DNA from: Archaeoglobus sulfaticallidus PM70-1 | GTDB taxonomy: Archaea; Halobacteriota; Archaeoglobi; Archaeoglobales; Archaeoglobaceae | Direction of reading: 5' to 3' | NCBI RefSeq assembly: GCF_000385565.1 | Contig: NC_021169.1 | Coordinates: 1,222,571 to 1,286,570, forward strand | Length of the DNA stretch: 64,000 nucleotides | Part shown: positions 1-64,000 of the stretch, one piece after another | Layout of the letters: every line of letters begins with the position of its first letter | Position numbering within the stretch: the first letter of the stretch is position 1 | Translations under genes and position numbers: made by a program | The notes under the pieces: model-generated | Told to the model about the DNA's origin: nothing | The model's database searches: none | What the model saw: only the letters and a program-made list of their open reading frames with translations

Positions 1-285
1 GACAGATACAGAAAACTTATCAGAAATCAACCTTCATGGACAATAGACGCGCACATATCCAAGGATTCTTACAGATATATATATCCATCCAAAAAAGGTG
101 GTCCTGGTCCTCACAGAACAATTTCTGTGAGAGAGGCCGCGAGATTGCAAAGTTTTCCGGATACATTCATATTTCTCCCCACACTCACTCATGCTTTCAG
201 ACAGATAGGAAATTCTGTTCCGCCTCTTCTAGCAAAGGCTGTGGCCTCAGCAATACTCAGGAGTTTGGGTGGTGGTACAAGATGA
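1..285 (+). CDS. drmMII: DNA cytosine-C5 methyltransferase, C-terminal part (DISARM DrmMII-like)
   Basis: The gene enters from the left edge; frame 1 is open from base 1 to a TGA at 283-285. The 94 visible residues carry the C-terminal hallmarks of C5-cytosine methyltransferases: SVREAARLQSFPD (motif IX region) and QIGNSVPPLLAKAVA (motif X). The enzyme transfers a methyl group from S-adenosylmethionine to cytosine C5, and in class 2 DISARM it marks host DNA as self. The stop overlaps the next start (ATGA), and drmA, drmB and drmC follow, so the DrmMII role is well supported by context. The catalytic Pro-Cys motif lies outside the window. Confidence 0.9.
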   Translation, partial: DRYRKLIRNQPSWTIDAHISKDSYRYIYPSKKGGPGPHRTISVREAARLQSFPDTFIFLPTLTHAFRQIGNSVPPLLAKAVASAILRSLGGGTR

Positions 286-1025
286 AAATAGCTGATGAGG
301 TTGCAGAAGCCTTCAGAAAGGCACTGCTAAGCTGGGGTGAAAGAAATATTGTAAACTATCCGTGGAGAAAAAATAGAACACCATATCGTGTCTTGCTTGC
401 CGAAATTCTCCTTCACCGAACTCGCGCAGAACAGGTAATTCCGCTTTATAACAATTTGGTCGCTTTATGTCCTGATGCATTCTCTCTTGCAGCAATAGAC
501 AGAGGAGAACTTCACAGAATGTTAAAGTCTGCAGGATTGAGATGGAGAATAGATTTAATGCACGAAATGGCCAAAACGATTGTTGAAAGATATAATGGAG
601 AAATACCTGAGAAAAGAGAGGAACTGATGAAGCTTCCAGGAGTGAGTGAATACATTGCATCTGCTGTGAGGTGCTTTGCTTACGGTTATCCGGAGCCCCT
701 CTTAGATACCAACACGGTTAGAATTGCCGGACGAGTGTTTGACATCGAGGTAAAAGACTCATCTAGAAGAAGCAAAAAAATGAGAGAGTTTATGAGAAAT
801 CTGCTGGATACGGAGAGACCGGATGTATTCAACTATGCCATGATTGACTTTGGAAAAAAGGTTTGCAAAAAGAGAAATCCGGAATGTTTTGCATGTCCAC
901 TGTGGATGTGCAGTTACAGAATAAGAATTATTAATGATTTTTACAAAAAAGAAGGTGTGTTTTATGAGGGAGGTTTTGATAGAGGAGCTGATCAAAGAAA
1001 TTCTGGGGCCCAGAAATGGGCCTGA
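282..1025 (+). CDS. Thymine-DNA-glycosylase-like HhH-GPD protein (Mig.Mth type)
   Basis: 247 aa from the ATG at 282, which overlaps the methyltransferase stop. It has a helix-hairpin-helix (LPGVSEYIASAV, residues 119-129), a GPD Asp in LDTNTVRIAGR (Asp142), and a C-terminal iron-sulfur Cys set (Cys195, 202, 205, 210). The position that is Lys in endonuclease III is Tyr124; Mig.MthI, which removes T from G-T mismatches, also has Tyr there. Proposed role (inference): repair of G-T mismatches left by deamination of 5-methylcytosine made by the coupled methyltransferase. The last 20 codons overlap drmA in another frame. A MutY-type adenine glycosylase is the alternative, but the MutY C-terminal domain is absent. 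Confidence 0.82.
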   Translation: MKIADEVAEAFRKALLSWGERNIVNYPWRKNRTPYRVLLAEILLHRTRAEQVIPLYNNLVALCPDAFSLAAIDRGELHRMLKSAGLRWRIDLMHEMAKTIVERYNGEIPEKREELMKLPGVSEYIASAVRCFAYGYPEPLLDTNTVRIAGRVFDIEVKDSSRRSKKMREFMRNLLDTERPDVFNYAMIDFGKKVCKKRNPECFACPLWMCSYRIRIINDFYKKEGVFYEGGFDRGADQRNSGAQKWA

Positions 1026-4000
1026 AGAAGAGATGCACTGGAACCCATACAAAGAATACTTAACTGGCGTGATAGAACCTGTGAGATGTAAGAAAAAAAA
1101 GGTTCCAGATCCGGATTCCGAAGATATAACACTTTATGGAGAAAATTTTGTTTCTGAAGATGATGTCGGAGAAGAAGTGGCTCCTGTGATTGCACCAACC
1201 GAACTTGATCCCAAAACAAAACCGAAATCATTCGGGATATCTTTTTTGATTCGTGGAAGTAAGCCTGAACTCAGTATCTGTGTGACATGGGGCAGATATA
1301 AAAAAATCCAGCGTGAGGATAGAATTACTTGGAAAAGATTTCCGTACAAAGTGATTGTCAGTTTTCGTCTTGAAAGAGATTTTATGAGTTTTCCAATCTA
1401 CCAAGGAGAAGACGGCAAGATACTCCTTTACGTTCGGAGAGTGCCTCTGGATTATGATCATCAAAACGTGGTGATCACCCTCGTAAACGATCTGGAGCCT
1501 GAAAACTGCTTCGAGGAAAGAATCACGGAAGCGTGTATTTTCCAGCCTTCGATCAGAGTCAAACTTCTCGGTGATGCCAGACTTGCCCAACCCGAGATTG
1601 GGGATGACTTGATGCTTTTCCTTTACAGAAATCGGCCTGTACTTGCACGCGGTTACATGTGTTCGGCAATATGGAAGGATGTCGACTATCAGGAGTATTT
1701 CGAAAAAAAAGTGCTGTGGCCGGATGGAGTTTATTTTGAAGACTGTGCCGAATTCTTTGATTGTGATGTGAGGAGTGACTTTGTACCCCTTTACCCCAGC
1801 TCAGCCCCCAATTTTGAGTGGGACGAGGAGATGAGGAGAGAGTTCGGTGACCCTCCAGAGCTTTTTGCATACAGGTTATCGGAGATGTGGGATGAAGATG
1901 AGATCGAGAGATTTCTGGGTCCAGTTGTTGATGCTTACCGTAGATGGATCCAAAAAAATGAGAGCAGAATCAGTTCTGAACCTCTTCCGGAAAATCTTAA
2001 ACAGCTGGGTTTCCAGTTGATAGAAAATCAGAAAGAGCTGCTGAGACGAATAAAAAATGGAATTGAATTGCTTAAAAGCGATGAAGAAGCAAGATTTGCC
2101 TTCTGCTTTGCTAACAGAGTGATATGGATTCAGCACAAGTGGAAAGGGCGTGGAGAATTCAGATGGTGGCCTTTTCAGCTTGCATTCATACTGATGGTTC
2201 TTGAATCACTTGCAAATCCAGCATCAAGAGACAGAGAAAAAACCGATCTTCTGTGGATAGCCACAGGTGGTGGAAAAACAGAGGCCTATCTCGCCCTCAT
2301 GGCATTTATAATGGCTCTCAGAAGAGTGAGAGCCAGAAGGGGAAAGGCCTCAGAGAGTACAGGTGGAGGAACGGCCGTCATAACAAGATACACCCTTCGC
2401 CTGCTGACAATTCAGCAGTTCAGAAGAATACTCCGGATGGTTACAGCGGCAGAATTTTTAAGGGTGATGAGAACAGAAAAAGGTCGTGGCTGGAGGCCTG
2501 AAAAGTGTGAAATGAGTGAGGACTTTATTCTGGGCTCCACAAGGTTTTCCGCCGGTCTTTGGGTGGGCGGCGCAGTGACTCCAAACCATTTACGGAAAAA
2601 AGGGTACGCTATAGATGCGCTTATGGGGAAAGACGCGGAAGGTGAGCCTGCACAGGTCATTCGCTGTCCTGTTTGCGGTACATATCTTTCGGTTCCCAGC
2701 AGTGGGTTGCCAGAAGGAGAGAAACTCTATCTCCTTATCAGATCCGGCAAAACAGAGGAAGAAATCAAGTCTTCAATTTTATCCTTCATCGAAACCTCTG
2801 GACTTATCAGGAATTTCAGGATTTTTCATCATGGTGGAGAGTTTTTTACACTGGAAATAGAACTTGATAAAAAAATGACAGAAAATGAGGTGGATAACTT
2901 ATGGCAAGATTTGAAGGGACAAATAGCAGCAGAACTTCTCTCTTTCAGAGCCTCAAGGCCAGGATATTTTGGATGCAGGAGTGAAGTAGGCAGGAAATCA
3001 AATATTCCGAGAGATTTCGAGATCTACTGTCCAAATCCACACTGCACACTCAACACCGAAGTTGAGTACGTGGAGGGGGTACCTCTCAATCCGGATGGAA
3101 ATGGCGAGATACTTCCTGACGGGCTTGTAACAAAAGAGCATGAACATCCGTTTTCCGGCTCCAGAATGCCCATTCCAGCTCTTACAGTTGATGAGCAGAT
3201 ATATTACAGATGTCCAACCATAATTGTCTCCACCGCCGATAAAATTGCACGTATGGCTTTTGAACCACGAGCCGCATCCATATATGGTAATGTTGAAAAA
3301 TACAATGCTTACTATGGATACTACCGTAAAAACCTTCTGCCTGAAACAACTACCAAAAGTGCCGCAGATGAATCCAATTCAATTGATGTGTCTCCATTTT
3401 CACCACCTGAACTTATCGTTCAGGATGAGCTTCACCTGATAGAGGGGCCGCTGGGTAGCATGTTTGGCCTATACGAGACTGTGGTTGAAGGTCTTCAGAA
3501 TATTTCAGGAGTTAAACCAAAATACATAGCATCCACAGCAACCATAAAAGACGCGGAACTGCAGGTCAGACAGCTGTTTGCAAGGAACCTTTTCCAGTTT
3601 CCGGCATACGGCATCGATATTGAAGACAGCTTTTTTGTAAGATATCCTAGCTGGGATGCAGGATGGGACGAGAACAGACCAGGAAGGGTTTACATGGGTG
3701 TTTACTGCCCTGGCATGGGTCCACTTACTCCCCAGATAAGAATATGGGCCAGACTTCTGAAAACATGTTATGATCACAGAGACGACCCAGCGATTAAGTA
3801 CTTCTGGACCATAGTGGGGTATTTCAATGCCATCAGAGAACTTGGAGGAGGAAGAGCTCTTTACAGAGAAGACACAGTTGAAAGACTGAAGCAGATCTCA
3901 CTGGATCGCATGCGACCGGTTGATCCCGAGAACGTAGTCGAACTCTCAAGCAGAATAAGCTCAACCGAAATTCCCGTTATACTTGATGAGCTTGAGGAGG

Positions 4001-4710
4001 GAGAGAGGAGAGATCCTTCAGAAAATCCTGATGCAATTTTCACAACATCGATGTTCGGCACAGGAGTTGATGTTCCTCACCTGTCACTAATGATCGTAAA
4101 TGGGCAGCCGAAAACGACTTCTCAGTACGTTCAGGCTACTGGAAGGGTTGGAAGAGCTCATGGAGCTCTGGTTATCACATTTCTGAGAGCCGGAAGACCC
4201 AGAGATCTCAGCCATTATGAAATGTTCACTGGTTACCATCACAGGATTCATCTGGAAGTTGAACCATCTTCAGTTTCACCCTTTTCAAAAGGGTGTCTTG
4301 CCAGAGCCTCAGGGCCCGTTCTTGTATCCTTTCTCCGAAATCTTCCCAATCCCAAAGTGGTTTGGTTTGACGAATATGGCGGGAAGGAAATTCTCAATCC
4401 TGTTGCTGAAGACGACATCAAAAAATTTACTGACATCACACTCAGCAGAATCTCAAGAATAATAACGGATAACGGTACGATTAATGAACTTATAAATTAT
4501 TTCCGATCTCAGGTGGATAGATGGAAATACGTGGCTGCAAAAATAAGGGATGTGCTCAAGTTTATGGAATATTGTCTATACAGATTGCCAGAGTTCAGTG
4601 TGGTGCTGGGAGACCCTCTCCACGAAAAATCACCTTCAGTAGAGGTTGTTTACAGAAACGCTCCCCAGTCTCTCAGAGAGATTGAGGAAACAACAGGCTT
4701 TGAGGTGTGA
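964..4710 (+). CDS. drmA: DISARM helicase-domain protein DrmA
   Basis: 1248 aa. The start at 964 is chosen because a GAAGGTG ribosome site precedes it; an upstream start at 934 would deepen the overlap with the glycosylase gene. Superfamily 2 helicase signatures are present: Walker A IATGGGKTEAYLAL (GGGKT near 435-439), a DELH box in VQDELHLIEGP (821-824), and motif VI QATGRVGRAHG (about 1057-1067). The size and the neighbour drmB (DUF1998) match DrmA. It probably acts as an ATP-driven motor on invading DNA, in complex with DrmB. It lies in one operon with drmMII, the glycosylase, drmB, drmC and the drmE-like gene, with overlaps or gaps of a few bases. Confidence 0.9.
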   Translation: MREVLIEELIKEILGPRNGPEEEMHWNPYKEYLTGVIEPVRCKKKKVPDPDSEDITLYGENFVSEDDVGEEVAPVIAPTELDPKTKPKSFGISFLIRGSKPELSICVTWGRYKKIQREDRITWKRFPYKVIVSFRLERDFMSFPIYQGEDGKILLYVRRVPLDYDHQNVVITLVNDLEPENCFEERITEACIFQPSIRVKLLGDARLAQPEIGDDLMLFLYRNRPVLARGYMCSAIWKDVDYQEYFEKKVLWPDGVYFEDCAEFFDCDVRSDFVPLYPSSAPNFEWDEEMRREFGDPPELFAYRLSEMWDEDEIERFLGPVVDAYRRWIQKNESRISSEPLPENLKQLGFQLIENQKELLRRIKNGIELLKSDEEARFAFCFANRVIWIQHKWKGRGEFRWWPFQLAFILMVLESLANPASRDREKTDLLWIATGGGKTEAYLALMAFIMALRRVRARRGKASESTGGGTAVITRYTLRLLTIQQFRRILRMVTAAEFLRVMRTEKGRGWRPEKCEMSEDFILGSTRFSAGLWVGGAVTPNHLRKKGYAIDALMGKDAEGEPAQVIRCPVCGTYLSVPSSGLPEGEKLYLLIRSGKTEEEIKSSILSFIETSGLIRNFRIFHHGGEFFTLEIELDKKMTENEVDNLWQDLKGQIAAELLSFRASRPGYFGCRSEVGRKSNIPRDFEIYCPNPHCTLNTEVEYVEGVPLNPDGNGEILPDGLVTKEHEHPFSGSRMPIPALTVDEQIYYRCPTIIVSTADKIARMAFEPRAASIYGNVEKYNAYYGYYRKNLLPETTTKSAADESNSIDVSPFSPPELIVQDELHLIEGPLGSMFGLYETVVEGLQNISGVKPKYIASTATIKDAELQVRQLFARNLFQFPAYGIDIEDSFFVRYPSWDAGWDENRPGRVYMGVYCPGMGPLTPQIRIWARLLKTCYDHRDDPAIKYFWTIVGYFNAIRELGGGRALYREDTVERLKQISLDRMRPVDPENVVELSSRISSTEIPVILDELEEGERRDPSENPDAIFTTSMFGTGVDVPHLSLMIVNGQPKTTSQYVQATGRVGRAHGALVITFLRAGRPRDLSHYEMFTGYHHRIHLEVEPSSVSPFSKGCLARASGPVLVSFLRNLPNPKVVWFDEYGGKEILNPVAEDDIKKFTDITLSRISRIITDNGTINELINYFRSQVDRWKYVAAKIRDVLKFMEYCLYRLPEFSVVLGDPLHEKSPSVEVVYRNAPQSLREIEETTGFEV

Positions 4711-4714
4711 GAAT

Positions 4715-6523
4715 ATGGCGAGAGAGATCCAGCACATCAGAAGATCGCAGTTTGTTCTTACTTATGGACCTGGAGCACTAATCGAAAGTAAAAATGGACC
4801 AAGAATGATACCCTCGATAGAACACGGGCTTGGAAGTCGTTTTAAACTGCAAACTTTCGAAAGATATGAAATAACCGACAGCAGGCTTAGAATAGTCATA
4901 AAAAACCTTACGGGAAAGAATGCCAGAGTATTTTCCCTCCCAACAAACGCCGGTGAAGGAAGGCCAAACACAGAAGGAATATATCACACCTATGTGTTTC
5001 CAACTTGGAAGATATGTTACGGAAGAGAGGGAGGACATCCCAATGACACACCGGTCCTTCATAACAGTGAAAGATGTCCGGTATGCGGACGGAAAGACGA
5101 TTCTTCCGCAGTAAGGTTTGTCGCGGCCTGCATTAATGGTCATTTGGACGAGGTCGACTGGGACTACGCCGTTCATCGAGGCAGGACGTGCAAACCCCGG
5201 TACTATCTGTGGAGAGCCGAAGGAAGCTCTCTTTCAGATCTTGTTGTGGAGTGTCATGATTGTGGAAAAAAAACAACCATGAAAGAAATCTATAACATAA
5301 AGTTTAGATGCTCCGGGAGGCGCCCCGAAACGGAACATCCAAGACATTCATCCTCCGGACCATCAGTAACCGAACCGAAAAGACCCTTTGACTGCGAACG
5401 TCCAATGAGAGTCCTTCAGAGACAGTCAACGTCTCTGCGTCTTCCAGTGACGGTAACACTTCTTACAATTCCCGAGTATGACGGTACTCTACCAAACATT
5501 CTCCAGAAAACTTCCGTAGCGGCATCAATAAGGGCAATCCTGAATTCTCCTTGGAGACCCTGTGAAGGTGGTGTTGAAAAGGAAAAAATCGTTCAGTGGA
5601 TTCGTGATGCCCTTGTTTCAAATGGTATCCCTGAGGAATCGATCAGTGAAATTGAAAAATATGTTGAAACAAACGGAATATCAAAATTCTGCGAACTCTT
5701 CGAACAGCTTCACAGTGAGGACAGGAGCTTTCTTGACTTCATGTATGAAGAGCTGGAATCACTTTTGTCCGGACCCAGAACCACACAAAATTTCAGCATG
5801 GGGCCACCCGAAGAAATAAGGTCCGATCAGGCAGAAATTATCCCGGATATGAAGGTTTATCCTGTTGATATTCTCAGAACAGTTACAGCTCAAACTGGCT
5901 TTTACAGAGTGCCATATCTACCTGAAAATGGGGAAACAGCTCCTGCTCAGGTTTCCTCAGGTGTGTACCTTGATGGGGCTTTATGGTACCCTGGCTTTGA
6001 GGGGCAGGGAGAAGGAGTTTTTATAACCTTTGCGGGAGATCCGCCCGATCTATCCACTTGCACGGCCTTTGATGAATGGAAAAACTCCAGAACGGAAACA
6101 GACTTTGTGCAGACGATGTGGGGCGATGCTGTTCACGAACCTCTTTTTGTCTGGTTGCACACCCTTTCACATGCGCTGATTCTTACGTTGTCCCTGCATG
6201 CCGGGTATTCATCAGCATCCTTGAGGGAGAGGGTTTACATCAACCGGGATGCCACCAGCGGAGGAATTCTCATTTACACCACATCTCCAGGAGAGGATGG
6301 AAGCATGGGTGGTTTGACAGGCTCTCTGAAGGTGTTTCGGGAAATTTTAAGAAAATCATCTGAGAGACTGAAACTCTGTTCCAATGATCCTCTCTGTCTT
6401 GAGGTGAGAAAAACTCCTGAAAGAGTGAACGGATCTGCCTGTCACAGCTGTTTACTGATTTCTGAGACATCCTGTGAACACAGAAACATGTGGCTGGACA
6501 GACATATAATTCTTGGTGATTGA
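4715..6523 (+). CDS. drmB: DISARM DUF1998 protein DrmB
   Basis: 602 aa from the ATG at 4715, 4 bases after the drmA stop and preceded by GAGGTG. The N-terminus RRSQFVLTYGPGALIE and the C-terminus, with HTLSHALI, a TSGGILIYTTSPGEDG stretch and NGSACHSCLLISETSCE, are characteristic of DUF1998 proteins of the DrmB type. Cys pairs (CPVCG, CHDCG) in the first third suggest zinc binding. In DISARM, DrmA and DrmB form the core complex. The gene looks intact and its length is in the family range. Confidence 0.9.
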   Translation: MAREIQHIRRSQFVLTYGPGALIESKNGPRMIPSIEHGLGSRFKLQTFERYEITDSRLRIVIKNLTGKNARVFSLPTNAGEGRPNTEGIYHTYVFPTWKICYGREGGHPNDTPVLHNSERCPVCGRKDDSSAVRFVAACINGHLDEVDWDYAVHRGRTCKPRYYLWRAEGSSLSDLVVECHDCGKKTTMKEIYNIKFRCSGRRPETEHPRHSSSGPSVTEPKRPFDCERPMRVLQRQSTSLRLPVTVTLLTIPEYDGTLPNILQKTSVAASIRAILNSPWRPCEGGVEKEKIVQWIRDALVSNGIPEESISEIEKYVETNGISKFCELFEQLHSEDRSFLDFMYEELESLLSGPRTTQNFSMGPPEEIRSDQAEIIPDMKVYPVDILRTVTAQTGFYRVPYLPENGETAPAQVSSGVYLDGALWYPGFEGQGEGVFITFAGDPPDLSTCTAFDEWKNSRTETDFVQTMWGDAVHEPLFVWLHTLSHALILTLSLHAGYSSASLRERVYINRDATSGGILIYTTSPGEDGSMGGLTGSLKVFREILRKSSERLKLCSNDPLCLEVRKTPERVNGSACHSCLLISETSCEHRNMWLDRHIILGD

Positions 6524-6527
6524 TAAA

Positions 6528-6989
6528 ATGAGTGAATTTTTTATAATTACAACGGGCGAAAAATGGGTTGGATACGGATTCAGGTCGTTTCATTCAGTTG
6601 TAAATGAGATGATCAGATCTGCTGAAAGAGAAGTCGTTATGACCGTTTATGTGATGTCTGACGTGTCAGTGACAAACAGCCTGAAGAAAGCCATTGAAAG
6701 AGGCGTTTCCGTTGAGATTTTTGTATATTCTCCCCAAATTGCAATCAAACCAGAAGCTCTTCAAGAGCTTCTTAAAATGAAAAAGGAGTTCAGAAATCTC
6801 GTAATTCACAATATTGAGGATAAAATTTTGCATGCCAAGGTTCTTGTTGTGGACGGTCGAAAAGTACTGGTCGGATCGGCCAATCCAACCATGGGTGGGA
6901 TGCTGAAAAACTATGAACTTGGATTGCTTGTGGACAATGGAAAAATAGCACAAAACATTCTGATACTTCTGAGAAGGTTGTTAAAATGA
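6528..6989 (+). CDS. drmC: Phospholipase-D-like protein DrmC
   Basis: 153 aa from the ATG at 6528, 4 bases after drmB. It has a single HKD motif, HAKVLVVDGRKVLVGSANP, the signature of PLD-superfamily nucleases. One motif means an active site would need a dimer. Its place after drmA-drmB fits DrmC, the PLD component of DISARM. It is shorter than many DrmC proteins. The stop overlaps the next start (ATGA). Confidence 0.85.
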   Translation: MSEFFIITTGEKWVGYGFRSFHSVVNEMIRSAEREVVMTVYVMSDVSVTNSLKKAIERGVSVEIFVYSPQIAIKPEALQELLKMKKEFRNLVIHNIEDKILHAKVLVVDGRKVLVGSANPTMGGMLKNYELGLLVDNGKIAQNILILLRRLLK

Positions 6990-9964
6990 GGGTGTATTAT
7001 CATACCTATCCAACATGTCCCCAGTGTCATGAACCACATGCTGGTGGTTCACCTCTTGAGGAATGGGAAGACTGCATCCACTGTCCTTCCTGTGGCGCTC
7101 ATTTTTACAGATCTGTGGATCTGGTGTCGTCAGGTAGATTCCCTAGGACAATCGAAATACTGAGCAATGCTGAAGGGTGCGAGGTTCTTAATCATCTGAA
7201 AAACATGCCTCTTGTATGGAGGATCAATCCCAATCCGGTTGAAAGGGAGTATGTGTCTTGGGTAACCCAAGCTGAAAAAGGTGTTTATCTCATAACTTGG
7301 CCATGGAAAGACGTCAGATTTGTTCCGGTCCTCGTATCTGAGTTTTTAATCAGCAGACCAAAAAGTAAGGCTGTTGTTATTGGTGAGGTGTCAAAAGAAG
7401 AGAGTGGTGGGCTGATAGAATTCCCAGCTGTAGATGACGTTTTCAGAAATCTCGTGTTCATCGACTCACCGAAAACAGATTTTGAGGATCTGAAAACAGA
7501 AATCAACAGATTTAACAGAAAAATGGTCTTCAAGAAGGTTAAGGTTGTTAACTGCGTTATCAAAGAGACGAAAGGAAAAAATCAGAGGGAATTTATTTGC
7601 ACAGAAACGATCAGGAAATGTAAAAACAGCATCATAAAAGAGCTGGAAGAGACATTTGGCAAAGATGCTGTAAGGATTGTGAAATGGAAAAAACTGGATG
7701 CTCAAAAGTGGAGAGAGGACGCTCTGAATGAGGACGGATTTGTTGATATTGTGCTTGAAGAAAGACAGCAGTATTCAGCAAAAAATCTCAGATACAGGAG
7801 TCAGTGGCTCTGGGAAGTTTTATTAAATTCTCGAAAAATAAAAAGGCCCTCCAGAATTATCAAATACACAACTGTCAGGGGTAAAGATGACCTGAAAAAC
7901 TCAGCTTCCGCAAGACTTTTTTTCATATCTGCGGAAATCGATCCCGGAGATATTTTCAGAATGGTCAGTTCAATCAACCCGGATCTGGTTGTGATACAGA
8001 ATGTGGATGATTTCATAAAAGATATGGTTCTAAATGGTTCGAAAAGCATGAAATTTATCAATTTCCTGAATGAACCGCCAGAATCGGTCGTTCTTATGTT
8101 TTCGACAAATCAGGAAGCGCGGTACCTTTATGGCATTAATTACCCGAGTGAATTCAGCATTTTTGATCTGGGTGTAATACCCCACACATGGGACTGCGCA
8201 CCGGTAGTTGAAAGGGTGAAAGCACTTGGTAGTGGAGACAGTACTTATCCCTCGCCCGTTTCTTCAAACATACAGGATCTTCCTGACCAAAGAGGTATTC
8301 CAGAAGTTGAATTTATTGAATCAGAAAGCATCAGCAGTTTGGAGGAGGCTGTTAAAGAGGTAGAAAATATCTTTCAGGGAGATATGGGCAGAGACATGAT
8401 TAAATTTTTGCGTGACATGTTAAAATCACCAGTCCATCCTGCAAATCTAAGAAGGAAGGGTAAGCTCACAGGACATATTCTAACGTTCGATTACATTATG
8501 ACTCAGATATACAATATACATGGCGAAGAAAAAGCGAATGAGATTAATTCCATCGTCAAGTCAGTTTACGGAAGTGAGCCAGAAATAGGTAGCCCGATAA
8601 TGGAAAAGATATTGGAAAAAGCAAATGAATTACTTAAAAAGGAGGACTGCACAATTGGAGTGGTTGTTCACAGCCATGACGTTCGTGCCACTCGAAAAAT
8701 TCTCAAAACTCTGATCACTGGAAGCTGTGACAGACTTGTAGTATGTTCTTGGATTGATCTTCCAGAAATACTCAGGAGCAAAAGCAGTGGTGATGTTTGT
8801 TTAATAAGCACAGTCACACCACCATATTTATTTACTCTAAGTGCACCAAGAATCCAGAAAATCGCATTTATAGGTGGAAAAAAGTTCATTGAAACGGTTA
8901 CCAAGCTTGTAAAGAACAGACTTGACGAGAACCTAAGAAAGCCTCTTTACATCCTGTCAAAGGATGAATCGGCACCACCCTTGCTTAAAAAGATACAGAA
9001 AGAACTTGATCTCAGTTCCAATCAGGAAATCTTGGATTTAGCTGAAGAATTCATGTTTGAACTGGATAGCGGTATCCAAGTATCGACCCCTCAGTATGGT
9101 TACCCCTCATACCCATTAACACTTGAACCCGGCGAGAAAGCTCTGCTCGTTGTTGATTTCGATGGAAGAGGCGCATTTATTCCGCCAAACTCATCATTAC
9201 TGGTTGTTTCAGAGAACGAACTTGCTGAGATCAACACAAGTGAAATCATGGAAAAGAGCAGGAGCTCCACTCTGATTGGCAAGGAACTCATGCTTGACAG
9301 ACAGGGCCTTTATTTCTCTTTCAGATCAGATTTTATCCGGCTCATGATGGAGCACGGAGAGAGGGCGGTATTCAGGAGGGGGCCATACATCTGGAATGGT
9401 TTTGATGAACTTTTGAAAGATGCGCTCCAGTGGATTCTTCTGCTCCAGATGGCAGTTGAAAATTACTCGGAACAAATGAAAATACCGCATGAAGATACAG
9501 AGAGAAAAATTTCAGAATATCTTGCTTCTCTCGACCTTACGGCAAAAAATCCGGAGTACATCAAAAAATGGTGGAATGACTTTGAGATTGTTTTTACCAG
9601 AAAAGGGCCTGTTCCGGTATTCAGAATTGAGCACCCCCGAAGTCTGAAAGATCTGGAGAAAATCTACGCTGGACTGAGCGAACTCATACCTGATCTTGAA
9701 ATAGATCTGGAAGATGCAAGGAGATGTTATGCCGCCTCCATAATGATTCAGAGTTTCAGAAGATTGCTTGTGAAAGGTAAAATAAAAGATGTGTCTCCAA
9801 CTCTCAGAATCCTGTACAGAAAAATTGAAAGAGAGATAAAAAAGATACTGGAGAATTCAGAAAAATTCAGGGTGAGTCTGGTTTACACCGTAGAAATTTT
9901 AAGAGAAGTGCATCCTTTCAGAGTTATGGAAAACTTCAAGGATTACTGCCGGTTTATGGACTGA
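6986..9964 (+). CDS. DrmE-like large DISARM-associated protein
   Basis: 992 aa, translationally coupled to drmC. The N-terminus carries likely zinc ligands (TCPQCH at 10-15, CIHCPSCG at 30-37). I see no clear Walker A motif. The middle has an alternating strand-helix pattern typical of a P-loop fold (VVIQNVDDF, VVLMFSTNQ, RLVVCSWIDLPE), so it may be a degenerate helicase-like fold. Class 2 DISARM loci carry a large uncharacterised protein, DrmE, and the position fits. The assignment rests mainly on context; the protein could also be a different DISARM accessory. Confidence 0.6.
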   Translation: MRVYYHTYPTCPQCHEPHAGGSPLEEWEDCIHCPSCGAHFYRSVDLVSSGRFPRTIEILSNAEGCEVLNHLKNMPLVWRINPNPVEREYVSWVTQAEKGVYLITWPWKDVRFVPVLVSEFLISRPKSKAVVIGEVSKEESGGLIEFPAVDDVFRNLVFIDSPKTDFEDLKTEINRFNRKMVFKKVKVVNCVIKETKGKNQREFICTETIRKCKNSIIKELEETFGKDAVRIVKWKKLDAQKWREDALNEDGFVDIVLEERQQYSAKNLRYRSQWLWEVLLNSRKIKRPSRIIKYTTVRGKDDLKNSASARLFFISAEIDPGDIFRMVSSINPDLVVIQNVDDFIKDMVLNGSKSMKFINFLNEPPESVVLMFSTNQEARYLYGINYPSEFSIFDLGVIPHTWDCAPVVERVKALGSGDSTYPSPVSSNIQDLPDQRGIPEVEFIESESISSLEEAVKEVENIFQGDMGRDMIKFLRDMLKSPVHPANLRRKGKLTGHILTFDYIMTQIYNIHGEEKANEINSIVKSVYGSEPEIGSPIMEKILEKANELLKKEDCTIGVVVHSHDVRATRKILKTLITGSCDRLVVCSWIDLPEILRSKSSGDVCLISTVTPPYLFTLSAPRIQKIAFIGGKKFIETVTKLVKNRLDENLRKPLYILSKDESAPPLLKKIQKELDLSSNQEILDLAEEFMFELDSGIQVSTPQYGYPSYPLTLEPGEKALLVVDFDGRGAFIPPNSSLLVVSENELAEINTSEIMEKSRSSTLIGKELMLDRQGLYFSFRSDFIRLMMEHGERAVFRRGPYIWNGFDELLKDALQWILLLQMAVENYSEQMKIPHEDTERKISEYLASLDLTAKNPEYIKKWWNDFEIVFTRKGPVPVFRIEHPRSLKDLEKIYAGLSELIPDLEIDLEDARRCYAASIMIQSFRRLLVKGKIKDVSPTLRILYRKIEREIKKILENSEKFRVSLVYTVEILREVHPFRVMENFKDYCRFMD

Positions 9965-10116
9965 AAATTTGAATTTCGTAAATTTTGACCTGCAGATCTC
10001 CTTTCTGACCTGTCAAAACTCTGGGCAGGTGGATGGGCTTTAATACCATCCAGATTTCAATCTAAAACAGAATAGCCCCAAATCCCAAACTTGTTAACCA
10101 AAGAAATCAACAAAGA

Positions 10117-10419
10117 TCAAAAGAAAAAAGTCAGATAAACTAGTTCCAACTCGATCCTCACCCAGCCCCATTCATACACCTCGACAAACACCTTCTCCCT
10201 TGCATTATCCTCGCTGTAATCAACCTCATACGGCTCGTAAACCTCCCTGAGTTCTTGGAAGCAGAAAAAGTCGTACATCGCCCTTTCTTCGGCAGTCATA
10301 AGGTCGCAGTTCTCGATGCAGGGCAATTGCATCTCCAACTTTCTAGAATCAAGAGTAAATTTTGCTTTTGCAACCATTTGCATGGGTTTTCCACGAAATG
10401 GGAAGAAAACATCCTTCAC
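10117..10419 (-). CDS. Small hypothetical acidic protein
   Basis: 100 aa, transcribed toward the DISARM operon and divergently from the helicase fusion. The composition looks like a real soluble protein: many Glu, regular hydrophobic spacing and a CDLMTAEERAMYDFF stretch. I recognise no family. A possible TATA element (TTATAT near 10418) lies in the short gap to the divergent gene. It could be a small regulator or an antitoxin-like factor, but nothing in the sequence proves a role. Confidence 0.5.
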   Translation of the reverse strand: MKDVFFPFRGKPMQMVAKAKFTLDSRKLEMQLPCIENCDLMTAEERAMYDFFCFQELREVYEPYEVDYSEDNAREKVFVEVYEWGWVRIELELVYLTFFF

Positions 10420-10455
10420 AATCCTTATATCATGCAGGTAAAATTAGTATAACAG

Positions 10456-13400
10456 ATGAAAATATCCCTGTACAAACCTCTATCAAAGTTCCCGTTTAAT
10501 TTCTCAATCTTTAAAACGGCTAAGTCTATTTGCAAGTATTTAGACGGTAAAATAACTTGCAACGAACTTTTAAGCATCTGTAAAACTGACGATGTTAAGG
10601 CTTTAGTAGACTACCTAATTGAACGAAGAGATAGTAGATTTAAAGAGATCTTAGCAAGTAAACCCGAATTACTTCGCTTGTCCGAATACACCAGATTCTG
10701 GAAAGACGTGATAGTAAATTACCCAGAGAAGGCCTTTGAAGTCCTTGAAAAGCTCGATTTTATCGAAGATGCAAAAGTTATCGCGAAATCGCTCGACGGC
10801 GGCGTAGTAGCGCTGGATGTGGAGATCAGTTTGGATAGTCGAACCATTGAAGCTGGTGGCATAGTTTTTTGTGACAACGAGCGATTCGTGACCTTTTACT
10901 TTAGTAGAAGCGACACTGACAAATTTTTAAAGCTTCTCGTAGAAGTAGTATCCAAATCAAGCGCTATTCTGGTCGGACACGGCATTTTAAAGCACGACTT
11001 GAAATTTTTGAGTGAGGTTTGTGGTATCGATTTAAAAAACAAAGTAGTAGACACGCTTTACCTTCACTGCTTAGTTGAACCCGGATCGAAACCAAGATCT
11101 CTCTCAATGTTAGTACCTCACAACGAACACGACCCTGTAGAAGACGCTAAGGCGAGTTTGACCTTACTCAAGCATTTGGTTGAAAAGCTCAGACAATACG
11201 AACTCGAAAAAGAGGCGAAAGAGCTGTTAGAAGATAACCCGTACCTATCCGGCTTGCCTCACGTCATAGATAAAAGTGAGTGTGCTCACAGCTCGGATTT
11301 CGTATCGGAGAACTGCGAACAAAGTGTTCAGGGCGGTGAAGACAGAAGAGAGTTGCTCGTTGTGGCAGATTGGAGAGGTTTGTCAAATCCGTGGTCACCG
11401 TACATCGTTGACCCGGCGTCGCACTCTCCCAGAGATGTTTGGGAGAGTGCTGCAGTGTTTTCCGCTATGTGCGCTATTCGTGACCCCAAGTGCGGGAACG
11501 GCGATCCAAATACGTTCAGGAAGACATGGGTCAACGACGAAAATACGCGAAAAGCAATTTTAGAGGTTTCAAAGGTTGTTAAAAAGAGAGAAGTACCTAA
11601 AATGTCGATCGAAACGCTATCAGAATACGTTCCATTTCTAACAGGTAAATTCGACAGAGTGGTGCTTTACGATGGTGAACTGGTACTGTCAACAGCTTTC
11701 AATCTGAAAGATTTCTTTAGATTATCCGACACCGTCTTGGCATACGTCTCGCTGGCGAAAGCATTTTCAGAGATATCTGAAACTATTCAGCTCGACCCCA
11801 TTACGTTCGTGGATTCGGGATTTAAACCTGCATTACTACTTCCTGAATCATCGTCGCTAGACCCACTGAACATCGCGTCGAATGTTGCAGGCCTGATGGA
11901 CGTTATTGAGTTGCCTGCAGTCGTTTTGGTCAGTAACGACTACGAGAAAAGTCTCGCAATAAGAGCCTTTAGCGATTTCTGTCCAACTTATGTGGACGAC
12001 AAAAATTACGGTTCGTCGGCCTTTAGGTTGGCTATAGAGAACGAAGGAGTGGCAATTACGAGCTTGTTCGAAAGAATACCCTCAGGATTCAAGTCATTAG
12101 TCGTGTTCTCGGACAAAAGTATAGTAAAGGGTGTCAAAGGGCGTACTTGGGCCGAAAAGTTGGCCTACGGTTTTATGAAGGTGTACGGCATCGCCAGAAA
12201 GATCGAAGCTAATAAGATAGCCTACTTATCTTTTTCTTCCGGAGTGTTTTCGGACTTCTTGCGCATACCGGAGTTCGGAAAAATGCTTGCTGCTGCGGAT
12301 AAAATGACGTATAGGAGGAAGAGGCCACGTGGTAATGTTTTTGTCCGAGTGTGGAACTCCGTCGAAGAGGCCGTCGAGTATGCTGAAAATATCACGGAAG
12401 AAGTGTGGGGCTTTCGCTACAGGCCATATCAGAGAAAAGCTGTAGCGCTCCTTCTATCGGCGTATTCGCTAAACAGATCGACATCTCCTTTCGGGGTGGT
12501 CGTTTTACCCACCGGTTCTGGAAAAAGTGTAATTTTCCAGTCCGCAGCCATCGCTTTGCATAAACTAACTGGCACTGTAACGATAGTGGTCTCACCTCTT
12601 CAGGCCCTAATCCACGATCACGTGGAGGGGCTGAGGAGGAAAGGGGTTAGAGTGGCGAAAATAGACAGCAATACAAGTTCAGAGGAGAGATTTAACGCGA
12701 TCCTAGATGCTATCTCCGGAGACATCGTGCTGCTGTACGTTACTCCAGAAAGGTTCGAGAGAGACGAATTGCGGGTAATTCTTGGCTGTGGAAATGTTGG
12801 TTTCGTGATACTTGACGAAATTCACTGCCTGAGTACATGGGGTAGCACGTTTAGGCCCAGCTATAAGTACATGGCGAGAATGATAGCTTCGGAAAGTGAG
12901 AATAGATTTTTGCCCATATACGGCTTCTCGGCAACCTTGCCGAAGGACGTTCTCAGTGATGTGCTCGCAGAGTTAGGCATTGGCGTTTCAAAAGTTCGAG
13001 AGATCGAAATAGACTTCGATTCTGACTTTACTCCAGACGACGTCCAGATTTTCTCTGGTAATCTGGTTCTGCGAGGTCCTGCGACGAGGCCAGAAATAAA
13101 AATAGGTGTTATACAGGCCAAAAATGACGAAGATAAGCTTAGGAAGGTTGTTAACGTAATTAAACAGTTGAGAGACACTTTAGACGAAAGAGGAGAGCCT
13201 TGGATTGGACTGGTCTTTGCATCCTTCGTGAGATCCCCCATCATTCACGAGAATGTAGACTACATTGCAAGGTCGATAGAGGAGGGTATAGGGGAGGAGG
13301 TCTTGTACTTCCACGGGCAAATGGATCTGGATGAAAAAGTGGAAGTTATCAGTAAGCTTGAGAGGGCCGTAAAATCGCCAAGCAAGCCGAGGATAGTTGT

Positions 13401-15036
13401 CGCCACAAAAGCCTTTGGCATGGGTGTGGATCTGCCAAACGTAAGGTTCGTTGTACACGCCCACGTTTCACAGTCTCTGGAGGAGTACTATCAAGAAATA
13501 GGACGAGCAGGGAGAGATCGAAAAGACAGTTACGCTGTAACAGTTTTCTCTCCAGACGATTTTGACGAGAAAAGGCAGTTAATAAGGCACATAACTTACG
13601 ACCAGGTTAACAAGTTGGTTAAGATAATTGGCAACTTTCGAGCGTCGAACGAGAGAGACGAAATCGCCATTCCTCTAAACCCATTTTACAGCCGCTTCGG
13701 ATACTCGGACGGTAAGGCTACCCTGAAAAACGCACTAAAAATTCTGGCTGAGAACGAAGTTATCGACTACGAGATCACCAATGGGTTCGTCGTGGCGTAT
13801 AAAGTTCGAGATGTAATTGACTTGAAGAGTATAGATGATGCTCTGGTATTTTTTGATGAGGAAAGCGACGTAATTCTGTTGGATACCAACAGCCCAAAGA
13901 TGTTCAAAGCCGCCCTCATGGAGAGGTTGCGGAAGTGGGAAAATGAGGGTAAGTTAACCAGAACAAGATATGCTTGGAGAATTGGAGACAAAACGATAGA
14001 TGTGGCTAAGAACGGTATCTGGTTCGAGATGGGATACATCACCTTGAAGAAGGATCCGAGTCTGGAGAACGTGAGTATTTCCAAAGAGTTTGAATACTAC
14101 CAGCTTCAGATTCGCAAACTTTCACAGTTGGAGAGATTTCTAAAGGAAATTTCGTCCTTACCACTAAAGGAGCAGAACAAGAAGGCCCACGAGACTCTAG
14201 GGAGGTATCTGGAGGAGGGCATCGCGAACGAGTTTGAAAAAATCCTCCTTGATAGGATCGGTAGTATAGAAGAGGATGTAGTCGACCGTTTGGGGGATAA
14301 GGCCGTAATCTTTGGGTTAACGGGTAGCGGTAAGACTGAAAAACTGGCAGAATTGGCAGCATACTACGTATACAAGTATTCCGACAGAGCAGTAGTGATA
14401 GTGTTGCCGGATCGGAGAAGCTCTGATATTGTTTCGAGAATTAGGGATTATCTGGGTTACGACGTAGATATAAACATTAAGCAAGCGAGGAATGTTGTCG
14501 AGAACCTCGACGAATTGCTTAGATATGAGGTTATAATCCTCGACGATGCCGACACTGCTCTTGCCAAGACGCCTATTGATGTTAGTACTCTGGAAAGAAT
14601 AGCCAAATTCAATCGAAAAGTCTATTTCGCATTTGACCCCATGATACTTGCGGCATTTGGCAACCTAAGGCAGGTTTTAGAGAACTTCGAGGAGTGTAAT
14701 GTCGCAGTCTTGAGGTCTGTGGAGTTGCCAGTCAAGGTTAAAGCAGATGGATTAGACGTAAGAGTCGTTCAGAAGGAAGATCGGGAACCTAGTAGGAGTG
14801 GTGTTCCAACTCAGATCGTTAAATACTTGCCTAGCAAGTTTGACGGAGCACTTCTACCAGCAATCTCTCCCAACAAGAACATGAGAGATTACTATACGCT
14901 TCTGTATCTTTGCTTAAAGGCGTCTAAATATCGTCCAGCTAATTTGAAATTTAGGGAGAAAGATTTCGGAGCTGTTCTGACCGAGTGGATTGAGGAACTA
15001 AACAATCTTGGAAAGAAGAGGATAGATCTCAAGTGA
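10456..15036 (+). CDS. DnaQ-like exonuclease - RecQ-like helicase - P-loop fusion protein
   Basis: 1526 aa. Residues about 110-260 look like a DEDDh 3'-5' exonuclease: VVALDVEIS carries the D-x-E pair, ILVGHGILKHDLKFL the second Asp region, and HDPVEDAKASL the final H-D. Residues about 650-1090 form a RecQ-type helicase with LPTGSGKSVIF (Walker A, 686-691), DEIHC (787-791) and YYQEIGRAGRDRK (motif VI, near 1012-1024). A second P-loop, GLTGSGKTEK (1289-1296), with a matching VIILDDADTAL, opens a C-terminal ATPase domain. Exonuclease plus RecQ recalls Werner helicase, but the extra P-loop domain is unusual. No RecQ zinc Cys cluster is visible. Its codon use differs from the DISARM genes (more CGA, TCG, TTA), suggesting a separate origin. 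A defence role is inferred from location. Confidence 0.75.
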   Translation: MKISLYKPLSKFPFNFSIFKTAKSICKYLDGKITCNELLSICKTDDVKALVDYLIERRDSRFKEILASKPELLRLSEYTRFWKDVIVNYPEKAFEVLEKLDFIEDAKVIAKSLDGGVVALDVEISLDSRTIEAGGIVFCDNERFVTFYFSRSDTDKFLKLLVEVVSKSSAILVGHGILKHDLKFLSEVCGIDLKNKVVDTLYLHCLVEPGSKPRSLSMLVPHNEHDPVEDAKASLTLLKHLVEKLRQYELEKEAKELLEDNPYLSGLPHVIDKSECAHSSDFVSENCEQSVQGGEDRRELLVVADWRGLSNPWSPYIVDPASHSPRDVWESAAVFSAMCAIRDPKCGNGDPNTFRKTWVNDENTRKAILEVSKVVKKREVPKMSIETLSEYVPFLTGKFDRVVLYDGELVLSTAFNLKDFFRLSDTVLAYVSLAKAFSEISETIQLDPITFVDSGFKPALLLPESSSLDPLNIASNVAGLMDVIELPAVVLVSNDYEKSLAIRAFSDFCPTYVDDKNYGSSAFRLAIENEGVAITSLFERIPSGFKSLVVFSDKSIVKGVKGRTWAEKLAYGFMKVYGIARKIEANKIAYLSFSSGVFSDFLRIPEFGKMLAAADKMTYRRKRPRGNVFVRVWNSVEEAVEYAENITEEVWGFRYRPYQRKAVALLLSAYSLNRSTSPFGVVVLPTGSGKSVIFQSAAIALHKLTGTVTIVVSPLQALIHDHVEGLRRKGVRVAKIDSNTSSEERFNAILDAISGDIVLLYVTPERFERDELRVILGCGNVGFVILDEIHCLSTWGSTFRPSYKYMARMIASESENRFLPIYGFSATLPKDVLSDVLAELGIGVSKVREIEIDFDSDFTPDDVQIFSGNLVLRGPATRPEIKIGVIQAKNDEDKLRKVVNVIKQLRDTLDERGEPWIGLVFASFVRSPIIHENVDYIARSIEEGIGEEVLYFHGQMDLDEKVEVISKLERAVKSPSKPRIVVATKAFGMGVDLPNVRFVVHAHVSQSLEEYYQEIGRAGRDRKDSYAVTVFSPDDFDEKRQLIRHITYDQVNKLVKIIGNFRASNERDEIAIPLNPFYSRFGYSDGKATLKNALKILAENEVIDYEITNGFVVAYKVRDVIDLKSIDDALVFFDEESDVILLDTNSPKMFKAALMERLRKWENEGKLTRTRYAWRIGDKTIDVAKNGIWFEMGYITLKKDPSLENVSISKEFEYYQLQIRKLSQLERFLKEISSLPLKEQNKKAHETLGRYLEEGIANEFEKILLDRIGSIEEDVVDRLGDKAVIFGLTGSGKTEKLAELAAYYVYKYSDRAVVIVLPDRRSSDIVSRIRDYLGYDVDINIKQARNVVENLDELLRYEVIILDDADTALAKTPIDVSTLERIAKFNRKVYFAFDPMILAAFGNLRQVLENFEECNVAVLRSVELPVKVKADGLDVRVVQKEDREPSRSGVPTQIVKYLPSKFDGALLPAISPNKNMRDYYTLLYLCLKASKYRPANLKFREKDFGAVLTEWIEELNNLGKKRIDLK

Positions 15037-15100
15037 GCTGGACTTTCCACAGTTGCATGTTTGTCAACTGTCCTCTTGTGATTGGAATTCTACCAATTTT

Positions 15101-15922
15101 TTAGCAGGAAATATCGACTACAACATCCAGAACGCTACCTTTCCCAGTCAGCTCCAGAGTTCTCTCAATCTCTGCTCTCACACCGCCCTCCCTGTAATAA
15201 ACGCCAGAGGTTGCGTAATGCCTGACATCTGAAATTTTTTCAAGGTTTCTCCATGAGGCGATCCACGTAAAGGGTGTGTCAGTATAATGGGAGTGATGGA
15301 GTGCAACTTCAGGCTTGAAGTCCACAACCCCCTCCCTGAACTCCTCCTTGATCTCCTTCCTCCAGCCCTTTGCTGAAGAGTCTGATCTGGGATTGAATAT
15401 CGTCAGATCATGGCAGCAGAGCACCACAACTCTCTCATCGAGTTCCAGAAAGTGAGAATCGATATCCGCCCTGATCAAACCCTTCTGAGAAACTGTGGGG
15501 TAAACCTTGCCCGTGCAGTGCCACGGATCAGGAGAGCACGCTATCGACAGCTCAACGTGCGGTTTGGCGAGGTTACTGCTGCTGTAAGAATCCACGCCAA
15601 TGAAAATTTGCTTGGCATTTATTTCAACTCCTTCGAGCAACCTTGCAGCCCACCGCTTTCCATCCTTCAAAGCTTCATCAAATCCGCTGAATTTCCACGG
15701 AATTTTCACGAATCCGCTCGGAGTGAGGAAGTAGTCAGCTTTGAAGTCCATCTCTGAAACTTTCTCCAGTATCTTCTTTGCATCATCAAATCTCCTGCTG
15801 AAGTTGCCGGCTATGAAAAGTCTGGCAATTTTTGCTCTCTCTGCACCAAACATCTGAATTTCTACCTCTCCAACCTTAGCGGGATGGGGGTTGAATAATA
15901 ACTCCTTATGATGCTTGACCAT
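15101..15922 (-). CDS. Unknown protein, 273 aa, rich in His and Asp
   Basis: Complete, convergent with the helicase fusion. I do not recognise the family. Visible features are an alpha/beta pattern with IFIGVDSYSSS, VVVLCCHDLTIFNPRSD and ALHHSHYTDTPFTWIAS. The polar residues after beta strands (VDSY, CHDL, HHSHY) could form a metal-dependent hydrolase centre, but this is inference. No signal peptide or membrane segment is seen. A GGGAG stretch before the ATG supports the start. Confidence 0.65.
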   Translation of the reverse strand: MVKHHKELLFNPHPAKVGEVEIQMFGAERAKIARLFIAGNFSRRFDDAKKILEKVSEMDFKADYFLTPSGFVKIPWKFSGFDEALKDGKRWAARLLEGVEINAKQIFIGVDSYSSSNLAKPHVELSIACSPDPWHCTGKVYPTVSQKGLIRADIDSHFLELDERVVVLCCHDLTIFNPRSDSSAKGWRKEIKEEFREGVVDFKPEVALHHSHYTDTPFTWIASWRNLEKISDVRHYATSGVYYREGGVRAEIERTLELTGKGSVLDVVVDISC

Positions 15923-15986
15923 TCAGATCAGCTCCCAACATGCGAGCCAGCCCAGTATGAGCTTCTCCAGTAACTGCTCATTGCGT

Positions 15987-16552
15987 CTAGATTCTGTAAT
16001 CAAAGGCTCTTTTTGTGGCTATATATATTGCAAAACCTCTTCTGTCCGGTTTGTAGGCGTATTCAAAGCCAGTTAGTTCCGATATTTTTTCTACTTCATC
16101 TTCATCAAACCTGTGTCTCGATTCCACCTTCCAAGATATGCCCCAAGCCGGGAAAAATACACCTTGCTCATCGTAGTAAAAATTTTGTTCCTGTTACTTT
16201 CCAGCCTTTTGCAGTGGCCATTCACGACATAGCACATGTTATCTTCAATTTCCTCCAGAAGCTCGTAAATTGTGAATTTCTCTACGTTATTGTTTATCTT
16301 AGCAAAAACCTTAAATCTTCTAATTTCTCCATAATCCTCCATTTCTGCGTAGGGTTTTGTTGGTCTGAGTTCTTTAACATCCAGTATTTTGATTTCTGGG
16401 GTGCGATCAGCTTTTGCTTTAGGAAATCCAGATTCTACCTTAATTTCAACAGTTAATTTTTCACCGTCAGAAAGAGATACTCCCAGCGATTCGAGCGGTT
16501 TAAGAGGTTTGAATACACTATTCTCGTACACAACTTCAATAATTACTTTCAT
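15987..16552 (-). pseudogene. DUF104/AF2212-like N-terminal domain protein, frameshifted
   Basis: The first 40 residues (MKVIIEVVYENSVFKPLKPL) match the DUF104 antitoxin-like beta-barrel found in many archaea. The start at 16552 has GAGGTG 5 bases upstream. The uninterrupted frame ends at 16091, but a one-base shift near the TTTTTCCC run at about 16150 restores a continuous, well-composed tail (PAWGISWKVESRHRF through IATKRAFDYRI) to a stop at 15987. I therefore read it as one gene of about 190 aa with a single frameshift. If the shift is a sequencing error, the gene is intact. Confidence 0.6.
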
Positions 16553-16678
16553 GTCTTCACCTCTATTACCGGCTCTCAACTTCTAATCCTTCAGTGCATC
16601 CAAGGTGTATAGTGTTTCTCGTAACAACTCTTTCGTTATGTGCTAGGGCTATATTACGTCCATGCTCACAGAACATAG

Positions 16679-17128
16679 TTATAGTTCCTTTCCATCTCTT
16701 ATAGCTTTCTTCATCGCAGAAATCATTGGACCCATCCCACCAAGCCCCTTCAGCGGGGTTAAGATTTTTTTGCCTGCAAACACTCTTTTGGCAATGTTGA
16801 CGTAATTGCTGCCCGCAACAACCACTATTTCATCATACTTCATTAACCCTTTCTCTTCCACCTGCTTTCTCAATTCCTCAACACCTATCGGGTTCGTCTT
16901 GGGATCGTTGAAGGTCACGTTGTAGTCTTCCGGAATCAGCTCATCGGGAGAGAGAAATCCGTATTTTGCCGACAGGATGACATAGTTGTTGGGATAAAAT
17001 TTTTCAGCGTACTCGATGCACGTTCTGGCGAAAAGGCCGATATAAACATCCTTTGCTTTGGTCGGACCTGCATCAGGATTCTTATGCCATATTTTCATGC
17101 TCCCACAGGGAACTACACAAAGCTTCAT
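16679..17128 (-). CDS. DUF6884 (YaaA-like) protein
   Basis: 149 aa. The start at 17128 follows a GGAGGTG site. Features typical of DUF6884 are CVVPCGSMKIWHK at the N-terminus, a YVILSAKYGFLSPDE strand-turn, and VAGSNYVNIAKRVF. Proteins of this group are frequent in defence islands and near modified-base enzymes; no activity is established. In the reconstructed pre-insertion sequence its ATG overlaps the stop of the upstream glycosylase gene (ATGA), so the two were once a coupled operon. Confidence 0.75.
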   Translation of the reverse strand: MKLCVVPCGSMKIWHKNPDAGPTKAKDVYIGLFARTCIEYAEKFYPNNYVILSAKYGFLSPDELIPEDYNVTFNDPKTNPIGVEELRKQVEEKGLMKYDEIVVVAGSNYVNIAKRVFAGKKILTPLKGLGGMGPMISAMKKAIRDGKEL

Positions 17129-17187
17129 CTCACCACCTCCGCAATTCTCTCCCCAACCTCCCTCAAACCCAGTTTCGCAAAATATGG

Positions 17188-18208
17188 TTAAGTGCATAAC
17201 ATCTTAAACTTATTACTCAAGAACTTCTCAATCCAGCCCTTCGCAAAAGATATTGACTCTGTTAACTTTTTGAAAGCTTTAACAATCGTTTCTTTAAGTT
17301 CTTCTATATTCAACGGAGATACTTCAGAAACAAACCTTTTAACACTCTTCCAAACGTTTTCAATTGGATTTAAGTCGGGAGAGTAAGGAGGGAGATAAAC
17401 CAATGCAATATTAAGCTTTTCAGCCTCCTCTCTTACTCTCTTTGCATGATGTGTCCTGAAATTATCGAGAATGATTACGATTCTTTTTTCAGGATTAACA
17501 TCTCTGATTTTCCTGAGAAAAGATATGAAGTCTTCTGACCTGTTTCTTTCTGAAAACTCTATTACACTCTCTCCGTTCAAGCTATAGAATCCTGAAACCT
17601 TAGCTTTAACGTACGTGGCAACCCTTTTAACCGGCTTTCCAAAGCTCCACAGCCTTGCAGTATTTGCATTTGCTTCAACGGCCATTTCATCAACGAATCC
17701 TATGACGTCATCGTTGATTTCAGCTTCATCCAGGTTTTTTTAAGGTGTCTTCAGCATTTTCGGGTTTCCTGTAATCTTTCTGGTAGGGTTTAGCGTACTT
17801 CATCCTAAAAGATCTGAGAATTCTTCTGACCTGCCATGAGGAATATTTCACCCCAAACTCTGCTTCAATGAGCTCCTGAACTTCTTTTGTTGTCCATTCT
17901 CTTTCCTTGAGCATTTCTCTGAGTTCTTCCTTTTGCTCTTCCGTAAGTTTGGAGGGTCTTCCTCCACCAAACTCCGGAATTAAGCCTTCGTAGCCGCTAG
18001 AATTCCATCTCTTAAGCCATGCATAGCCCGTAGCTTTAGTAACCCCAACCAAGTCGGCAGCTTCCTCAACACTCATTCCTTTGTGGAGATATCTTATGAA
18101 GTACAGTCTTTTAAGAACTCTTGTATCTTTTTCGAGCTTTTTGATCCTTTTATCGAGTTCTTCTGCCGGTAAATGCTTTACAACTTCGTAGATTCGCTTT
18201 CTGCCCAT
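17188..18208 (-). CDS. IS630-family transposase in two frames
   Basis: The 5' frame (18208 down to 17726) encodes helix-turn-helix domains (GMSVEEAADLVGVTKATGYAW). The 3' frame, entered near 17740, encodes the DDE domain: GFVDEMAVEANA, then IVIILDNFRTHHAKR and LPPYSPDLNPIENVWK. The two frames join by a -1 shift at a run of seven A, giving TLKK-NLDEAEINDD. No frame needs any other correction, so the element may still be mobile. Confidence 0.88.
17735..17741 (-). promoter_or_regulatory. A7 slippery site for -1 frameshift in the transposase gene
   Basis: Read on the minus strand this is TTA AAA AAA CCT. A -1 slip gives AAA AAC CTG GAT, which fuses the two transposase frames in register with the conserved protein. 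Homopolymer slippage is a known way for IS630 elements to make their transposase. Confidence 0.65.
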
Positions 18209-18226
18209 GCAACTGGTCTGTTATTT

Positions 18227-19333
18227 TTAGTATAAATAGTTTTGCTCAGGACAATAATCCACAATTTCAGGCTTGCTCAGCACACCAATCTGCCAGATTA
18301 AGGAATCGAGGTGGATCATGTTTATCTCAAGGCCTCTCCCCCTCAGCTCCTCAAGGACTTTACCCCAAAATGTCCTAACATCCTCGTCATCCCTAACGAC
18401 AACACCAGTTCTTTTCGTAAACTCCCTCACCCTGTAATCCACAGGTATCGGAATCCTCTCAAAGCAGAAGTTGCTCTCTCCAGCCATCAGTAATGCAATA
18501 CCGAGGCATTTCATCGCGAAGACGATGGTTTTCACACTTCTCTCCTGCCTCATGGTAGCGGCAAGATCATACCATATTCTGAGAAAATTCTCCGTCACCT
18601 CTCCTGGCATAGCATTCCACAGCCACTCTGCAAGCCTGCTAGAAAGGAACCTGTTCAGCCTCCTGAGCTTCAGATCCGGAAGCCTCTCGTTGGCGTAGAA
18701 CTCTGCCAGAATGGATTCTAGCTCTCTTGGAGAGTTGGGGGTATTATTTCTCTTCAAAAGCTCCCTCATCTTCGGCCAGTATGCTACCTCAGCTTTCCCC
18801 TTGAGCTGGAAGTCGTTTAATCCAGCAGCGATCATCAGAACCGCAAACCTGCCAAACCCATAGCTTTCAAGGAACTCGCGCATGTGTTTCCATTCCGGCT
18901 CTTCTTGGACCACTCTGTCCCAGATTTCTACAGGGATTGCTGAGAGGATGGCAGAAATAGTATAATTCGATTTAACCGAGCTTTGTGGAGTTTCGACTTT
19001 TTTCGGCTGAAAAGATGCTTCTACTCTCTCAACTGTCTCCAGTCTCTCAACTCTCAGCTTCAGATTTGAGGTTATCACAAACCTGAATTTCCCGGCATCT
19101 ATGAGTTTGTTTGCAAACACGATCTTTCCAAGGGATCTGGCGTGAGCCATCTCTCCCTTGCCGATTCCCTTCTCGGAAACAACAACGTCACCATACCAGC
19201 TTTTTCTATCACCGTACTTAAGGATGTCCGAGACATCGATGCTCCTGCTTGCTCCTCTCTCACGAGCCTCTTGAATCAGATCTGATATGACATCCAGACG
19301 CTTTATCCAGTAATCATCGTATTTGCTTGCCAT
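18227..19333 (-). CDS. AGOG-like N-glycosylase/DNA lyase, 3' end replaced by IS insertion
   Basis: 368 aa from the ATG at 19333. The C-terminal 230 residues resemble archaeal GO glycosylase (AGOG), which excises 8-oxoguanine: KTIVFAMKCLG holds the likely catalytic Lys (about 268), PIPVDYRV the likely Asp (about 299), and IHLDSLIWQIG closes the fold. The first 130 residues are an extra domain of unknown type. The last native residues (CPEQNY) run into the IS630 element; removing the IS gives about 18 further codons ending at an ATGA overlap with the DUF6884 gene. The lost tail lies outside the recognised catalytic core, so activity may persist. Confidence 0.75.
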   Translation of the reverse strand: MASKYDDYWIKRLDVISDLIQEARERGASRSIDVSDILKYGDRKSWYGDVVVSEKGIGKGEMAHARSLGKIVFANKLIDAGKFRFVITSNLKLRVERLETVERVEASFQPKKVETPQSSVKSNYTISAILSAIPVEIWDRVVQEEPEWKHMREFLESYGFGRFAVLMIAAGLNDFQLKGKAEVAYWPKMRELLKRNNTPNSPRELESILAEFYANERLPDLKLRRLNRFLSSRLAEWLWNAMPGEVTENFLRIWYDLAATMRQERSVKTIVFAMKCLGIALLMAGESNFCFERIPIPVDYRVREFTKRTGVVVRDDEDVRTFWGKVLEELRGRGLEINMIHLDSLIWQIGVLSKPEIVDYCPEQNYLY

Positions 19334-19349
19334 TATTATCACTCATCAT

Positions 19350-19931
19350 TCAGCACACCCTTATAAAACATACAGGTTCGAACATGTACTCGTACGCAAG
19401 CAAAGCTTCTTTCCCCTCTGGCACCACAAATGCAATCCAGCCCTCAATTTCTCCACCCGGCATCAAGTTGACGGTCTTGAACTCCGGAAAAGATTCCGGC
19501 AAAACCACGAAAGCTGGCGAATAGCCTGCACCATTGCTGTAGGCTTTGAAGCTGTACTCTGAGATGGGAAGGGAGGTTTTACCCGATGCATACCTGAACT
19601 TTACTTTCACGAGCAGATACTCGTAGCCTTCTTCAGCCTCTGGATTGAACATATTGCCTGATTTGATGATCCGGTATGCTTCTTCGCCTTTCATGTAATC
19701 CAGGACCGTAATTTCAAAGGTTCCTGAGAGTGTCTTAACCACTGCAGTCTCGTTTATGGATGCGGGGTTTGCGTAGCTACCCTTCGGCTCCTGTGTTTGC
19801 GTTTTTACTGGCTCTTTTACTGGTTCTGATGTTTCAGCGGGTTTTGTGGAGGTTTCCGATACACAACCTGTCATTGCGAATCCAAATAAAAAACACACAA
19901 CAACCAGAACCAGAATTTTGTGGTTTCTCAT
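19350..19931 (-). CDS. Lipoprotein with DUF4352-like domain
   Basis: 193 aa from the ATG at 19931, which has a strong GGGGGTGG upstream. The N-terminus is a lipoprotein signal (hydrophobic core, then GFAMTGCVSE with the lipobox Cys), followed by a Thr/Pro/Glu linker and a beta-rich domain (GYEYLLVKVKFRY, SYSFKAYSNG-like) of the DUF4352 type. It is probably anchored on the outer face of the membrane. It lies 16 bases upstream of the glycosylase gene on the same strand, possibly co-transcribed by chance. Confidence 0.75.
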   Translation of the reverse strand: MRNHKILVLVVVCFLFGFAMTGCVSETSTKPAETSEPVKEPVKTQTQEPKGSYANPASINETAVVKTLSGTFEITVLDYMKGEEAYRIIKSGNMFNPEAEEGYEYLLVKVKFRYASGKTSLPISEYSFKAYSNGAGYSPAFVVLPESFPEFKTVNLMPGGEIEGWIAFVVPEGKEALLAYEYMFEPVCFIRVC

Positions 19932-20000
19932 CCCCGCCACCCCCTCAAGGTTTTTTCTGTCTGCACACCTCCAGCGACATCATGGCTTTTGTTAGACCAC

Positions 20001-20013
20001 AAAATAATTATAC
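20001..20013 (+). promoter_or_regulatory. TATA-box promoter of the HFX_2341-like gene
   Basis: AAAATAATTATAC lies about 25-35 bases before the ATG at 20038, and no ribosome site is seen, so the transcript is probably leaderless. Confidence 0.5.
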
Positions 20014-20037
20014 TTGTTTACGATAACATCGATAACA

Positions 20038-20823
20038 ATGAAAACATTGAGAGTAGTTCACATCATACCGCTTGGATTTGAAAGATCGATTGTAACCAAA
20101 GCCATAAGGAAAATTGGTGGTGAGAAAGTACACATACTCTCGATAGGTCCTGAAAATGCACATCTTCGAGATCCGGATCTTTACAAAAAGCAGCAATATT
20201 TCACAAACGCTGTGATAGGTGACCTGAAAAAATTGGGTTATGATGTGGAGTTTCACGATGTTGATCTTTTCGATTTTGAGTCCGTGCTCAGCAAGATTTC
20301 TGAGCTGATAGTTCAGGAAAAAATGAGAGGAGCGAGAGTTTACATCAACATATCTGCTTTCGGAAGGTTAGTTGCTGTTGCAGCTTCGCTTGCAGGCTGG
20401 TATCACGACTGCATCGTTTACTATGTGGAGCCGGACAGATATTATGAGAACGAGAAAGAGTTTTACGATTATGGGAGGAGCGTCTGCATTGATCCAGAGA
20501 TACTTGAGCTCCCAAAGATAGAAATAGCAAAGCTATCCGATAAAGAGAGGTTTGCTCTGTCTTTCCTTCTTAAAAGTGATAGGCAGGCAAGAACTTATGA
20601 AATTTTAGAAGCACTGGGAGAGGAATTCCAGGAATTCAGGGTTGAGCGTAAAGATCGCAGAGAATATCAGAGGGCAATCAACAAGCTGAACAGACTCGTA
20701 CTTGACAAGCTGGAATCCGAGGGATACATAGAGAGGGTGAAAGAGGGGAGATATAACAGAATAGTTCTGACCGAAGAAGGGAAGATTATTGCACTGCTCG
20801 AGAGTGGTCTGATCAGGCAGTAA
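20038..20823 (+). CDS. HFX_2341-family (DUF6293) CARF-like regulator with winged helix
   Basis: 261 aa from the ATG at 20038. The N-terminal half (RVVHIIPLGFERSIVTKAI, then YINISAFGRLVAVAASLA) is a Rossmann-like CARF-type ligand domain as in HFX_2341. The C-terminal half has a winged helix (LSDKERFALSFLL through GYIERVKEGRYNRIVLTEEG). Such proteins are thought to sense a nucleotide or stress signal and control genes. It stands alone between the lipoprotein gene (divergent) and helicase debris, so its target is unclear. Confidence 0.75.
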   Translation: MKTLRVVHIIPLGFERSIVTKAIRKIGGEKVHILSIGPENAHLRDPDLYKKQQYFTNAVIGDLKKLGYDVEFHDVDLFDFESVLSKISELIVQEKMRGARVYINISAFGRLVAVAASLAGWYHDCIVYYVEPDRYYENEKEFYDYGRSVCIDPEILELPKIEIAKLSDKERFALSFLLKSDRQARTYEILEALGEEFQEFRVERKDRREYQRAINKLNRLVLDKLESEGYIERVKEGRYNRIVLTEEGKIIALLESGLIRQ

Positions 20824-20907
20824 TCGACTTTTATGACCATAACTATAAGTTGAAAAGCTAGAGGAAACACTCCGGAAATGCCGAATGAAATATACCGAAA
20901 TAATAAT

Positions 20908-21305
20908 TCATAATCTCTTTCTGCTTCTGAGCTGTCTTAAAATTGTCCTGTCACTATCTGTAAAGCCGAAAACATCTCTCTCATTCGATTCATCTATCTT
21001 TTTTTCGTATTCTTTCTCAGCTCTTTCCAGCTCATTTGAAAACATACTGGGGTCGGCTAAAAATACTGCAGTATCTTTGCAGGATCTAATGTATCTGTAG
21101 AAAGATGATGGGTTTGCTCTGTGACTCCATCCGTTGATTCCAGCAAGATTTCTTGAGCCGACAACAATTAATTTCTTTTTAGCTCTTGTTACTGCCACGT
21201 TTAACCTCCTGTAATCATCAAGAGATATGTGATTTCTGCTATGAACGAAATTCATGATTATAATGTCTTTTTCTCTTCCCTGATAAGAATCAACCGTCCC
21301 AATTT
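20908..21305 (-). pseudogene. C-terminal fragment of a superfamily 1 (Upf1/Dna2-like) helicase
   Basis: The reading GTVDSYQGREKDIIIMNF followed by RRLNVAVTRAKKKLIVVGS is the signature of motifs V-VI of SF1 helicases. A stop lies in frame just upstream, at about 21305, and the rest of the gene (Walker A and B) is missing. This is a 5'-truncated remnant. Confidence 0.8.
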
Positions 21306-21422
21306 AAGGAAAATTGCCAAGAAAGCAAGACACTCGAAAGCCAAACCTGTGAGGATTTTGTCAGGAAAAGCAAAGCCGAGCTCAGAGGCCAGAAAAGTTG
21401 CGAGAAAACCCAGGAGTCAGGA

Positions 21423-21613
21423 TTAAGAAAATCTAAAATCGTTAATTCTAATTCGGTATGTTTCTTTTTCATACCTGACTCTCTTGATCAAATTCTTTAT
21501 GAAACTGGATTGGTTTTGAGAACTTCTACAGCTTCAGCAAATTTCTTTAAATGGGCCTTCTGAAGATTTTTCAGTTCTTTATTCATCCTCTTGTGTGTAA
21601 CAGCTCTAAACAC
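21423..21613 (-). pseudogene. RelE-type toxin remnant
   Basis: From a GTG at 21613, overlapping the antitoxin stop, the frame reads KELKNLQKAHLKKFAEAVEVL, then stops after KTNPVS. In the next frame it resumes as IKRVRYEKETYRIRIN, the conserved RelE core strand, and ends at 21423. One frameshift and a short deletion have inactivated it. Confidence 0.65.
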
Positions 21614-21815
21614 CCAGCTCCCTCTTCAATTCTCCCCAATCAACATGCTCTCCTTTTAACGATTCTTCTTTCAGCTTCCTGATCTCCTGTAATTCTTGCT
21701 CAGAAACTTTTTCTGAGGGGATTATCAGTTCTTCAAGTAGCTCAAGTTTTTCTCTTATCTTCTTGACTTCGCTGTAAATTTCCTGTAAGAGTGTATCATT
21801 CACAGTATTATTCAT
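21606..21815 (-). CDS. RelB-like antitoxin
   Basis: 69 aa: a coiled-coil N-terminus (EIYSEVKKIREKLELLEELI) and a tail ending WGELKRELGV. This matches small archaeal antitoxins paired with RelE. The gene is intact, but its toxin, immediately downstream and overlapping, is broken, so it is an orphan antitoxin. Confidence 0.7.
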   Translation of the reverse strand: MNNTVNDTLLQEIYSEVKKIREKLELLEELIIPSEKVSEQELQEIRKLKEESLKGEHVDWGELKRELGV

Positions 21816-21965
21816 AATCTCACCAGTATTTATTTTGTTGTTGCAGAGGGTATATAATTTGCCAACTCAAACAGTCTTCTTTCAAGGAAGATTATTTTGA
21901 GTGTGTTGTTGGATCCTAAATCTGTCAAAGAAACCATTATAAAAGTTTTAAACAAAAAAGATGAC

Positions 21966-22387
21966 ATGGCTTACTGGCTCTGCATAACAACTTCTAAAAA
22001 CTGGAACGTAATAAAGCAGAAAACATCTGGGGAGTTCCCGAACGCCATAAAAACACAATAGCAAAAGTCAAACCCGGAGACAAACTTCTGATCTACCTCA
22101 AACAGGAGAGAGATAAGGACAAAGTTGTGGAACCCCGAATTGTGGCTGTTTATGAAGCAGTATCAGAAGTCTTCAAAGACAGCAAGAAAATCTTCAAAAC
22201 CCCTGAAGGGATGGGCAACGAAAGCTTTCCTCTGAGAATTAAACTCAAGCCTGTGAAGATCTTTGATGAGCCTGTTGAGTTCAAACCACTAATTCCAAAG
22301 CTAAAATTCATCAAAAACAAGCAGAAGTGGACGGGACACTTAATGGGGAAGGCAATTAGGGAGATTCCTGTAAGGATTACAAGCTGA
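21966..22387 (+). pseudogene. EVE-domain protein, frameshifted copy (EVE-1)
   Basis: It starts [17 protein letters not shown] and, after one lost base near 22020, continues [20 protein letters not shown] to [13 protein letters not shown] second indel near 22366 breaks the end (EEDYKLI in the intact copies). It is closely related to three intact EVE genes in this window. EVE is a PUA-like fold that binds modified bases. An antitoxin-like relic follows within 90 bases. Confidence 0.85.
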
Positions 22388-22474
22388 TTACGGGTTCAAA
22401 TTCCTGACAGTTTCTTCAGCAACTTCTTCTGATTACGGTAAAAACCTATATCATCCATCAGCCCACTAACAGAC

Positions 22475-22568
22475 ATGAACATATATCGAGCTAACCCCGG
22501 AATTGGTCGAATACATCGAAAGCAAGGCGAAAAGCAGGAAATACAAGAGTAGGAGCGACTGTAAATAA
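22475..22568 (+). pseudogene. ParD-like antitoxin relic
   Basis: The frame reads IELTPELVEYIESKAKSRKY then KSRSD, the usual opening of a ribbon-helix-helix antitoxin, followed by a stop. The ATG at 22475 is out of frame with it. About 30 residues remain. It sits just after the broken EVE copy. Confidence 0.5.
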
Positions 22569-22772
22569 AATAGTGTGAAGCAGGATGGGAAGAGAGAAGC
22601 AGCTAAAGAAGAAAAAGCTTCGTCGTCCCAGTGTAGCCTCACTAGTTACAATTCATTAAATACATATCGATTAAAATTAATTTGGGAGTATTACCGAAAG
22701 CATAAATCGTAAACTTTATATTCATATTTGAGTGCTATAAGAGTAGTAAGTGAGTACAAAAAGGTGAAGAGA

Positions 22773-22985
22773 ATGGGTGGAAGATACAAACGAGTACAAG
22801 TGATGCTATCGAATGAGCAATACAATTTGATAAAACTAATAAGAAAAAAATTAGGTTTAAGTAGTGATTCAGAGACAGTTAAAGTCATTGTTTTCTCTTG
22901 GCTTGCTGAAAAATCTATTATCTCGGCATTTATTAAGGACGAAATATTATTAGGTGATGAAAATGAAAAACAACAAAGAGATTAA
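22773..22985 (+). CDS. Ribbon-helix-helix protein, possible controller of the R-M system
   Basis: 70 aa from the ATG at 22773, preceded by AGGTGA. The sequence RYKRVQVMLSNEQYNLIKLI followed by a helix pair (SDSETVKVIVFSWLAEKS) fits a CopG-type DNA-binding dimer. It overlaps the methyltransferase gene by 23 bases, so the two are translated together. It may repress or time expression of the restriction system (inference). Confidence 0.65.
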   Translation: MGGRYKRVQVMLSNEQYNLIKLIRKKLGLSSDSETVKVIVFSWLAEKSIISAFIKDEILLGDENEKQQRD

Positions 22986-24570
22986 AAAAAGATATGGACA
23001 ATATTTCACTCCATCTTATGTTGCCGATTTTATGGTATCGCTTATATCTAAACCAAAAAATACACTAATTTTAGATCCTTGTGCTGGCACAGGAATATTT
23101 CCTATCTCATTACGCAAAGCAGGTTTTAAAAATATAGTAGCATACGAAATAGATGAAACTCTTCCAAACCATTCTGAAATCGAAATACTTCGAAGAGATT
23201 TCCTTAAGCTAAAACCCAATGAACAGTTCGATGTTATTATAGGAAATCCACCCTATGTTCGATGGAGGAACATACCCACTGAATGGAAAGAGTTGTTTAA
23301 AAAATCAAAATATTGGTCTGCTATAATGAACGGATTATCTGACCTTACATATGCCTTTATATATCACAGTATTAACATGCTAAAAGAGAATGGCGAACTT
23401 ATTTTTATTACACCAGTATTTTGGACTCAGACTGTCCATGGAGCTAGATTGAGGGACTATCTCACCAAATATGGTCATGTTGAAGTCCTTATAAATCTTA
23501 ATGAGATGAAAATATTCAAAGAAGTATCTTCAACCATTATTATATTCAAATACATAAAAAAGAAAGTTGAAAAACCTATAAAAATTATAAATCTCCACAC
23601 AAAAGATAAACTTACAGTAAATCATCTGAAAAAGGTCAAACTACTCATCGAAACACTTAAAGGTGAAGAAAGTTACATCCAAGAAGGAGTATACAAAGCA
23701 TTTGTTCATGAACAGTTTAGAGATGGCGACCCTTGGAAACCGGTGCCTAAGATACAGATAAATCCATTATTTAGCTTTGAGTATTCTCCTATCCTACACT
23801 TTAGAAGGATTTCATTATTAGGATCTCTGGCAGACATAGGCAATGGCATGGTTAGTGGTCTCGATAAGGCATTTTCATTAGAAAATATAGACATTAAAAA
23901 ACTAACGCCAGAAGAAAGAGAAAAAATAATATATGTTTATAAAGCTCGTAACTTAGATAGATTAATACCAAAAACAGATCCAGTACCTTATTTATTTGTC
24001 AATGATATAAATGATGAAGAAATTTTTAAAGAACTTTATCCTAATTTTTACAATAAATTAATAAGCTTTAAAGAAAAACTACTTAAAAGATATAATTACG
24101 GTATTGAGATTCCTTGGTGGCATTGGGTATTCTTGAGAAATAAACATTTACTTGAAAAATACAATGAGAAAATCTTTGTACCAAGCAAAGAGAGATATGA
24201 CTCTAAAGGGTATTTCCGCTTCGCGTACGTGGAGGGACCATATTATGCAACACAGGATGTTACAACAATCTGCATTAAAAATACTGTGAGAGAAGGAATA
24301 AAATATATACTGGCTCTTCTAAACTCAGAACCTTATCAAGAATATATATTATATAAAGGCTTTTCTCGTGGAGGGGTTTTTGACTTCTCAGAAAGACCTC
24401 TTGCGGATATACCAATAGTGAGGATAGACTGGAACAACTCAAAAGAAGTAAAACTTTATAATGATATCGTGGCCATTGTCGATACCATAATTATGAATAA
24501 AAGTTATAATAGATATATAGATGAACTTAATCAGCTAGTTGATAAATTATTACAGATAACACTAAATTAA
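22963..24570 (+). CDS. N6-adenine DNA methyltransferase of a HincII-like system
   Basis: 535 aa. The start at 22963 is spaced 4-5 bases from AGGTGAT; in-frame starts at 22954 (GTG) and 22957 (ATG) are possible. The motifs are GQYFTP (motif X), DPCAGTGIF (motif I) and NPPYV (motif IV), so it is a gamma-type N6-adenine methyltransferase. The C-terminal half (about 300-535) is the target-recognition part (RGGVFDFSERPLADIPI). The convergent neighbour is a HincII-like endonuclease, so the likely target is GTYRAC or a relative (inference). AT content is higher than in surrounding genes, suggesting recent transfer. Confidence 0.88.
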   Translation: MKNNKEIKKRYGQYFTPSYVADFMVSLISKPKNTLILDPCAGTGIFPISLRKAGFKNIVAYEIDETLPNHSEIEILRRDFLKLKPNEQFDVIIGNPPYVRWRNIPTEWKELFKKSKYWSAIMNGLSDLTYAFIYHSINMLKENGELIFITPVFWTQTVHGARLRDYLTKYGHVEVLINLNEMKIFKEVSSTIIIFKYIKKKVEKPIKIINLHTKDKLTVNHLKKVKLLIETLKGEESYIQEGVYKAFVHEQFRDGDPWKPVPKIQINPLFSFEYSPILHFRRISLLGSLADIGNGMVSGLDKAFSLENIDIKKLTPEEREKIIYVYKARNLDRLIPKTDPVPYLFVNDINDEEIFKELYPNFYNKLISFKEKLLKRYNYGIEIPWWHWVFLRNKHLLEKYNEKIFVPSKERYDSKGYFRFAYVEGPYYATQDVTTICIKNTVREGIKYILALLNSEPYQEYILYKGFSRGGVFDFSERPLADIPIVRIDWNNSKEVKLYNDIVAIVDTIIMNKSYNRYIDELNQLVDKLLQITLN

Positions 24571-24588
24571 AAATTTTTAAAATCAATA

Positions 24589-25470
24589 TCAAACCATATA
24601 ATCAAATAATGTTTTTTTATTTCTGTATTTTTTTATGAGGGTTCTTAGTGTGTTTAAAGTTTCTTCTATCGAGGCAGTCCTCCTATCAACAAACTCAACC
24701 CACCTCTTGTTAAATTCTTCAGCTAACGATTCGATGAATGTTAGTTTATCTTGACTCTCCAACTCAACCATATCTTTTACGTGCCATTGGATCTGAATGG
24801 CTGCATCAAAATTTATTGTTGGAATCTTTTTAACATCCAATCTGAAAAAATCTTTTATGTATATTTCTTCAATAGAAGCATAACCACTTGATTGACGGTA
24901 GTAAATACCAATGAACCAAAGATTAACTTTATCTATAATACTTGGTTTAGTCTCAAGTATGTCTTTCATATAATCTATTATCCTTTTTGCTGAAATTATA
25001 TTGGGGTCTCTACTTGGTCGATCTAAATTATGCGATTTTACATTTATCGCTACTATATCATTTATATTGTCTACCAAATCGTTACCATAGAACAAAATTA
25101 TGTCGGCTATACTCTGTTGATAAGCGGGTGGATCGTTCTGGTTAAGAGCATGCTGGTTAAAAGCATGATTTAACTGATTTCTGGAAATCATGTAGTTACT
25201 AGTCCCCCACCAAGTATCTCTTATAATCCTCTCAATTTGTGAATTGCTATGCCCTTTTTCTTTGAGTTCGCGAACCACTTCTAAAAGATATTCCTCTTGG
25301 AGAAACGTTTTAAAACCACACTCATTAAGCTTATTTTTAGTCCATTCCTCGAAGGGTAGACCACTAGCACTTCCACTAGCTCTTGACATTATAGCCACGT
25401 CATTTACCACTTGACCTTTCGCAGTGCTTAAGCAGGATTCTACCATTCTTCTAATTTCTAGTAAATTCAT
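24589..25470 (-). CDS. HincII-family type II restriction endonuclease
   Basis: 293 aa from the ATG at 25470 (AGGTG upstream). It shares with HincII the segment SGSASGLPFEEW, the PNIISAKRI run after the active site, and NFDAAIQIQWHVKDM near the end. The PD-(D/E)XK centre is IADIILF (Asp123) and VAINVKSHN (Asn143, Lys145); HincII has Asp at the position of Asn143, and the spacing is about 7 residues longer. It is convergent with its methyltransferase. AT-rich like its partner. Cleavage would produce blunt ends if HincII-like. Confidence 0.85.
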   Translation of the reverse strand: MNLLEIRRMVESCLSTAKGQVVNDVAIMSRASGSASGLPFEEWTKNKLNECGFKTFLQEEYLLEVVRELKEKGHSNSQIERIIRDTWWGTSNYMISRNQLNHAFNQHALNQNDPPAYQQSIADIILFYGNDLVDNINDIVAINVKSHNLDRPSRDPNIISAKRIIDYMKDILETKPSIIDKVNLWFIGIYYRQSSGYASIEEIYIKDFFRLDVKKIPTINFDAAIQIQWHVKDMVELESQDKLTFIESLAEEFNKRWVEFVDRRTASIEETLNTLRTLIKKYRNKKTLFDYMV

Positions 25471-25479
25471 GTCAAACAC

Positions 25480-25804
25480 CTATGCTGTGTATGTTGATTG
25501 TTTTTTAGATTTACCTTGTTTTTATATTTAACTATACTTAACTTAAGACATTCCTAGCTAAACAACAACCAACCCAACTCTAACACTTCTCGCAACATTA
25601 ATAATAAAAATCATGAACATCCTACAAAAGCTACCATTTTCTTCACCTCAAAACATCAAACTTCCTCTTATCCTTTTTGAAGTTAAGCAATATAGGACAA
25701 AAGGGATTTAGTTCTTTGTTTGGATTATGAAAACATAGGTTTAACTATATTTCCCTCTCAAACCTGTTATACTGTTTTTTGAGTAGTAGTTATGAAGGTA
25801 CTCC
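25480..25804. other. Non-coding AT-rich stretch
   Basis: No convincing gene or RNA. It separates the restriction endonuclease from the EVE operon and ends with the EVE promoter. Confidence 0.5.
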
Positions 25805-25815
25805 AAAATATATTT
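25805..25815 (+). promoter_or_regulatory. TATA-box promoter of the EVE-HicAB operon
   Basis: AAAATATATTT lies about 27-37 bases before the ATG at 25842. No ribosome site precedes that ATG, so a leaderless transcript is likely. Confidence 0.55.
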
Positions 25816-25841
25816 AGCCCTAATCCTTCCAATAATAATCC

Positions 25842-26279
25842 ATGAAGTATTGGCTCTGCATAACAACTGAAGAGAACTGGAGAGTGATCAAAGACAAAAA
25901 CATCTGGGGTGTGCCGGAAAGGCATAAAAGCACAATTGCAAGGGTTAAACCTGGAGATAAACTTCTAATTTACCTCAAACAGGAGAGAGAAAAAAAAGTT
26001 TTAGTACCCCGAATTGTAGCTGTTTATGAAGCAGTATCAGAGGTTTTCAGAGACAGCAAGAAGATATTCAAAACCCCTGCAGGAATGGGCAACGAAACTT
26101 TCCCTCTGAGGATTAAACTAAAGCCAGTTAGAATCTTTGATGAGCCTGTTGAGTTCAAACCACTCATTCCAAAGCTAAAATTCGTCAAAAACAAAAAGAA
26201 GTGGACGGGACACTTAATGGGGAAGGCAGTGAGGGAGATTCCTGAGGAGGACTATAAACTCATAGTGGATTCGGCATGA
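25842..26279 (+). CDS. EVE-domain protein (EVE-2)
   Basis: 145 aa, essentially only the EVE fold: [11 protein letters not shown] at the start, [20 protein letters not shown], the LLIYLKQ strand, and [19 protein letters not shown] at the end. EVE proteins are PUA-like and bind modified bases in DNA or RNA through an aromatic pocket. Its stop overlaps the start of hicA (ATGA). It heads the operon EVE-hicA-hicB-DUF365. Three close copies occur elsewhere in the window. Confidence 0.9.
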
Positions 26280-26527
26280 CCAGAAAGGGTGAAATCTACA
26301 AGAAATTAAAAAACAACCCAAAGAACGTTCGATTCGAAGATCTCTGTAAAGCTGCAGAGCTTTTCGGTTTCAAATTTAGAGGTGGAAAGGGTAGTCACAG
26401 AGTGTATGTCAGAGAGGGAGTTAAAGAAATCCTGAACTTTCAGAATGTTAAAGGCAAAGCCAAGCCATATCAGGTAAAGCAACTTTTAAAAGTGATCGAG
26501 AAGTATAATTTGCTTGAGGAGGATTAA
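26276..26527 (+). CDS. hicA: HicA-type toxin
   Basis: 83 aa, the double-stranded-RNA-binding-like fold of Hic[13 protein letters not shown] with the catalytic His after GS, then a C-terminal helix ([16 protein letters not shown]). HicA is an mRNA interferase. It overlaps the EVE stop and is followed 1 base later by hicB. A longer N-terminus than in the smallest HicA proteins is visible. Confidence 0.8.
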
Positions 26528-26528
26528 T

Positions 26529-26771
26529 ATGTACAGATACACGATTGAAATCTTCTACAGCGAGGAGGATGAAGGGTACATCGCTGTTGTGCCAGAACTA
26601 CCGGGATGTTCTGCTTTTGGTGATACAGAAGAAGAAGCTCTAAAGGAAATCAAGACCGCAATCGAGCTGTGGATTGAAACCGCCAAGAAAGAAGGAAGGG
26701 AGATTCCAAAACCAATGGGTAAGGAATTGCTTAAGGCCGTTATGGAAAATATAAAGGCCCGGGTGGTTTGA
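26529..26771 (+). CDS. hicB: HicB-type antitoxin
   Basis: 80 aa from the ATG at 26529, behind GGAGGA. It shows the HicB fold: DEGYIAVVPELPGCSAFGDT and EEALKEIKTAIELWIE. It neutralises HicA. No separate DNA-binding domain is present, so autoregulation would need another factor. Its stop overlaps the start of the DUF365 gene (TGATG). A broken copy of this gene lies at 53060-53270. Confidence 0.88.
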   Translation: MYRYTIEIFYSEEDEGYIAVVPELPGCSAFGDTEEEALKEIKTAIELWIETAKKEGREIPKPMGKELLKAVMENIKARVV

Positions 26772-27187
26772 TGGGTGAAGTTGTAGGTGTAACCTATCCA
26801 ATCCCCAGACAGTACATGAACAGGTTCTTTAAGGGTAAAGACGTATTTGTAAAACCAGCAACAGTCTGGAAGCAGCTCAAGCCGGGAATAAAGTTTGTAT
26901 TCTACCAATCTCATGAAGATACGGGATTTGTTGGTGAAGCAAAGATAAAAAGAATAATACTGCAAGAAGATCCGATGAAGTTCTTTGAGGTTTACGGAGA
27001 TAGAATTTTCTTAACTAAAGAAGAGCTGAAAGAATACATTAAATCTCAGGAACGCTGGAAATCTGGATGGAAAAGCAGAGGAAAGGAAAAGAAAAAACTA
27101 TGGTTGGCTATTGAGCTTGAAGATATCAAGAAATACGAGAAACAGTCAAGCCAAAGAGGTTTGTGCCGGTTTGAGGGCAGTATTTGA
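26771..27187 (+). CDS. DUF365 (PUA/ASCH-like) protein with disturbed 3' end
   Basis: 138 aa. VGVTYPIPRQYMNRFF, DVFVKPATVWKQLKPG and KFVFYQSHEDTGFVGEAKI are typical of the archaeal DUF365 family, a small PUA-like fold. The last 15 residues look wrong: in the neighbouring frame the DNA reads VKPKRFVPV and then QYLRE, the expected end, so one base has probably been lost near 27142. It is the fourth gene of the EVE-HicAB operon, so two putative base- or RNA-binding proteins flank one toxin pair. Confidence 0.75.
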   Translation: MGEVVGVTYPIPRQYMNRFFKGKDVFVKPATVWKQLKPGIKFVFYQSHEDTGFVGEAKIKRIILQEDPMKFFEVYGDRIFLTKEELKEYIKSQERWKSGWKSRGKEKKKLWLAIELEDIKKYEKQSSQRGLCRFEGSI

Positions 27188-27191
27188 GAGA

Positions 27192-27926
27192 ATGAGAGCT
27201 CCCAGCCTCTTTAAACATTCAATTTTACTCATTCCTGTGGTGGTTTGTACTGCTCTTTTCATACTTCAGCCGGAATTGGGACGATCACCGGATCTTTTAA
27301 CAGAATATATTTCCAATTTCGTTCACTACGATTTAGACCGCTTTTTGGGCAATGTTTTAGCATACTTGATTTTTTCATATCTGTCCTTTAACTTGCTGGT
27401 AAAACTGGGACAGGAAAGGTTGTTCTGGGTGTCGTTTGCAGTGTTTTTTATATTAATTCCGCCAACCGTCACGCTTGTTAAATTAGAGACAATAGGTTTT
27501 TCTGGAATAGTCTCAGCGTTAGTTGGCCTGTATGCGTTTTCTGTAGCGCTGAATTTATACCAGAAATCCAAGGGATGCAAGTTTTCGTTCTTTTTCGTTT
27601 TTCTTCTCGGGGTTTCAGTTGTGGCATTTACTTACGGCGGTTATGTAATCAGAATTCTGGTTTCGATTTTGACTGTCATCGCATTTTTCTATGTATTTCA
27701 AAATCTAAAACCAAAAAGCAGCGATATTATGATTCTCCTATTGTTTCTCGCTCCATATCTGATGGCTATAGTCGGGTTGTTTCCAGTATCGATTGTAACT
27801 GATGGTGGTTTCATAAATATCTGGGCGCACTATGCTGGTATCTTTCTGGGATACTGGATTCCACTGGTGTTGTGGTATCTTTTTACAAGGAGACCAATCA
27901 AAAACTTGAAGATGAGTTTATCTTGA
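27192..27926 (+). CDS. Rhomboid-like intramembrane protease
   Basis: 244 aa from the ATG at 27192; six or seven hydrophobic segments. The catalytic pair of rhomboid serine proteases is visible: Ser104 in IGFSGIVSALVG and His213 in WAHYAGIFLG, with HYDLDRFLGN in an earlier segment. The enzyme would cut membrane-anchored substrates within the bilayer. It follows the DUF365 gene by 4 bases and may ride on that transcript. Substrate unknown. Confidence 0.72.
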   Translation: MRAPSLFKHSILLIPVVVCTALFILQPELGRSPDLLTEYISNFVHYDLDRFLGNVLAYLIFSYLSFNLLVKLGQERLFWVSFAVFFILIPPTVTLVKLETIGFSGIVSALVGLYAFSVALNLYQKSKGCKFSFFFVFLLGVSVVAFTYGGYVIRILVSILTVIAFFYVFQNLKPKSSDIMILLLFLAPYLMAIVGLFPVSIVTDGGFINIWAHYAGIFLGYWIPLVLWYLFTRRPIKNLKMSLS

Positions 27927-27937
27927 AATGCAGAATA

Positions 27938-28900
27938 ATGGCTTCCGTAAAAGGAATCCTGATTGTGTTACTGCCATTGCTCGCCCTGGCACAGTAGGAT
28001 GTTAACAGACCAAGGAAAATCAGCATCCAGTTCTACCACCATCCCCCATTCCAACAGCTACTCCCACATTTTCAAAGACTCTTGTGCCAAAACAAACTCC
28101 TCTTTCCGAAAGCATAACAATCCAGCCCGGCAAGAACTACACGGCAAAGGTCGTTTTATGTTGTGGATGGTGACACAGTTGATGTAATCCTTGAGGACGG
28201 AACTAGGGAAAGAATCAGAGTTCTTGGAATAGACACTCCTGAAACAGATGCTGAAGGAAACAGCCGAAGAGTACGACGATATATCCGACCTGCAGTATCT
28301 TGCAGTCTGGGGAAGGAAGGCTGAGGACAGTGCGAGAGAGCTGCTTGAGGGTAAGCAGGTTGTCATTCAGACTGATGAAAGGGCATGTCTCAGGGATGTT
28401 TACGGCAGGCTCCTTGCATACATTTACATTGATGGCAAAGACTTCGGGTGCGATAATGATAGCAGAGGGATATGCAAGATACTACTGCGAGGCTGAATTT
28501 TCGAAGAGGGATTACTACAGCCAGCTTGAGGAAAAAGCAAGAGTGAACAGAGCCTGGCTGTGGAACTACTCACCACCCGAACTCAGGATTCTCGCCGTCA
28601 ATTACGACGCCTGCGGATGACAGGGAATGCCTGAATGATAAGTATGTGGTGATAGTCAATTCCGGTAAATCTCCTGCCTCACTTTACAGCTGGAAGATTC
28701 AGGATGAGCCCAGAAAATACTACATTTTCCCAGACATGATCTTTGATCACGGAGAGTAGATTGTTCTTCATACGGGATACGGGAATGGCAACTCCACGGA
28801 CCTCTTCTAGAACTCCGGCAAGCCTGTGTGGACCAACGATCACGACATTGCATACCTCTATAACCAAGAGGGGGAGCTGGTGGACAGCTGTTCGTGGTAA
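27938..28900 (+). pseudogene. Secreted thermonuclease (SNase) plus lamin-tail domain lipoprotein, broken copy 1
   Basis: Pieces of one gene in three frames: a signal peptide (KGILIVLLPLLALA, then G-C), a Thr/Pro-rich linker, an SNase domain (YVVDGDTVDVILEDGT, RIRVLGIDTPETD, DVYGRLLAYIY, YSQLEEKARVNRAWLW) and a lamin-tail domain ending TNDHDIAYLYNQEGELVDS-CSW. At least four indels and two in-frame stops separate the pieces. The intact protein would be a cell-surface nuclease. A sister gene at 48237-49314 has the same architecture and is also broken. Confidence 0.8.
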
Positions 28901-29072
28901 ATGTTTAGAAATTTGGAAAAATAGTCCTGCCTTGTTATGACCAATTTAATCTCTTGAATTTCTGTTTCGGATATATTTAGGGGCTCTTTCTTCTACTTCC
29001 TTTATAAAATTAAATGAGCTGCACTTGACTTTCTTCCAACTATTAATCTACTCCAACAGAGTGTAGACAGAA

Positions 29073-30196
29073 TTAAACTCTTCTCTTCCTAACTCTCTCA
29101 ACAAACCTCTCTATGCTTATCCTGTTCTTCAAATAGGACTGGCAGAATAGTTGTGTAGCATAGAAAATCATTCTTATCTCCGTAATGGCATACTTGCGAT
29201 AGTAGACGTGAAGATCCCTCAATCCGAACATTGCCTTAGCTCTTTGAAGATTAGCTCTATTTTACTTCTCATTTCAGCGAACTCTTCATATCTATCAATC
29301 CCTTCAACAGTCTTTTTTATTATGTACTCGAAATCTTCAAGAAGAGAGCTTAAAATCCTGTTGTACCTGCTGTCAAACCACCTGACGTTAGTAAGAATTC
29401 CTTCAACCATCCTCTTCAGCTCTTCTCTGTCTATGTTCTTTTTCAGCTTTATTACATGGATTATTCTGTAGTTTAGAGGCAATAAAATATTGTTGTAGGC
29501 GAAAAATCCGGCATCAGCTATTACAACCTTTATTTTACCACTTTCGGTTCCAAGATTTGTTATCACCATCTCATCCCAGATCTCCTTTTTTGCTTTATTC
29601 TTCGGATAAATTTTAACGTCAACAACCGAGAAATTTGTGAGATTGAGCAAAGTACAAACCATATAGCCAACCTCTACTCCTCTGACAGAATCAAAGCAGA
29701 ATGAAGCATCGAAAATACCACCCTTGATCTTCTTTCCCTGTCTTAGCCTGTTTAAATCGACTGTTGCCACTGTAGTATCCAGTCCGTAGATTTCATCAAC
29801 CTTTTCTGCAACATTTCTCTTTATTATATTGTTTATTTTTACTTTTATTCTCTGCAGTTTCTTCCTGAATTCTTCGTAGTTTGAGAATGTTTTAAGCACT
29901 TTAAGGTTGAGAGTTTCTCTCAGCTCTTTGTGGTCTCTAAGAATTGCGTAAAAGAGAATTGGAGGGAAACCGAAGAAGAACCTCATTGTTTCAACAATAT
30001 AATACTCTATGATATAGTCGTCATACTTCTCTTTCGTTTTGAACATTCCTCTTGCCTTTTCCGATACGACTTTATCAAATTCCAAAGCTATAATCCTGAA
30101 TTCGTCTTCTGTCATCTCTCCTTTGTTGATCTTCTCAACCACATGGCTTGGAGTCATGGAAAGAGATAACATTAGTCTGTTTTTAAATTTTTCCAA
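29073..30196 (-). pseudogene. DDE transposase, one frameshift
   Basis: The first 325 residues are continuous (ATVDLNRLRQGKKIKGGIFDA, IKVVIADAGFFAYNNILL, then RSKIELIFKEL). Near 29240 the frame is lost; the next frame continues AKAMFGLRDLHVYYRKYAIT to KRRV and a stop at 29073. This arrangement fits the IS4-like superfamily; the exact family is not certain. Terminal repeats were not found. Confidence 0.75.
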
Positions 30197-30382
30197 TTTT
30201 ACTGGTTATTTTTACGATTCAGACTCTTACTTTTACTATTTTTTAATTACACTTTACTGGAGATGAAAGATAAAAATATGGAACTGTTTAATGTCTTAGT
30301 TAATTTTATTGAGGATTTGGAAGAAAGTGACCCTATAAAGAAATAGAACAGGTAAGTAAATTTATCTAGGGTCTTCTCCATC

Positions 30383-31414
30383 TCACCACTCAGATAATTT
30401 CTGGATAACCCTCTTCTTCCTGAATCCCATACCAACAGTCATCCCTGTGAGAAGGACAGAAAAACAAGCTCTCTTTATCACAGGCTCGTAATCATAACAG
30501 TGCAATCTCTTCAAACTGTAAGCTTCTTTCCCCAATTTGATTACGTCCTCTACTATCGCTCTCAAAGTCTTCAGATTCATCTTCAATCCTTTAAATAGCT
30601 TCTTAACAAGTTTCCTATACCTTCTCTTCTCCTTTTCTATGTTCTTTGAGTTAAAGATAAACAGAGGATAGCTTATTAACCCTTCAAGCCTTCTATATCT
30701 GAAATTAACTCTTGGAAGTATTAAAGGAATGATACCGTATCTTATTCCAATCAGATAGTTCTTATACCCGTAAAACCCTCTGTCCATGATTATAGCGTCT
30801 CCAAACCTGATAAGCTTCTTCCTCTTCAGCATTTCTAAAATTAAAGGATAAATCCTGCTTTCGTGAACGTTAGCTGGATAGACGTGGAAGAACAAAGGTG
30901 TTAGAGTTTTGTAATCAATTAGGATCATCATCTTCATGCCCAGAAAGAATCCCTTGGTTGAATAGCCCCATTTGTACGGTTTATTCTTTAAATCCCTCTT
31001 TCTGAAAGGATTCAGGTCAAGGCTTATATCTGTCCAGTCTAATATTAGCAAAGAGGGTTTCTTCCTCATTCTCTTTGAATTAACGTTGAGAATTGAGAAA
31101 ACAAAGTTTATAAATTGCTCTGCTTTGAATTTTGACGTAAAATTGTAGACTGAATTTAATTTAACCTCATCTTCTATCCTCAAGAACTTTCTGAGTTCAT
31201 AACGCCTGTTTACTTCGCTAACGGCATAAGAAATTTCTAGTTCAAAAAACATTGCCAGAATTATGATTTTGAGGAATTCTATCGCTTTATTGACGGGAGT
31301 TATCTTATTCCTTGCCAAAGCTTTCTTAGTTTCTCTATTTTCCAGCTTATCTATGATTTTCGATAGAAGCTCCCATTTCTCATCTCCTTTTACTGGAATA
31401 ACTGGTAATCTCAT
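30383..31414 (-). CDS. DDE transposase (IS4/IS5-like)
   Basis: About 343 aa from the ATG at 31414, with GGTGAT upstream. The probable catalytic triad comprises Asp in LLILDWTDISLD, Asp in IIMDRGFYGYKN and a later Glu. LNPFRKRDLKNKPYKWGYST and IDYKTLTPLFFHVYPANVHES are typical of archaeal IS4-superfamily enzymes. The gene looks complete. It lies head to tail with the frameshifted transposase gene, so two elements have inserted side by side. Ends not resolved. Confidence 0.82.
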   Translation of the reverse strand: MRLPVIPVKGDEKWELLSKIIDKLENRETKKALARNKITPVNKAIEFLKIIILAMFFELEISYAVSEVNRRYELRKFLRIEDEVKLNSVYNFTSKFKAEQFINFVFSILNVNSKRMRKKPSLLILDWTDISLDLNPFRKRDLKNKPYKWGYSTKGFFLGMKMMILIDYKTLTPLFFHVYPANVHESRIYPLILEMLKRKKLIRFGDAIIMDRGFYGYKNYLIGIRYGIIPLILPRVNFRYRRLEGLISYPLFIFNSKNIEKEKRRYRKLVKKLFKGLKMNLKTLRAIVEDVIKLGKEAYSLKRLHCYDYEPVIKRACFSVLLTGMTVGMGFRKKRVIQKLSEW

Positions 31415-31439
31415 TCCAATCACCGAGAAAAACAATAAT

Positions 31440-31948
31440 TATTGAGATTTATTAATTTTACTATTTATTAGCAATTTATTTTTGATTTAGAGTTGTTTGG
31501 TTTTGTCCCATTATAAGAGAAGATTGATATGTTGTTTATTCTGGTTATAGAGGTGTCTAAAAGGAGTTTGATGTGAGGATAGTAGGAACACCATAAAATT
31601 TATCATGTCGTCTTTTGGAAGGATTGAAAAGACTTCAGTCGTAGCTATCCACTTATAATTACTTTCTTCTGGAACAATACAGCTTTTCCGTGCTCAAACG
31701 ATGAAGTTATCTTAGCTAATAGTAATGAACCTGGGAAGACCTCAATTCCGCTTTTTGCTTCATTTGGATTTTTTACTTCAAATTTTGGGTAAAGACCATC
31801 TTCGGGAATATTTTACATGTTGATGGAATGTGATTGGCTTTTTGTCAGTATTTCTCCAAGTTCCTTAACATCTCAATCCTTTGGTATCCCCCAATCTCCG
31901 TCTCCCTGAACTCAGTTTCCCAGCGGAATTTTAGCATTTTACCACCTT
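31440..31948 (-). pseudogene. Type I restriction specificity subunit (HsdS) relic
   Basis: From an ATG at 31937 with GGTGG upstream, the minus strand reads MLKFRWETEFRETEIG, the usual HsdS start. Further on it gives PEDGLYPKFEVKNPNEAKSG and FPGSLLLAKITSSFEHGKA in another frame, resembling the DNA-recognition domain. It fades out near 31600. It lies downstream of the hsdM relic at 35946-36805 on the same strand. Bases 31440-31600 show nothing else. Confidence 0.65.
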
Positions 31949-32875
31949 CTATCTCTTTGTCATCTCCACAATCTTTGTGGATGTATAATTAAGTTCCAAC
32001 TCCGTAATCACAACTAATCTTTTATCAAGCCATTTCTTTGACTCTTCATTTATGAGGTCTTTCAATATATTCAGCTCGATAACTATTCCAATATCCATCA
32101 CTCTAAGCAGAGCTTCAGCATACTTATTCAACTCATCTGGTATGACTTCAATTTCAAACAATTCTTTTTCAGCAAGGAGTCTTCTACCAATGTTTGTTTT
32201 ATCTGGTGCCACATGAACATCTGCCGATAATTCTCTATAATAAAAGTCGTAAACATACTCCACAGGATCTATAATATCCTGAATTGGATCAAAGATTCTC
32301 CAATCTGTAAGCTGCTTAACAATTGATTTTACATTTGGAATGATCTTTCTAAGAGCTTCATCTTCAAAAAGAGGTGAAATTTTATCATAAATCCCTGCAG
32401 AGGTTTTCTCCAGCTCGTCTTCTATTGAAGGTTTTTTCCTGATTATATCACTCAGCCAATCTATGAGCGTCATCTTAGATTTTCCGATTTTCGCTCCTGT
32501 TTTCTTGATAACCTCAGCTCTATCCCGGTATTTCTTATGAACTATGCACTCCCAAAAAGCACCCTTTAAAATCAACTCCAGCGTATTTCTCAATAGTATG
32601 TAAGCAGCATTGTAATACCCTGAAAGCGACTCTAATAGGGATCTGTGTGCCTGATCGAAAGCCTCGTTGTGATAAATAAGAAATGCTGATTTTGCCTGAA
32701 AATCTTCATTGGAACTTATCAAACGTGTGGGTATCAGCATGAATTCGTGAATGGAGTCGTGTGCTTTTCGTATTTTTTCAAAATCGCATTTCTGAAGAGA
32801 GATAGCAATATTAGGGATATTCAGTTCTTTTAAACAATGTGAAAATGCCTTCCTGAAAATACTGTCTTCAGCCAT
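31949..32875 (-). CDS. DUF5677/HEPN-like protein
   Basis: 308 aa, almost all helical. AYILLRNTLELILKGAFWE resembles the helix pair of DUF5677 proteins, and YRELSADVHVAP carries an Arg-x6-His that could be a HEPN RNase centre. It overlaps the stop of the upstream HEPN gene, so the two form one unit. It replaces the expected hsdS position in the decayed type I locus. Function unknown; an abortive RNase or its partner is the best inference. Confidence 0.55.
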   Translation of the reverse strand: MAEDSIFRKAFSHCLKELNIPNIAISLQKCDFEKIRKAHDSIHEFMLIPTRLISSNEDFQAKSAFLIYHNEAFDQAHRSLLESLSGYYNAAYILLRNTLELILKGAFWECIVHKKYRDRAEVIKKTGAKIGKSKMTLIDWLSDIIRKKPSIEDELEKTSAGIYDKISPLFEDEALRKIIPNVKSIVKQLTDWRIFDPIQDIIDPVEYVYDFYYRELSADVHVAPDKTNIGRRLLAEKELFEIEVIPDELNKYAEALLRVMDIGIVIELNILKDLINEESKKWLDKRLVVITELELNYTSTKIVEMTKR

Positions 32876-33458
32876 TTTTTATCTCCTCATTTTTCTCATC
32901 TGAATTTAAATCGCCCCTTTCACCCTCCACTTTGTGAAACTCTTTCAGTAACCAATCATTAATATCTACCAGAATCTCATACCCAATACTCACAAGCTTT
33001 TCATCCTTTTCAAAAGAATAGTCCTTGTCTCCGTGAAATAGGTTATTTCGTGTAACGTATATAGCCTCAATGCTGTTCTCTGGATGATCCAACATTTCAG
33101 GGGTTATTTCCCGTGTTCCCCTGTTAAGTCTAACATTTCTGAGATTGGCTATTGGAGTGAGATCTCTTAATTGCTTTATCTTTGCAGCATCAAAAACCTC
33201 CATTGGAATGTCTCCCTTTAATTTGTCGATAATGTTTCTCTCTGTTTCCTTATGTCCATATTTAGCTCTGAATAACGCATTGAATGCTATATACTCTACG
33301 ATGAACTTCAGGAAGGGGTCAGTCTGCTCTTGGGCCACTTCTCTCCACTTTCTCACGCGCTCGAGAATAGTATCGGGGAACTCCCAGAGGTAACTATCAT
33401 TATACCTCCACTGTTCCTGCCGTTTTCTATTTTTTCTTTCGTTCCCACGCTCGCTCAT
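32868..33458 (-). CDS. HEPN-domain protein, putative RNase
   Basis: 196 aa from the ATG at 33458 (GGAGG upstream). IYVTRNNLFHGDKDYS contains the HEPN R-x4-H motif (Arg137, His142). The N-terminal 20 residues are basic and polar. The gene is coupled to the downstream HEPN-like gene by an 8-base overlap. HEPN proteins in defence islands are metal-independent RNases; the target here is unknown. Confidence 0.65.
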   Translation of the reverse strand: MSERGNERKNRKRQEQWRYNDSYLWEFPDTILERVRKWREVAQEQTDPFLKFIVEYIAFNALFRAKYGHKETERNIIDKLKGDIPMEVFDAAKIKQLRDLTPIANLRNVRLNRGTREITPEMLDHPENSIEAIYVTRNNLFHGDKDYSFEKDEKLVSIGYEILVDINDWLLKEFHKVEGERGDLNSDEKNEEIKNG

Positions 33459-33527
33459 TGCGCATTCCTCCAAATACTAGTCTGCCCGTCACCCTACCCA
33501 CCCAATTAGACAAATTTCATTACTCAC

Positions 33528-34010
33528 CTACTGAATACCAATCTCTTTGAAAAACTCAATCGGCTTTAATGAATTTATCCCGAAAGCTCTTGCTACACTT
33601 GGAATTCTATTTGGTTTTTCTTTATTTTCATTTGTTACGATTATAGCCTTATTTTGAACAGCAAGAGCAATTATCCAAGGATCTGCCCATGGATTCGGAT
33701 TGGTAATATTCCTGTCCCAGTAATTTTTGTCGTAGACCTCCCTTACCTTTTCAAAAATAGAAATCTGCTCATCATCAACATCCTTGAAAATTCTGCTATG
33801 CTTTTTGCACCATTCAGAGATATAGTCATAACCTGATGAAACTTCTCTGTAAACTTCATAGTGGGAAATTAAAAGCTCCTCATCTACAAGCTCCTCCAAC
33901 TTTGCCCAAATAGGCTCAAAAATCTTCATATCTCTAGGATACCACCTTCCAATATTAATTAAAGCGTCTGCGTCAATCACATACACCTGCTCAAGCTTCA
34001 ACTGAGCCAT
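33528..34010 (-). CDS. PIN-domain toxin (DUF4411 type)
   Basis: 160 aa. The first strand VYVIDADALINIGRWYP has the first PIN Asp; PWADPWIIALA carries later acidic residues, and AIIVTNENK follows. PIN proteins are RNases. It overlaps or abuts the stop of the HTH-peptidase gene, the usual partner of DUF4411 proteins, so this is a toxin module with a peptidase-type antitoxin. The in-frame GTG at 34019 is an alternative start. Confidence 0.8.
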   Translation of the reverse strand: MAQLKLEQVYVIDADALINIGRWYPRDMKIFEPIWAKLEELVDEELLISHYEVYREVSSGYDYISEWCKKHSRIFKDVDDEQISIFEKVREVYDKNYWDRNITNPNPWADPWIIALAVQNKAIIVTNENKEKPNRIPSVARAFGINSLKPIEFFKEIGIQ

Positions 34011-34015
34011 AAAGC

Positions 34016-35092
34016 TCACTCAATGATTTTTTCGGCATATTTCGGCTTTAAATCGAGAATTCTCATAGCCTCATAAAAACTAATTTCCTTCTTCCTGTAA
34101 GCCTTGCTAACTTCAGAAACTGCCAACCTCCCAGTCCTGTTAATGTACGTCATCTCCCAGTCTCTGATACCTCCTTTCCTCTTCTTGAGCCTTGACTTGT
34201 CAAATTCCTCTCTAAACTTCTGATACCTATCTCTCGTTATCTTTCCGAGCTCAAGCATTCTTAGCATCATAACCTGCACACTCACTCCATAAAGTCTGGC
34301 GAGTTTCTTTATTCTCTCATCAGTGAGCTTTATCGATCCAGCTTCTGTTAATAGATCCTCAGCCGGAACCAAAAACTCTGCAGCGAACTTATCACAGAAC
34401 CTTTCAACATCATATCTCTCAGCTTCAATGTCTATCGAGCAAATCCCACTTTCCCTTTTCAACAAATGAGCAACTTCATGAAAGAGGGAGAAGAGCTTTA
34501 TCGACGGTTCGTCACTCTCGTTGAGCACTATCACAGCAAGATCGGAGAATATACAGAATGCTCTCACATCATCAGCTTTAAGAGGATACTCCATGATAAG
34601 AATACTAAGTTTGTTCTCAAGAACTTCTTTGTAAAATTCGAGTATTTCTCTTGCCTTTTTTTCTTTCGGAATTTCAATTCTTAAATATTTCCTGAAACCT
34701 ATTGCCAGTTCTTCCGGAGAGTTATCAGGAAAAGACGGGATTTCACTCTTCTTGCCGCTCAATTCCCTAACCTCTTCCGAAAGATACTTTGCTCTCCTTA
34801 TTGCAACAAAAACCTCCGGGTTCAATTTTTTCTCTCTGTTGATTCTGTAGTCCGGAAGAGATGGGACATCTGGAACTTCTTTTGAAAAGAATGCTGCTAA
34901 AGGAACTTTGTAAATATCTGCAAGCTTCTTTATCTGGGTTAAAGTAAAACTATCTTCACCTTTTTCTACCTTTACAATTTTTTCAGTTGTCACACCAAGC
35001 TTGCTTGCCAGTTCTTCTTCTGTATATCCTGAATTTTCTCTAAGTTTTTTCAATAGATGTGGCGAAGCTTTAATCTTGATGGATTTTCTCAT
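34016..35092 (-). CDS. XRE helix-turn-helix plus ImmA/IrrE metallopeptidase
   Basis: 358 aa. Residues 10-65 are an XRE HTH (YTEEELASKLGVTTEKIVKV). Residues 200-212 contain the zinc motif FHEVAHLL (His205, Glu206, His209), followed by a distal Glu in ERFCDKFAAEFLVP. This HTH-COG2856 architecture acts as the antitoxin and regulator of PIN or similar toxins. The next gene is that toxin, with overlapping ends. Confidence 0.88.
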   Translation of the reverse strand: MRKSIKIKASPHLLKKLRENSGYTEEELASKLGVTTEKIVKVEKGEDSFTLTQIKKLADIYKVPLAAFFSKEVPDVPSLPDYRINREKKLNPEVFVAIRRAKYLSEEVRELSGKKSEIPSFPDNSPEELAIGFRKYLRIEIPKEKKAREILEFYKEVLENKLSILIMEYPLKADDVRAFCIFSDLAVIVLNESDEPSIKLFSLFHEVAHLLKRESGICSIDIEAERYDVERFCDKFAAEFLVPAEDLLTEAGSIKLTDERIKKLARLYGVSVQVMMLRMLELGKITRDRYQKFREEFDKSRLKKRKGGIRDWEMTYINRTGRLAVSEVSKAYRKKEISFYEAMRILDLKPKYAEKIIE

Positions 35093-35107
35093 AATTACTA
35101 CACCCCC

Positions 35108-35471
35108 TTATTTATTTTCGGATCTCTCCAACTCCTCCATCATCTTCAGCAGAACCTCTTTAAGCTCAGGAAGCTGTCTCTTTACAATCACCCAGACAAC
35201 TTCAAGATCTACCACAAAATAACCGTGAATCACAACATTTCTCAGCCCTACAACTCTTTTCCACGGTATTTCTCCATATTTTGAGCGAAGGTCTTCGGGG
35301 ATGTTTTTTTGCAGCTTCTCCTATGATTTCAAGGTTTCTTAAAACTGCATCAACAACCATATCTTCTCTCATAAAATCCTCTAAATCTTCAATCGAGGAT
35401 GTGTACCTTTCAATCTTCTCAATTGCTTCCAGCATATCCTGAACAAACAGCTCTGGAGTTCGTTTAGACAT
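35108..35471 (-). pseudogene. hepT: HepT-type HEPN toxin, frameshifted at an A7 run
   Basis: The start (ATG 35471) overlaps the mntA stop. The frame reads PELFVQDMLEAIEKIERY and NLEIIGEAAK, then hits seven A (35294-35300 region) where six would keep frame. In the corrected frame it continues PEDLRSKYGEIPWKRVVG, LRNVVIHGYF (the R-x4-H-x-Y RNase motif) and ends at 35108. One base separates it from a full HepT. Sequencing error, true inactivation or slippage recoding are all possible. Confidence 0.8.
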
Positions 35472-35760
35472 AAACAACCTCCCTTTCTATGGATTTCCAC
35501 AACAATGGCTTTCTCATCGCAGCATTTTTCGTCACAACATCAACCCTAACTCCAAGCAGTTCTTCAAGAAATTCCTTCAAATCTACTATTTCCCAGCCTA
35601 CAGGTTCGGAAAATTCAACTATGATGTCAATATCGCTTGTCTCCTTTTGCTCCCCCCTCGTTACAGAACCAAATACGCCTATACTTTTAACCTTAAACCT
35701 CTCTTTCAGAATTCTATCGTTCTCCTTCAGTATCTGGATTACCTCCTCGAGGTTTTTCAT
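35464..35760 (-). CDS. mntA: MntA-type nucleotidyltransferase antitoxin
   Basis: About 98 aa from the ATG at 35760; an earlier in-frame ATG at 35787 has no closer ribosome site. The polymerase-beta-type motif GVFGSVTRGEQKETSDIDII carries GS and the D-x-D. MntA blocks HepT by adding AMP groups near its HEPN active site. It overlaps the hepT gene by 8 bases. The antitoxin is intact while the toxin is frameshifted. Confidence 0.85.
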   Translation of the reverse strand: MKNLEEVIQILKENDRILKERFKVKSIGVFGSVTRGEQKETSDIDIIVEFSEPVGWEIVDLKEFLEELLGVRVDVVTKNAAMRKPLLWKSIEREVVYV

Positions 35761-35945
35761 AACTTTATTTGATTCCCCTCCATACATTACCTTTCCCCCG
35801 TTATGGCAGAAACAATAGTTCCCGCAACATGTCCACATACTTGGAAGAGATTTGGTGAAAAACTATATCATGTTTTCCAAATTTTTATCCACAAGAACGA
35901 TTCCGAAGATTACAGGTAATATTAACTGGGCTCCCAAATCCAACC

Positions 35946-36805
35946 TTACACCTCTAATCTATATCCTAATGCCTCAAAAACTCCTCTAGCTTTCTCTGCC
36001 AGCTCCTCCTCCTCTTTCAACAGTTTTGAAAGTTCTTCACTGTAAACCCTCATCTTTTCGTCAAAGCTCTCATCATCTAAGTCAAGCCTAACTCTGGCAT
36101 ATCTTCCCGGAGTGAGAACGTAGCCATTCTTGGCTATTTCCTCTATTGTCACAACCTTAGCAAATCCCACCTCATCTATCTCATCCAGCTCTCCATCCTC
36201 AAAAAGCCTGAACTTATCCACAATCCTTTCTATTTACTCACCATTCATCTCATTCTGTCTTCTTGAAATTGGGGTTAGAGATCCTTGGCGTTTACGAAAA
36301 GTACTTTCCCCTTCATGTACTCCGGTTTCTCTTTCCTTACAAACCAGAGTGAGACTGGAAGTGACACATTATAGAAGAGCTTGTGCGGGCAGGCAACAAT
36401 GCCATAACTAACTATGGCCTTCCTTATCCTCCTTCCACCCCTCCGGCAGATAAAGCTCCATTTGCCATGACAAAGCCAGTTTTTCCTTTGGGGGGCAAGA
36501 AGATAGATGAGGTGCAGAATCCACATGTAGTTGGCATTGTTGTTGGGAGGAACAGAAACCTTAAACCCGCTCTCTCAACCTCGAATCATCTGGCTTTATT
36601 CTCTCAGCTCCACATCATCAATGTAGTAATCGCTTTTTCCGTCTGCAAACAACTTTTTTAACTCCTATCTTCTCTCATAGAAGGCGTAGGAAAGATAACG
36701 CAGAAATATTAACTCAAGAACTGTATTTATACTGATGTACTTCCACTTTCTTCCTCAGCTTGTCTGCAGCCTTCCAGAGCTGGTTCTCGAACTCACGTGT
36801 AGGCT
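35946..36805 (-). pseudogene. Type I restriction methyltransferase subunit (HsdM) relic 1
   Basis: Pieces in order on the minus strand: EFENQLWKAADKLRKKVEVH (N-terminus), RYLSYAFYERR and LFADGKSDYYIDDVELRE, then NNNANYMWILHLIY, FVMANGALSAGG, IVACPHKLFYNVSLPVSLWF, and finally GFAKVVTIEEIAKNGYVLTP with an intact last 91 codons. The SAM-binding DPACGSGG region is deleted and several frames alternate. It once methylated adenine with an HsdS subunit; the hsdS relic lies 4 kb downstream. Confidence 0.8.
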
Positions 36806-36965
36806 CCTGAGATTGAGCCCCCGATCTATATATTTACCCGTTTACAGCCTGTCGAGTGACATAAAGTATGGTAATTAGAGTGAAGTATCTTCTAAGTGCC
36901 AAACCCTACCAAATACACCACCCTTAAATAGGAAGATAGCTCTTCAACAATACTAGTGACCAGTA

Positions 36966-38273
36966 ATGGCCAGATGCGACTGGTGCGGTAAAAACACGTA
37001 TTTGCCTTACAAATGCAGGTACTGCGGAGGTTTCTTCTGTGAGGATTGCAGACTGCCACCAAATCACGACTGTAAAAATATAGAAGACTGGAAGACTCCA
37101 CCCGCAATCTCCCAGACCGGAAGGTCTGAAGGGATGTACAGGTACGCAAAAACTCACTGGATACAGGCAAAGAGATCCAGGAGATCCGGTAAGTTAAAGA
37201 AGATTGCAGCTTTTATTTTTGTCTTTCTGATAGGGGTTCTGGCCTACAACGTTTTTGAAGACAGCAACACAGGTTACCTTGACAAAATACAGGTTTTCAG
37301 AGAAGTAGCAAAAATTTCACACTTGGGGGAAACAGAAACGTCACCGACACCGGTATCTGAGGATGGAACAGAGGTTTCCCCATCAACACCCGTGTCTGAA
37401 GAGAAGACCCAGAGCAAAAATCAGCTAGGTACCGGAGAAGAGATAATCAACAAAACTGTTAACCAAGTTCTCAACTATTTAAATGAGGAAAGGAAGAAAA
37501 GGGAGTTACCGCCTGTCGAACTGATGCAGACGGGGATAGCACAGTTCAGGGCAGAAGACATGATACAGAGAGACTATTTTGGTCATTACGATCCTGAAGG
37601 ATTCCCCCCTTTCCACTACTACACTAAAATGGGGGGCATATACGCAATGGAGGAGAACTGCGGCTATTACAGAGTCATTGGGGGAAGTACTCGCTATAAT
37701 GAGATTCCAGATAAGGTTGTAGACTCTGTTAGAAGGATGATCTACAATGACTCCCTTTCAGACTGGGGTCACAGAGACTCTCTGCTGGATCCGGGCAACA
37801 ATTTTGTGGATATTGGCGTTAGCTGGGATTCAGACGAAATGGTTCTGGTCATCCACATGATCAAAAAGCATGTTGAATGGATTAATCCTCCTGAAGTCGA
37901 GAACATGCTGTTTTCAGCTGCTGGAAAGATTGACAGGAATGTAGAATTCTACGGCGTCCTAGTGTACTACCATCCACCACCGAGCAAGGAATTCACGAAC
38001 AGGCACAGCTACGAACTTGGGGATGTAGTTGCTGGAGTTATCCCGTCTCCGTACTACTACAAAGATGTGGAGACATGGAGACCGGTTAAGTGGAGACAGA
38101 CAGATCACGAATTCGACATATCCTTCAGGATCAAGCCGGTTAAAGGGGAGGGGTTTTACACAGTTGTGATCTTCGTGAAAAACAAAAGCGGATTGAAACA
38201 CCCGTATGATCCTGAGAGGAATGACTACTGGAGTATCTTGGACTATACCGTCTATGTCAAAACAGAAGAATGA
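36966..38273 (+). CDS. AN1 zinc finger - membrane anchor - CAP/SCP domain protein
   Basis: 435 aa. Residues 1-40 form an AN1-type zinc finger (CDWCGKNTYLPYKCRYCGGF, then CEDC and NHDC). A basic stretch precedes one membrane helix at about 78-96 (IAAFIFVFLIGVLAYNVF). A Ser/Thr/Pro linker leads to a CAP-like domain (VLNYLNEERKKRELPPVE, FGHYDPEGFPPFHYY, DWGHRDSLLDPGNNFVDIG) at about 155-310 and a C-terminal beta domain. The zinc finger would be cytoplasmic and the CAP domain outside. Intact and chromosomal in character. Role unknown. Confidence 0.78.
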   Translation: MARCDWCGKNTYLPYKCRYCGGFFCEDCRLPPNHDCKNIEDWKTPPAISQTGRSEGMYRYAKTHWIQAKRSRRSGKLKKIAAFIFVFLIGVLAYNVFEDSNTGYLDKIQVFREVAKISHLGETETSPTPVSEDGTEVSPSTPVSEEKTQSKNQLGTGEEIINKTVNQVLNYLNEERKKRELPPVELMQTGIAQFRAEDMIQRDYFGHYDPEGFPPFHYYTKMGGIYAMEENCGYYRVIGGSTRYNEIPDKVVDSVRRMIYNDSLSDWGHRDSLLDPGNNFVDIGVSWDSDEMVLVIHMIKKHVEWINPPEVENMLFSAAGKIDRNVEFYGVLVYYHPPPSKEFTNRHSYELGDVVAGVIPSPYYYKDVETWRPVKWRQTDHEFDISFRIKPVKGEGFYTVVIFVKNKSGLKHPYDPERNDYWSILDYTVYVKTEE

Positions 38274-38285
38274 AGGATTGATCGT

Positions 38286-38849
38286 TCAAAGGAATAACTC
38301 ATAGATCAAAATCCCCATAACCAAGACTCCTGCAATGAAGCCCAGTACAAGTCCTTTTTTGAATAGGCTTTTGCTAGATTTTTCCAAAGAGATTACACGG
38401 TCATGAAGTTCGCCCAATTTTCTGTTCATCTCTGTTACCAAGTTGTAAACCGAGAAGAACGTTTTATCTCCATTCAACTGCTCCTCTAAATTTTCACCCA
38501 ACCCATATAGGGTTTCAAAAATGACCTTGGCCAGATTGCTGTTGAGTCTCTGGAGTCTCTCATGCAGATACTTAAAGAGGTTATAGTAATCCTTAATGAA
38601 ATCATCCTTTATCGATTCAAGATCTCTGTTACTATATTTTTGGTATATCTCGTTTCTCCATTCTTCGATCTCTCTTGCCAAGTGTGCCTCTGAGGAAGAG
38701 TGCTTTACCAGAGCATAATTTACTCTGTAAATTTGTCTTTCAGTACCACCATAACTGTAAAGAAGCCCAATAACATTGTTCAATTTAGGATTTACAACTT
38801 TTGTAATAAATTCGTGGAAATCATTTATTTCTGTTTCATTTCCTGACAT
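38286..38849 (-). CDS. Coiled-coil protein with C-terminal membrane anchor
   Basis: 187 aa. Mostly helical (REIEEWRNEIYQKYSNRDLE; VTEMNRKLGELHDRVISLEK), with a C-terminal hydrophobic helix GLVLGFIAGVLVMGILIYEL. The arrangement is that of a tail-anchored protein facing the cytoplasm. Convergent with the CAP gene. No family recognised. Confidence 0.65.
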   Translation of the reverse strand: MSGNETEINDFHEFITKVVNPKLNNVIGLLYSYGGTERQIYRVNYALVKHSSSEAHLAREIEEWRNEIYQKYSNRDLESIKDDFIKDYYNLFKYLHERLQRLNSNLAKVIFETLYGLGENLEEQLNGDKTFFSVYNLVTEMNRKLGELHDRVISLEKSSKSLFKKGLVLGFIAGVLVMGILIYELFL

Positions 38850-39780
38850 CCTCTACCCCCCACAATAAATTCCCCCTGTTTCACCCCCGATATGGATCTT
38901 TTTAACTTTGTGTTTTGTTGTTAATTACCATAAATATTTATCTTAATAAAATTTTGGTTTTCTGAATTTGATTTACCCAGTTAAACAAAAGCCTCAACAA
39001 TAATCTGCCACGAACTTTAAAAGTATTCTATTGCCACTTCCATTTAAGTTGTATTAATTTTATGTAAAAACTTTTTTAAAGTCATAATATTATTAGATAA
39101 CATGTGCATATAGGTTCGTGAAATCACGAATGAAGGAGGCAACAAACTCAAAAGAATACTAAGATACAGTAAAGACACAGTGGAAGTAAAGAGAGCTCAA
39201 ATAGTTCTTGCTCAAGCGATGACAGTTCCTGAGATCAGCAAAGTCTTTGGATACTAGGAATTACGTATCCAAAGTCATACACAACTTCAACAAGGATGGA
39301 TTCAAATCTCTCAAGTCAAAATACGAAAACTGTGGAAGATGTTATAAGCGAGGAAACCAAACAGAGAATTGCTGATATTGCTTTGAGCAAAAATCAAGAG
39401 GTTGCACCTGAACAGCAATAACGTGTTCAATGCATTCTTCTCAATTGCGATGGCTAAAACTTTTGCTTTTTTTAAAGTCATCTGATGGCAGAATTCAATT
39501 TACCAAATGGCTGGGGCCTCTTTTGGATATGGTTTCCATTATTCTTACTTGTTGTTATAGCTTTAATAATCAGTATATTATCCAGAAGTTAGAGGTTTGC
39601 TTGCTCATCGATTAGGATTGCTAGCGCTTTTAGATCTTTAATATTAACTTGATAATTGTTATCTGCCCCCCAAATGCCACGACATAAAGCCTTCAATCCT
39701 CAACAAAATTTTAGATATAAACTCCTATTACTATCGTTCCACACTGAAAGCTTATTTCTACTCTGCCCATCAGGTACTGT
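38850..39780. other. AT-rich gap with a decayed IS630-like transposase
   Basis: On the plus strand, 39130-39400 gives RYSKDTVEVKRAQIVLAQAM and PEISKVFGY, then YVSKVIHNFNKDGFKSLKSK, the N-terminal HTH of an IS630-type transposase with stops and frame changes. The DDE part is absent. The rest (38850-39110 and 39600-39780) holds no gene I can support. Confidence 0.55.
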
Positions 39781-40272
39781 ATGGATATTGTAGAATCAGG
39801 ATTCAATGTCCTCATATCTCCTGCTGCAATAGCTGTTGATGAGGCCATAAAAATAGCATACACCAGCATTTCCTGCCTATTCATAGCGGGAAACAGAATC
39901 AGCATTCTGACGAGGATAAAGAGCGGCTATTATGTGGCAAGAGCTTTCACATCCCACCAGCTCCTGAACCTGCTTGAAGATTCATACCATCAGGCTGTTT
40001 TTGTGGAGCACGACCCATCCCTCTTCGAAACTGAGAGGGATGCTGAAAATGCCGGACTCGCTCTCAGGGATACGGCGGGGAGGTGCGATATCCTCGTGTA
40101 CTATTCCAGCAACACTGACAGCTACCTCAGAACAATTTCCAGATACGCTGACAGAGTTATTGTTGTCAGCAAACACCGCCCCGGATATGTGGCTGATGTG
40201 GTTCAGCTCAACCCAAAGAGGGAGGTGAGGAGCTTCCTCATCTCTGATACTCAGCTAACTCTGGAGGTGTGA
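39781..40272 (+). CDS. PolB2-operon small protein, RecA-like fold without Walker A
   Basis: 163 aa. The pattern FIAGNRISILTRI, AVFVEHDPSLFE, CDILVYYSSNTDSYL and RVIVVSKHRPG recalls a RecA/RadA-like core that has lost the P-loop. It is first in a tightly overlapping set of four genes with PolB2 and Cdc6. Such inactivated RadA-like partners of PolB2 are known from archaeal genome comparisons; assignment here is inference from fold pattern and context. Confidence 0.55.
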   Translation: MDIVESGFNVLISPAAIAVDEAIKIAYTSISCLFIAGNRISILTRIKSGYYVARAFTSHQLLNLLEDSYHQAVFVEHDPSLFETERDAENAGLALRDTAGRCDILVYYSSNTDSYLRTISRYADRVIVVSKHRPGYVADVVQLNPKREVRSFLISDTQLTLEV

Positions 40273-40274
40273 GC

Positions 40275-40580
40275 ATGGGGAGGAGCGTTGCGAGTGTCAG
40301 AATTCAGCTGAACGGTCTAATAGCCAAAATAGAGAGGGCTAAAAGCCTGATGAAGAGGGAGGAGGTTGTGTATGCCGACAGAGTGATAGAGGCCATCAAG
40401 AAGAGGTATTCCGTCTGCTACTACGCTTTTGACTCGGCTGAAGAGGCGGCCCTCTTTTCCCTAACTATAGAACTTATGAGGCTGATTGACCATGCTGATT
40501 CTGGATGTTTTTCCGTCGAGAAAAGGAATCAATGTCTGGCTGAAAAGGAGAGGTGCGAGGAAAGTCTTCATCAGACATGA
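40275..40580 (+). CDS. PolB2-operon small helical protein
   Basis: 101 aa from the ATG at 40275 behind GGAGGTG. Helical, with KIERAKSLMKREEVVYADRV and AALFSLTIELMRLIDH. Its last 29 codons overlap the polymerase start in another frame. No family recognised; probably a small subunit or partner of the polymerase. Confidence 0.6.
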   Translation: MGRSVASVRIQLNGLIAKIERAKSLMKREEVVYADRVIEAIKKRYSVCYYAFDSAEEAALFSLTIELMRLIDHADSGCFSVEKRNQCLAEKERCEESLHQT

Positions 40581-42438
40581 AGATTATTTCTTGGTTCACT
40601 TTCCCGACAGGCATAAGCATTCAGCGCTTATTGAAGACCTGGAGAGCAGGTATAGAGTTGAAGAGGCCACAATCAGAACCATATTCGGGGAGAAAGAGGG
40701 GTACAGAATTTCCGCTCCGAGAAAGGTTGCAAGGCTGATCGAGATACAGGCTCCGGAGGCTGAGCTCTTCAACGCTGACATCAGAAGGGAAGTAGATTAC
40801 CTTGCCGGCAGAAACCTGACATGCATGGCAGAGCCTTTCGAGGACAGGTTCAGCCTCAAACTTCCAGAGCTGGAAGTTTTTGAATGCAGGGTGAGGTTCG
40901 ATGATCCGCTCAGGCCTTCAGAGGTTGTGGCCATTGAAAGCAAACCCTTCAGGGCTGAGGGGAGGGAAAGGATAATCTTGGAGGAGTTCATGAATCACCT
41001 CGACTCGAAAAATCCCGATGTCGTTGTGATGGATAATGCAGACATTGCTGCAAGGCTGATGTTTGAGAAATGCAGAAAGTACGGAATAGACTTCACCCTG
41101 AGCAGGGGGAAAATAAGATTTCTCAAAGCAAACAGCTACTACAGCTACGGAGCGGTAAAGTACAGAAAAGGAGCACTGATTCCTGAGGGCAGGATCCTCA
41201 TCGATTCGACTTCCTTCGCTTATCAGGAATACGGACTGAACGGTATCCTCTTCACCTCAAAGCTCACAGCCCTTTCAGCAAATCTGACCTCCCGCTTCAC
41301 CCCCGGAACATTGATCTCGAGCTATGAAGTCTATGAGGCCCTGAACAGGGGAATTGCTGTTCCCTACAGAAAGTGGAACGCTGAAACTCCAAGAAAAGTT
41401 GAGGAGCTGAGGGAGAAGGACAAGGGCGGCCTGATCCTCCAGCCGGAGCCGGGAATTTATGAGAATGTTGCCCAGCTCGACTTCACCTCCATGTATCCGA
41501 CAATAATCGTGAAGTATAATTTGAGTCCCGAGTCGATAAGTGGAAGAAGAGGTTTTCTGTCAACAATTCTGAAGCCGCTTCTCGGTCTCAGGATAAAGAC
41601 GAAGAGGATGAAGAAGAGCAAGCCGGAAGTTGCGGGAATTGATACAGCTCTGAAGTGGATGCTGGTAACCTGTTTCGGATATACGGGATTCAGAAATGCC
41701 AAATTTGGCAGCATAGCCGTGCACGAGGCAATAACAGGGATTGGCAGGGAGATTCTGCTGAAGAGCATTAAAGTGGTAGAAGCGGGTGTGGATGCTGGTG
41801 TAGAGGTTATCCATGCGATGGTGGACAGCATCTTCGTCAGAAACCCCAACGGAAAGCTGAAAGAAAAGATAGAGAGGGAAACAGGAATGCTCCTGGATGA
41901 GGACAGGTACTTCTGGATAGTGTTCCTCCCAAAGAAGGACGGATTTGGCAATGCTGCCAGATACTACGGTTTGCTTGAGAGCGGAGAGCTAAAGCTGAGA
42001 GGAGTTATGGCGAGAAAGAGAGACACGCCAGAATACATAAGAAGATCCCAGCTCGAGATGTTCAGCCTGCTCAGAAAGGCAAGGACGATTGAGGAACTCT
42101 GCACTCTTGAAGAAAAGCTAAACCGAATTTACAGAAAATACCGGACGGAGATGAGACACGCCAATCCTGAAGAGTTCCTCATCAGGAGGAGGATAAGCAG
42201 AACCTCCTACACAAGAAGCTCGCTTGAGGCATCAGCCGTTAAGGAGCTGAAAAGGCTTGGGGTTGAGCTCTTTCCGGGCATGGAGATAGAGTATGCTGTG
42301 GTGGATTTTTCGAGGAAAGCAGTCTCAGTGAATCCTGACAGCATCGACATAAACTACTATACAAGAATGCTGGAAAAGGCTTATGAGGAGGTTCACTTCT
42401 CTATCAGATGTGCAGTGGAGCGCGTTCAGAAATCCTGA
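40492..42438 (+). CDS. polB2: Family B DNA polymerase of the PolB2 (atypical) group
   Basis: 648 aa from the ATG at 40492. Motif A is LDFTSMYPTIIVKYNL (Asp330). The motif B region is KWMLVTCFGYTGFRNAKFG. Motif C, normally D-T-D-S, reads M-V-D-S (Asp445), so one metal-binding Asp is missing. The N-terminal exonuclease motifs are not recognisable. These are the marks of archaeal PolB2, long regarded as inactive but reported in crenarchaea to act in damage tolerance. It lies in one operon with two small genes and a Cdc6-like ATPase. Confidence 0.85.
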   Translation: MLILDVFPSRKGINVWLKRRGARKVFIRHEDYFLVHFPDRHKHSALIEDLESRYRVEEATIRTIFGEKEGYRISAPRKVARLIEIQAPEAELFNADIRREVDYLAGRNLTCMAEPFEDRFSLKLPELEVFECRVRFDDPLRPSEVVAIESKPFRAEGRERIILEEFMNHLDSKNPDVVVMDNADIAARLMFEKCRKYGIDFTLSRGKIRFLKANSYYSYGAVKYRKGALIPEGRILIDSTSFAYQEYGLNGILFTSKLTALSANLTSRFTPGTLISSYEVYEALNRGIAVPYRKWNAETPRKVEELREKDKGGLILQPEPGIYENVAQLDFTSMYPTIIVKYNLSPESISGRRGFLSTILKPLLGLRIKTKRMKKSKPEVAGIDTALKWMLVTCFGYTGFRNAKFGSIAVHEAITGIGREILLKSIKVVEAGVDAGVEVIHAMVDSIFVRNPNGKLKEKIERETGMLLDEDRYFWIVFLPKKDGFGNAARYYGLLESGELKLRGVMARKRDTPEYIRRSQLEMFSLLRKARTIEELCTLEEKLNRIYRKYRTEMRHANPEEFLIRRRISRTSYTRSSLEASAVKELKRLGVELFPGMEIEYAVVDFSRKAVSVNPDSIDINYYTRMLEKAYEEVHFSIRCAVERVQKS

Positions 42439-43465
42439 AGTGTTCGAACCTGACTACATTCCCGAAATCCTGGCATTCAGAGATGCCCAGCTCAGGGCTC
42501 TCGCATCAAATCTGAAGCCCATGCTGTCGGGGATGAATGCCGTCGATACTGTCTGCATAGGTCCTCCCGCAACCGGCAAGACTTCATGCGTGAGAAAGAT
42601 CATCTCATCTGCCGAAATCAGGGCTGGATACGTGAACGCCTCCCTCGTAAGAACCAGATCGGAACTCGCAACCGGGATATTCAAAGCGGTAACGGGGCTA
42701 ACTCCACCGAGGAGAGGGGTTTCATTTTCCGAGCTTATGGGCAGGGCGTTTGACAGTGCGGATTCCCTCCTGATAGTCATAGATGATGCCACAGCTCTGA
42801 ACGAGAAAATACTGAATGAGGTGATCGTTTACGTGTGCAGAATGAAAGAGATGGGGTATAAAGCGGGACTCTGGTTGGTCTTCACTGATTCCAGGTATGT
42901 ATCCCTCCTCTCAGCAGATACAGGATCGATTTTCCATCCCGATGAGGTCTTCTTCCATGCCTACGGATACGATGAGATTTTTGAGATCCTCATGGAGAGG
43001 GCCAAAGCCGGATTCTCTGCAGGTGCTTTTGGTGAGGATGTAATCGACTTCGCAACAGGTATGGCCTTTGAAACTGCAGACCTGAGACTTGGACTCTACA
43101 TCCTGAGAATGGCAGGCATTATTGCAGACAGGGAGGGGAAGGAGAGAATAGGGGTCGATGATGCCGAGAAAGCTTACGAGAAGGGGAAGTGGCTGTTTCT
43201 GACCAGATCACTGTCAAATCTCAGCAGGGATGAGAGAAGATTGCTCAAGGCAATTTACGAGCTGGATGCAGAAACAACGGGTGAGCTCTTTGATGAGGTG
43301 AGAGACTGGCTTTACTACGAGAAGTTTCACAGGATGCTCGCCAAGCTGGAGAACCTCAGGCTGATCGATTTGAAGCTTGAATACCGGAAAGGCAGAACCA
43401 GAAGGATTTTCAGAAGGTTTGAGAGGGATGTTCTGCTGGATGCACTGGAGAGGGTGAGTAGCTAG
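42383..43465 (+). CDS. Orc1/Cdc6-family ATPase
   Basis: 360 aa. Walker A GPPATGKTSCVR, Walker B LLIVIDDATAL, and a C-terminal winged helix (LSRDERRLLKAIYELD through KLENLRLIDLKLEYRKG). Orc1/Cdc6 proteins bind origins and load the MCM helicase. This one overlaps the PolB2 gene by 56 bases and is divergent from the common form, so it may serve the PolB2 pathway, not the main origin. No origin repeats are evident beside it. Confidence 0.82.
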   Translation: MRRFTSLSDVQWSAFRNPEVFEPDYIPEILAFRDAQLRALASNLKPMLSGMNAVDTVCIGPPATGKTSCVRKIISSAEIRAGYVNASLVRTRSELATGIFKAVTGLTPPRRGVSFSELMGRAFDSADSLLIVIDDATALNEKILNEVIVYVCRMKEMGYKAGLWLVFTDSRYVSLLSADTGSIFHPDEVFFHAYGYDEIFEILMERAKAGFSAGAFGEDVIDFATGMAFETADLRLGLYILRMAGIIADREGKERIGVDDAEKAYEKGKWLFLTRSLSNLSRDERRLLKAIYELDAETTGELFDEVRDWLYYEKFHRMLAKLENLRLIDLKLEYRKGRTRRIFRRFERDVLLDALERVSS

Positions 43466-43494
43466 TTTGACTTAAACATATTTTAGAAGCCGTT

Positions 43495-44355
43495 AATGAG
43501 CTGAAAAAAGAAGGGCTCACTTCCCCTTCCTTAAACTTCGGGAAAAGCAGCGTATCACCAATTTCAATTTTCGCATCTCTTATCTCATGAATCAGCATGT
43601 TCATTTTGCACAAAGCGTAGGTTGTGGCATTTGCTTCCTGACCAAACAGAAACAGCTTCTTGGCTTCGTTTCTACCATACTTCTCTTCAACATGCTCGTA
43701 AGCCTGAATGAGCATACCACCTGAGCCGCAAGCTGGGTCGTAAACCGATTCCATTGGTTTGGGATTGAGAATTTTGATAAGCAGTTTAACAACTTCTCTC
43801 GGCGTGTAAACTTCCCCTTCTTTTGCCTTTTGTGGAGCGAAATAACGGAGAACCCATTCGTAAGCATCTCCAAGGACATCAGGAGAGACATTGGCAAGGG
43901 GTGTTTTACTGAATAGCTCAACGAGCTGTCTGAGTATCTCTATGTTCTCCCTGTTTGTCGTGAACTCTATGAAGTCGAATCTATCAACGACTCCCCGCAA
44001 GTCAGGATTCATCTCTGCAAGTTTTTGAAGGCATTTGCAAGCCTTTCGGGCAGCTTGCTAACATCCTCTCTTATGTTGTCCCACAATAGCTCTTTTGTTA
44101 GTGCAAAATCGTGGTATGTTGTGCTCATTGCTTCTTTTTCAGCTTCTTCTTCACTCAAACCATCTTCTATTGCCTCCCTCTTTGCAAGTTCGAACTCCAT
44201 TTTCCATTTATCGCTTATCCTCTTCAGGAAGAGGAGAATGAGTATGTACTTGTAATCCACTCTCGTCCTTATTAAATCGGCAGCTGTTTGAGCAATCTTT
44301 CAAGCTCCTCTCTTGTAACTTCCTTCTCAAAGCCAAAATCAGATAGTGTTACCAT
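43495..44355 (-). pseudogene. Type I restriction methyltransferase subunit (HsdM) relic 2
   Basis: It begins at 44355 with MVTLSDFGFEKEVTREELER, then in other frames YILILLFLKRISDKWKMEFE, MNPDLRGVVDRFDFIEF and EGEVYTPREVVKLLIKIL. The SAM motif DPACGSGGMLIQAYEH is intact. After PKFKEGE the frame enters unrelated DNA next to the cdc6 stop, so the second half, including NPP(Y/W), is gone. Two frameshifts lie near 44270 and 44010. The sequence differs from relic 1, so it comes from another type I system. Confidence 0.85.
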
Positions 44356-44418
44356 GCAAACTCATTTTTTTGCTAATGTTTTTTAACTTTGTTTGTTTTA
44401 ATTATACATGGTGGTTCC

Positions 44419-44859
44419 ATGGCATACTGGCTCTGCATAACAAATGAAGAGAATTGGAAGGTAATTAAAGAGAAAAATGTATGGGGTGTTCCTGAAAGGC
44501 ACAAAAACACCATTGCAAAGGTTAAACCTGGCGATAAACTCCTGATTTACCTGAAGCAGGAAAGAATTAAAGATGATGTCAAAGAGCCACGAATCGTTGG
44601 TGCTTATGAAGCAACGTCTGAAGTCTTTAAAGACTCTAAAAGAGTGTTCAAAACACCACCTGGCATGGGCAATGAAACATTTCCTCTGAGAATAAAGCTG
44701 AAGCCCGTAAAAATATTCGAAAAGTCAGTTGAATTTAAGCCACTAATTCCAAAACTGAAGTTTATAACAAACAAGAAGAAGTGGAGCGGGCACTTGATGG
44801 GCAAGGCAATGAGGGAGATTCCTGAGGAAGACTATAAACTCATCGTTAGCAGCGTTTAA
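44419..44859 (+). CDS. EVE-domain protein (EVE-3)
   Basis: 146 aa from the ATG at 44419. It has the same EVE core as the other copies ([50 protein letters not shown]). It is divergent from hsdM relic 2 and lies 36 bases before a CoiA-like nuclease gene on the same strand. Together they could form a reader and cutter pair. Confidence 0.9.
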
Positions 44860-44895
44860 TGGTTTTCTTCCCACGAAAGAGGCTTAGTGGGTGCT

Positions 44896-46248
44896 ATGCC
44901 TGAAGTGAAGTATGACATAGCACTTGACTCTGAAGGAAAATACGTCTCCATCCTAAATGCAGAAAAAGGCTTGAAATACTACTGTCCAGAATGTAAAGGA
45001 GAATTTATAGTCAGAAAAGGAAAAATCAGAGCATGGCATTTTGCACATAAAGGCGGTATACCGCCAAGTTGTAGCGGAGAATCAGCAAAGCATGCTTTGA
45101 TGAAACACAAATTGTATTATCTCTTAAGCAACACTGGCAAGCTGTATGTTGTTTACCACTGTGAGCGATGTGGGAGTTACCATTATAGAGACATCAAGGT
45201 GAATTATGTGCGTATCGAGGAGGAAATAGGAAGTGTTAGACCTGATGTATCCGTAATTTATAAAGCTAACAAAAAACTAGCAATCGAAGTTGTTCACAGA
45301 AACCCTCTGGACGTAGAGAAAGAGGGTGTATTCAAGAGAGAAGATATTAGTTTTCTGGAAGTCTGGTGTGAAGACAACTCAAGATTTCTTGAAGAGGTTG
45401 TTGAGATCAAAATACCAGTATTTGTTCCGCAGGATGGTTATAGCCTCGTCCACGAATTGGTCCAAGAAATTGGCGACAATCGTGCTTTGTTATTCTATAG
45501 AAAGTGTCGCCTATTGGATAGAGAATGTCTTCTAGATGTCTTAAAGTCTAGGAATTTCAGGATAATTGACAACATGAACATCAAGAGCTGGATAAAAAAA
45601 GTGAGAGCAAAAGGTAAATGTGGTACAATTTTCAACGTTGAACGGGAAAATGGAGTAATATTTGCAAAAACCAAGGAGCAGGGAAGTGTGGTACTAGCAC
45701 CCAATGTCTATCAAGGAGATTGTGTGTGGGGTGTTCCTAGTTACATGCTCACACGCCGAGATTCTCTCAGCGAACCCTCTGTTGAATGGGCCATATTCGT
45801 GGGTAAGATGTATGGATTGTTAGTTTTCAGCGAAGAACTTTTTGAAGACTTTGATGAACTCATTGATGAAGTTTTTAATTACGCGAATAATACTAAAATG
45901 AATACTCTATTGCCATTTCTAGGCATTGATTCACCTTCTGAGTACGAGTTCGAGTTAGGTGCGTTCAAACAGATTCTCGAAAGTGTCTCTGAATTCTATG
46001 GATGTTACACAGTATCTGCTCAAAGGAAATTCATAAAACCAAAAAACAAACATAAAAGGCCAAAAGAAAACTCAATTATCGAAACCATTATTTTGAAGAC
46101 TTTAGGAGAGCTAGATAGGCCCACTACAGCCTACGAGTTGAGTATCATGACAAAGATTCCAATATGGGATGTTTTAATAGCTCTAAACAAACTTGTTTCC
46201 TCAGGAGAAGTTTGTCAGATAAAGGGGTACTTCTCAATAAAGAAGTAA
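44896..46248 (+). CDS. CoiA-like nuclease with zinc finger and C-terminal winged helix
   Basis: 450 aa from the ATG at 44896. The N-terminus is CoiA-like: YYCPECKGEFIVRKGKIRAW and HFAHK (Cys30, Cys33, His48, His51). A second Cys pair is CERC (89-92). The nuclease core has RPDVSVIY (Asp117) and LAIEVVHRN (Glu131); the usual Gln or Lys two residues after Glu is Val, so catalysis is uncertain. Residues about 380-450 look like a winged helix (TTAYELSIMTKIPIWDVLIA). It probably acts on DNA. Context with an EVE gene suggests modification-dependent restriction (inference). Confidence 0.68.
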   Translation: MPEVKYDIALDSEGKYVSILNAEKGLKYYCPECKGEFIVRKGKIRAWHFAHKGGIPPSCSGESAKHALMKHKLYYLLSNTGKLYVVYHCERCGSYHYRDIKVNYVRIEEEIGSVRPDVSVIYKANKKLAIEVVHRNPLDVEKEGVFKREDISFLEVWCEDNSRFLEEVVEIKIPVFVPQDGYSLVHELVQEIGDNRALLFYRKCRLLDRECLLDVLKSRNFRIIDNMNIKSWIKKVRAKGKCGTIFNVERENGVIFAKTKEQGSVVLAPNVYQGDCVWGVPSYMLTRRDSLSEPSVEWAIFVGKMYGLLVFSEELFEDFDELIDEVFNYANNTKMNTLLPFLGIDSPSEYEFELGAFKQILESVSEFYGCYTVSAQRKFIKPKNKHKRPKENSIIETIILKTLGELDRPTTAYELSIMTKIPIWDVLIALNKLVSSGEVCQIKGYFSIKK

Positions 46249-46697
46249 TAATGTCCACCAACTATAAAAACGGGTAATCCCAACTACTTTCTGTCCTTTG
46301 GATTGAGTTTCGTATTTCACATGTCATCTTGAGCACAAAAAGACATGGTACAATGTCTGAGGACCTCCAAATTTCCTTTATTTCTTGTGAGGATAACATG
46401 TAATTTTGTCAGAAACCATGTCTTCTCTCAGGAAAAGTAATGAGGTAGTTATTAACCGTAAATCAAAGGTTAAATCTAATCATAATATCGGGGTGGACCC
46501 AACCTTTGAGTTTGTGCCCATTTTGAATAGGATCTGCTGCATTTACATGTGTAACTAACTTCATCTTACTGGGCTAAAAGTAATCAAAGACTACAAACTA
46601 AAGATGATGTACATAACTTTATTTTTATCCCTTTTCTCATTTACTCATCTGTTGATAACCCAAATACAGGATACTCATTACTTAAAACTTCAAATAC
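46249..46697. other. Intergenic stretch without a supported gene
   Basis: About 450 bases between the CoiA-like gene and the SHOCT gene (both ending here). I see no tRNA, repeat array or gene; short AT runs near the ends may serve as terminators. Confidence 0.5.
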
Positions 46698-47342
46698 TTA
46701 CAACATATCCAGCAATTTCTTCTTCTTTTCCTCAAACTCCTCATCGGTAAGTATACCTGCATCGTGTAATTCTTTCAACTTCTTTAGCTTTTCAAAAACA
46801 TCAGCTTCCTCAGAACTCCTGTAGTTTCTCTCTATTTCTGATTTACGTCTGTTTAGTTCTGCAAGTTTTTCATAAAGGGCTTCAGCCCATTCCTGCGTTT
46901 TGTCTCTTATGAGTCCTTTAATCTGAAATCTTGGAGCGTGTTTGATTCCATTCTCATCCATGTACGGAATAACCAACAGGTTTAGATTTCCTATCTTTGA
47001 AATAAATCCCCCTCCAGCTCCAACTCCTATAGGTATCGGTGAAAAAGGGATTGGGGTTGCCATCCCGCCACCGATTGCTGTTGCATCACCTGAATCTTTC
47101 TCAACAAAAGTAACGTTATCAACCAAAATGCTTTCGAATGGGATGATTATCTTCCATCTTTTGGATTGTCTTAAAGCAGATTTTTCGAACTCTATTCTAT
47201 CGTGAAACAGTCTTAACCAGCCATTAACTCCTGTTTGTGTAGTACCACCAATATCAAAAAATCTACCTGACTTTAGGGGATATTTTAGATGTCCACCAAA
47301 ATAACGGGCAATGTCTTGTTTTAGCGGTTTTTCTTCTTCCAT
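46698..47342 (-). CDS. PH-like domain plus SHOCT domain protein
   Basis: 214 aa from the ATG at 47342. Residues about 10-160 show a beta-rich pleckstrin-like domain (GWLRLFHDRIEFEKSAL, IIIPFESILVDNVTFVE) interrupted by a Gly-rich loop (AIGGGMATPIPFSPIPIGVG). The end is a SHOCT helix pair (KLKELHDAGILTDEEFEEKK), an interaction or oligomer motif. Divergent from the NucS-like gene, with 86 bases between starts. Confidence 0.72.
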   Translation of the reverse strand: MEEEKPLKQDIARYFGGHLKYPLKSGRFFDIGGTTQTGVNGWLRLFHDRIEFEKSALRQSKRWKIIIPFESILVDNVTFVEKDSGDATAIGGGMATPIPFSPIPIGVGAGGGFISKIGNLNLLVIPYMDENGIKHAPRFQIKGLIRDKTQEWAEALYEKLAELNRRKSEIERNYRSSEEADVFEKLKKLKELHDAGILTDEEFEEKKKKLLDML

Positions 47343-47428
47343 AAAACCCACCTGTTGTGTTTGTCTAATTTCAATTACAAATGCAAACATATTTTAAGAA
47401 TTTTGATTCTGTCTCTTATGGTGGTTTG

Positions 47429-48229
47429 ATGGCCACATTAAAGAAAGTTAAATTGAGTAACGAAAAGGAATTACACTCAATAATTGAAAAAGAGCTTGAT
47501 GCACTGGAAGAGGGTTTGGAACTTCTCCAATATGAATTTGCAACATCAAAAGGAATTCCAGATTTCCTTTGTGTGGATAGCGGTGGAAGATTGGTAATTA
47601 TCGAGGTAAAAGTTGGTGAAGATGAGAATATACTGTTTCAGGCCCTGAGGTACTACAGCGAAATAAGCAAAATCAAGTATGTAGTTGCAAACATGTTCCC
47701 AGACAAAAAAATAAAACCAGAACTGGAGCCGAGAATAATTCTAATTTCAGAGAGATTTTCCGACGATTTGAGAAGGTTAGCTACACTTGTAACCCCAGAA
47801 GTGGAACTTTACGAATACGCTGTCCTCCAAGATAAAGATGGAAAAATGGGAATATATTTCCATCAAGTAACCATACCTAAGATTGAAGAGTTGCCCCCAG
47901 CTCCTCCGAGTTTTGATGAGCTTGAGAACTACATTACAGACGAAAAGTTAAGGGAGGCATACAAAATAGCTATAAGCTCTATTGAAAGCATAGCTGATGA
48001 CATAGAGAAGTATCCCACCAGAAGCTATGTTGGATTCAGATTTAGAGGTAGATTAATCGGCTATGTATATCCCCACAGGAAGTCTTTTGATGTTGGAACT
48101 ACAGTATTAGATGAGAATGGCAGAGTAATAGAAGATTCATTCATTAGAGTCGAGGAACCAGAAACCGATATCAGTGACATTCTGGAAAAAATCAGAAGAA
48201 ACTACGAAATATTAAAACAGAGGCGTTAA
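47429..48229 (+). CDS. NucS/DUF91-like PD-(D/E)XK nuclease
   Basis: 266 aa from the ATG at 47429. The nuclease core GIPDFLCVDSGGRLVIIEVK carries Asp45, Glu59 and Lys61, the full PD-(D/E)XK set. The following region (ALRYYSEISKIKYVVANMF, RIILISERFSDDLRR) matches the NucS/EndoMS C-terminal domain. The N-terminal DNA-binding domain of true NucS is absent, and an extra 90 residues follow. It may cut branched or mismatched DNA. Divergent from the SHOCT gene, possibly sharing control. Confidence 0.75.
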   Translation: MATLKKVKLSNEKELHSIIEKELDALEEGLELLQYEFATSKGIPDFLCVDSGGRLVIIEVKVGEDENILFQALRYYSEISKIKYVVANMFPDKKIKPELEPRIILISERFSDDLRRLATLVTPEVELYEYAVLQDKDGKMGIYFHQVTIPKIEELPPAPPSFDELENYITDEKLREAYKIAISSIESIADDIEKYPTRSYVGFRFRGRLIGYVYPHRKSFDVGTTVLDENGRVIEDSFIRVEEPETDISDILEKIRRNYEILKQRR

Positions 48230-48236
48230 TATATTT

Positions 48237-49314
48237 TCACCAGCTGTATTTATCCACAAGCTCACCCTCTGCATTGTAGAGATAAGCTGTGTCGTGGTCG
48301 TTGTTCCAGACTGGTGATTTTCTATTCCAGTGCAGATGCCCATCATAATCTCCTCCAATTCCTGTGTGTACAGTAACCGTTCCCCCAGCATCAAGAGCCA
48401 CGTTCGAGAACGTGTATGTGAAACCAGCTTCATCCCTCAGCCTCCAGCCTTCGAGGTTAATGGAAATGCTTCCTGAGTTTACAATGACAATGTACTCATC
48501 GTTCAGCATGTCTCTGTCGTCAACATCAGGCCCTCCTGCATCGTAGTGGACTTCAACAATCTCAATAGATATTGCTCCAGACGGCGTTGCAGTTGCAAGT
48601 ATGCTCCACAGCCCTCTTCTCTCTCTCTTTGCTTCCTCTTCAAGCTGCAAGTAGTAACTCTCCTTTTTGAACTCTCCCTCAACGTAAACCCTTGCGTATC
48701 CCCCCTCAACGAGCATCGCCGTGAAGTCTGTACCATTTTCTAGGTAAACGTAGGCAAGAAGTCGACCATAGTAGCCAGTGAATCCAGCAGTCTCGTCAAA
48801 TTCTATGTAAACGTATTTTCCTTCAATTATACTCTTGGTAAACTCGTACGCTTTCCACCCCCCATTCTGCGAGATACTCGAGGTCGTCAATCCCATCGTA
48901 CTCTCCTAGCTTGTTTTTCTCAGCACTCTTTTCAGGTGTGTCAACCCCGAGCATTCTCACTCTTCCTCAGCTGCCGTCTGAGAAGATAACATCAATCGTA
49001 TCTCCATCAACAACATTGGCAACTTCAACCTTGTATTTTACTCCAAATTCCAGATTTGCAGTCTTCACTTCTGAAGGGGTCGGAGGAGGAGTCAGAATGA
49101 GAGTCGGGGATGTTTTAGTTGGGGCTGGTGAAGGAGTATAAGGTGTTTTCTGGATTGTTGTAATGGGTTATCTGCCTAGGAGGAGTTGTGATTAAGGTTT
49201 TGGTGTAGGAGTCTGTGTAATCTCTGGGGGAAGAGATTTGGCCCCATGCATTGATTGAACACAGCCAGAAAATAGGATTACAAGAATTGCAATCAGAATA
49301 ATGAGCTTCCTCAT
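48237..49314 (-). pseudogene. Secreted thermonuclease plus lamin-tail lipoprotein, broken copy 2
   Basis: Reading down the minus strand: signal peptide MRKLIILIAILVILFSGCVQ with lipobox Cys, a Thr/Pro linker broken by two stops, EVANVVDGDTIDVIFSDGS followed by an in-frame TGA, RVRMLGVDTPEKSAE, then a frameshift near 48860 into a long intact piece (YEFTKSIIEGKYVYIEFDE, GYYGRLLAYVY, SYYLQLEEEAKRERRGLW). A lamin-tail domain ends the gene (NDHDTAYLYNAEGELVDKYS). Same design as the broken gene at 27938-28900. Confidence 0.85.
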
Positions 49315-49353
49315 AGCTGTTCATTGACATGATTAGATAAAAGATTTGCTAGA

Positions 49354-50181
49354 TTAAATTCCGAGTTTGCCCACTCTAATGTGCAAATTCACTGAGCACA
49401 TTATGTAGAGTGCCTCGTCAATGAGCTTGAGAATGCTGCTTTCATGCTTGTTCTCAAGTTCTTCGATGACATCTTTGTAATTTCCAAGCCAGCTTTTAAG
49501 CCTCTGCATCCATCTTATGTATAATTCAGCATCAACTGAGACTCCTTTTTCCTTCAATCCCAATTGCTCAGCAATAGGATTATCAAGTAGGGGGAAATAA
49601 CTGGGCGAAAACACGTGAAGCAGTTTAACCGTTCCTATTGGCTCGTTGTTTCCTATCCCAGTTGCTTTTAATATCTCATTTACCTTGCCGTAAGTTTCTA
49701 TAACTTTCTCCTCGTATATATCATCGGAAAGCAGGTTCTTACTCCTGAAAAATTCAAATTGCTTTTTTAGCCTTCCAAACTCATTTCCGACATTTTCGAA
49801 ATAATCTATCAGTGAAAAATTAGTTTTCCTACTAAAATAATGCCTGAATCTTTGGAGGTTCCATGTGAAAAAGAAGAATGAAACAGCAAAACCCACATTA
49901 CTCTGTCTTTCACTTATTTTTTCCAGCAGCAGAAGTAGCTGAGCCCCCATCTTCTCCTGCAAGCTGTCTTTAACCCTAAAGGCATCGAAATTGAGATTGC
50001 TTATAAGATTGGCAATTCTCTGCTTTTCAGAATCTTTAACAGTGAATTCTCTCTTCAAAAACCACTCGTCAATCCATTTTCTGGCCAGAGGGTATGCATC
50101 ATATCTACCTTCAAAAATTTCAAACAAATCATGGGATGCGTCAACCCATTTAACAAACTCACTCCTATTGAGCATCCTCAT
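49354..50181 (-). CDS. Unknown helical protein, second gene of a pair
   Basis: 275 aa, mostly helical, with no recognised motif. The segment GIGNNEPIGTVKLLHVFSPS followed by YFPLLDNPIAEQLG resembles a conserved surface seen in proteins that pair with small defence proteins, but I cannot name a family. It overlaps the upstream gene by 17 bases, so the two are translated together. Confidence 0.6.
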   Translation of the reverse strand: MRMLNRSEFVKWVDASHDLFEIFEGRYDAYPLARKWIDEWFLKREFTVKDSEKQRIANLISNLNFDAFRVKDSLQEKMGAQLLLLLEKISERQSNVGFAVSFFFFTWNLQRFRHYFSRKTNFSLIDYFENVGNEFGRLKKQFEFFRSKNLLSDDIYEEKVIETYGKVNEILKATGIGNNEPIGTVKLLHVFSPSYFPLLDNPIAEQLGLKEKGVSVDAELYIRWMQRLKSWLGNYKDVIEELENKHESSILKLIDEALYIMCSVNLHIRVGKLGI

Positions 50182-50683
50182 CCCCCTTGTATCTCAATTC
50201 TTCGAACTGATGAATTATGCTAATCACATATTTCGTGAATCTACTGTGCTGGCATAAATCCGCTCTTTTTACTTTAAAGCTCTTATAATTTTCCCATACT
50301 TCATAAACGAGCTTAAAATCTTTTTTAGGGACGTACTGCGGGCTACCATTGGGGATGAGACATTCAATCATGGAATCGTAATATTTTCTGGCTATAAAGT
50401 CCTCACCTAGGTATCCCGAATAGACTGTCCAGTTTCTGATATGTGTGGGGGTTCCAAGCTTCTCCAGAAGCAGTTTCCAGAATTTCTCGAAAGGAGTGGC
50501 TTTTTTCCGTGTGACTTGTTCAGTCTTGCGTGGGAGGTTTTCAATTATTCCTTTTTCTAACTCTTTTACAGAATCGGTATAGATGTTGATGGTTCCAAAT
50601 TTAAGTTTGATGCGGTACCCAAAACCTGTTCTTTTAATTTTGGCCCCATACCACTCCTCTAATTCGTAAATTTCGTCGGGCAT
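50165..50683 (-). CDS. Unknown alpha/beta protein, first gene of a pair
   Basis: 172 aa. The N-terminal third is beta-rich (YGAKIKRTGFGYRIKLKFGT), followed by basic segments (RKTEQVTRKKATPFEKFWKL) that could contact nucleic acid. No family recognised. Divergent from the transglutaminase-like gene, with 29 bases between starts, so promoters must overlap coding ends. Confidence 0.6.
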   Translation of the reverse strand: MPDEIYELEEWYGAKIKRTGFGYRIKLKFGTINIYTDSVKELEKGIIENLPRKTEQVTRKKATPFEKFWKLLLEKLGTPTHIRNWTVYSGYLGEDFIARKYYDSMIECLIPNGSPQYVPKKDFKLVYEVWENYKSFKVKRADLCQHSRFTKYVISIIHQFEELRYKGDEDAQ

Positions 50684-50712
50684 GTAGGTGTGTATGGAAA
50701 AAGATAAGTATT

Positions 50713-51846
50713 ATGTTTTTCGAAAAATCCATTAGTGTGAATTGGTTTAGAGGAAATTACAAAATAATCTTATTTCTGATTTTAATCGTTGCAGTATTTC
50801 CAGAAATTTACCTCTATCCTGTATTTTTACTTGTTGTAAAGCCGGCCGGGGAAGAAAAGATTAATGAGATTTTACTCTATGTTAATGAAACCAACAACAC
50901 CTTCGAAAAACTTGAAAGAATTGCAAAATGGGAGGTTAGAGATTTCACCAATGCTTACAATAATAATCCCAATTTCGCCATCGACCCATTTTTCAGATAT
51001 CCTATCTATTTTGACGGAAATGTAAAAGTAAGGGCTTTAGCCCCACTTATCCCCGAGTTATCAAACAATCCATACTGGATTGCCTTTTTCAAGGTTGGTG
51101 CTTGTGGTGAACTCGCTTCACTTTTCAGTGAAGTCTCCAAACAAGCAGGATTTGAAACAAGGATTGTTAGAACTGAGGGCGAAGACCACACATGGGTTGA
51201 GCTTAAGATAGATGATGAGTGGATTCATGCAGATCCGACACTGTATTTTATCAACTACCATTACCACCAGAATCTTAGATGGGTTGATAATCCAAGATTT
51301 TACGATTCGAAATGGTTCAACGTTTCGAAAGTTTTTGTTAAAGATACGAATGGGGACGTTACAGAGAAGTATACTGACGTTGGAACCCTTAGAGTTTATC
51401 TCAGCGAACCAGCAGACAGAATAGTTGTTAAGACAATGAAAAAGGAAAAGGAACGGGAAGTTACAACCATTGATGTGAATGCTTCGACAGTCAATATCGA
51501 GCTTGGTGGAAAGAAGTACAACATTACTGCAGAGAAAGATTTGATTCCATGTCTCGTTGTGTTACAGGATACTAAAGAAGTTGAAGTTGTTGAGGGAAAA
51601 CAAACAGCTATAGAACTCTCACCAACAAATCTGGAGATTAAGCCGTTGTTCTATCTTTCAATGCTTTTGTTGGTGGAAATTGCTGTACTTCTGTTCATCT
51701 GGAGGAAGAAGAGAAAAGGAAACTACTGTAAACTTTCCTTAAGTTCCATCAACTTCATCCTCAGCATCGGATTCTTCTCCATTTCCTTCACAATCCCATA
51801 CATCTCTTTAAGCGTGCTCAGCATCTCAGGATTCTCCACAATCTGA
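50713..51846 (+). CDS. Membrane-anchored transglutaminase-like protein
   Basis: 377 aa. One N-terminal membrane helix at about 18-42. The transglutaminase-type triad is complete: Cys131 in GACGELASLF, His159 in GEDHTWVEL and Asp174 in IHADPTLY. A beta domain follows, and a second hydrophobic helix at about 315-332 (FYLSMLLLVEIAVLLFIW). The last 42 codons are antisense to the integrase 3' end, so the native C-terminus probably ended near RKKRKG and was lost when the element carrying the integrase arrived. The enzyme domain faces outside. Confidence 0.75.
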   Translation: MFFEKSISVNWFRGNYKIILFLILIVAVFPEIYLYPVFLLVVKPAGEEKINEILLYVNETNNTFEKLERIAKWEVRDFTNAYNNNPNFAIDPFFRYPIYFDGNVKVRALAPLIPELSNNPYWIAFFKVGACGELASLFSEVSKQAGFETRIVRTEGEDHTWVELKIDDEWIHADPTLYFINYHYHQNLRWVDNPRFYDSKWFNVSKVFVKDTNGDVTEKYTDVGTLRVYLSEPADRIVVKTMKKEKEREVTTIDVNASTVNIELGGKKYNITAEKDLIPCLVVLQDTKEVEVVEGKQTAIELSPTNLEIKPLFYLSMLLLVEIAVLLFIWRKKRKGNYCKLSLSSINFILSIGFFSISFTIPYISLSVLSISGFSTI

Positions 51847-52955
51847 GCGAAAAGTTCGTTCATTATCCTGACTTCTTCCCACAGAGCATTAAACTGCTCC
51901 CTCAACCTCTTGTTCTCAGCCTGCACGTCCTCAAGTATCTTCTTATACGTGTTCAACTTCTCCTCAATCTCACTCACATCTTTCACAGCTGTAGAAATGC
52001 TGAGCTGGGCCTCAACTTCAGCATACATCTGCCTTACCTTCTCAGGCGGAGGAATCAGATACGCTCCATTGTACGGAATTGAGTGGCCCATCATGAAGTC
52101 AACCAGCACAGGATCGAATCCGTTCAGCCTGAGTATGGATGAAAAAGCTGCTCTCAAAGCATGTGGGCGGTATGGATTAAAGTCGACTTTATCCATTTCC
52201 TCTTTCGTTATCAGTCCAGCTTTAATGGCTGTCTCCCTGAGCATGTTCTGAATGTGATGTGGGCTGATTCTCTCTCCCTTTCTCCTCTTCGCCTTATCTT
52301 TTATGAAGAGGGGGGTGTCGTACTTCAGCTCCTCCCCCTTAGCTCTCCTGTCGTTCAGATAAGCCTTCAACACCTCAACGGCATCCCTGCCAACGAATGT
52401 GAAATACTCGACTTCCTCTTTCTCCCTGACAACATGAATCATCATAGGAATTTTTTCTGCTTCAAGCTCATTCTTCACATCTCCATAATTCAGACTGCAG
52501 AGCGTTGAGACATCGAAACCTCCCTGGAATAGAAACAGGATAATCGCTCTATCTCTCAGTGTTGAGGCGTGGTCAACAAGCTTTTTTACAATCTCAGGAG
52601 TTATTACAGCCTTCCTGTTCTCCTTCTTAGGTGCTGCTTTGGGAGTTTTAACGTTGAGCGGAAAACCATTCCACTTGTAAAAGCTCCTGACTGCTGTGAA
52701 GTACAGCGTTGCAGTCTTCTTTGCTACTTTCTTCTCATTTATTAGATAGTTGTAGAATTCCATCAGTCTTGCTTCAGGCTTTCCCCTTTCCCTTCTTGAC
52801 TTCTTCCTGTCCTCTTCTGCCTCATCAAGAAGTTGAGCAGGATTTAATCCACACCATTGACAGAAAAGTGTGAGTCCTGCTCTGTATGTTGGCTTGCTTC
52901 CACCTTTAACATTGTTAAGCCACTTTTCAACTTCTTCGAACTGTTCTAAATCCAT
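51723..52955 (-). CDS. Archaeal tyrosine recombinase (integrase), first Arg missing
   Basis: 410 aa. N-terminal SAM-like core-binding region (KPTYRAGLTLFCQW), then the catalytic domain. RPHALRAAFSSILRL carries the H-x-x-R motif, FMMGHS the later His, and the Tyr follows (about GAYLIP or RQMY). The first catalytic Arg, usually in a GLR motif, is replaced: GGFDVSTLCSLNYGD. A coiled-coil tail (TYKKILEDVQAENKRL) ends it. It probably came with a plasmid or virus and overlaps the 3' end of the transglutaminase-like gene. Confidence 0.82.
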   Translation of the reverse strand: MDLEQFEEVEKWLNNVKGGSKPTYRAGLTLFCQWCGLNPAQLLDEAEEDRKKSRRERGKPEARLMEFYNYLINEKKVAKKTATLYFTAVRSFYKWNGFPLNVKTPKAAPKKENRKAVITPEIVKKLVDHASTLRDRAIILFLFQGGFDVSTLCSLNYGDVKNELEAEKIPMMIHVVREKEEVEYFTFVGRDAVEVLKAYLNDRRAKGEELKYDTPLFIKDKAKRRKGERISPHHIQNMLRETAIKAGLITKEEMDKVDFNPYRPHALRAAFSSILRLNGFDPVLVDFMMGHSIPYNGAYLIPPPEKVRQMYAEVEAQLSISTAVKDVSEIEEKLNTYKKILEDVQAENKRLREQFNALWEEVRIMNELFAQIVENPEMLSTLKEMYGIVKEMEKNPMLRMKLMELKESLQ

Positions 52956-53059
52956 GTCAATTTTTTGACTTTTTTAGCTAAAAAGTTTACTGTAGAATTA
53001 AGCTAAATCAGACTATTTTATGGAGAAATGAAGAAGGAATTTGTTTTTGGTTTGGAGTC

Positions 53060-53270
53060 GTTAGAATTTAGACTGAGGTGGTGGTTTGCTAAGCACCTTA
53101 TTGGTTTTAGGATTTTTCTCCCCTCTTTCTTAGCAGCCCAAATCCATAGCTCGATTGCTACTTTAATCTCCTTCAACGCCTCTTCTTCAGTTTCACCAAA
53201 AGCAGAGCAGCCAAGCAGCTCAGGAACTACAGCAATGTATCCTTCATCCTCCTCACTGTTTGATCGTGTA
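53060..53270 (-). pseudogene. hicB relic
   Basis: The minus strand reads EEDEGYIAVVPELLGCSAFG and EEALKEIKVAIELWIWAAKK, close to the intact HicB at 26529-26771. The start codon region has lost several bases (a TACACGATCAAA block remains). No hicA is found beside it. Confidence 0.75.
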
Positions 53271-53292
53271 CTGATTTGCTGACCTCTTCAAT

Positions 53293-53529
53293 CTATGCCT
53301 TCACTTTAAACCTGCTCGCGTTAAGGATTGTTATGCCTACAAGCTTGTTTTCTCTGAATCTCAGCAGGATACCCTCATCTGTAACTTCCGTATCCGTAGC
53401 TTTCTGAGGTCTTTCAAAGCTTATGTAGAGGACATCAGCTTCCTTATCGTAATCAACATGAAACCTCTTTGCGGGAAAATTCAGAAGCATTGGGATCGCA
53501 TTAACTATCTTTTTCACTTCTTCTGCCAT
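53293..53529 (-). CDS. DUF2283 protein
   Basis: 78 aa. FHVDYDKEADVLYISFERPQ and GILLRFRENKLVGITILNAS are typical of DUF2283, small proteins that act as the antitoxin-like partner of a short toxin-like gene. That partner lies directly upstream (53558-53767), and an EVE gene heads the set. Confidence 0.85.
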   Translation of the reverse strand: MAEEVKKIVNAIPMLLNFPAKRFHVDYDKEADVLYISFERPQKATDTEVTDEGILLRFRENKLVGITILNASRFKVKA

Positions 53530-53557
53530 ACTATTCCTCTCCTCAACATCCTATCTA

Positions 53558-53767
53558 CTAAACTGCAACCAGATATTTGTCATTGATCTTTCTTACTGCC
53601 AGAAATTCATCAGTCCAGCCATTGACTATGAAATCCGGGTCCTCAACAGCAAGCAGAACCTCATCAGACAAACCGGCAAGTTCATCATGGTTTTCGACGA
53701 TATGGAACCATCTCTCCTCAGTTAGCCTTATCGGAACTCCATTTTTAGATACGGCTATTCCTATCAT
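53558..53767 (-). CDS. DUF4258-like small protein paired with DUF2283, shortened
   Basis: 69 aa. [20 protein letters not shown] and [20 protein letters not shown] match the family usually found before DUF2283 genes and thought to be a toxin. It stops after KYLVAV, where relatives continue with another beta hairpin, so the C-terminus has been lost. It starts in an ATGA overlap with the EVE stop. Confidence 0.7.
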
Positions 53768-54207
53768 TCTGCCACGCTCATGATTAGCCCGTAGTCTTCT
53801 TCAGGGATTTCTCTCATCGCCTTTCCTATTAGATGACCGGTCCACTTCTGCTTGTTTTTGATGAATTTTAGCTTTGGAATTAGTGGTTTGAACTCAACAG
53901 GCTTATCGAAGATTCTGACTGATTTGAGTTTAATCCTCAGAGGAAAGCTTTCGCTGCCCATTCCTGCAGGGGTTTTGAAGATCTTCTTGCTGTCTCTGAA
54001 AACCTCTGATACTGCTTCATAAACAGCCACAATTCGGGGTTCCACGACCTTATCTTTATCTCTTTCCTGTTTGAGGTAGATCAGAAGTTTGTCTCCGGGT
54101 TTGACCTTTGCAATGGTGTTTTTATGGCGTTCGGGAACTCCCCAGATGTTTTTCTCTTTAATTACATTCCAATTTTCTTCGGTTGTTATGCAGAGCCAGT
54201 ATGTCAT
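53764..54207 (-). CDS. EVE-domain protein (EVE-4)
   Basis: 147 aa: [20 protein letters not shown] at the start and [19 protein letters not shown] at the end. Closest to the broken EVE-1 copy (both carry [20 protein letters not shown]). Its stop overlaps the next gene (ATGA). It leads the operon EVE, DUF4258-like, DUF2283, hicB relic. Confidence 0.9.
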
Positions 54208-54302
54208 AATCCCACCAATCTATACACAACTTTGTGAAAATATTTAAAATAATCCGTAAAAACTCTTGAGCTAACATTACATCACCGCAACTAATTCCTT
54301 TA

Positions 54303-54405
54303 TTTGTTAAAGAATTCTTCCAGCTCATCAATGTCTCTTGCACCGGTGAGTACAACTTTGCCACCTGAAAATATAAGTGCTGTAAGCTTTTTTGTATCTG
54401 TAGAC
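54303..54405 (-). pseudogene. TATA-binding-protein-like fragment
   Basis: About 35 codons reading TKKLTALIFSGGKVVLTGAR, then DIDELEEFFNK and a stop. The pattern matches the conserved strand-turn (LIFSSGK..TGA) repeated in TBP. Upstream DNA is transposase debris, so only the end remains. Too short for certainty. Confidence 0.5.
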
Positions 54406-54419
54406 CACCCCTAGGAACT

Positions 54420-54830
54420 GCTCAGACTAGTATCTCACATTTTTCAGTTTGAACCGCTTGAATCTATTGACATATCCTATTTCTGCTACTATTAAGAAAG
54501 CTGAGTAGTAGCTTATTCTTGGTATTGTTGTGAGTAGCAGAGCATCGTTATCCTGTTTTGCCTTCTCCTTGGATGATTTTATCTATTTTCTTAATCTCTT
54601 CGTTTATCTATAATCGATAGAATGATTTCCAAGAGTTTTCTATCCACTTCTGATATGTCAAGGTTTCAAGGAATTCCCTTCCTTTCTTTGTTTCTTTGTG
54701 AAAGGATTGGGATAACTGATTCTATTTCTTAAAAGGATGGCATGTACTCTGTTCTTTATTCTCGTTCTGCCCTCTATCAAAGCCTTTCTTAATCTGTAGA
54801 TCTCTTAACTCCCTCATCTCTTAAAAAATA
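54420..54830 (-). pseudogene. IS110-family transposase relic
   Basis: The minus strand gives EGRTRIKNRVHAILLRN and ISYPNPFTKK, then YYSALLIVAEIG and VNRFKRFKLKN, matching the middle and C-terminal parts of IS110 transposases. Multiple stops and frame changes. Confidence 0.6.
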
Positions 54831-55234
54831 TAAGCTTCAAAGCTCCTTCCTCCTTCTGAAGCTCATATGGTAAGACATTCCTTAGTATCGACATCAATAG
54901 CTGTCCATACAAAAATCTGTTTATTTTCCAGTTTTATTTGAAAAAATAGTTACTATTCAACGTGAACTATCTCCTTTACCAACCACTCCACCATAATAAG
55001 CCTGCGCACTTTTATCTCAAACTTTGTCATAAACTAGATTCAGCATGTCTTTGAGAAATTTAGTAGTTGATCACCAGTATTGAATCAGTTTTTTCCCCTC
55101 TTTATGAAGTTGGAGCTGAACAGGCAGTGGTTGGGACTGATGAGCGGGGTTGTAGAAGAGATTGTTTAAAACGGCTGTTTGTGAGTTAACCCACTTGAGT
55201 TAAATTAAATGAAATCTCCAATCAGCATTATGTA
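54830..55234 (-). pseudogene. IS6/IS240-like transposase relic and featureless flank
   Basis: FVWTAIDVDTKECLTI and the following stretch recall the first-Asp strand of IS6-type DDE transposases. Only about 50 codons can be traced (54830-54985). The rest to 55234 holds nothing I can support. Confidence 0.45.
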
Positions 55235-56536
55235 TCACCCACGCTTAACAACAATCTTCCCGTTTGGAAGCGTTGCAACAAACTCCCAGCCCGAGTTGAT
55301 CAAATTCTCTGCCTCATCAATGTCAACCACCCTCTGGCTATTCTGCCCACCGTTCTGACCATCGTTCTGTTCGCCGTCAAGCATCTTTTCCCTGAAGAAC
55401 TGTATGAACTCCTCCTCGCTCATGGAAGCTAGATCCATAGATTCAATATCCTCCTCGCTCACTCCTGCAATCATCAGCATGGTCCTTCTATATTCATATC
55501 TAAGCTTATCTGCTGCGCTGTTGAAACTGCTCGTCATTTCCGTCTCCAAGTAGACAGAGGCTCTTGCATAAGATTCTCTCATGTCCTCCACGAGATCTTC
55601 AGGCAGCCTGTTTCTGTTGGTGGTGTACTGGTGCTCTATGTCCCCCTTGTGACCCATCCAGAACACTCTGTAGTCTCTGATAACTAAGCCCTTGGACTCA
55701 GCCAGCAGGAGCTGGGTGTCGAAGTAGTGTCTGAGCACATAGGGACGCCAGTCAAATCCAGCCCTTCTTATGGCCTGCCTGATAATGTCTCCAATGTTTA
55801 TGGTTGAGATGTGTCTGCCTCTAAATGACGCAGCCCGAGGAGTTATGATTGGTGAGTTTCTGTCCATCTTTTCACCCATCCTCATCCTTTCCTCAAGGTA
55901 TTCTTTCAGGTAAGTGCATCCTTCTTCACCAAGAAACGTGAAGTACTGGTGTCCCACCTTGCTTATGGCAGGCCTGACAACCACCATCGTAGGAACTACT
56001 TCGAACTCAACTTCTCCGTTTGAGACGGTCATTTCGGGAAAGTCCATGACCTTCAACCCGTCAATCCCCCTATAATTCCCCAGAACCTGGATTCTTAGTC
56101 CTGAGAATGCTATGAGGGAGCATGCAACTCTCGCCCTTTTATCTCCAGAAAGCAATACTGATTTAAGCTCTTTCTGAGTGGGTACTCTCTCGTTAAATGT
56201 GTTAGGGTGTTCGTGGGAGTCCCTGATCTTGATATTCACTCTGAGTTCTCTATCATTGAACCTGAGCCAAGACTTCACCGACTTGATGAACGAGTAGATG
56301 TAGCTCCCTGCATACTTCTCCTTTTCCATGATTCCGATAAAGTCAAGAATCAGGTTTTTCAATGATCTATCGTCCATATTCAGCAGCTTATTCGGTTTTA
56401 CACCCATTATTTCACAAAATCTCCCCAATCTTCTAAGATTAACATCTGCGGTTACTTCAGAACCTCTTGAGAGGTTCATATACCACCTCTTCAAATCGGG
56501 ATCCTTCAAGAGGTGGGCATACTTGCCTCGATCCAT
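55235..56536 (-). CDS. Archaeal tyrosine recombinase (integrase)
   Basis: 433 aa. The N-terminal domain is KYAHLLKDPDLKRWYMNLSR. The catalytic set includes Arg in FSGLRIQVLG, a Lys strand (KVGHQYFTFLG), RPYVLRHYFDTQLL (Y in place of the usual His of H-x-x-R), WMGHKGDIEHQY and the nucleophile Tyr near HQYTTN. The tail is acidic and Gln/Asn-rich. A related but truncated gene lies at 63319-63678. The tRNA-3'-like segment just upstream (56576-56609) is a candidate attachment site. Confidence 0.85.
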   Translation of the reverse strand: MDRGKYAHLLKDPDLKRWYMNLSRGSEVTADVNLRRLGRFCEIMGVKPNKLLNMDDRSLKNLILDFIGIMEKEKYAGSYIYSFIKSVKSWLRFNDRELRVNIKIRDSHEHPNTFNERVPTQKELKSVLLSGDKRARVACSLIAFSGLRIQVLGNYRGIDGLKVMDFPEMTVSNGEVEFEVVPTMVVVRPAISKVGHQYFTFLGEEGCTYLKEYLEERMRMGEKMDRNSPIITPRAASFRGRHISTINIGDIIRQAIRRAGFDWRPYVLRHYFDTQLLLAESKGLVIRDYRVFWMGHKGDIEHQYTTNRNRLPEDLVEDMRESYARASVYLETEMTSSFNSAADKLRYEYRRTMLMIAGVSEEDIESMDLASMSEEEFIQFFREKMLDGEQNDGQNGGQNSQRVVDIDEAENLINSGWEFVATLPNGKIVVKRG

Positions 56537-56575
56537 ATTTCAATCTTTTTTATCAAATATTTAAAATTTTTGACC

Positions 56576-56609
56576 TAAACCAGTTTGGGTTTAAGTCCCT
56601 CCGGGCCCA
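56576..56609 (+). other. tRNA 3'-end-like segment, candidate att site
   Basis: GGGTTTAAGTCCC followed by TCCGGGCCCA resembles the T-loop and acceptor 3' strand of an archaeal tRNA with a GGGCCCG acceptor. The T-stem is imperfect and no 5' half is present. It lies between an integrase gene and a small DNA-binding gene, where an attachment remnant would be expected. Confidence 0.42.
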
Positions 56610-56768
56610 CTATAGATTTTTGTTATTGGTAATTAACCATTTAAGAACCTCCAGAAGGAAGTCTTCGAGAAACTGGGACAGGTTGTCAATGTATTGCCTT
56701 GAAGCTTCTAGGACATCCTTCCGAATAGTGAGGTTCACTCTGACTTTCCCAAGGTTTGGGCGTGGCAT
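56610..56768 (-). CDS. Small ribbon-helix-helix-like protein
   Basis: 52 aa: MPRPNLGKVRVNLTIRKDVL, then helices ASRQYIDNLSQFLEDFLLEV. A basic start, a beta strand (KVRVNLTI) and two helices match small RHH DNA-binding proteins common in archaeal plasmids. It runs toward the integrase gene and may control excision. Next to the tRNA-like segment. Confidence 0.6.
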   Translation of the reverse strand: MPRPNLGKVRVNLTIRKDVLEASRQYIDNLSQFLEDFLLEVLKWLITNNKNL

Positions 56769-56991
56769 GAAAGAATAACGCATAAAGTGATAAAGTTGGC
56801 GGTAGTTATCTTAAAATAAAAAATAAGAATTTAGAGAAAAGAGATTATTGTTTTATTATTTCCCAGTTCAGACTTGTTGGATCTCTTGGACCATGGACTC
56901 TATACTCTTTAACTTACATATCTTTGGACAACCTGTTGGACCTAATGGATTCAGGGTTTAACACTTTTGCATTTTGCACCAAAAAATTTTG

Positions 56992-59238
56992 TTAGTTAGT
57001 AAAATCCACTGAAGGAAAATCTTTTCTTATAATTACAATATCGGGATAAGTTCTCTTTAGACCTTCATACGTCTCTTGGTATCGGGTAGAAGAGACTCGA
57101 ACATCAAAAAGAACAATGATCAGGTGGTTGAAATGTTGTTTGTATCTCATTACTTTATCAGCTATAGTTTGCAGCTCTTGTGAGCCGGTAGGCCCTTTAA
57201 CTTCGATGGCTATCGAGGTATTTTTATCAATAAATACAACAATGTCTGGTCTGGATGCTCCTCTTTGATACTCCATTATAGTATTGGGAAATCTCGATTT
57301 TAACCAGGCAAAAAGTGTATCTCGATAACCTTCTTCTCTTGCATATCTTTTTGGAGGATGGAACTCTTCTATTGCTTGAACCACTTCGGCAAAATAGCTG
57401 TATCTTTTTGCCTCTTCTGTAGTACCCCAAACCCACTTACCATCTAAAGTTTTGTACTTGACGTATCCTTTAGATTTTAGTTCTTCTTCTTTTCTTTTGA
57501 TTCTTATTTTCTTTGCCGTGTACACTGAAGCCGCGAGCACAACAAATCCTAGGTAAAAGAGTGCATTATGTATTGTTGGTGCAAAGTCTTGATCATTCGG
57601 GACTCCATCTTTATCTACATCCAGTGCAATGGATTCTGTTTTGGTTGCAAGATTGTATGCAGTTTCATAATTTCCTGCGTTGAATTCTTGTTCAGCTTGT
57701 TTAAGCAGTTCTTCAGCTTCAGAAACGTCCAGTCCTTTTGACTTTGCTAATGAAATATTTTCTTTTGCGGAGATGATAGTATTGAGAGCATTTTCTGCTT
57801 GATCTGCTGTTTGCAATGCCAGTTCTCTAGCTTTCTCTGCGAGGGATTTAGCGTCAGAATATCTTTCGTCGTTGAAAGCTTGTTCTGCCTGTGTAAGCAA
57901 GGATTCAGCTTCTGAAACATCAAATCCTTTTGTCTTTGCTGATGAGATTACTTCTTTTGCAGAGTTGATTGCACTATTGGCTATTACCCTCTCCTTCCAT
58001 GCGAGCTTTGCTATATAAACATCGCCCACCTCGGAAGATTTAATATATCCGACAATTAAATATCCTTCATCTTTAGTTTGCTGTAATGACCAACCTATTT
58101 CATTTCGTTTAGTACCAAATGTTTTCTGCCATTGCAAGTTTCCATTAGAATCCGTCTTTATGAGATAAATATCACCAATACGTGATCTTAGTTCTCCAGT
58201 CCATCCTACAATTATATATCCTCCATCTTTTGTCTGCTGGACAGAATAGGCCTCATCGATATCATTACTAAATGTCTTCTGCCATTGCAACTTGCCATTG
58301 GCAGACGTTTTGATGAGATAAACATCACCCGCCCCAAATGACCATGAAAATCCAGCAATAATATATCCTCCATCACTTGTTTGCTGAACTGAATAAGCTT
58401 CGTCCCAACCTCTGCCTCCAAATGTCTTATACCATTGCAAATTACCATAAGGGTCTGTTTTTATTAAATATACATCACCGTTATGAAAGAGATCTCCAAA
58501 TGATTTGGTAGTCCCTACAATTATATACCCTCCATCACTAGTTTGTTGGATTGATCTGGCCCAATCATTCTCACGCCCTCCAAATGTCTTGTACCATTGC
58601 AAATTACCATTTGCATCTGTTTTTATAATATAAACATCTTTACCGCCCTCTCCTAATGATGTCGTATATCCTGCTATTATGTATCCACCATCATTAGTCT
58701 GCTGGACTGAGTATGCAATATCATCACTACTGCCACCGAAAGTCTTCTGCCATTCCAGATTTCCATTTGCATCTGTTTTTATTAAATAGACATCATAACT
58801 GCCCTTTCCAAATGAAGAAGTAACTCCAGCAATAATATATCCTCCATCTTTAGTCTGCTGGACAGAATAAGCTTTATCGAAATATTTTCCTCCAAATGTC
58901 TTCTGCCACTGCCATTGCAGCTTATTATATTTGGCATCTATCTTTATGAGATAAACATCGTAATTACCTACTCCATATGAATCAGTCCATCCAGCAATAA
59001 TATACCCTCCATCACTTGTTTGCTGAACTGAATAAGCCCCATCATCACTACTACCTCCAAGAGCTATTTCCCACTCTATTACCATCTCTGAAGCCGAAGC
59101 TACTGGGACTAGAAGTGGTATTACTATCAGAAAGTATAATATTGTAACCTTACGAGTTATCTTTAAAGTATTCAATTGTGACATTATTTCTAAGTCTACA
59201 ATTTCATTTATTAGTTTTACCAAATTCTCTTTTTGCAC
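56992..59238 (-). CDS. Outside beta-propeller - membrane helix - cytoplasmic PD-(D/E)XK nuclease
   Basis: 748 aa. Residues 29-50 are a signal or anchor (VTILYFLIVIPLLVPVASAS); an in-frame ATG at codon 19 (59184) is an alternative start. Residues about 55-405 hold seven repeats of the form GGYIIAG...DVYLIKTDANGNLQW..TFGG, a seven-bladed propeller. Two AKxKGFDVSEAE helical repeats follow (about 425-535), then a calcium-type DVDKDGVPNDQD loop. A membrane helix spans about 558-576 (NALFYLGFVVLAASVYTA), followed by a basic stretch. The last 170 residues contain RPDIVVF (Asp665) and AIEVKG (Glu679, Lys681), a complete PD-(D/E)XK centre. The order places the propeller outside and the nuclease inside. 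Confidence 0.8.
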   Translation of the reverse strand: MQKENLVKLINEIVDLEIMSQLNTLKITRKVTILYFLIVIPLLVPVASASEMVIEWEIALGGSSDDGAYSVQQTSDGGYIIAGWTDSYGVGNYDVYLIKIDAKYNKLQWQWQKTFGGKYFDKAYSVQQTKDGGYIIAGVTSSFGKGSYDVYLIKTDANGNLEWQKTFGGSSDDIAYSVQQTNDGGYIIAGYTTSLGEGGKDVYIIKTDANGNLQWYKTFGGRENDWARSIQQTSDGGYIIVGTTKSFGDLFHNGDVYLIKTDPYGNLQWYKTFGGRGWDEAYSVQQTSDGGYIIAGFSWSFGAGDVYLIKTSANGKLQWQKTFSNDIDEAYSVQQTKDGGYIIVGWTGELRSRIGDIYLIKTDSNGNLQWQKTFGTKRNEIGWSLQQTKDEGYLIVGYIKSSEVGDVYIAKLAWKERVIANSAINSAKEVISSAKTKGFDVSEAESLLTQAEQAFNDERYSDAKSLAEKARELALQTADQAENALNTIISAKENISLAKSKGLDVSEAEELLKQAEQEFNAGNYETAYNLATKTESIALDVDKDGVPNDQDFAPTIHNALFYLGFVVLAASVYTAKKIRIKRKEEELKSKGYVKYKTLDGKWVWGTTEEAKRYSYFAEVVQAIEEFHPPKRYAREEGYRDTLFAWLKSRFPNTIMEYQRGASRPDIVVFIDKNTSIAIEVKGPTGSQELQTIADKVMRYKQHFNHLIIVLFDVRVSSTRYQETYEGLKRTYPDIVIIRKDFPSVDFTN

Positions 59239-59380
59239 AAAACATCACTATGTTCTAAGATGGTAATGAGGGGATTAATACGGGTAAAAAAGGTGGACAC
59301 ACTAAAAATACAATCGAGCATTAAATACTTTTAAGACGTCATAAAATCTATAACATAATAATAATTCATTAAATAGTTCC

Positions 59381-59503
59381 ATGGGATTACGCAATAAGAT
59401 TTACGAATATCCTGAGGTCTTGCTTGTTATCTCCATTCTACTAATGGTTACTGGTTACTTGGTTATGGAAACTCCCATTGGGATTCTGATTAACACACCG
59501 TAA
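59381..59503 (+). CDS. Possible 40-residue membrane peptide
   Basis: ATG at 59381 to TAA at 59501-59503. The peptide has a charged start (MGLRNKIYEYPE) and one membrane helix (VLLVISILLMVTGYLV). An AT-rich stretch precedes it. It is short, so chance cannot be ruled out. Confidence 0.35.
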   Translation: MGLRNKIYEYPEVLLVISILLMVTGYLVMETPIGILINTP

Positions 59504-59514
59504 CTCTGCAATTT

Positions 59515-59846
59515 TTAACCCATAGGTATCTCGGGAAGTAATGAGAGTATTCGTTTGGCCCTCTTTGGCATCTTCGCAAAGTACTCTCTCCCACTCCTCT
59601 CTTTAATCAGCATAACATAACCTTGGAGAATTCAAACAAAACTTCATTCACAGATATCCTGCTTGTCAAGTCCTCCTCTCTCAGCCTCTTCAGAATGGAG
59701 AAGTAAACCCTCATAGCAAGAAACGTGATGAAGAAATAAAGGGAGAATATGGGATCAATGCAGTGATTGTTGGAGATGCTGATAAGGATCTGAGCTGCTT
59801 TGAGGAGAGGCAGACAAATCTCATCCATGTATGGAGAGAAAGTCAA
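59515..59846 (-). pseudogene. C-terminal relic of an IS4/IS1634-like transposase
   Basis: SLYFFITFLAMRVYFSILKR, LREEDLTSRISVNEVLFEFS and, after a frameshift, EYFAKMPKRAKRILSLLPEI to a stop at 59515. This is the usual end of IS1634-type transposases. The catalytic part is missing. Confidence 0.65.
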
Positions 59847-59874
59847 TTACAAGCTGTAGCAGCACGAAGTTGAA

Positions 59875-60321
59875 TTGTGCGTTAGAAATAAGTACGTTAA
59901 CAGGGTAAAGGAAAATCTGCTAAGGTTTAAGAATTCCCTGAATGGAGATCTCAAGGAAAAAGTAAAAGAGACAGAGAAAGAAATAGATGGATTCGTCAAA
60001 GAGATGGATTCAAATGGCTACTGGAGAGTTGTTAGGTTCTTCAGAAACATTCTCTTGTTTGCCTACAAAAAGCTCGAAGGAGTAAGCATTCCATGGCACA
60101 ACAACTGGATGGAGGGGCTTGTGGGTGAAATAAGCAAGAGAATGAAGAACAAATGGATGTCGTGGAGTGCAAAAGGAGCAAAGAATTTACTCAATCTGTT
60201 GCTGAGAAGGTATGCTAAAAAGATAGGTATGAGTTGTTTATTTGTAGGCTGGTTGGGAAAGGTTATACGGTTGAGATTAATTCCACGTATGATGAAACGG
60301 GACCAATATTGTATCATCTAA
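59875..60321 (+). pseudogene. C-terminal fragment of a DDE transposase (ISH6-like or similar)
   Basis: About 148 codons. IPWHNNWMEGLVGEISKRMK followed by NKWMSWSAKGAKNLLNLLLR is the conserved end of a family of archaeal transposases. The N-terminal DDE part is absent. It abuts the previous relic head to head near 59850. The family name is uncertain. Confidence 0.65.
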
Positions 60322-61300
60322 GGAATTCAAGAACTCTTTGCACGTTATCCACTTCTTTCAAAGTGGGAGTTAACTGAAGGAGTATATGGTCAATCCCAGC
60401 TTCTTCAAACTTTCTTATTTTCTCAGCAACAGTTTCTGGTGAGCCGACAAGCCCGGTATCGAGGGTTCTGTCAAGTACATTTCTCCTCCCTCCTGTAAGT
60501 TTCTCCATGTGATTCAAAGCCTCCTCATCTGTATCTCTGATGAAGGTTAAGGCTGGAATGGCGAATTCCATTTCTTCCTCATCTCTTCCAGCTTTCTTTA
60601 ACCTCTTCTTCATGTCTTCTATGTTTTTTCTTGCCTCCTCAACACTACAGCCACGCATCAGCCAGCCATCAGCTTTTTCAGCCACAAGGTTACGGGAAGC
60701 TTCTGAAACTCCAGCATACCATAGCGGGATTTTTTTCGGTTTTGGTTCAAGAACCCCATTTATGATCTGATAATATTTCCCTTTGAAGGTAATACCATTC
60801 TCTCTCCATAGCCTTCTGATTATCTCAATCGCTTCTCCAGCCCTTCTTACTCTTTCATCGTGCTCGTAGAATGGAAGACCGTAAGCCTCATACTCTCTTT
60901 TGTACCATCCAGCTCCAATGCTGAGCCAGAATCTGTGGTTGCTCACATCATCGAGAGTTGCAGCCATCTTGGCAAGAACTGCTGGAGGACGAAAAGCCTC
61001 GCAGAGAGTGGTGTGGGCAATGATTACCTTCTCTGTGGCCTCAGCAATAGCAACAGCAACTGTCCAGGCTTCAAGTGCCGGAGCATGCCCACCTTTAATC
61101 GGATTCAGCATGTGGTCCGGTATCCATACTGAATCTACCCCGATTTTCTCGGCTTTAAGTGCAACTTCTTTCACGTAACTATAAGATGGTCTCTCTTCCT
61201 CCTCTCTATCGAAATAACTTCCATCTGCTACGGCTTTTGCAGATTCTCTGCTTGGCAGCCAACCTCCATAAACAGGGAGATAGATACCAATTTTCACCAT
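60314..61300 (-). CDS. LLM-class F420-dependent oxidoreductase
   Basis: 328 aa. The start at 61300 has GGAGGT 7 bases upstream. A luciferase-like TIM barrel is evident: VKIGIYLPVYGGWLPSRES, GVDSVWIPDHM, RFWLSIGAGWYKREYEAYG and LVGSPETVAEKIRKFEEAGI. In Archaeoglobales such enzymes use coenzyme F420 for hydride transfer. It is 22 bases downstream of the acyl-CoA dehydrogenase gene, so the two likely act together on a CoA-linked or derived substrate; the exact substrate is not visible. Confidence 0.88.
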   Translation of the reverse strand: MVKIGIYLPVYGGWLPSRESAKAVADGSYFDREEEERPSYSYVKEVALKAEKIGVDSVWIPDHMLNPIKGGHAPALEAWTVAVAIAEATEKVIIAHTTLCEAFRPPAVLAKMAATLDDVSNHRFWLSIGAGWYKREYEAYGLPFYEHDERVRRAGEAIEIIRRLWRENGITFKGKYYQIINGVLEPKPKKIPLWYAGVSEASRNLVAEKADGWLMRGCSVEEARKNIEDMKKRLKKAGRDEEEMEFAIPALTFIRDTDEEALNHMEKLTGGRRNVLDRTLDTGLVGSPETVAEKIRKFEEAGIDHILLQLTPTLKEVDNVQRVLEFLR

Positions 61301-61322
61301 ACTTATACCTCCAGCCAACATT

Positions 61323-62417
61323 TTAGGATAACAAAGCTCTTGATATTATCAATTTCATCATCTCTGAAGTCCCTTCGGCTATATCCAAAGTTTTTGCATC
61401 CCTGTATGCCCTGTCCACGAGTGTGTTTGATAAAATTCCATAACCACCATGAAGTTCGACCGCAACATCTGCCACTTTCTTTGCCAGTTCAGCAGACTTG
61501 AGTTTTGTCATAGCAGCTAAAACTGTAACGTCATTCTCTTTTGCCAATTCAGCAGCATGATAGATGAGTATCTTTGTAGCCTCAATATCTGCAGCAACTT
61601 CAGCAAGCATGAATTGAACGGCCTGAAAATTCAAAATTTTCTGCCCGAAAGCCCCTCTCTTCTTCACATAATTCAAAACATGCTCGAAACAGCCTTCAGC
61701 AATCCCGAGACCCATGGCAGCGAAGGGTATCCTGCCAGGTGCGAGTATGCCCAAAGCAACCCTCAATCCCTTTCCCTCTTCCAGCAGAACATTTTCTTCA
61801 GGCACCTCAACGTCCTTGAATCTGACTGTGCCAAGCCCACTTCCCCTCATACCACTCGGATTCAGTTTTATAACCTCTATTCCATCATTCTTCTCCACTA
61901 TTAATGCTGTCAAACCCCTCCTACCCTCTCCCGTTCTGGCGACAACTATGAAGATATCAGCATGCGTGGAATTTGTAATGAACATTTTGGTACCATTCAT
62001 AATGTATTTATCTCCTTTTTTCTCGGCTCTGAGCTTTATGGCATTTGCCACATCACTTCCGCCAGAAGGTTCAGTTATTGCCACTGCACCCAGCTTTCGG
62101 GATGTGAGCGATTTAAGGTATTTGCGCTTCTGCTCCTCGCTCCCAAATTTCAGAATTGCATCCGCAGCTATGTTGTGAACAAATACGCTGTGAGCAACTG
62201 CAGCAGAAACCTTTGCAAGTTCTTCAACAAGTCTGCTTGCCTCAACATAACCCATTCCAAGTCCCCCATATCGTTGAGGAGCAATAACTCCCATCAATTT
62301 CTTTCCAAAGAGTTCTTCAAGAACAGATTTGTCCATCTCATTATTCCTGTCGATCTCTACCGCTTTAGTTTTTACGAACTCCACAACTTCTTTGGCTGCC
62401 TCTTCAAACTCGGCCAT
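61323..62417 (-). CDS. Acyl-CoA dehydrogenase
   Basis: 364 aa, GAGGTGG before the ATG. FAD-binding and core motifs: AVAITEPSGGSDVANA, YIMNGTKMFITNS, RIPFAAMGLGIAEGCFEH, GQKILNFQAVQFMLAEVAAD and the C-terminal LHGGYGILSNTLVDRAYRDA. It oxidises acyl-CoA to enoyl-CoA in beta-oxidation or a related route. The position corresponding to the common catalytic Glu lies in the EGTSEM region. First gene of a two-gene operon with the LLM oxidoreductase. Intact. Confidence 0.93.
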   Translation of the reverse strand: MAEFEEAAKEVVEFVKTKAVEIDRNNEMDKSVLEELFGKKLMGVIAPQRYGGLGMGYVEASRLVEELAKVSAAVAHSVFVHNIAADAILKFGSEEQKRKYLKSLTSRKLGAVAITEPSGGSDVANAIKLRAEKKGDKYIMNGTKMFITNSTHADIFIVVARTGEGRRGLTALIVEKNDGIEVIKLNPSGMRGSGLGTVRFKDVEVPEENVLLEEGKGLRVALGILAPGRIPFAAMGLGIAEGCFEHVLNYVKKRGAFGQKILNFQAVQFMLAEVAADIEATKILIYHAAELAKENDVTVLAAMTKLKSAELAKKVADVAVELHGGYGILSNTLVDRAYRDAKTLDIAEGTSEMMKLIISRALLS

Positions 62418-62447
62418 GTTTCCACCTCTATGATTTTTGCGGTAATC

Positions 62448-62458
62448 GTATATATTGA
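62448..62458 (-). promoter_or_regulatory. TATA box of the acyl-CoA dehydrogenase operon
   Basis: On the minus strand the TATATA element at 62448-62458 lies about 30-40 bases before the ATG at 62417, the expected archaeal spacing with a short leader holding GAGGTGG. Confidence 0.55.
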
Positions 62459-62481
62459 TTCTTAGAAATTCGTTAACTTTT

Positions 62482-62497
62482 AGTTACTCCAGTAACT
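62482..62497. promoter_or_regulatory. Perfect 16-bp palindrome, candidate operator
   Basis: AGTTACTCCAGTAACT: two 7-base perfect inverted arms around CC. It sits between the divergent acyl-CoA dehydrogenase promoter and the regulator gene at 62544, a typical place for a dimeric repressor. Confidence 0.55.
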
Positions 62498-62543
62498 CTT
62501 TATCCTGAAATAGAGCAAAAAGTAAATAAAGAATTCAGAAAAG

Positions 62544-63287
62544 ATGGTTATCCGTATTACTATGAACAATACTGAAATTGAATTAAGGAAGGAGATACTT
62601 GAAATTAAGCGAGAAATTGAAAAGCTAAGAAGACTCATTACCGGCGACTTTCTCAAAATCTTTGAGAATTACTTGGAGGCTAAACTGGGAGAGATATTGA
62701 TTTCTATAATCTCTGCTCAGAACAAAGAATTGCTCAGTGAGAGGCTGCAAAAAGGATGCAGTCGATTTGAAGTATGTATGACAAACTTCAGCAAGTTCTT
62801 GGATGAGGCTCTCAGGGACGGGATGGACTTGAAGGAGCTTGAAGCGTTGTATGAGGAGAAAAAAGGAATGGTGTCCCAACTCGAAAATAGAGCACCTTAT
62901 GAGAAGTGTTCCTGCTGTTTTTCAGAAGTTCTGAAGTTGTTGAAAAAGCAACACCAAGTGCTGAAATTGTTCAAAAACACAATACGCGCGTCATTCCAGA
63001 CAGGCATAGAATACGAAAAAATCGATGCCAACGAAATTATGCGAAGAATTGAGCCATTATCCAACGAAATTAGGATAAAAATACTCCTGGAGCTTTTTAA
63101 ATGTCCAAAGCGTTTTAGCCAGCTTTCTAACATCACCGGACTGGATGGAGGTAATTTGAGATTCCACATAAAAAAGCTCGTGGATGCAGGATTGGTTGTT
63201 CAGCATAAAAAAGGAGGAGAATACATCATCACCGAGCAGGGGAGAGTGTTTCTGGAAAGGCTGGTTAATGTGCTCTACAGCGTATAA
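62544..63287 (+). CDS. ArsR-type winged-helix regulator with Cys-bearing sensor region
   Basis: 247 aa (an ATG at 62562 is an alternative start). A coiled-coil N-terminus (ELRKEILEIKREIEKLRRLI), a central part with Cys residues (CSRFEVC, KCSCC) and a C-terminal winged helix at about 170-245 (LSNEIRIKILLELFKCPKRF, GGNLRFHIKKLVDAGLVV). It is divergent from the acyl-CoA dehydrogenase operon with a palindrome between them, so it probably controls that operon, perhaps in response to redox, metal or an acyl ligand (inference). Confidence 0.75.
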   Translation: MVIRITMNNTEIELRKEILEIKREIEKLRRLITGDFLKIFENYLEAKLGEILISIISAQNKELLSERLQKGCSRFEVCMTNFSKFLDEALRDGMDLKELEALYEEKKGMVSQLENRAPYEKCSCCFSEVLKLLKKQHQVLKLFKNTIRASFQTGIEYEKIDANEIMRRIEPLSNEIRIKILLELFKCPKRFSQLSNITGLDGGNLRFHIKKLVDAGLVVQHKKGGEYIITEQGRVFLERLVNVLYSV

Positions 63288-63318
63288 AAGACTTAAAGGC
63301 TAATTACTAAAAGGCATT

Positions 63319-63678
63319 TTAGGTGATAATGAACTTAAATTTGATGGGAGAAACAGCCAGTTGTACAGAGAATAAATGGGCTCTTAACTCTCTGTTGTTG
63401 AAGCTAAGCCACGATTCTATGGCCTTGATGGTTAAATAGATGTAGCTCCCTGCATAACCCTTCAATTCCATATCTGTTATATAATCTAAAATCAGGTTTT
63501 TGAGAGCTTTATCATCCATTTTTAGCAAATCCTTCGGATTGAGTCCAACTCTCTCGCAGAAGTTACTGAGTCTTTTTAAATTAACATCAGCAGTAACTTC
63601 AGCCCCTCTTGAAACATTTACATACCATCTACGTACATTTTCATCCTCCAGCAGGGCTTTGTATTTTTTCTTGCCCAT
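63319..63678 (-). pseudogene. Truncated archaeal integrase
   Basis: 119 codons. The first 100 closely follow the N-terminal domain of the integrase at 55235-56536 (RRWYVNVSRGAEVTADVNLK, LLKMDDKALKNLILDYITD, YAGSYIYLTIKAIESWL). After NNRELRA the sequence diverges and stops. The catalytic domain is missing, so this marks the edge of another, now lost, element. Confidence 0.8.
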
Positions 63679-64000
63679 AATTTACCGGATAAGAGATTCG
63701 CTTTATATTATCGAATTGCGCATAAGCTTTTGATACATTATAATCTTCACCAATTAATGCAACTAGACTCCCTGAACAAGCCATAACCACCCCAAACTCA
63801 GGGCCCTCCCTTTCAATGGATTCCCAGACTGGTTATTTTATCTGATACATCTCTTCATTTTTCCAGCTATTATTCGAAAATTCTGGTTCTGTGTATTCCT
63901 GCATACAATCTTTTTGTTATTTTTAGCATTACTAAATGAATGGCTTTAACAATCGACCATTTCAACGCATTGCTTTCTCCAAAACTATCAGAGTCCTCTA
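63679..64000. other. No supported gene
   Basis: AT-rich sequence after the truncated integrase. No complete gene, RNA or repeat is visible to the right edge. Confidence 0.5.

Follow-up and report, generated by a model that had tools for sequence, protein, structure and literature searches.

An archaeal exonuclease–RecQ–P-loop fusion resembling plasmid-borne bacterial exonuclease–RecQ–UvrD proteins

RecQ helicases are superfamily 2 (SF2) motors with 3′–5′ polarity. A plasmid search retrieved large proteins of bacteria, given in their annotation as ‘RecQ family ATP-dependent DNA helicase’, in which a DEDD exonuclease, a RecQ helicase and a UvrD helicase are joined within 1500–1760 aa. The plasmids belong to Proteobacteria, Cyanobacteria, Bacteroidota, Campylobacterota and Deinococcota; examples of the proteins are WP_223295316.1 from Allochromatium, BAZ19242.1 from Scytonema and WP_022275194.1 from Bacteroides. 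In Pfam terms, these proteins run RecQ then UvrD, and their N-terminal exonucleases carry the motifs GHN..D, IDTL and NDPVxDA. A limited search of the open-licence literature found no paper describing this group, and RecQ is absent from the main text of a paper on the YprA-family helicases of DISARM-like systems (PMC12458937). The archaeal gene described here was originally predicted to fuse an exonuclease, a RecQ helicase and a second P-loop ATPase, with the extra ATPase having no precedent in the exonuclease–RecQ design. This last claim does not survive comparison with the bacterial plasmid proteins, which are of the same size and carry a UvrD helicase at their C-terminus. The archaeal gene is a divergent variant of this known type of fusion and has, in place of the bacterial SF1 helicase, a short P-loop domain that is RecA-like.

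The gene belongs to a hot-vent microbe, Archaeoglobus sulfaticallidus PM70-1, and we analyzed it within a stretch of 64,000 nt (the window, to which all coordinates refer unless a contig is named) of the complete, 2,076,931-bp genome (PMC3703591). It occupies 10456–15036 on the + strand as a single intact open frame of 1526 aa, in which three catalytic-looking domains lie in one chain, as had been predicted. From the N-terminus, we distinguish a helical region (aa 1–112, 10456–10791), a DEDDh 3′–5′ exonuclease domain (aa 113–260, 10792–11235), a region conserved in homologues but without a domain assignment (aa 261–640, 11236–12375), a RecQ-type SF2 helicase core (aa 641–1060, 12376–13635), a linker (aa 1061–1240, 13636–14175) and a C-terminal P-loop domain with a RecA-like fold (aa 1241–1526, 14176–15033), all on the + strand. 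A TATA-like CCTTATAT (10423–10430, + strand) ends 26 nt 5′ of the ATG and is a possible promoter of its own for a leaderless fusion gene, with the qualification that one-mismatch matches of this kind occur in the window at a frequency no better than chance.

Full-length or near full-length relatives among the 99 relatives searched were found in G023 (89% identity), G016 (62%) and G013 (fragmented and partly degenerate), placing the fusion in 4 of about 55 Archaeoglobaceae. A scan of ~85,000 species genomes, made with two short peptide patterns only, returned the same three relatives and no others, a profile search across 394 genomes from the phylum added none to these, and plasmid searches with the N-terminal 640 aa alone or the C-terminal 487 aa alone gave nothing meaningful. 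G023 represents another genus, and the 89% identity of its fusion exceeds the 68% seen for the core helicase Hef between the same two genomes; with this one gene as the yardstick, the excess points to lateral transfer of the fusion between Archaeoglobaceae. Measured against the G023 copy, all five segments of the fusion, including the P-loop part, are under purifying selection (dN/dS 0.09–0.20). Synonymous divergence from this copy (L032) is 0.42–0.50 across the exonuclease, the middle region and the RecQ core and 0.20–0.23 past residue 1060, and the drop suggests intragenic recombination. The G023 copy has a frameshift near aa 92–109 that splits its N-terminus, and the G013 copy lies in several pieces on two contigs (L036, L037) and has lost its Walker A motif; the gene may be decaying in these two genomes, or their draft assemblies may carry errors. 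In the G016 homologue (L033 8999–13759), a stretch resembling aa 38–120 is duplicated in tandem.

The predicted DEDDh exonuclease set is complete, with Asp-x-Glu at D121/E123, Asp at D181 and H-x4-D at H225/D230, and these five residues are conserved throughout the four-member family. The Pfam family DNA_pol_A_exo1 matches this domain at E = 0.001 with 19.3 bits, under its cut-off of 23.6. A profile built from 13 exonucleases of the bacterial fusions scored 52.6 bits against the window fusion (E = 3e-15 among 1608 ORFs) and 63.6 bits against the G016 copy, compared with 11 bits for an ordinary, unrelated 3′–5′ exonuclease in the same ORF set, and hhalign aligned the archaeal and bacterial fusion exonucleases with a probability of 98.2. 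Profile comparison thus shows the fusion exonuclease, which likewise stands before RecQ, to be akin in sequence to those of the bacterial exonuclease–RecQ–UvrD proteins. The region that follows (aa 261–640) has no Pfam or PDB match, and a search for its counterpart in the bacterial fusions found none. An AlphaFold model of aa 1–650 was of too low quality for interpretation, and no relation was detected between the 992-aa DISARM neighbour of the fusion and the protein's N-terminal part, this region included.

The prediction of a full RecQ helicase with a DEIHC box is confirmed for the core. Pfam assigns DEAD (E = 8e-28) and Helicase_C (E = 2e-19) to it, NCBIfam recQ domains match, and the best PDB matches are RecQ proteins (E = 1.7e-38). 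The core contains DEIHC at aa 787–791 (12814–12828, + strand), FRPSY at 799 and QEIGRAGRD at 1013, and has the DExH box, aromatic-rich loop and motif VI of a RecQ-type SF2 motor. The modules that follow the core in a full RecQ, an RQC zinc module and HRDC, are missing: neither gave a Pfam match at E<1, and the zinc-binding RQC module is absent from the linker because the whole protein contains no CxxC pair. In a RecQ-core tree, the placement of the long archaeal branch had 15% support with all rows and 89% in a reduced tree, neither value deciding whether it branches with the cores of the bacterial fusions. Among the matches from the first search, most of which were used in this tree only, the archaeal RecQ-like proteins G088, G082 and G089 were ruled out as relatives of the fusion, their RecQ cores being set in other architectures.

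An exonuclease that precedes RecQ is also the arrangement of the Werner syndrome protein (WRN), whose RecQ core also came up in the PDB search, and the fusion could on this basis be a chromosomal DNA-repair protein, the archaeal counterpart of the Werner helicase–exonuclease. WRN, however, continues from RecQ into RQC and HRDC, neither of which was found here, and the exonuclease groups with those of the bacterial exonuclease–RecQ–UvrD proteins. A gene that only 4 of about 55 Archaeoglobaceae possess and that was apparently transferred laterally is also not what a repair function of this kind would suggest; the distribution disfavours this reading, which we consider improbable.

Past the linker, the predicted P-loop and Asp-Asp strand both exist, although the P-loop is not at the predicted residues 1289–1296: the Walker A motif GLTGSGKT is at aa 1287–1294 (14314–14337, + strand), two residues away, and a Walker B-like DDAD at aa 1363–1366 (14542–14553, + strand) lies in the strand VIILDDAD. 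The Walker A pattern appears in only 1.8% of shuffles of the C-terminal P-loop region and is intact in three of the four family members, reading GLMGSGKT in G023 and G016 and, in degenerate form, GLMGSEKR in G013. With no CxxC and no RQC or HRDC match in the protein, the P-loop is not part of a normal RecQ C-terminal domain. An AlphaFold model of the C-terminal domain is RecA-like, with a mean pLDDT of only 60, and its best Foldseek match is the RecA1 domain of the DEAD-box protein Hera (E = 7e-5). Pfam SRP54 scored 24.9 bits in a match confined to the P-loop region, and we read this as generic P-loop similarity.

We also compared this domain with the UvrD helicase of the bacterial fusions. 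The idea of a shrunken UvrD domain 1A was suggested by visual comparison and by one BLAST match from a five-sequence set (E = 0.004), but found no confirmation in profile searches. Profiles of bacterial UvrD, of its domain 1A and of the linker gave no score above noise against the archaeal C-terminal part, hhalign against bacterial UvrD covered only 22 columns around Walker A (score 38 versus at most 21 for shuffled columns), and no homology between the linker at aa 1061–1240 and that of the bacterial fusions was detected. These comparisons detect no UvrD relationship in the archaeal C-terminal domain. The fusion might represent an undescribed single-gene archaeal defence family, in which the C-terminal P-loop would be a RecA-like switch unrelated to UvrD and the region between exonuclease and RecQ would be a new 380-aa domain that may recognise target DNA, a proposal that we regard as rather doubtful.

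Directly upstream of the fusion lie DrmA, DrmB, DrmC and the 992-aa ORF. The fusion starts 490 bp past the last of these DISARM-linked genes on the same strand, and a bacterial relative on a Scytonema plasmid likewise lies past a complete DISARM locus, so that the fusion could be an added component of the adjoining DISARM system. Codon use, which had been predicted to differ between the two, does so clearly (G = 168 on 41 df for the fusion against DISARM, versus 35–39 for DrmA and DrmB against the rest of DISARM), and an opposite-strand ORF of 100 aa, possibly a small gene, intervenes at 10117–10419 between the 992-aa gene and the fusion. A search for DrmA in the three fusion relatives found none, an empty result that is weak alone but with which the gene contexts agree, and five other archaeal genomes carry DrmB, DrmC and the 992-aa ORF, with DrmA where the contig reaches, in operons of the same make-up that lack the fusion. 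Because codon use differs, the relatives are without DrmA and the same operon occurs elsewhere without the fusion, we regard the fusion as independent of DISARM and not as a fixed partner of drmA, drmB and drmC, in keeping with the stand-alone gene of the original prediction. A role as a DISARM component is largely refuted, and we think it very improbable.

The archaeal DISARM operon (36–9964) itself encodes an HhH-GPD protein, DrmA, DrmB, DrmC and a conserved ~1000-aa protein without a family assignment (6986–9964), and it occurs in at least five other genomes (L112–L116), with HhH-GPD in three of them. Four of these five other loci have a C5-cytosine methylase gene, located before HhH-GPD/DrmA in three and after the ~1000-aa gene in L114; no methylase was found among the upstream ORFs tested for the window copy. 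On the Scytonema plasmid (L073 10806–31585), the exonuclease–RecQ–UvrD gene is the third gene past a complete DISARM locus, DrmD–DrmMI–DrmA–DrmB–DrmC; a HEC-05-like gene and then a pentapeptide gene lie in between, and all are on the same strand.

The window around the fusion is rich in defence genes, with DISARM, a restriction–modification pair (22954–25479) and an EVE-domain gene. The restriction–modification pair consists of convergent genes for an Eco57I-type methylase and a HincII-like restriction endonuclease, both with a low GC content (0.31–0.34). A McrBC-type gene pair (L038 12179–16023) lies about 4–8 kb upstream of the window start, and an IS630-type transposase at 17188–18208, in two ORFs, is likely broken. 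On the question whether homologues sit in defence islands, the copies in G023 and G016 have no recognised defence systems beside them in the stretches read: the G023 copy neighbours a MoxR-type AAA ATPase, a vWA protein and a transposase, and the G016 copy a ParA-type ATPase. Neither neighbourhood is clearly one of defence, so the contexts read do not establish a constant defence setting. Bacterial copies other than that of Scytonema lie near type I-D CRISPR, viperin, toxin–antitoxin or plasmid-replication genes, and such contexts are a weak pointer to defence, plasmids being rich in defence genes anyway.

The same surroundings bear on another possibility, namely that the fusion serves mobile elements (a plasmid or an integrated element) as an accessory helicase for repair or replication and aids their replication or recombination rather than defending the cell. 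The bacterial relatives are carried by plasmids, where one lies beside ParA/ParB and replication genes and another beside a replication initiator, the ParA-type ATPase and the transposase near the G016 and G023 copies would fit, and RecQ-type phage helicases exist. The window copy, however, sits in a chromosomal defence-gene cluster with no plasmid replication or mobilisation gene beside it, and scans of IMG/VR with the fusion protein and with a RecQ-free alignment found no relatives; an alignment of the exonucleases alone contained no motif sufficiently conserved to serve as a query. We consider a mobile-element helicase credible but unlikely.

We favour the view that the fusion is a stand-alone, laterally moving DNA-degrading helicase that most likely acts on foreign DNA, and we are about evenly divided on whether it is correct. 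Its mobility and the neighbourhood of the window copy lead us to propose defence against foreign DNA as the likeliest role. In the scheme that we infer, from the biochemical activities and polarity to the use of ATP by the C-terminal domain and a function in defence, the RecQ core would unwind duplex DNA, with 3′–5′ polarity by family knowledge, and the N-terminal DEDDh exonuclease would trim the 3′ strand that this exposes. The C-terminal RecA-like P-loop domain appears to occupy the place of the UvrD-type SF1 helicase in the bacterial proteins; as it has a single RecA fold with no recognisable second, it would probably bind ATP to gate or assist the machine and not act as a full second helicase. 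The gene would move among Archaeoglobaceae, with virus or plasmid DNA as its most likely target.

Compared with known systems, the RecQ-type defence helicases DpdF and PsyrT resemble the fusion in the RecQ-type core, which gives its best PADLOC scores, but their matches run through this core only; a full-length DpdF match was not obtained (145.5 bits versus a curated cut-off of 550), and no PADLOC family fits the whole protein. WRN shares the 3′–5′ exonuclease followed by a RecQ core, whereas the archaeal fusion is without the RQC zinc module and HRDC, has an extra C-terminal P-loop, differs in its closest exonuclease and is patchily distributed. The bacterial fusions resemble it in domain order, with exonuclease, then RecQ, then P-loop within a single chain of about 1500–1760 aa, in a closely matching exonuclease profile and in being accessory, often on mobile DNA and mostly stand-alone. 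The archaeal form differs from them in its extra N-terminal helical region, in the 380-aa unassigned region ahead of RecQ, in its third exonuclease motif, which has His where the bacterial proteins mostly have Asn, and in its short RecA-like domain as opposed to a full UvrD helicase. RecQ here is part of a mobile three-domain machine present in few genomes of its archaeal family, and the comparison highlights a bacterial exonuclease–RecQ–UvrD group that databases file simply as RecQ. If these proteins do defend against foreign DNA, a helicase and an exonuclease in one chain would be a simple and testable design.

Follow-up and report, generated by a model that had tools for sequence, protein, structure and literature searches.

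A surface beta-propeller joined in one chain to a predicted cytoplasmic PD-(D/E)XK nuclease domain in Archaeoglobus sulfaticallidus

Introduction

To cut DNA where it enters is, for a cell, a recently demonstrated means of telling foreign DNA from its own. In E. coli, SNIPE (PD-lambda-1), a membrane-bound GIY-YIG nuclease, cuts phage DNA during injection and is toxic without its membrane anchor (PMC13190303). In Kiwa and Zorya, sensing at the membrane is coupled to the binding or cleavage of DNA where it enters (PMC12904381). In archaea, COG4741 (TVN1166) combines a membrane helix with a restriction-like domain predicted to be cytoplasmic, and a 2005 superfamily study proposed that it guards against foreign DNA, with uptake or salvage as further options (PMC1189080). 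RmuC also has a restriction-like domain and an N-terminal membrane helix (PMC1189080), and the RmuC family includes the Shield anti-phage system (PMC10270631).

We looked at a protein of Archaeoglobus sulfaticallidus PM70-1 encoded in the window, that is, the whole stretch of 64,000 nucleotides analysed. Membrane-bound nucleases are already known; the joining of a propeller and a nuclease in one chain is seen only here. If its family cuts DNA on entry, this would be the first such protein to our knowledge whose chain includes an external recognition domain. Among characterised systems, SNIPE is the nearest analogue. Both have a membrane anchor and a cytoplasmic nuclease (both predicted here) and a variable N-terminal region including transmembrane segments, the nuclease part being the best conserved. 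However, SNIPE is bacterial and consists of GIY-YIG and DUF4041 with a small periplasmic N-terminus, whereas the Archaeoglobus protein is archaeal, of PD-(D/E)XK type, lacks DUF4041 and carries a large propeller ectodomain. No Pfam match to GIY-YIG or DUF4041 was found in it (at E<=1 for DUF4041). By analogy, it would work most like SNIPE without being a member of that group.

COG4741 is likewise archaeal, with a membrane helix and a restriction-like domain, but is a minimal YraN-type core of 120 residues (E-(V/I)D-E(V/I)K) with a single N-terminal helix and no ectodomain. Compared through Pfam and not through the COG profile, neither the window protein nor 31 members of its family matched a COG4741-type model. 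RmuC differs by a long coiled coil and belongs to another sequence family than the window nuclease; its domain was matched in none of the same proteins by Pfam or PADLOC. In Kiwa and Zorya, sensor and effector are separate proteins, unlike in the one-chain Archaeoglobus protein, and PADLOC found neither KwaA/KwaB nor ZorA-ZorD in this protein or in the neighbours scanned. Finally, the Archaeoglobi SBBP/delta-60 surface propellers and the CylK propeller are of the same propeller type, with no nuclease in the examples read.

Architecture of the protein

The gene is a minus-strand open reading frame of 748 codons (59238 to 56992 of the window) with a GTG start, present in one copy in the PM70-1 genome. 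An alternative start, the ATG at codon 19, would give a more usual signal-peptide length. The fold, the catalytic residues, the predicted topology and the family described here were all computed. The preliminary description of this DNA had read the frame as a chain running from a signal/anchor through seven blades, helices, a calcium-type loop, a membrane helix and a basic stretch into a nuclease, and had taken this as an external recognition domain wired through the membrane to a DNA-cutting one. The frame is real and the observation as a whole was confirmed, its interpretation being supported in part. The full-chain AlphaFold2 model (mean pLDDT 87) gave the same order of domains (Table 1), with a DxDxDG loop before the membrane helix. 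At the N-terminus, a hydrophobic segment at residues 31-47, the second most membrane-like stretch of the 748-residue chain, is followed by ASA|SE; by inspection, the signal/anchor is most plausibly a signal peptide that is cleaved off.

Table 1. Features of the propeller-nuclease protein and their positions in the window
Feature	Residues	Position in window	Strand	Basis or remark
Signal peptide	19-50	59089..59184	-	Counted from the likely ATG, codon 19
Seven-bladed beta-propeller, SBBP/delta-60-repeat type	52-414	57997..59085	-	Predicted extracellular
Helical stalk, two related helical repeats	415-544	57607..57996	-	Modelled helices, pLDDT >90
DVDKDGVPNDQD loop, calcium-binding type, DxDxDG	540-551	57586..57621	-	Sequence; weak TSP_3 match, E 0.18
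Short transmembrane helix, ALFYLGFVVLAASVYTA	559-575	57514..57564	-	Insertion energy, charge asymmetry
Basic juxtamembrane helix and KYKTLDGKWVWG beta-hairpin	576-606	57421..57513	-	Common to hairpin-type homologues
PD-(D/E)XK nuclease-type domain	607-748 (modelled core 607-739)	56995..57420	-	Predicted cytoplasmic
Catalytic motif Asp665 ... Glu679-Val-Lys681		57196..57246	-	Residue check; 31-row alignment

The seven-blade propeller announced from the sequence was also recovered, as the model placed 28 strands in residues 52-414, that is, seven blades of four. The blade motif S[VIL]QQTxDxGY[IL]I[AV]G is repeated seven times, starting at residues 70, 125, 177, 229, 283, 332 and 384, and these regularly spaced motifs explain the DNA repeats D1 and D2. 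The best solved match was the CylK propeller (Foldseek E 2.4e-24). Among profiles, NF047494 matched at E 8e-9 and TIGR02608 at E 2.2e-15, the latter with a score of 56 bits, under its curated cut-off of 76.5. Profiles, model and Foldseek agree on repeated 50-residue blades closing a propeller, as in the SBBP/delta-60 type.

Only residues 559-575 and the signal peptide have a favourable insertion energy in the whole chain. The 17-residue transmembrane segment gave the lowest approximate value, below zero, with a simplified in-house function and not a published predictor. Lys/Arg account for 1 of the 20 residues before this helix and for 9 of the 20 after it, and the modelled helix (560-589) runs on into a cytoplasmic helix. 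A surface protein of a related genome (G029), ending in a short basic tail, has a similar stalk, loop and anchor. At locus L027, the loop is kept as DIDQDGIPNEKD and the C-terminal anchor aligns with the transmembrane helix. From the charge bias and the likeness to the G029 anchor, the propeller is predicted to be outside and the nuclease inside; since the helix is short, this topology remains a prediction. The same arrangement had been proposed in the preliminary description, and the charge bias and the homologous hairpin proteins described below support it. Both domains could instead lie outside, as a secreted or surface-bound nuclease or as a polymorphic-type toxin for other cells. The short membrane helix would fit, and secretion was once proposed for some archaeal PD-(D/E)XK proteins (PMC1189080). 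However, nine Lys/Arg just after the helix, an insertion energy below zero and the inside placement of the same domain in the hairpin proteins make this highly improbable, as does the lack of an adjoining immunity gene: the gene downstream encodes an integrase, and the nuclease stands behind a transmembrane helix.

The continuous chain, with its large ectodomain, rigid helical stalk and calcium-type loop leading straight into the transmembrane and cytoplasmic helices, would also suit a true receptor, in which binding of a ligand or virion to the propeller changes the stalk and the transmembrane helix and switches the nuclease on. The uniform base composition along the gene is in line with it. 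Contrarily, single-pass helices rarely switch without dimerisation, and very similar SBBP-type ectodomains in the class stand on ordinary anchors with no effector, so that we find such switching distinctly improbable.

The nuclease domain

The last 195 residues were modelled separately from an alignment of 31 homologous rows. The isolated domain reached a pLDDT of 95.4, with the order helix, three strands, helix, strand, helix, strand, and its nearest solved folds by Foldseek were SfsA, EndoMS/NucS, XPF and T7 endonuclease I, all PD-(D/E)XK. Probabilities went up to 1.00 with a best E-value of only 1.4e-3, probably because a long membrane helix was part of the query. D665, E679 and K681 are invariant in the 31 rows, and E635 is nearly so. 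This combination of a restriction-like alpha-beta core with acidic and (D/E)xK residues makes us confident of a PD-(D/E)XK fold with intact catalytic residues, as judged from the model, and from these we infer DNA cleavage. The restriction-like core and its three catalytic residues, already named in the preliminary description, were thus borne out.

Sequence searches of solved structures gave no match. Weak Pfam matches were seen in the family (VRR_NUC, HSDR_N, DpnII-MboI, MTES_1575, CoiA_nuc and SfsA) and were not used for identity by family name alone. The viral-protein family phrog_28707, annotated 'nuclease', was matched at E 1.5e-11 and matches 20 of the 31 rows.

A mainly archaeal family of membrane-tethered nucleases

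Searches of Halobacteriota genomes, GTDB contigs and viral contigs recovered the family of the domain, which is patchy and mainly archaeal and has no Pfam model above cut-off. On the GTDB contigs, an alignment query gave 29 loci and a single-sequence scan gave no matches. Members were found in Woesearchaeota, Aenigmatarchaeota, Altiarchaeota, Micrarchaeota, Asgard archaea, Thermoplasmatota and Nitrososphaerota, as well as in methanogen relatives and a few bacteria. At E<=1e-6, 26 of 394 Halobacteriota genomes were positive, a count that takes in broader superfamily hits. Several copies are interrupted by stops or frameshifts.

A two-helix membrane hairpin precedes the nuclease domain in at least 17 homologues (loci L003, L011, L012, L058-L061, L064, L065, L067, L069, L070, L073, L075, L079, L084 and L087). 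Lys/Arg are commoner on both flanks than in the loop in 12 of the 14 hairpins measured, which points to a cytoplasmic nuclease. Many homologues share a juxtamembrane segment, KGLVKFxDRFGNExWGxPxEV, that matches KGYVKYKTLDGKWVWGTTEEA of the window protein; its modelled strands (592-596 and 602-606) align to KGLVKFVDRFGNERWG of L059 and others. Three copies of the segment KGLVKFxDRFGNExWGxPxE are present in L065. Other members have a Cys/His-rich segment, a TPR domain or a DnaJ domain, or are without a membrane helix. One protein from a viral-collection contig (L087:4089-5420) joins a DnaJ domain, several transmembrane helices and the same nuclease domain. In a genome of the same genus as PM70-1, a divergent relative of the nuclease (L006:1429-2751) comes immediately after a small protein in which inspection shows an HNH-like motif. 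A mainly archaeal family of membrane-hairpin nucleases without a Pfam entry deserves a name.

In the tree, the window domain pairs with that of JdFR-19 (Methanomicrobia according to NCBI) with support of 96/91, ahead of the Archaeoglobaceae copies. JdFR presumably stands for Juan de Fuca Ridge. PM70-1 originates from the same ridge (PMC3703591). This pairing across archaeal classes, together with the common place of origin, suggests that the nuclease domain was horizontally transferred. No match and no close relative were found in plasmid and phage collections. Along the gene, GC3 is even (0.24-0.30), against 0.40-0.56 in the neighbouring genes, and this even, low value suggests that the entire gene is foreign and was not recently put together at this site. 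The whole propeller-nuclease gene was thus probably acquired.

Recurrence of the fusion

None of the other homologous frames read carries an ectodomain. Here, an archaeal surface protein that brings its own membrane anchor stands in place of the two-helix hairpin. The join of propeller and nuclease was not found elsewhere among the loci examined and is known from one genome, recurrence outside Halobacteriota being covered by one 8-residue pattern scan. Where the C-terminus of an Archaeoglobi SBBP-type propeller protein could be read, it consisted of an ordinary anchor or an extracellular domain, and no nuclease was present. As for the preliminary description's question whether the domain order recurs, the membrane-tethered nuclease is widespread while the propeller fusion was found only here. 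One long open frame from the wider genome search (G171, 812 aa) proved to be no receptor fusion: it encodes the small subunit of RFC, interrupted by an intein nuclease.

A fusion known from one genome, with integrases and a transposase remnant adjoining and with low GC3 over a gene that was probably acquired, could be accidental or near-neutral, or its nuclease fold could only bind DNA, with no present function. We consider this rather unlikely, as the 748-codon frame is intact with all catalytic residues kept, and as the join keeps both the topology and the juxtamembrane hairpin, which a random fusion would seldom do.

A putative nuclease of the entry site

Our best explanation, to which we give a probability of about 0.45, is that of a single-pass surface protein with a cytoplasmic PD-(D/E)XK tail, a membrane-tethered nuclease of the entry site positioned by its propeller. 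The nuclease and its juxtamembrane hairpin would be drawn from the mainly archaeal family that hangs under the membrane by a two-helix hairpin, a surface propeller with its stalk and anchor having taken the place of the latter. Action would be spatial: membrane tethering would keep the enzyme apart from the chromosome and let it cut DNA that is crossing the envelope, as SNIPE does in E. coli. Instead of sending a conformational signal, the propeller would most likely serve to place the nuclease, for which the S-layer, a surface partner and a virus particle come into question. We infer this cutting, its site and the role of the propeller from several lines. The layout of the family is that of SNIPE with another fold and, along with the 2005 proposal of a guardian role for COG4741, this leads us to regard cutting at the entry site as the most likely action of the family, with the propeller serving for positioning or recognition. 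The confident fold, the invariant triad, the topology, the hairpin homologues, the patchy distribution and the broken copies favour this explanation, as do a closest relative of another class from the same ridge, the nuclease-rich, integrase-flanked neighbourhood described below and the SNIPE precedent. We counted against it the lack of a consistent defence partner, the single fusion, the 17-residue helix and the lack of a phage or plasmid relative.

If the family acts alike, archaea would have an independent version of entry-site cutting with a different nuclease fold, and a direct question opens, namely whether it is the ectodomain that selects the viruses to be cut. In a one-protein receptor-nuclease, the propeller would recognise a virion or a cue at the surface and by itself position or activate the cytoplasmic nuclease there. 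Such a protein would parallel SNIPE in archaea with unrelated building blocks, and would belong to a broad archaeal class of PD-(D/E)XK gatekeepers tethered to the membrane. We hold this to be unlikely.

Genomic surroundings

A tyrosine integrase (55235-56536) lies directly downstream of the gene, in line with the integrase element that the preliminary description had placed next to it. Another integrase, two EVE proteins, a type I methylase fragment, a CoiA-N protein, a NucS-type nuclease and an SNase-LTD protein lie within 16 kb. The region is a variable, nuclease-rich and integrase-flanked one. It had been called a defence island, which is a loose term here: scattered nucleases, a methylase remnant, EVE domains and integrases are present, but no complete known defence system was recognised by PADLOC and profile scans of the neighbours. 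Around the homologues, genes are mixed housekeeping ones with a few restriction, AAA or candidate-defence genes, as a count not set against background, and no consistent defence partner was found in these neighbourhoods.

Such surroundings also bear on a housekeeping or nutritional role, in which the membrane nuclease would process incoming DNA, recycle extracellular DNA or serve membrane repair or segregation, as suggested for CoiA- or RmuC-type proteins. That the family weakly matches CoiA_nuc and SfsA agrees with it, as do the CoiA_N protein and the SNase-LTD nuclease 8-14 kb off, and uptake or salvage was among the options of the COG4741 authors (PMC1189080). However, the very patchy distribution and the broken copies indicate accessory rather than housekeeping genes, and no competence or DNA-import gene is adjacent. 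We see this role as unlikely.

The window has no tRNA gene and hence no tRNA-linked att site, and no direct repeat marking the ends of an element was found between 50 and 64 kb. At 43410-48896, an N6-methylase fragment, an EVE protein, a CoiA_N protein, a SHOCT protein, a NucS_C-type nuclease (PADLOC candidates PDC-S11/S18) and a protein with SNase and lamin-tail domains are clustered. At 40489-43465, a DNA polymerase B frame, which also gives a match of homing-endonuclease type, overlaps a Cdc6/Orc1-type ATPase; these are replication genes of what may be an integrated element. Just upstream of the gene, a C-terminal remnant of an ISH6-type transposase is found at 59875-60321. At 63319-63678, a frame of 119 residues resembles the N-terminus of the 55235-56536 integrase and looks like what remains of an integrase after splitting or truncation.
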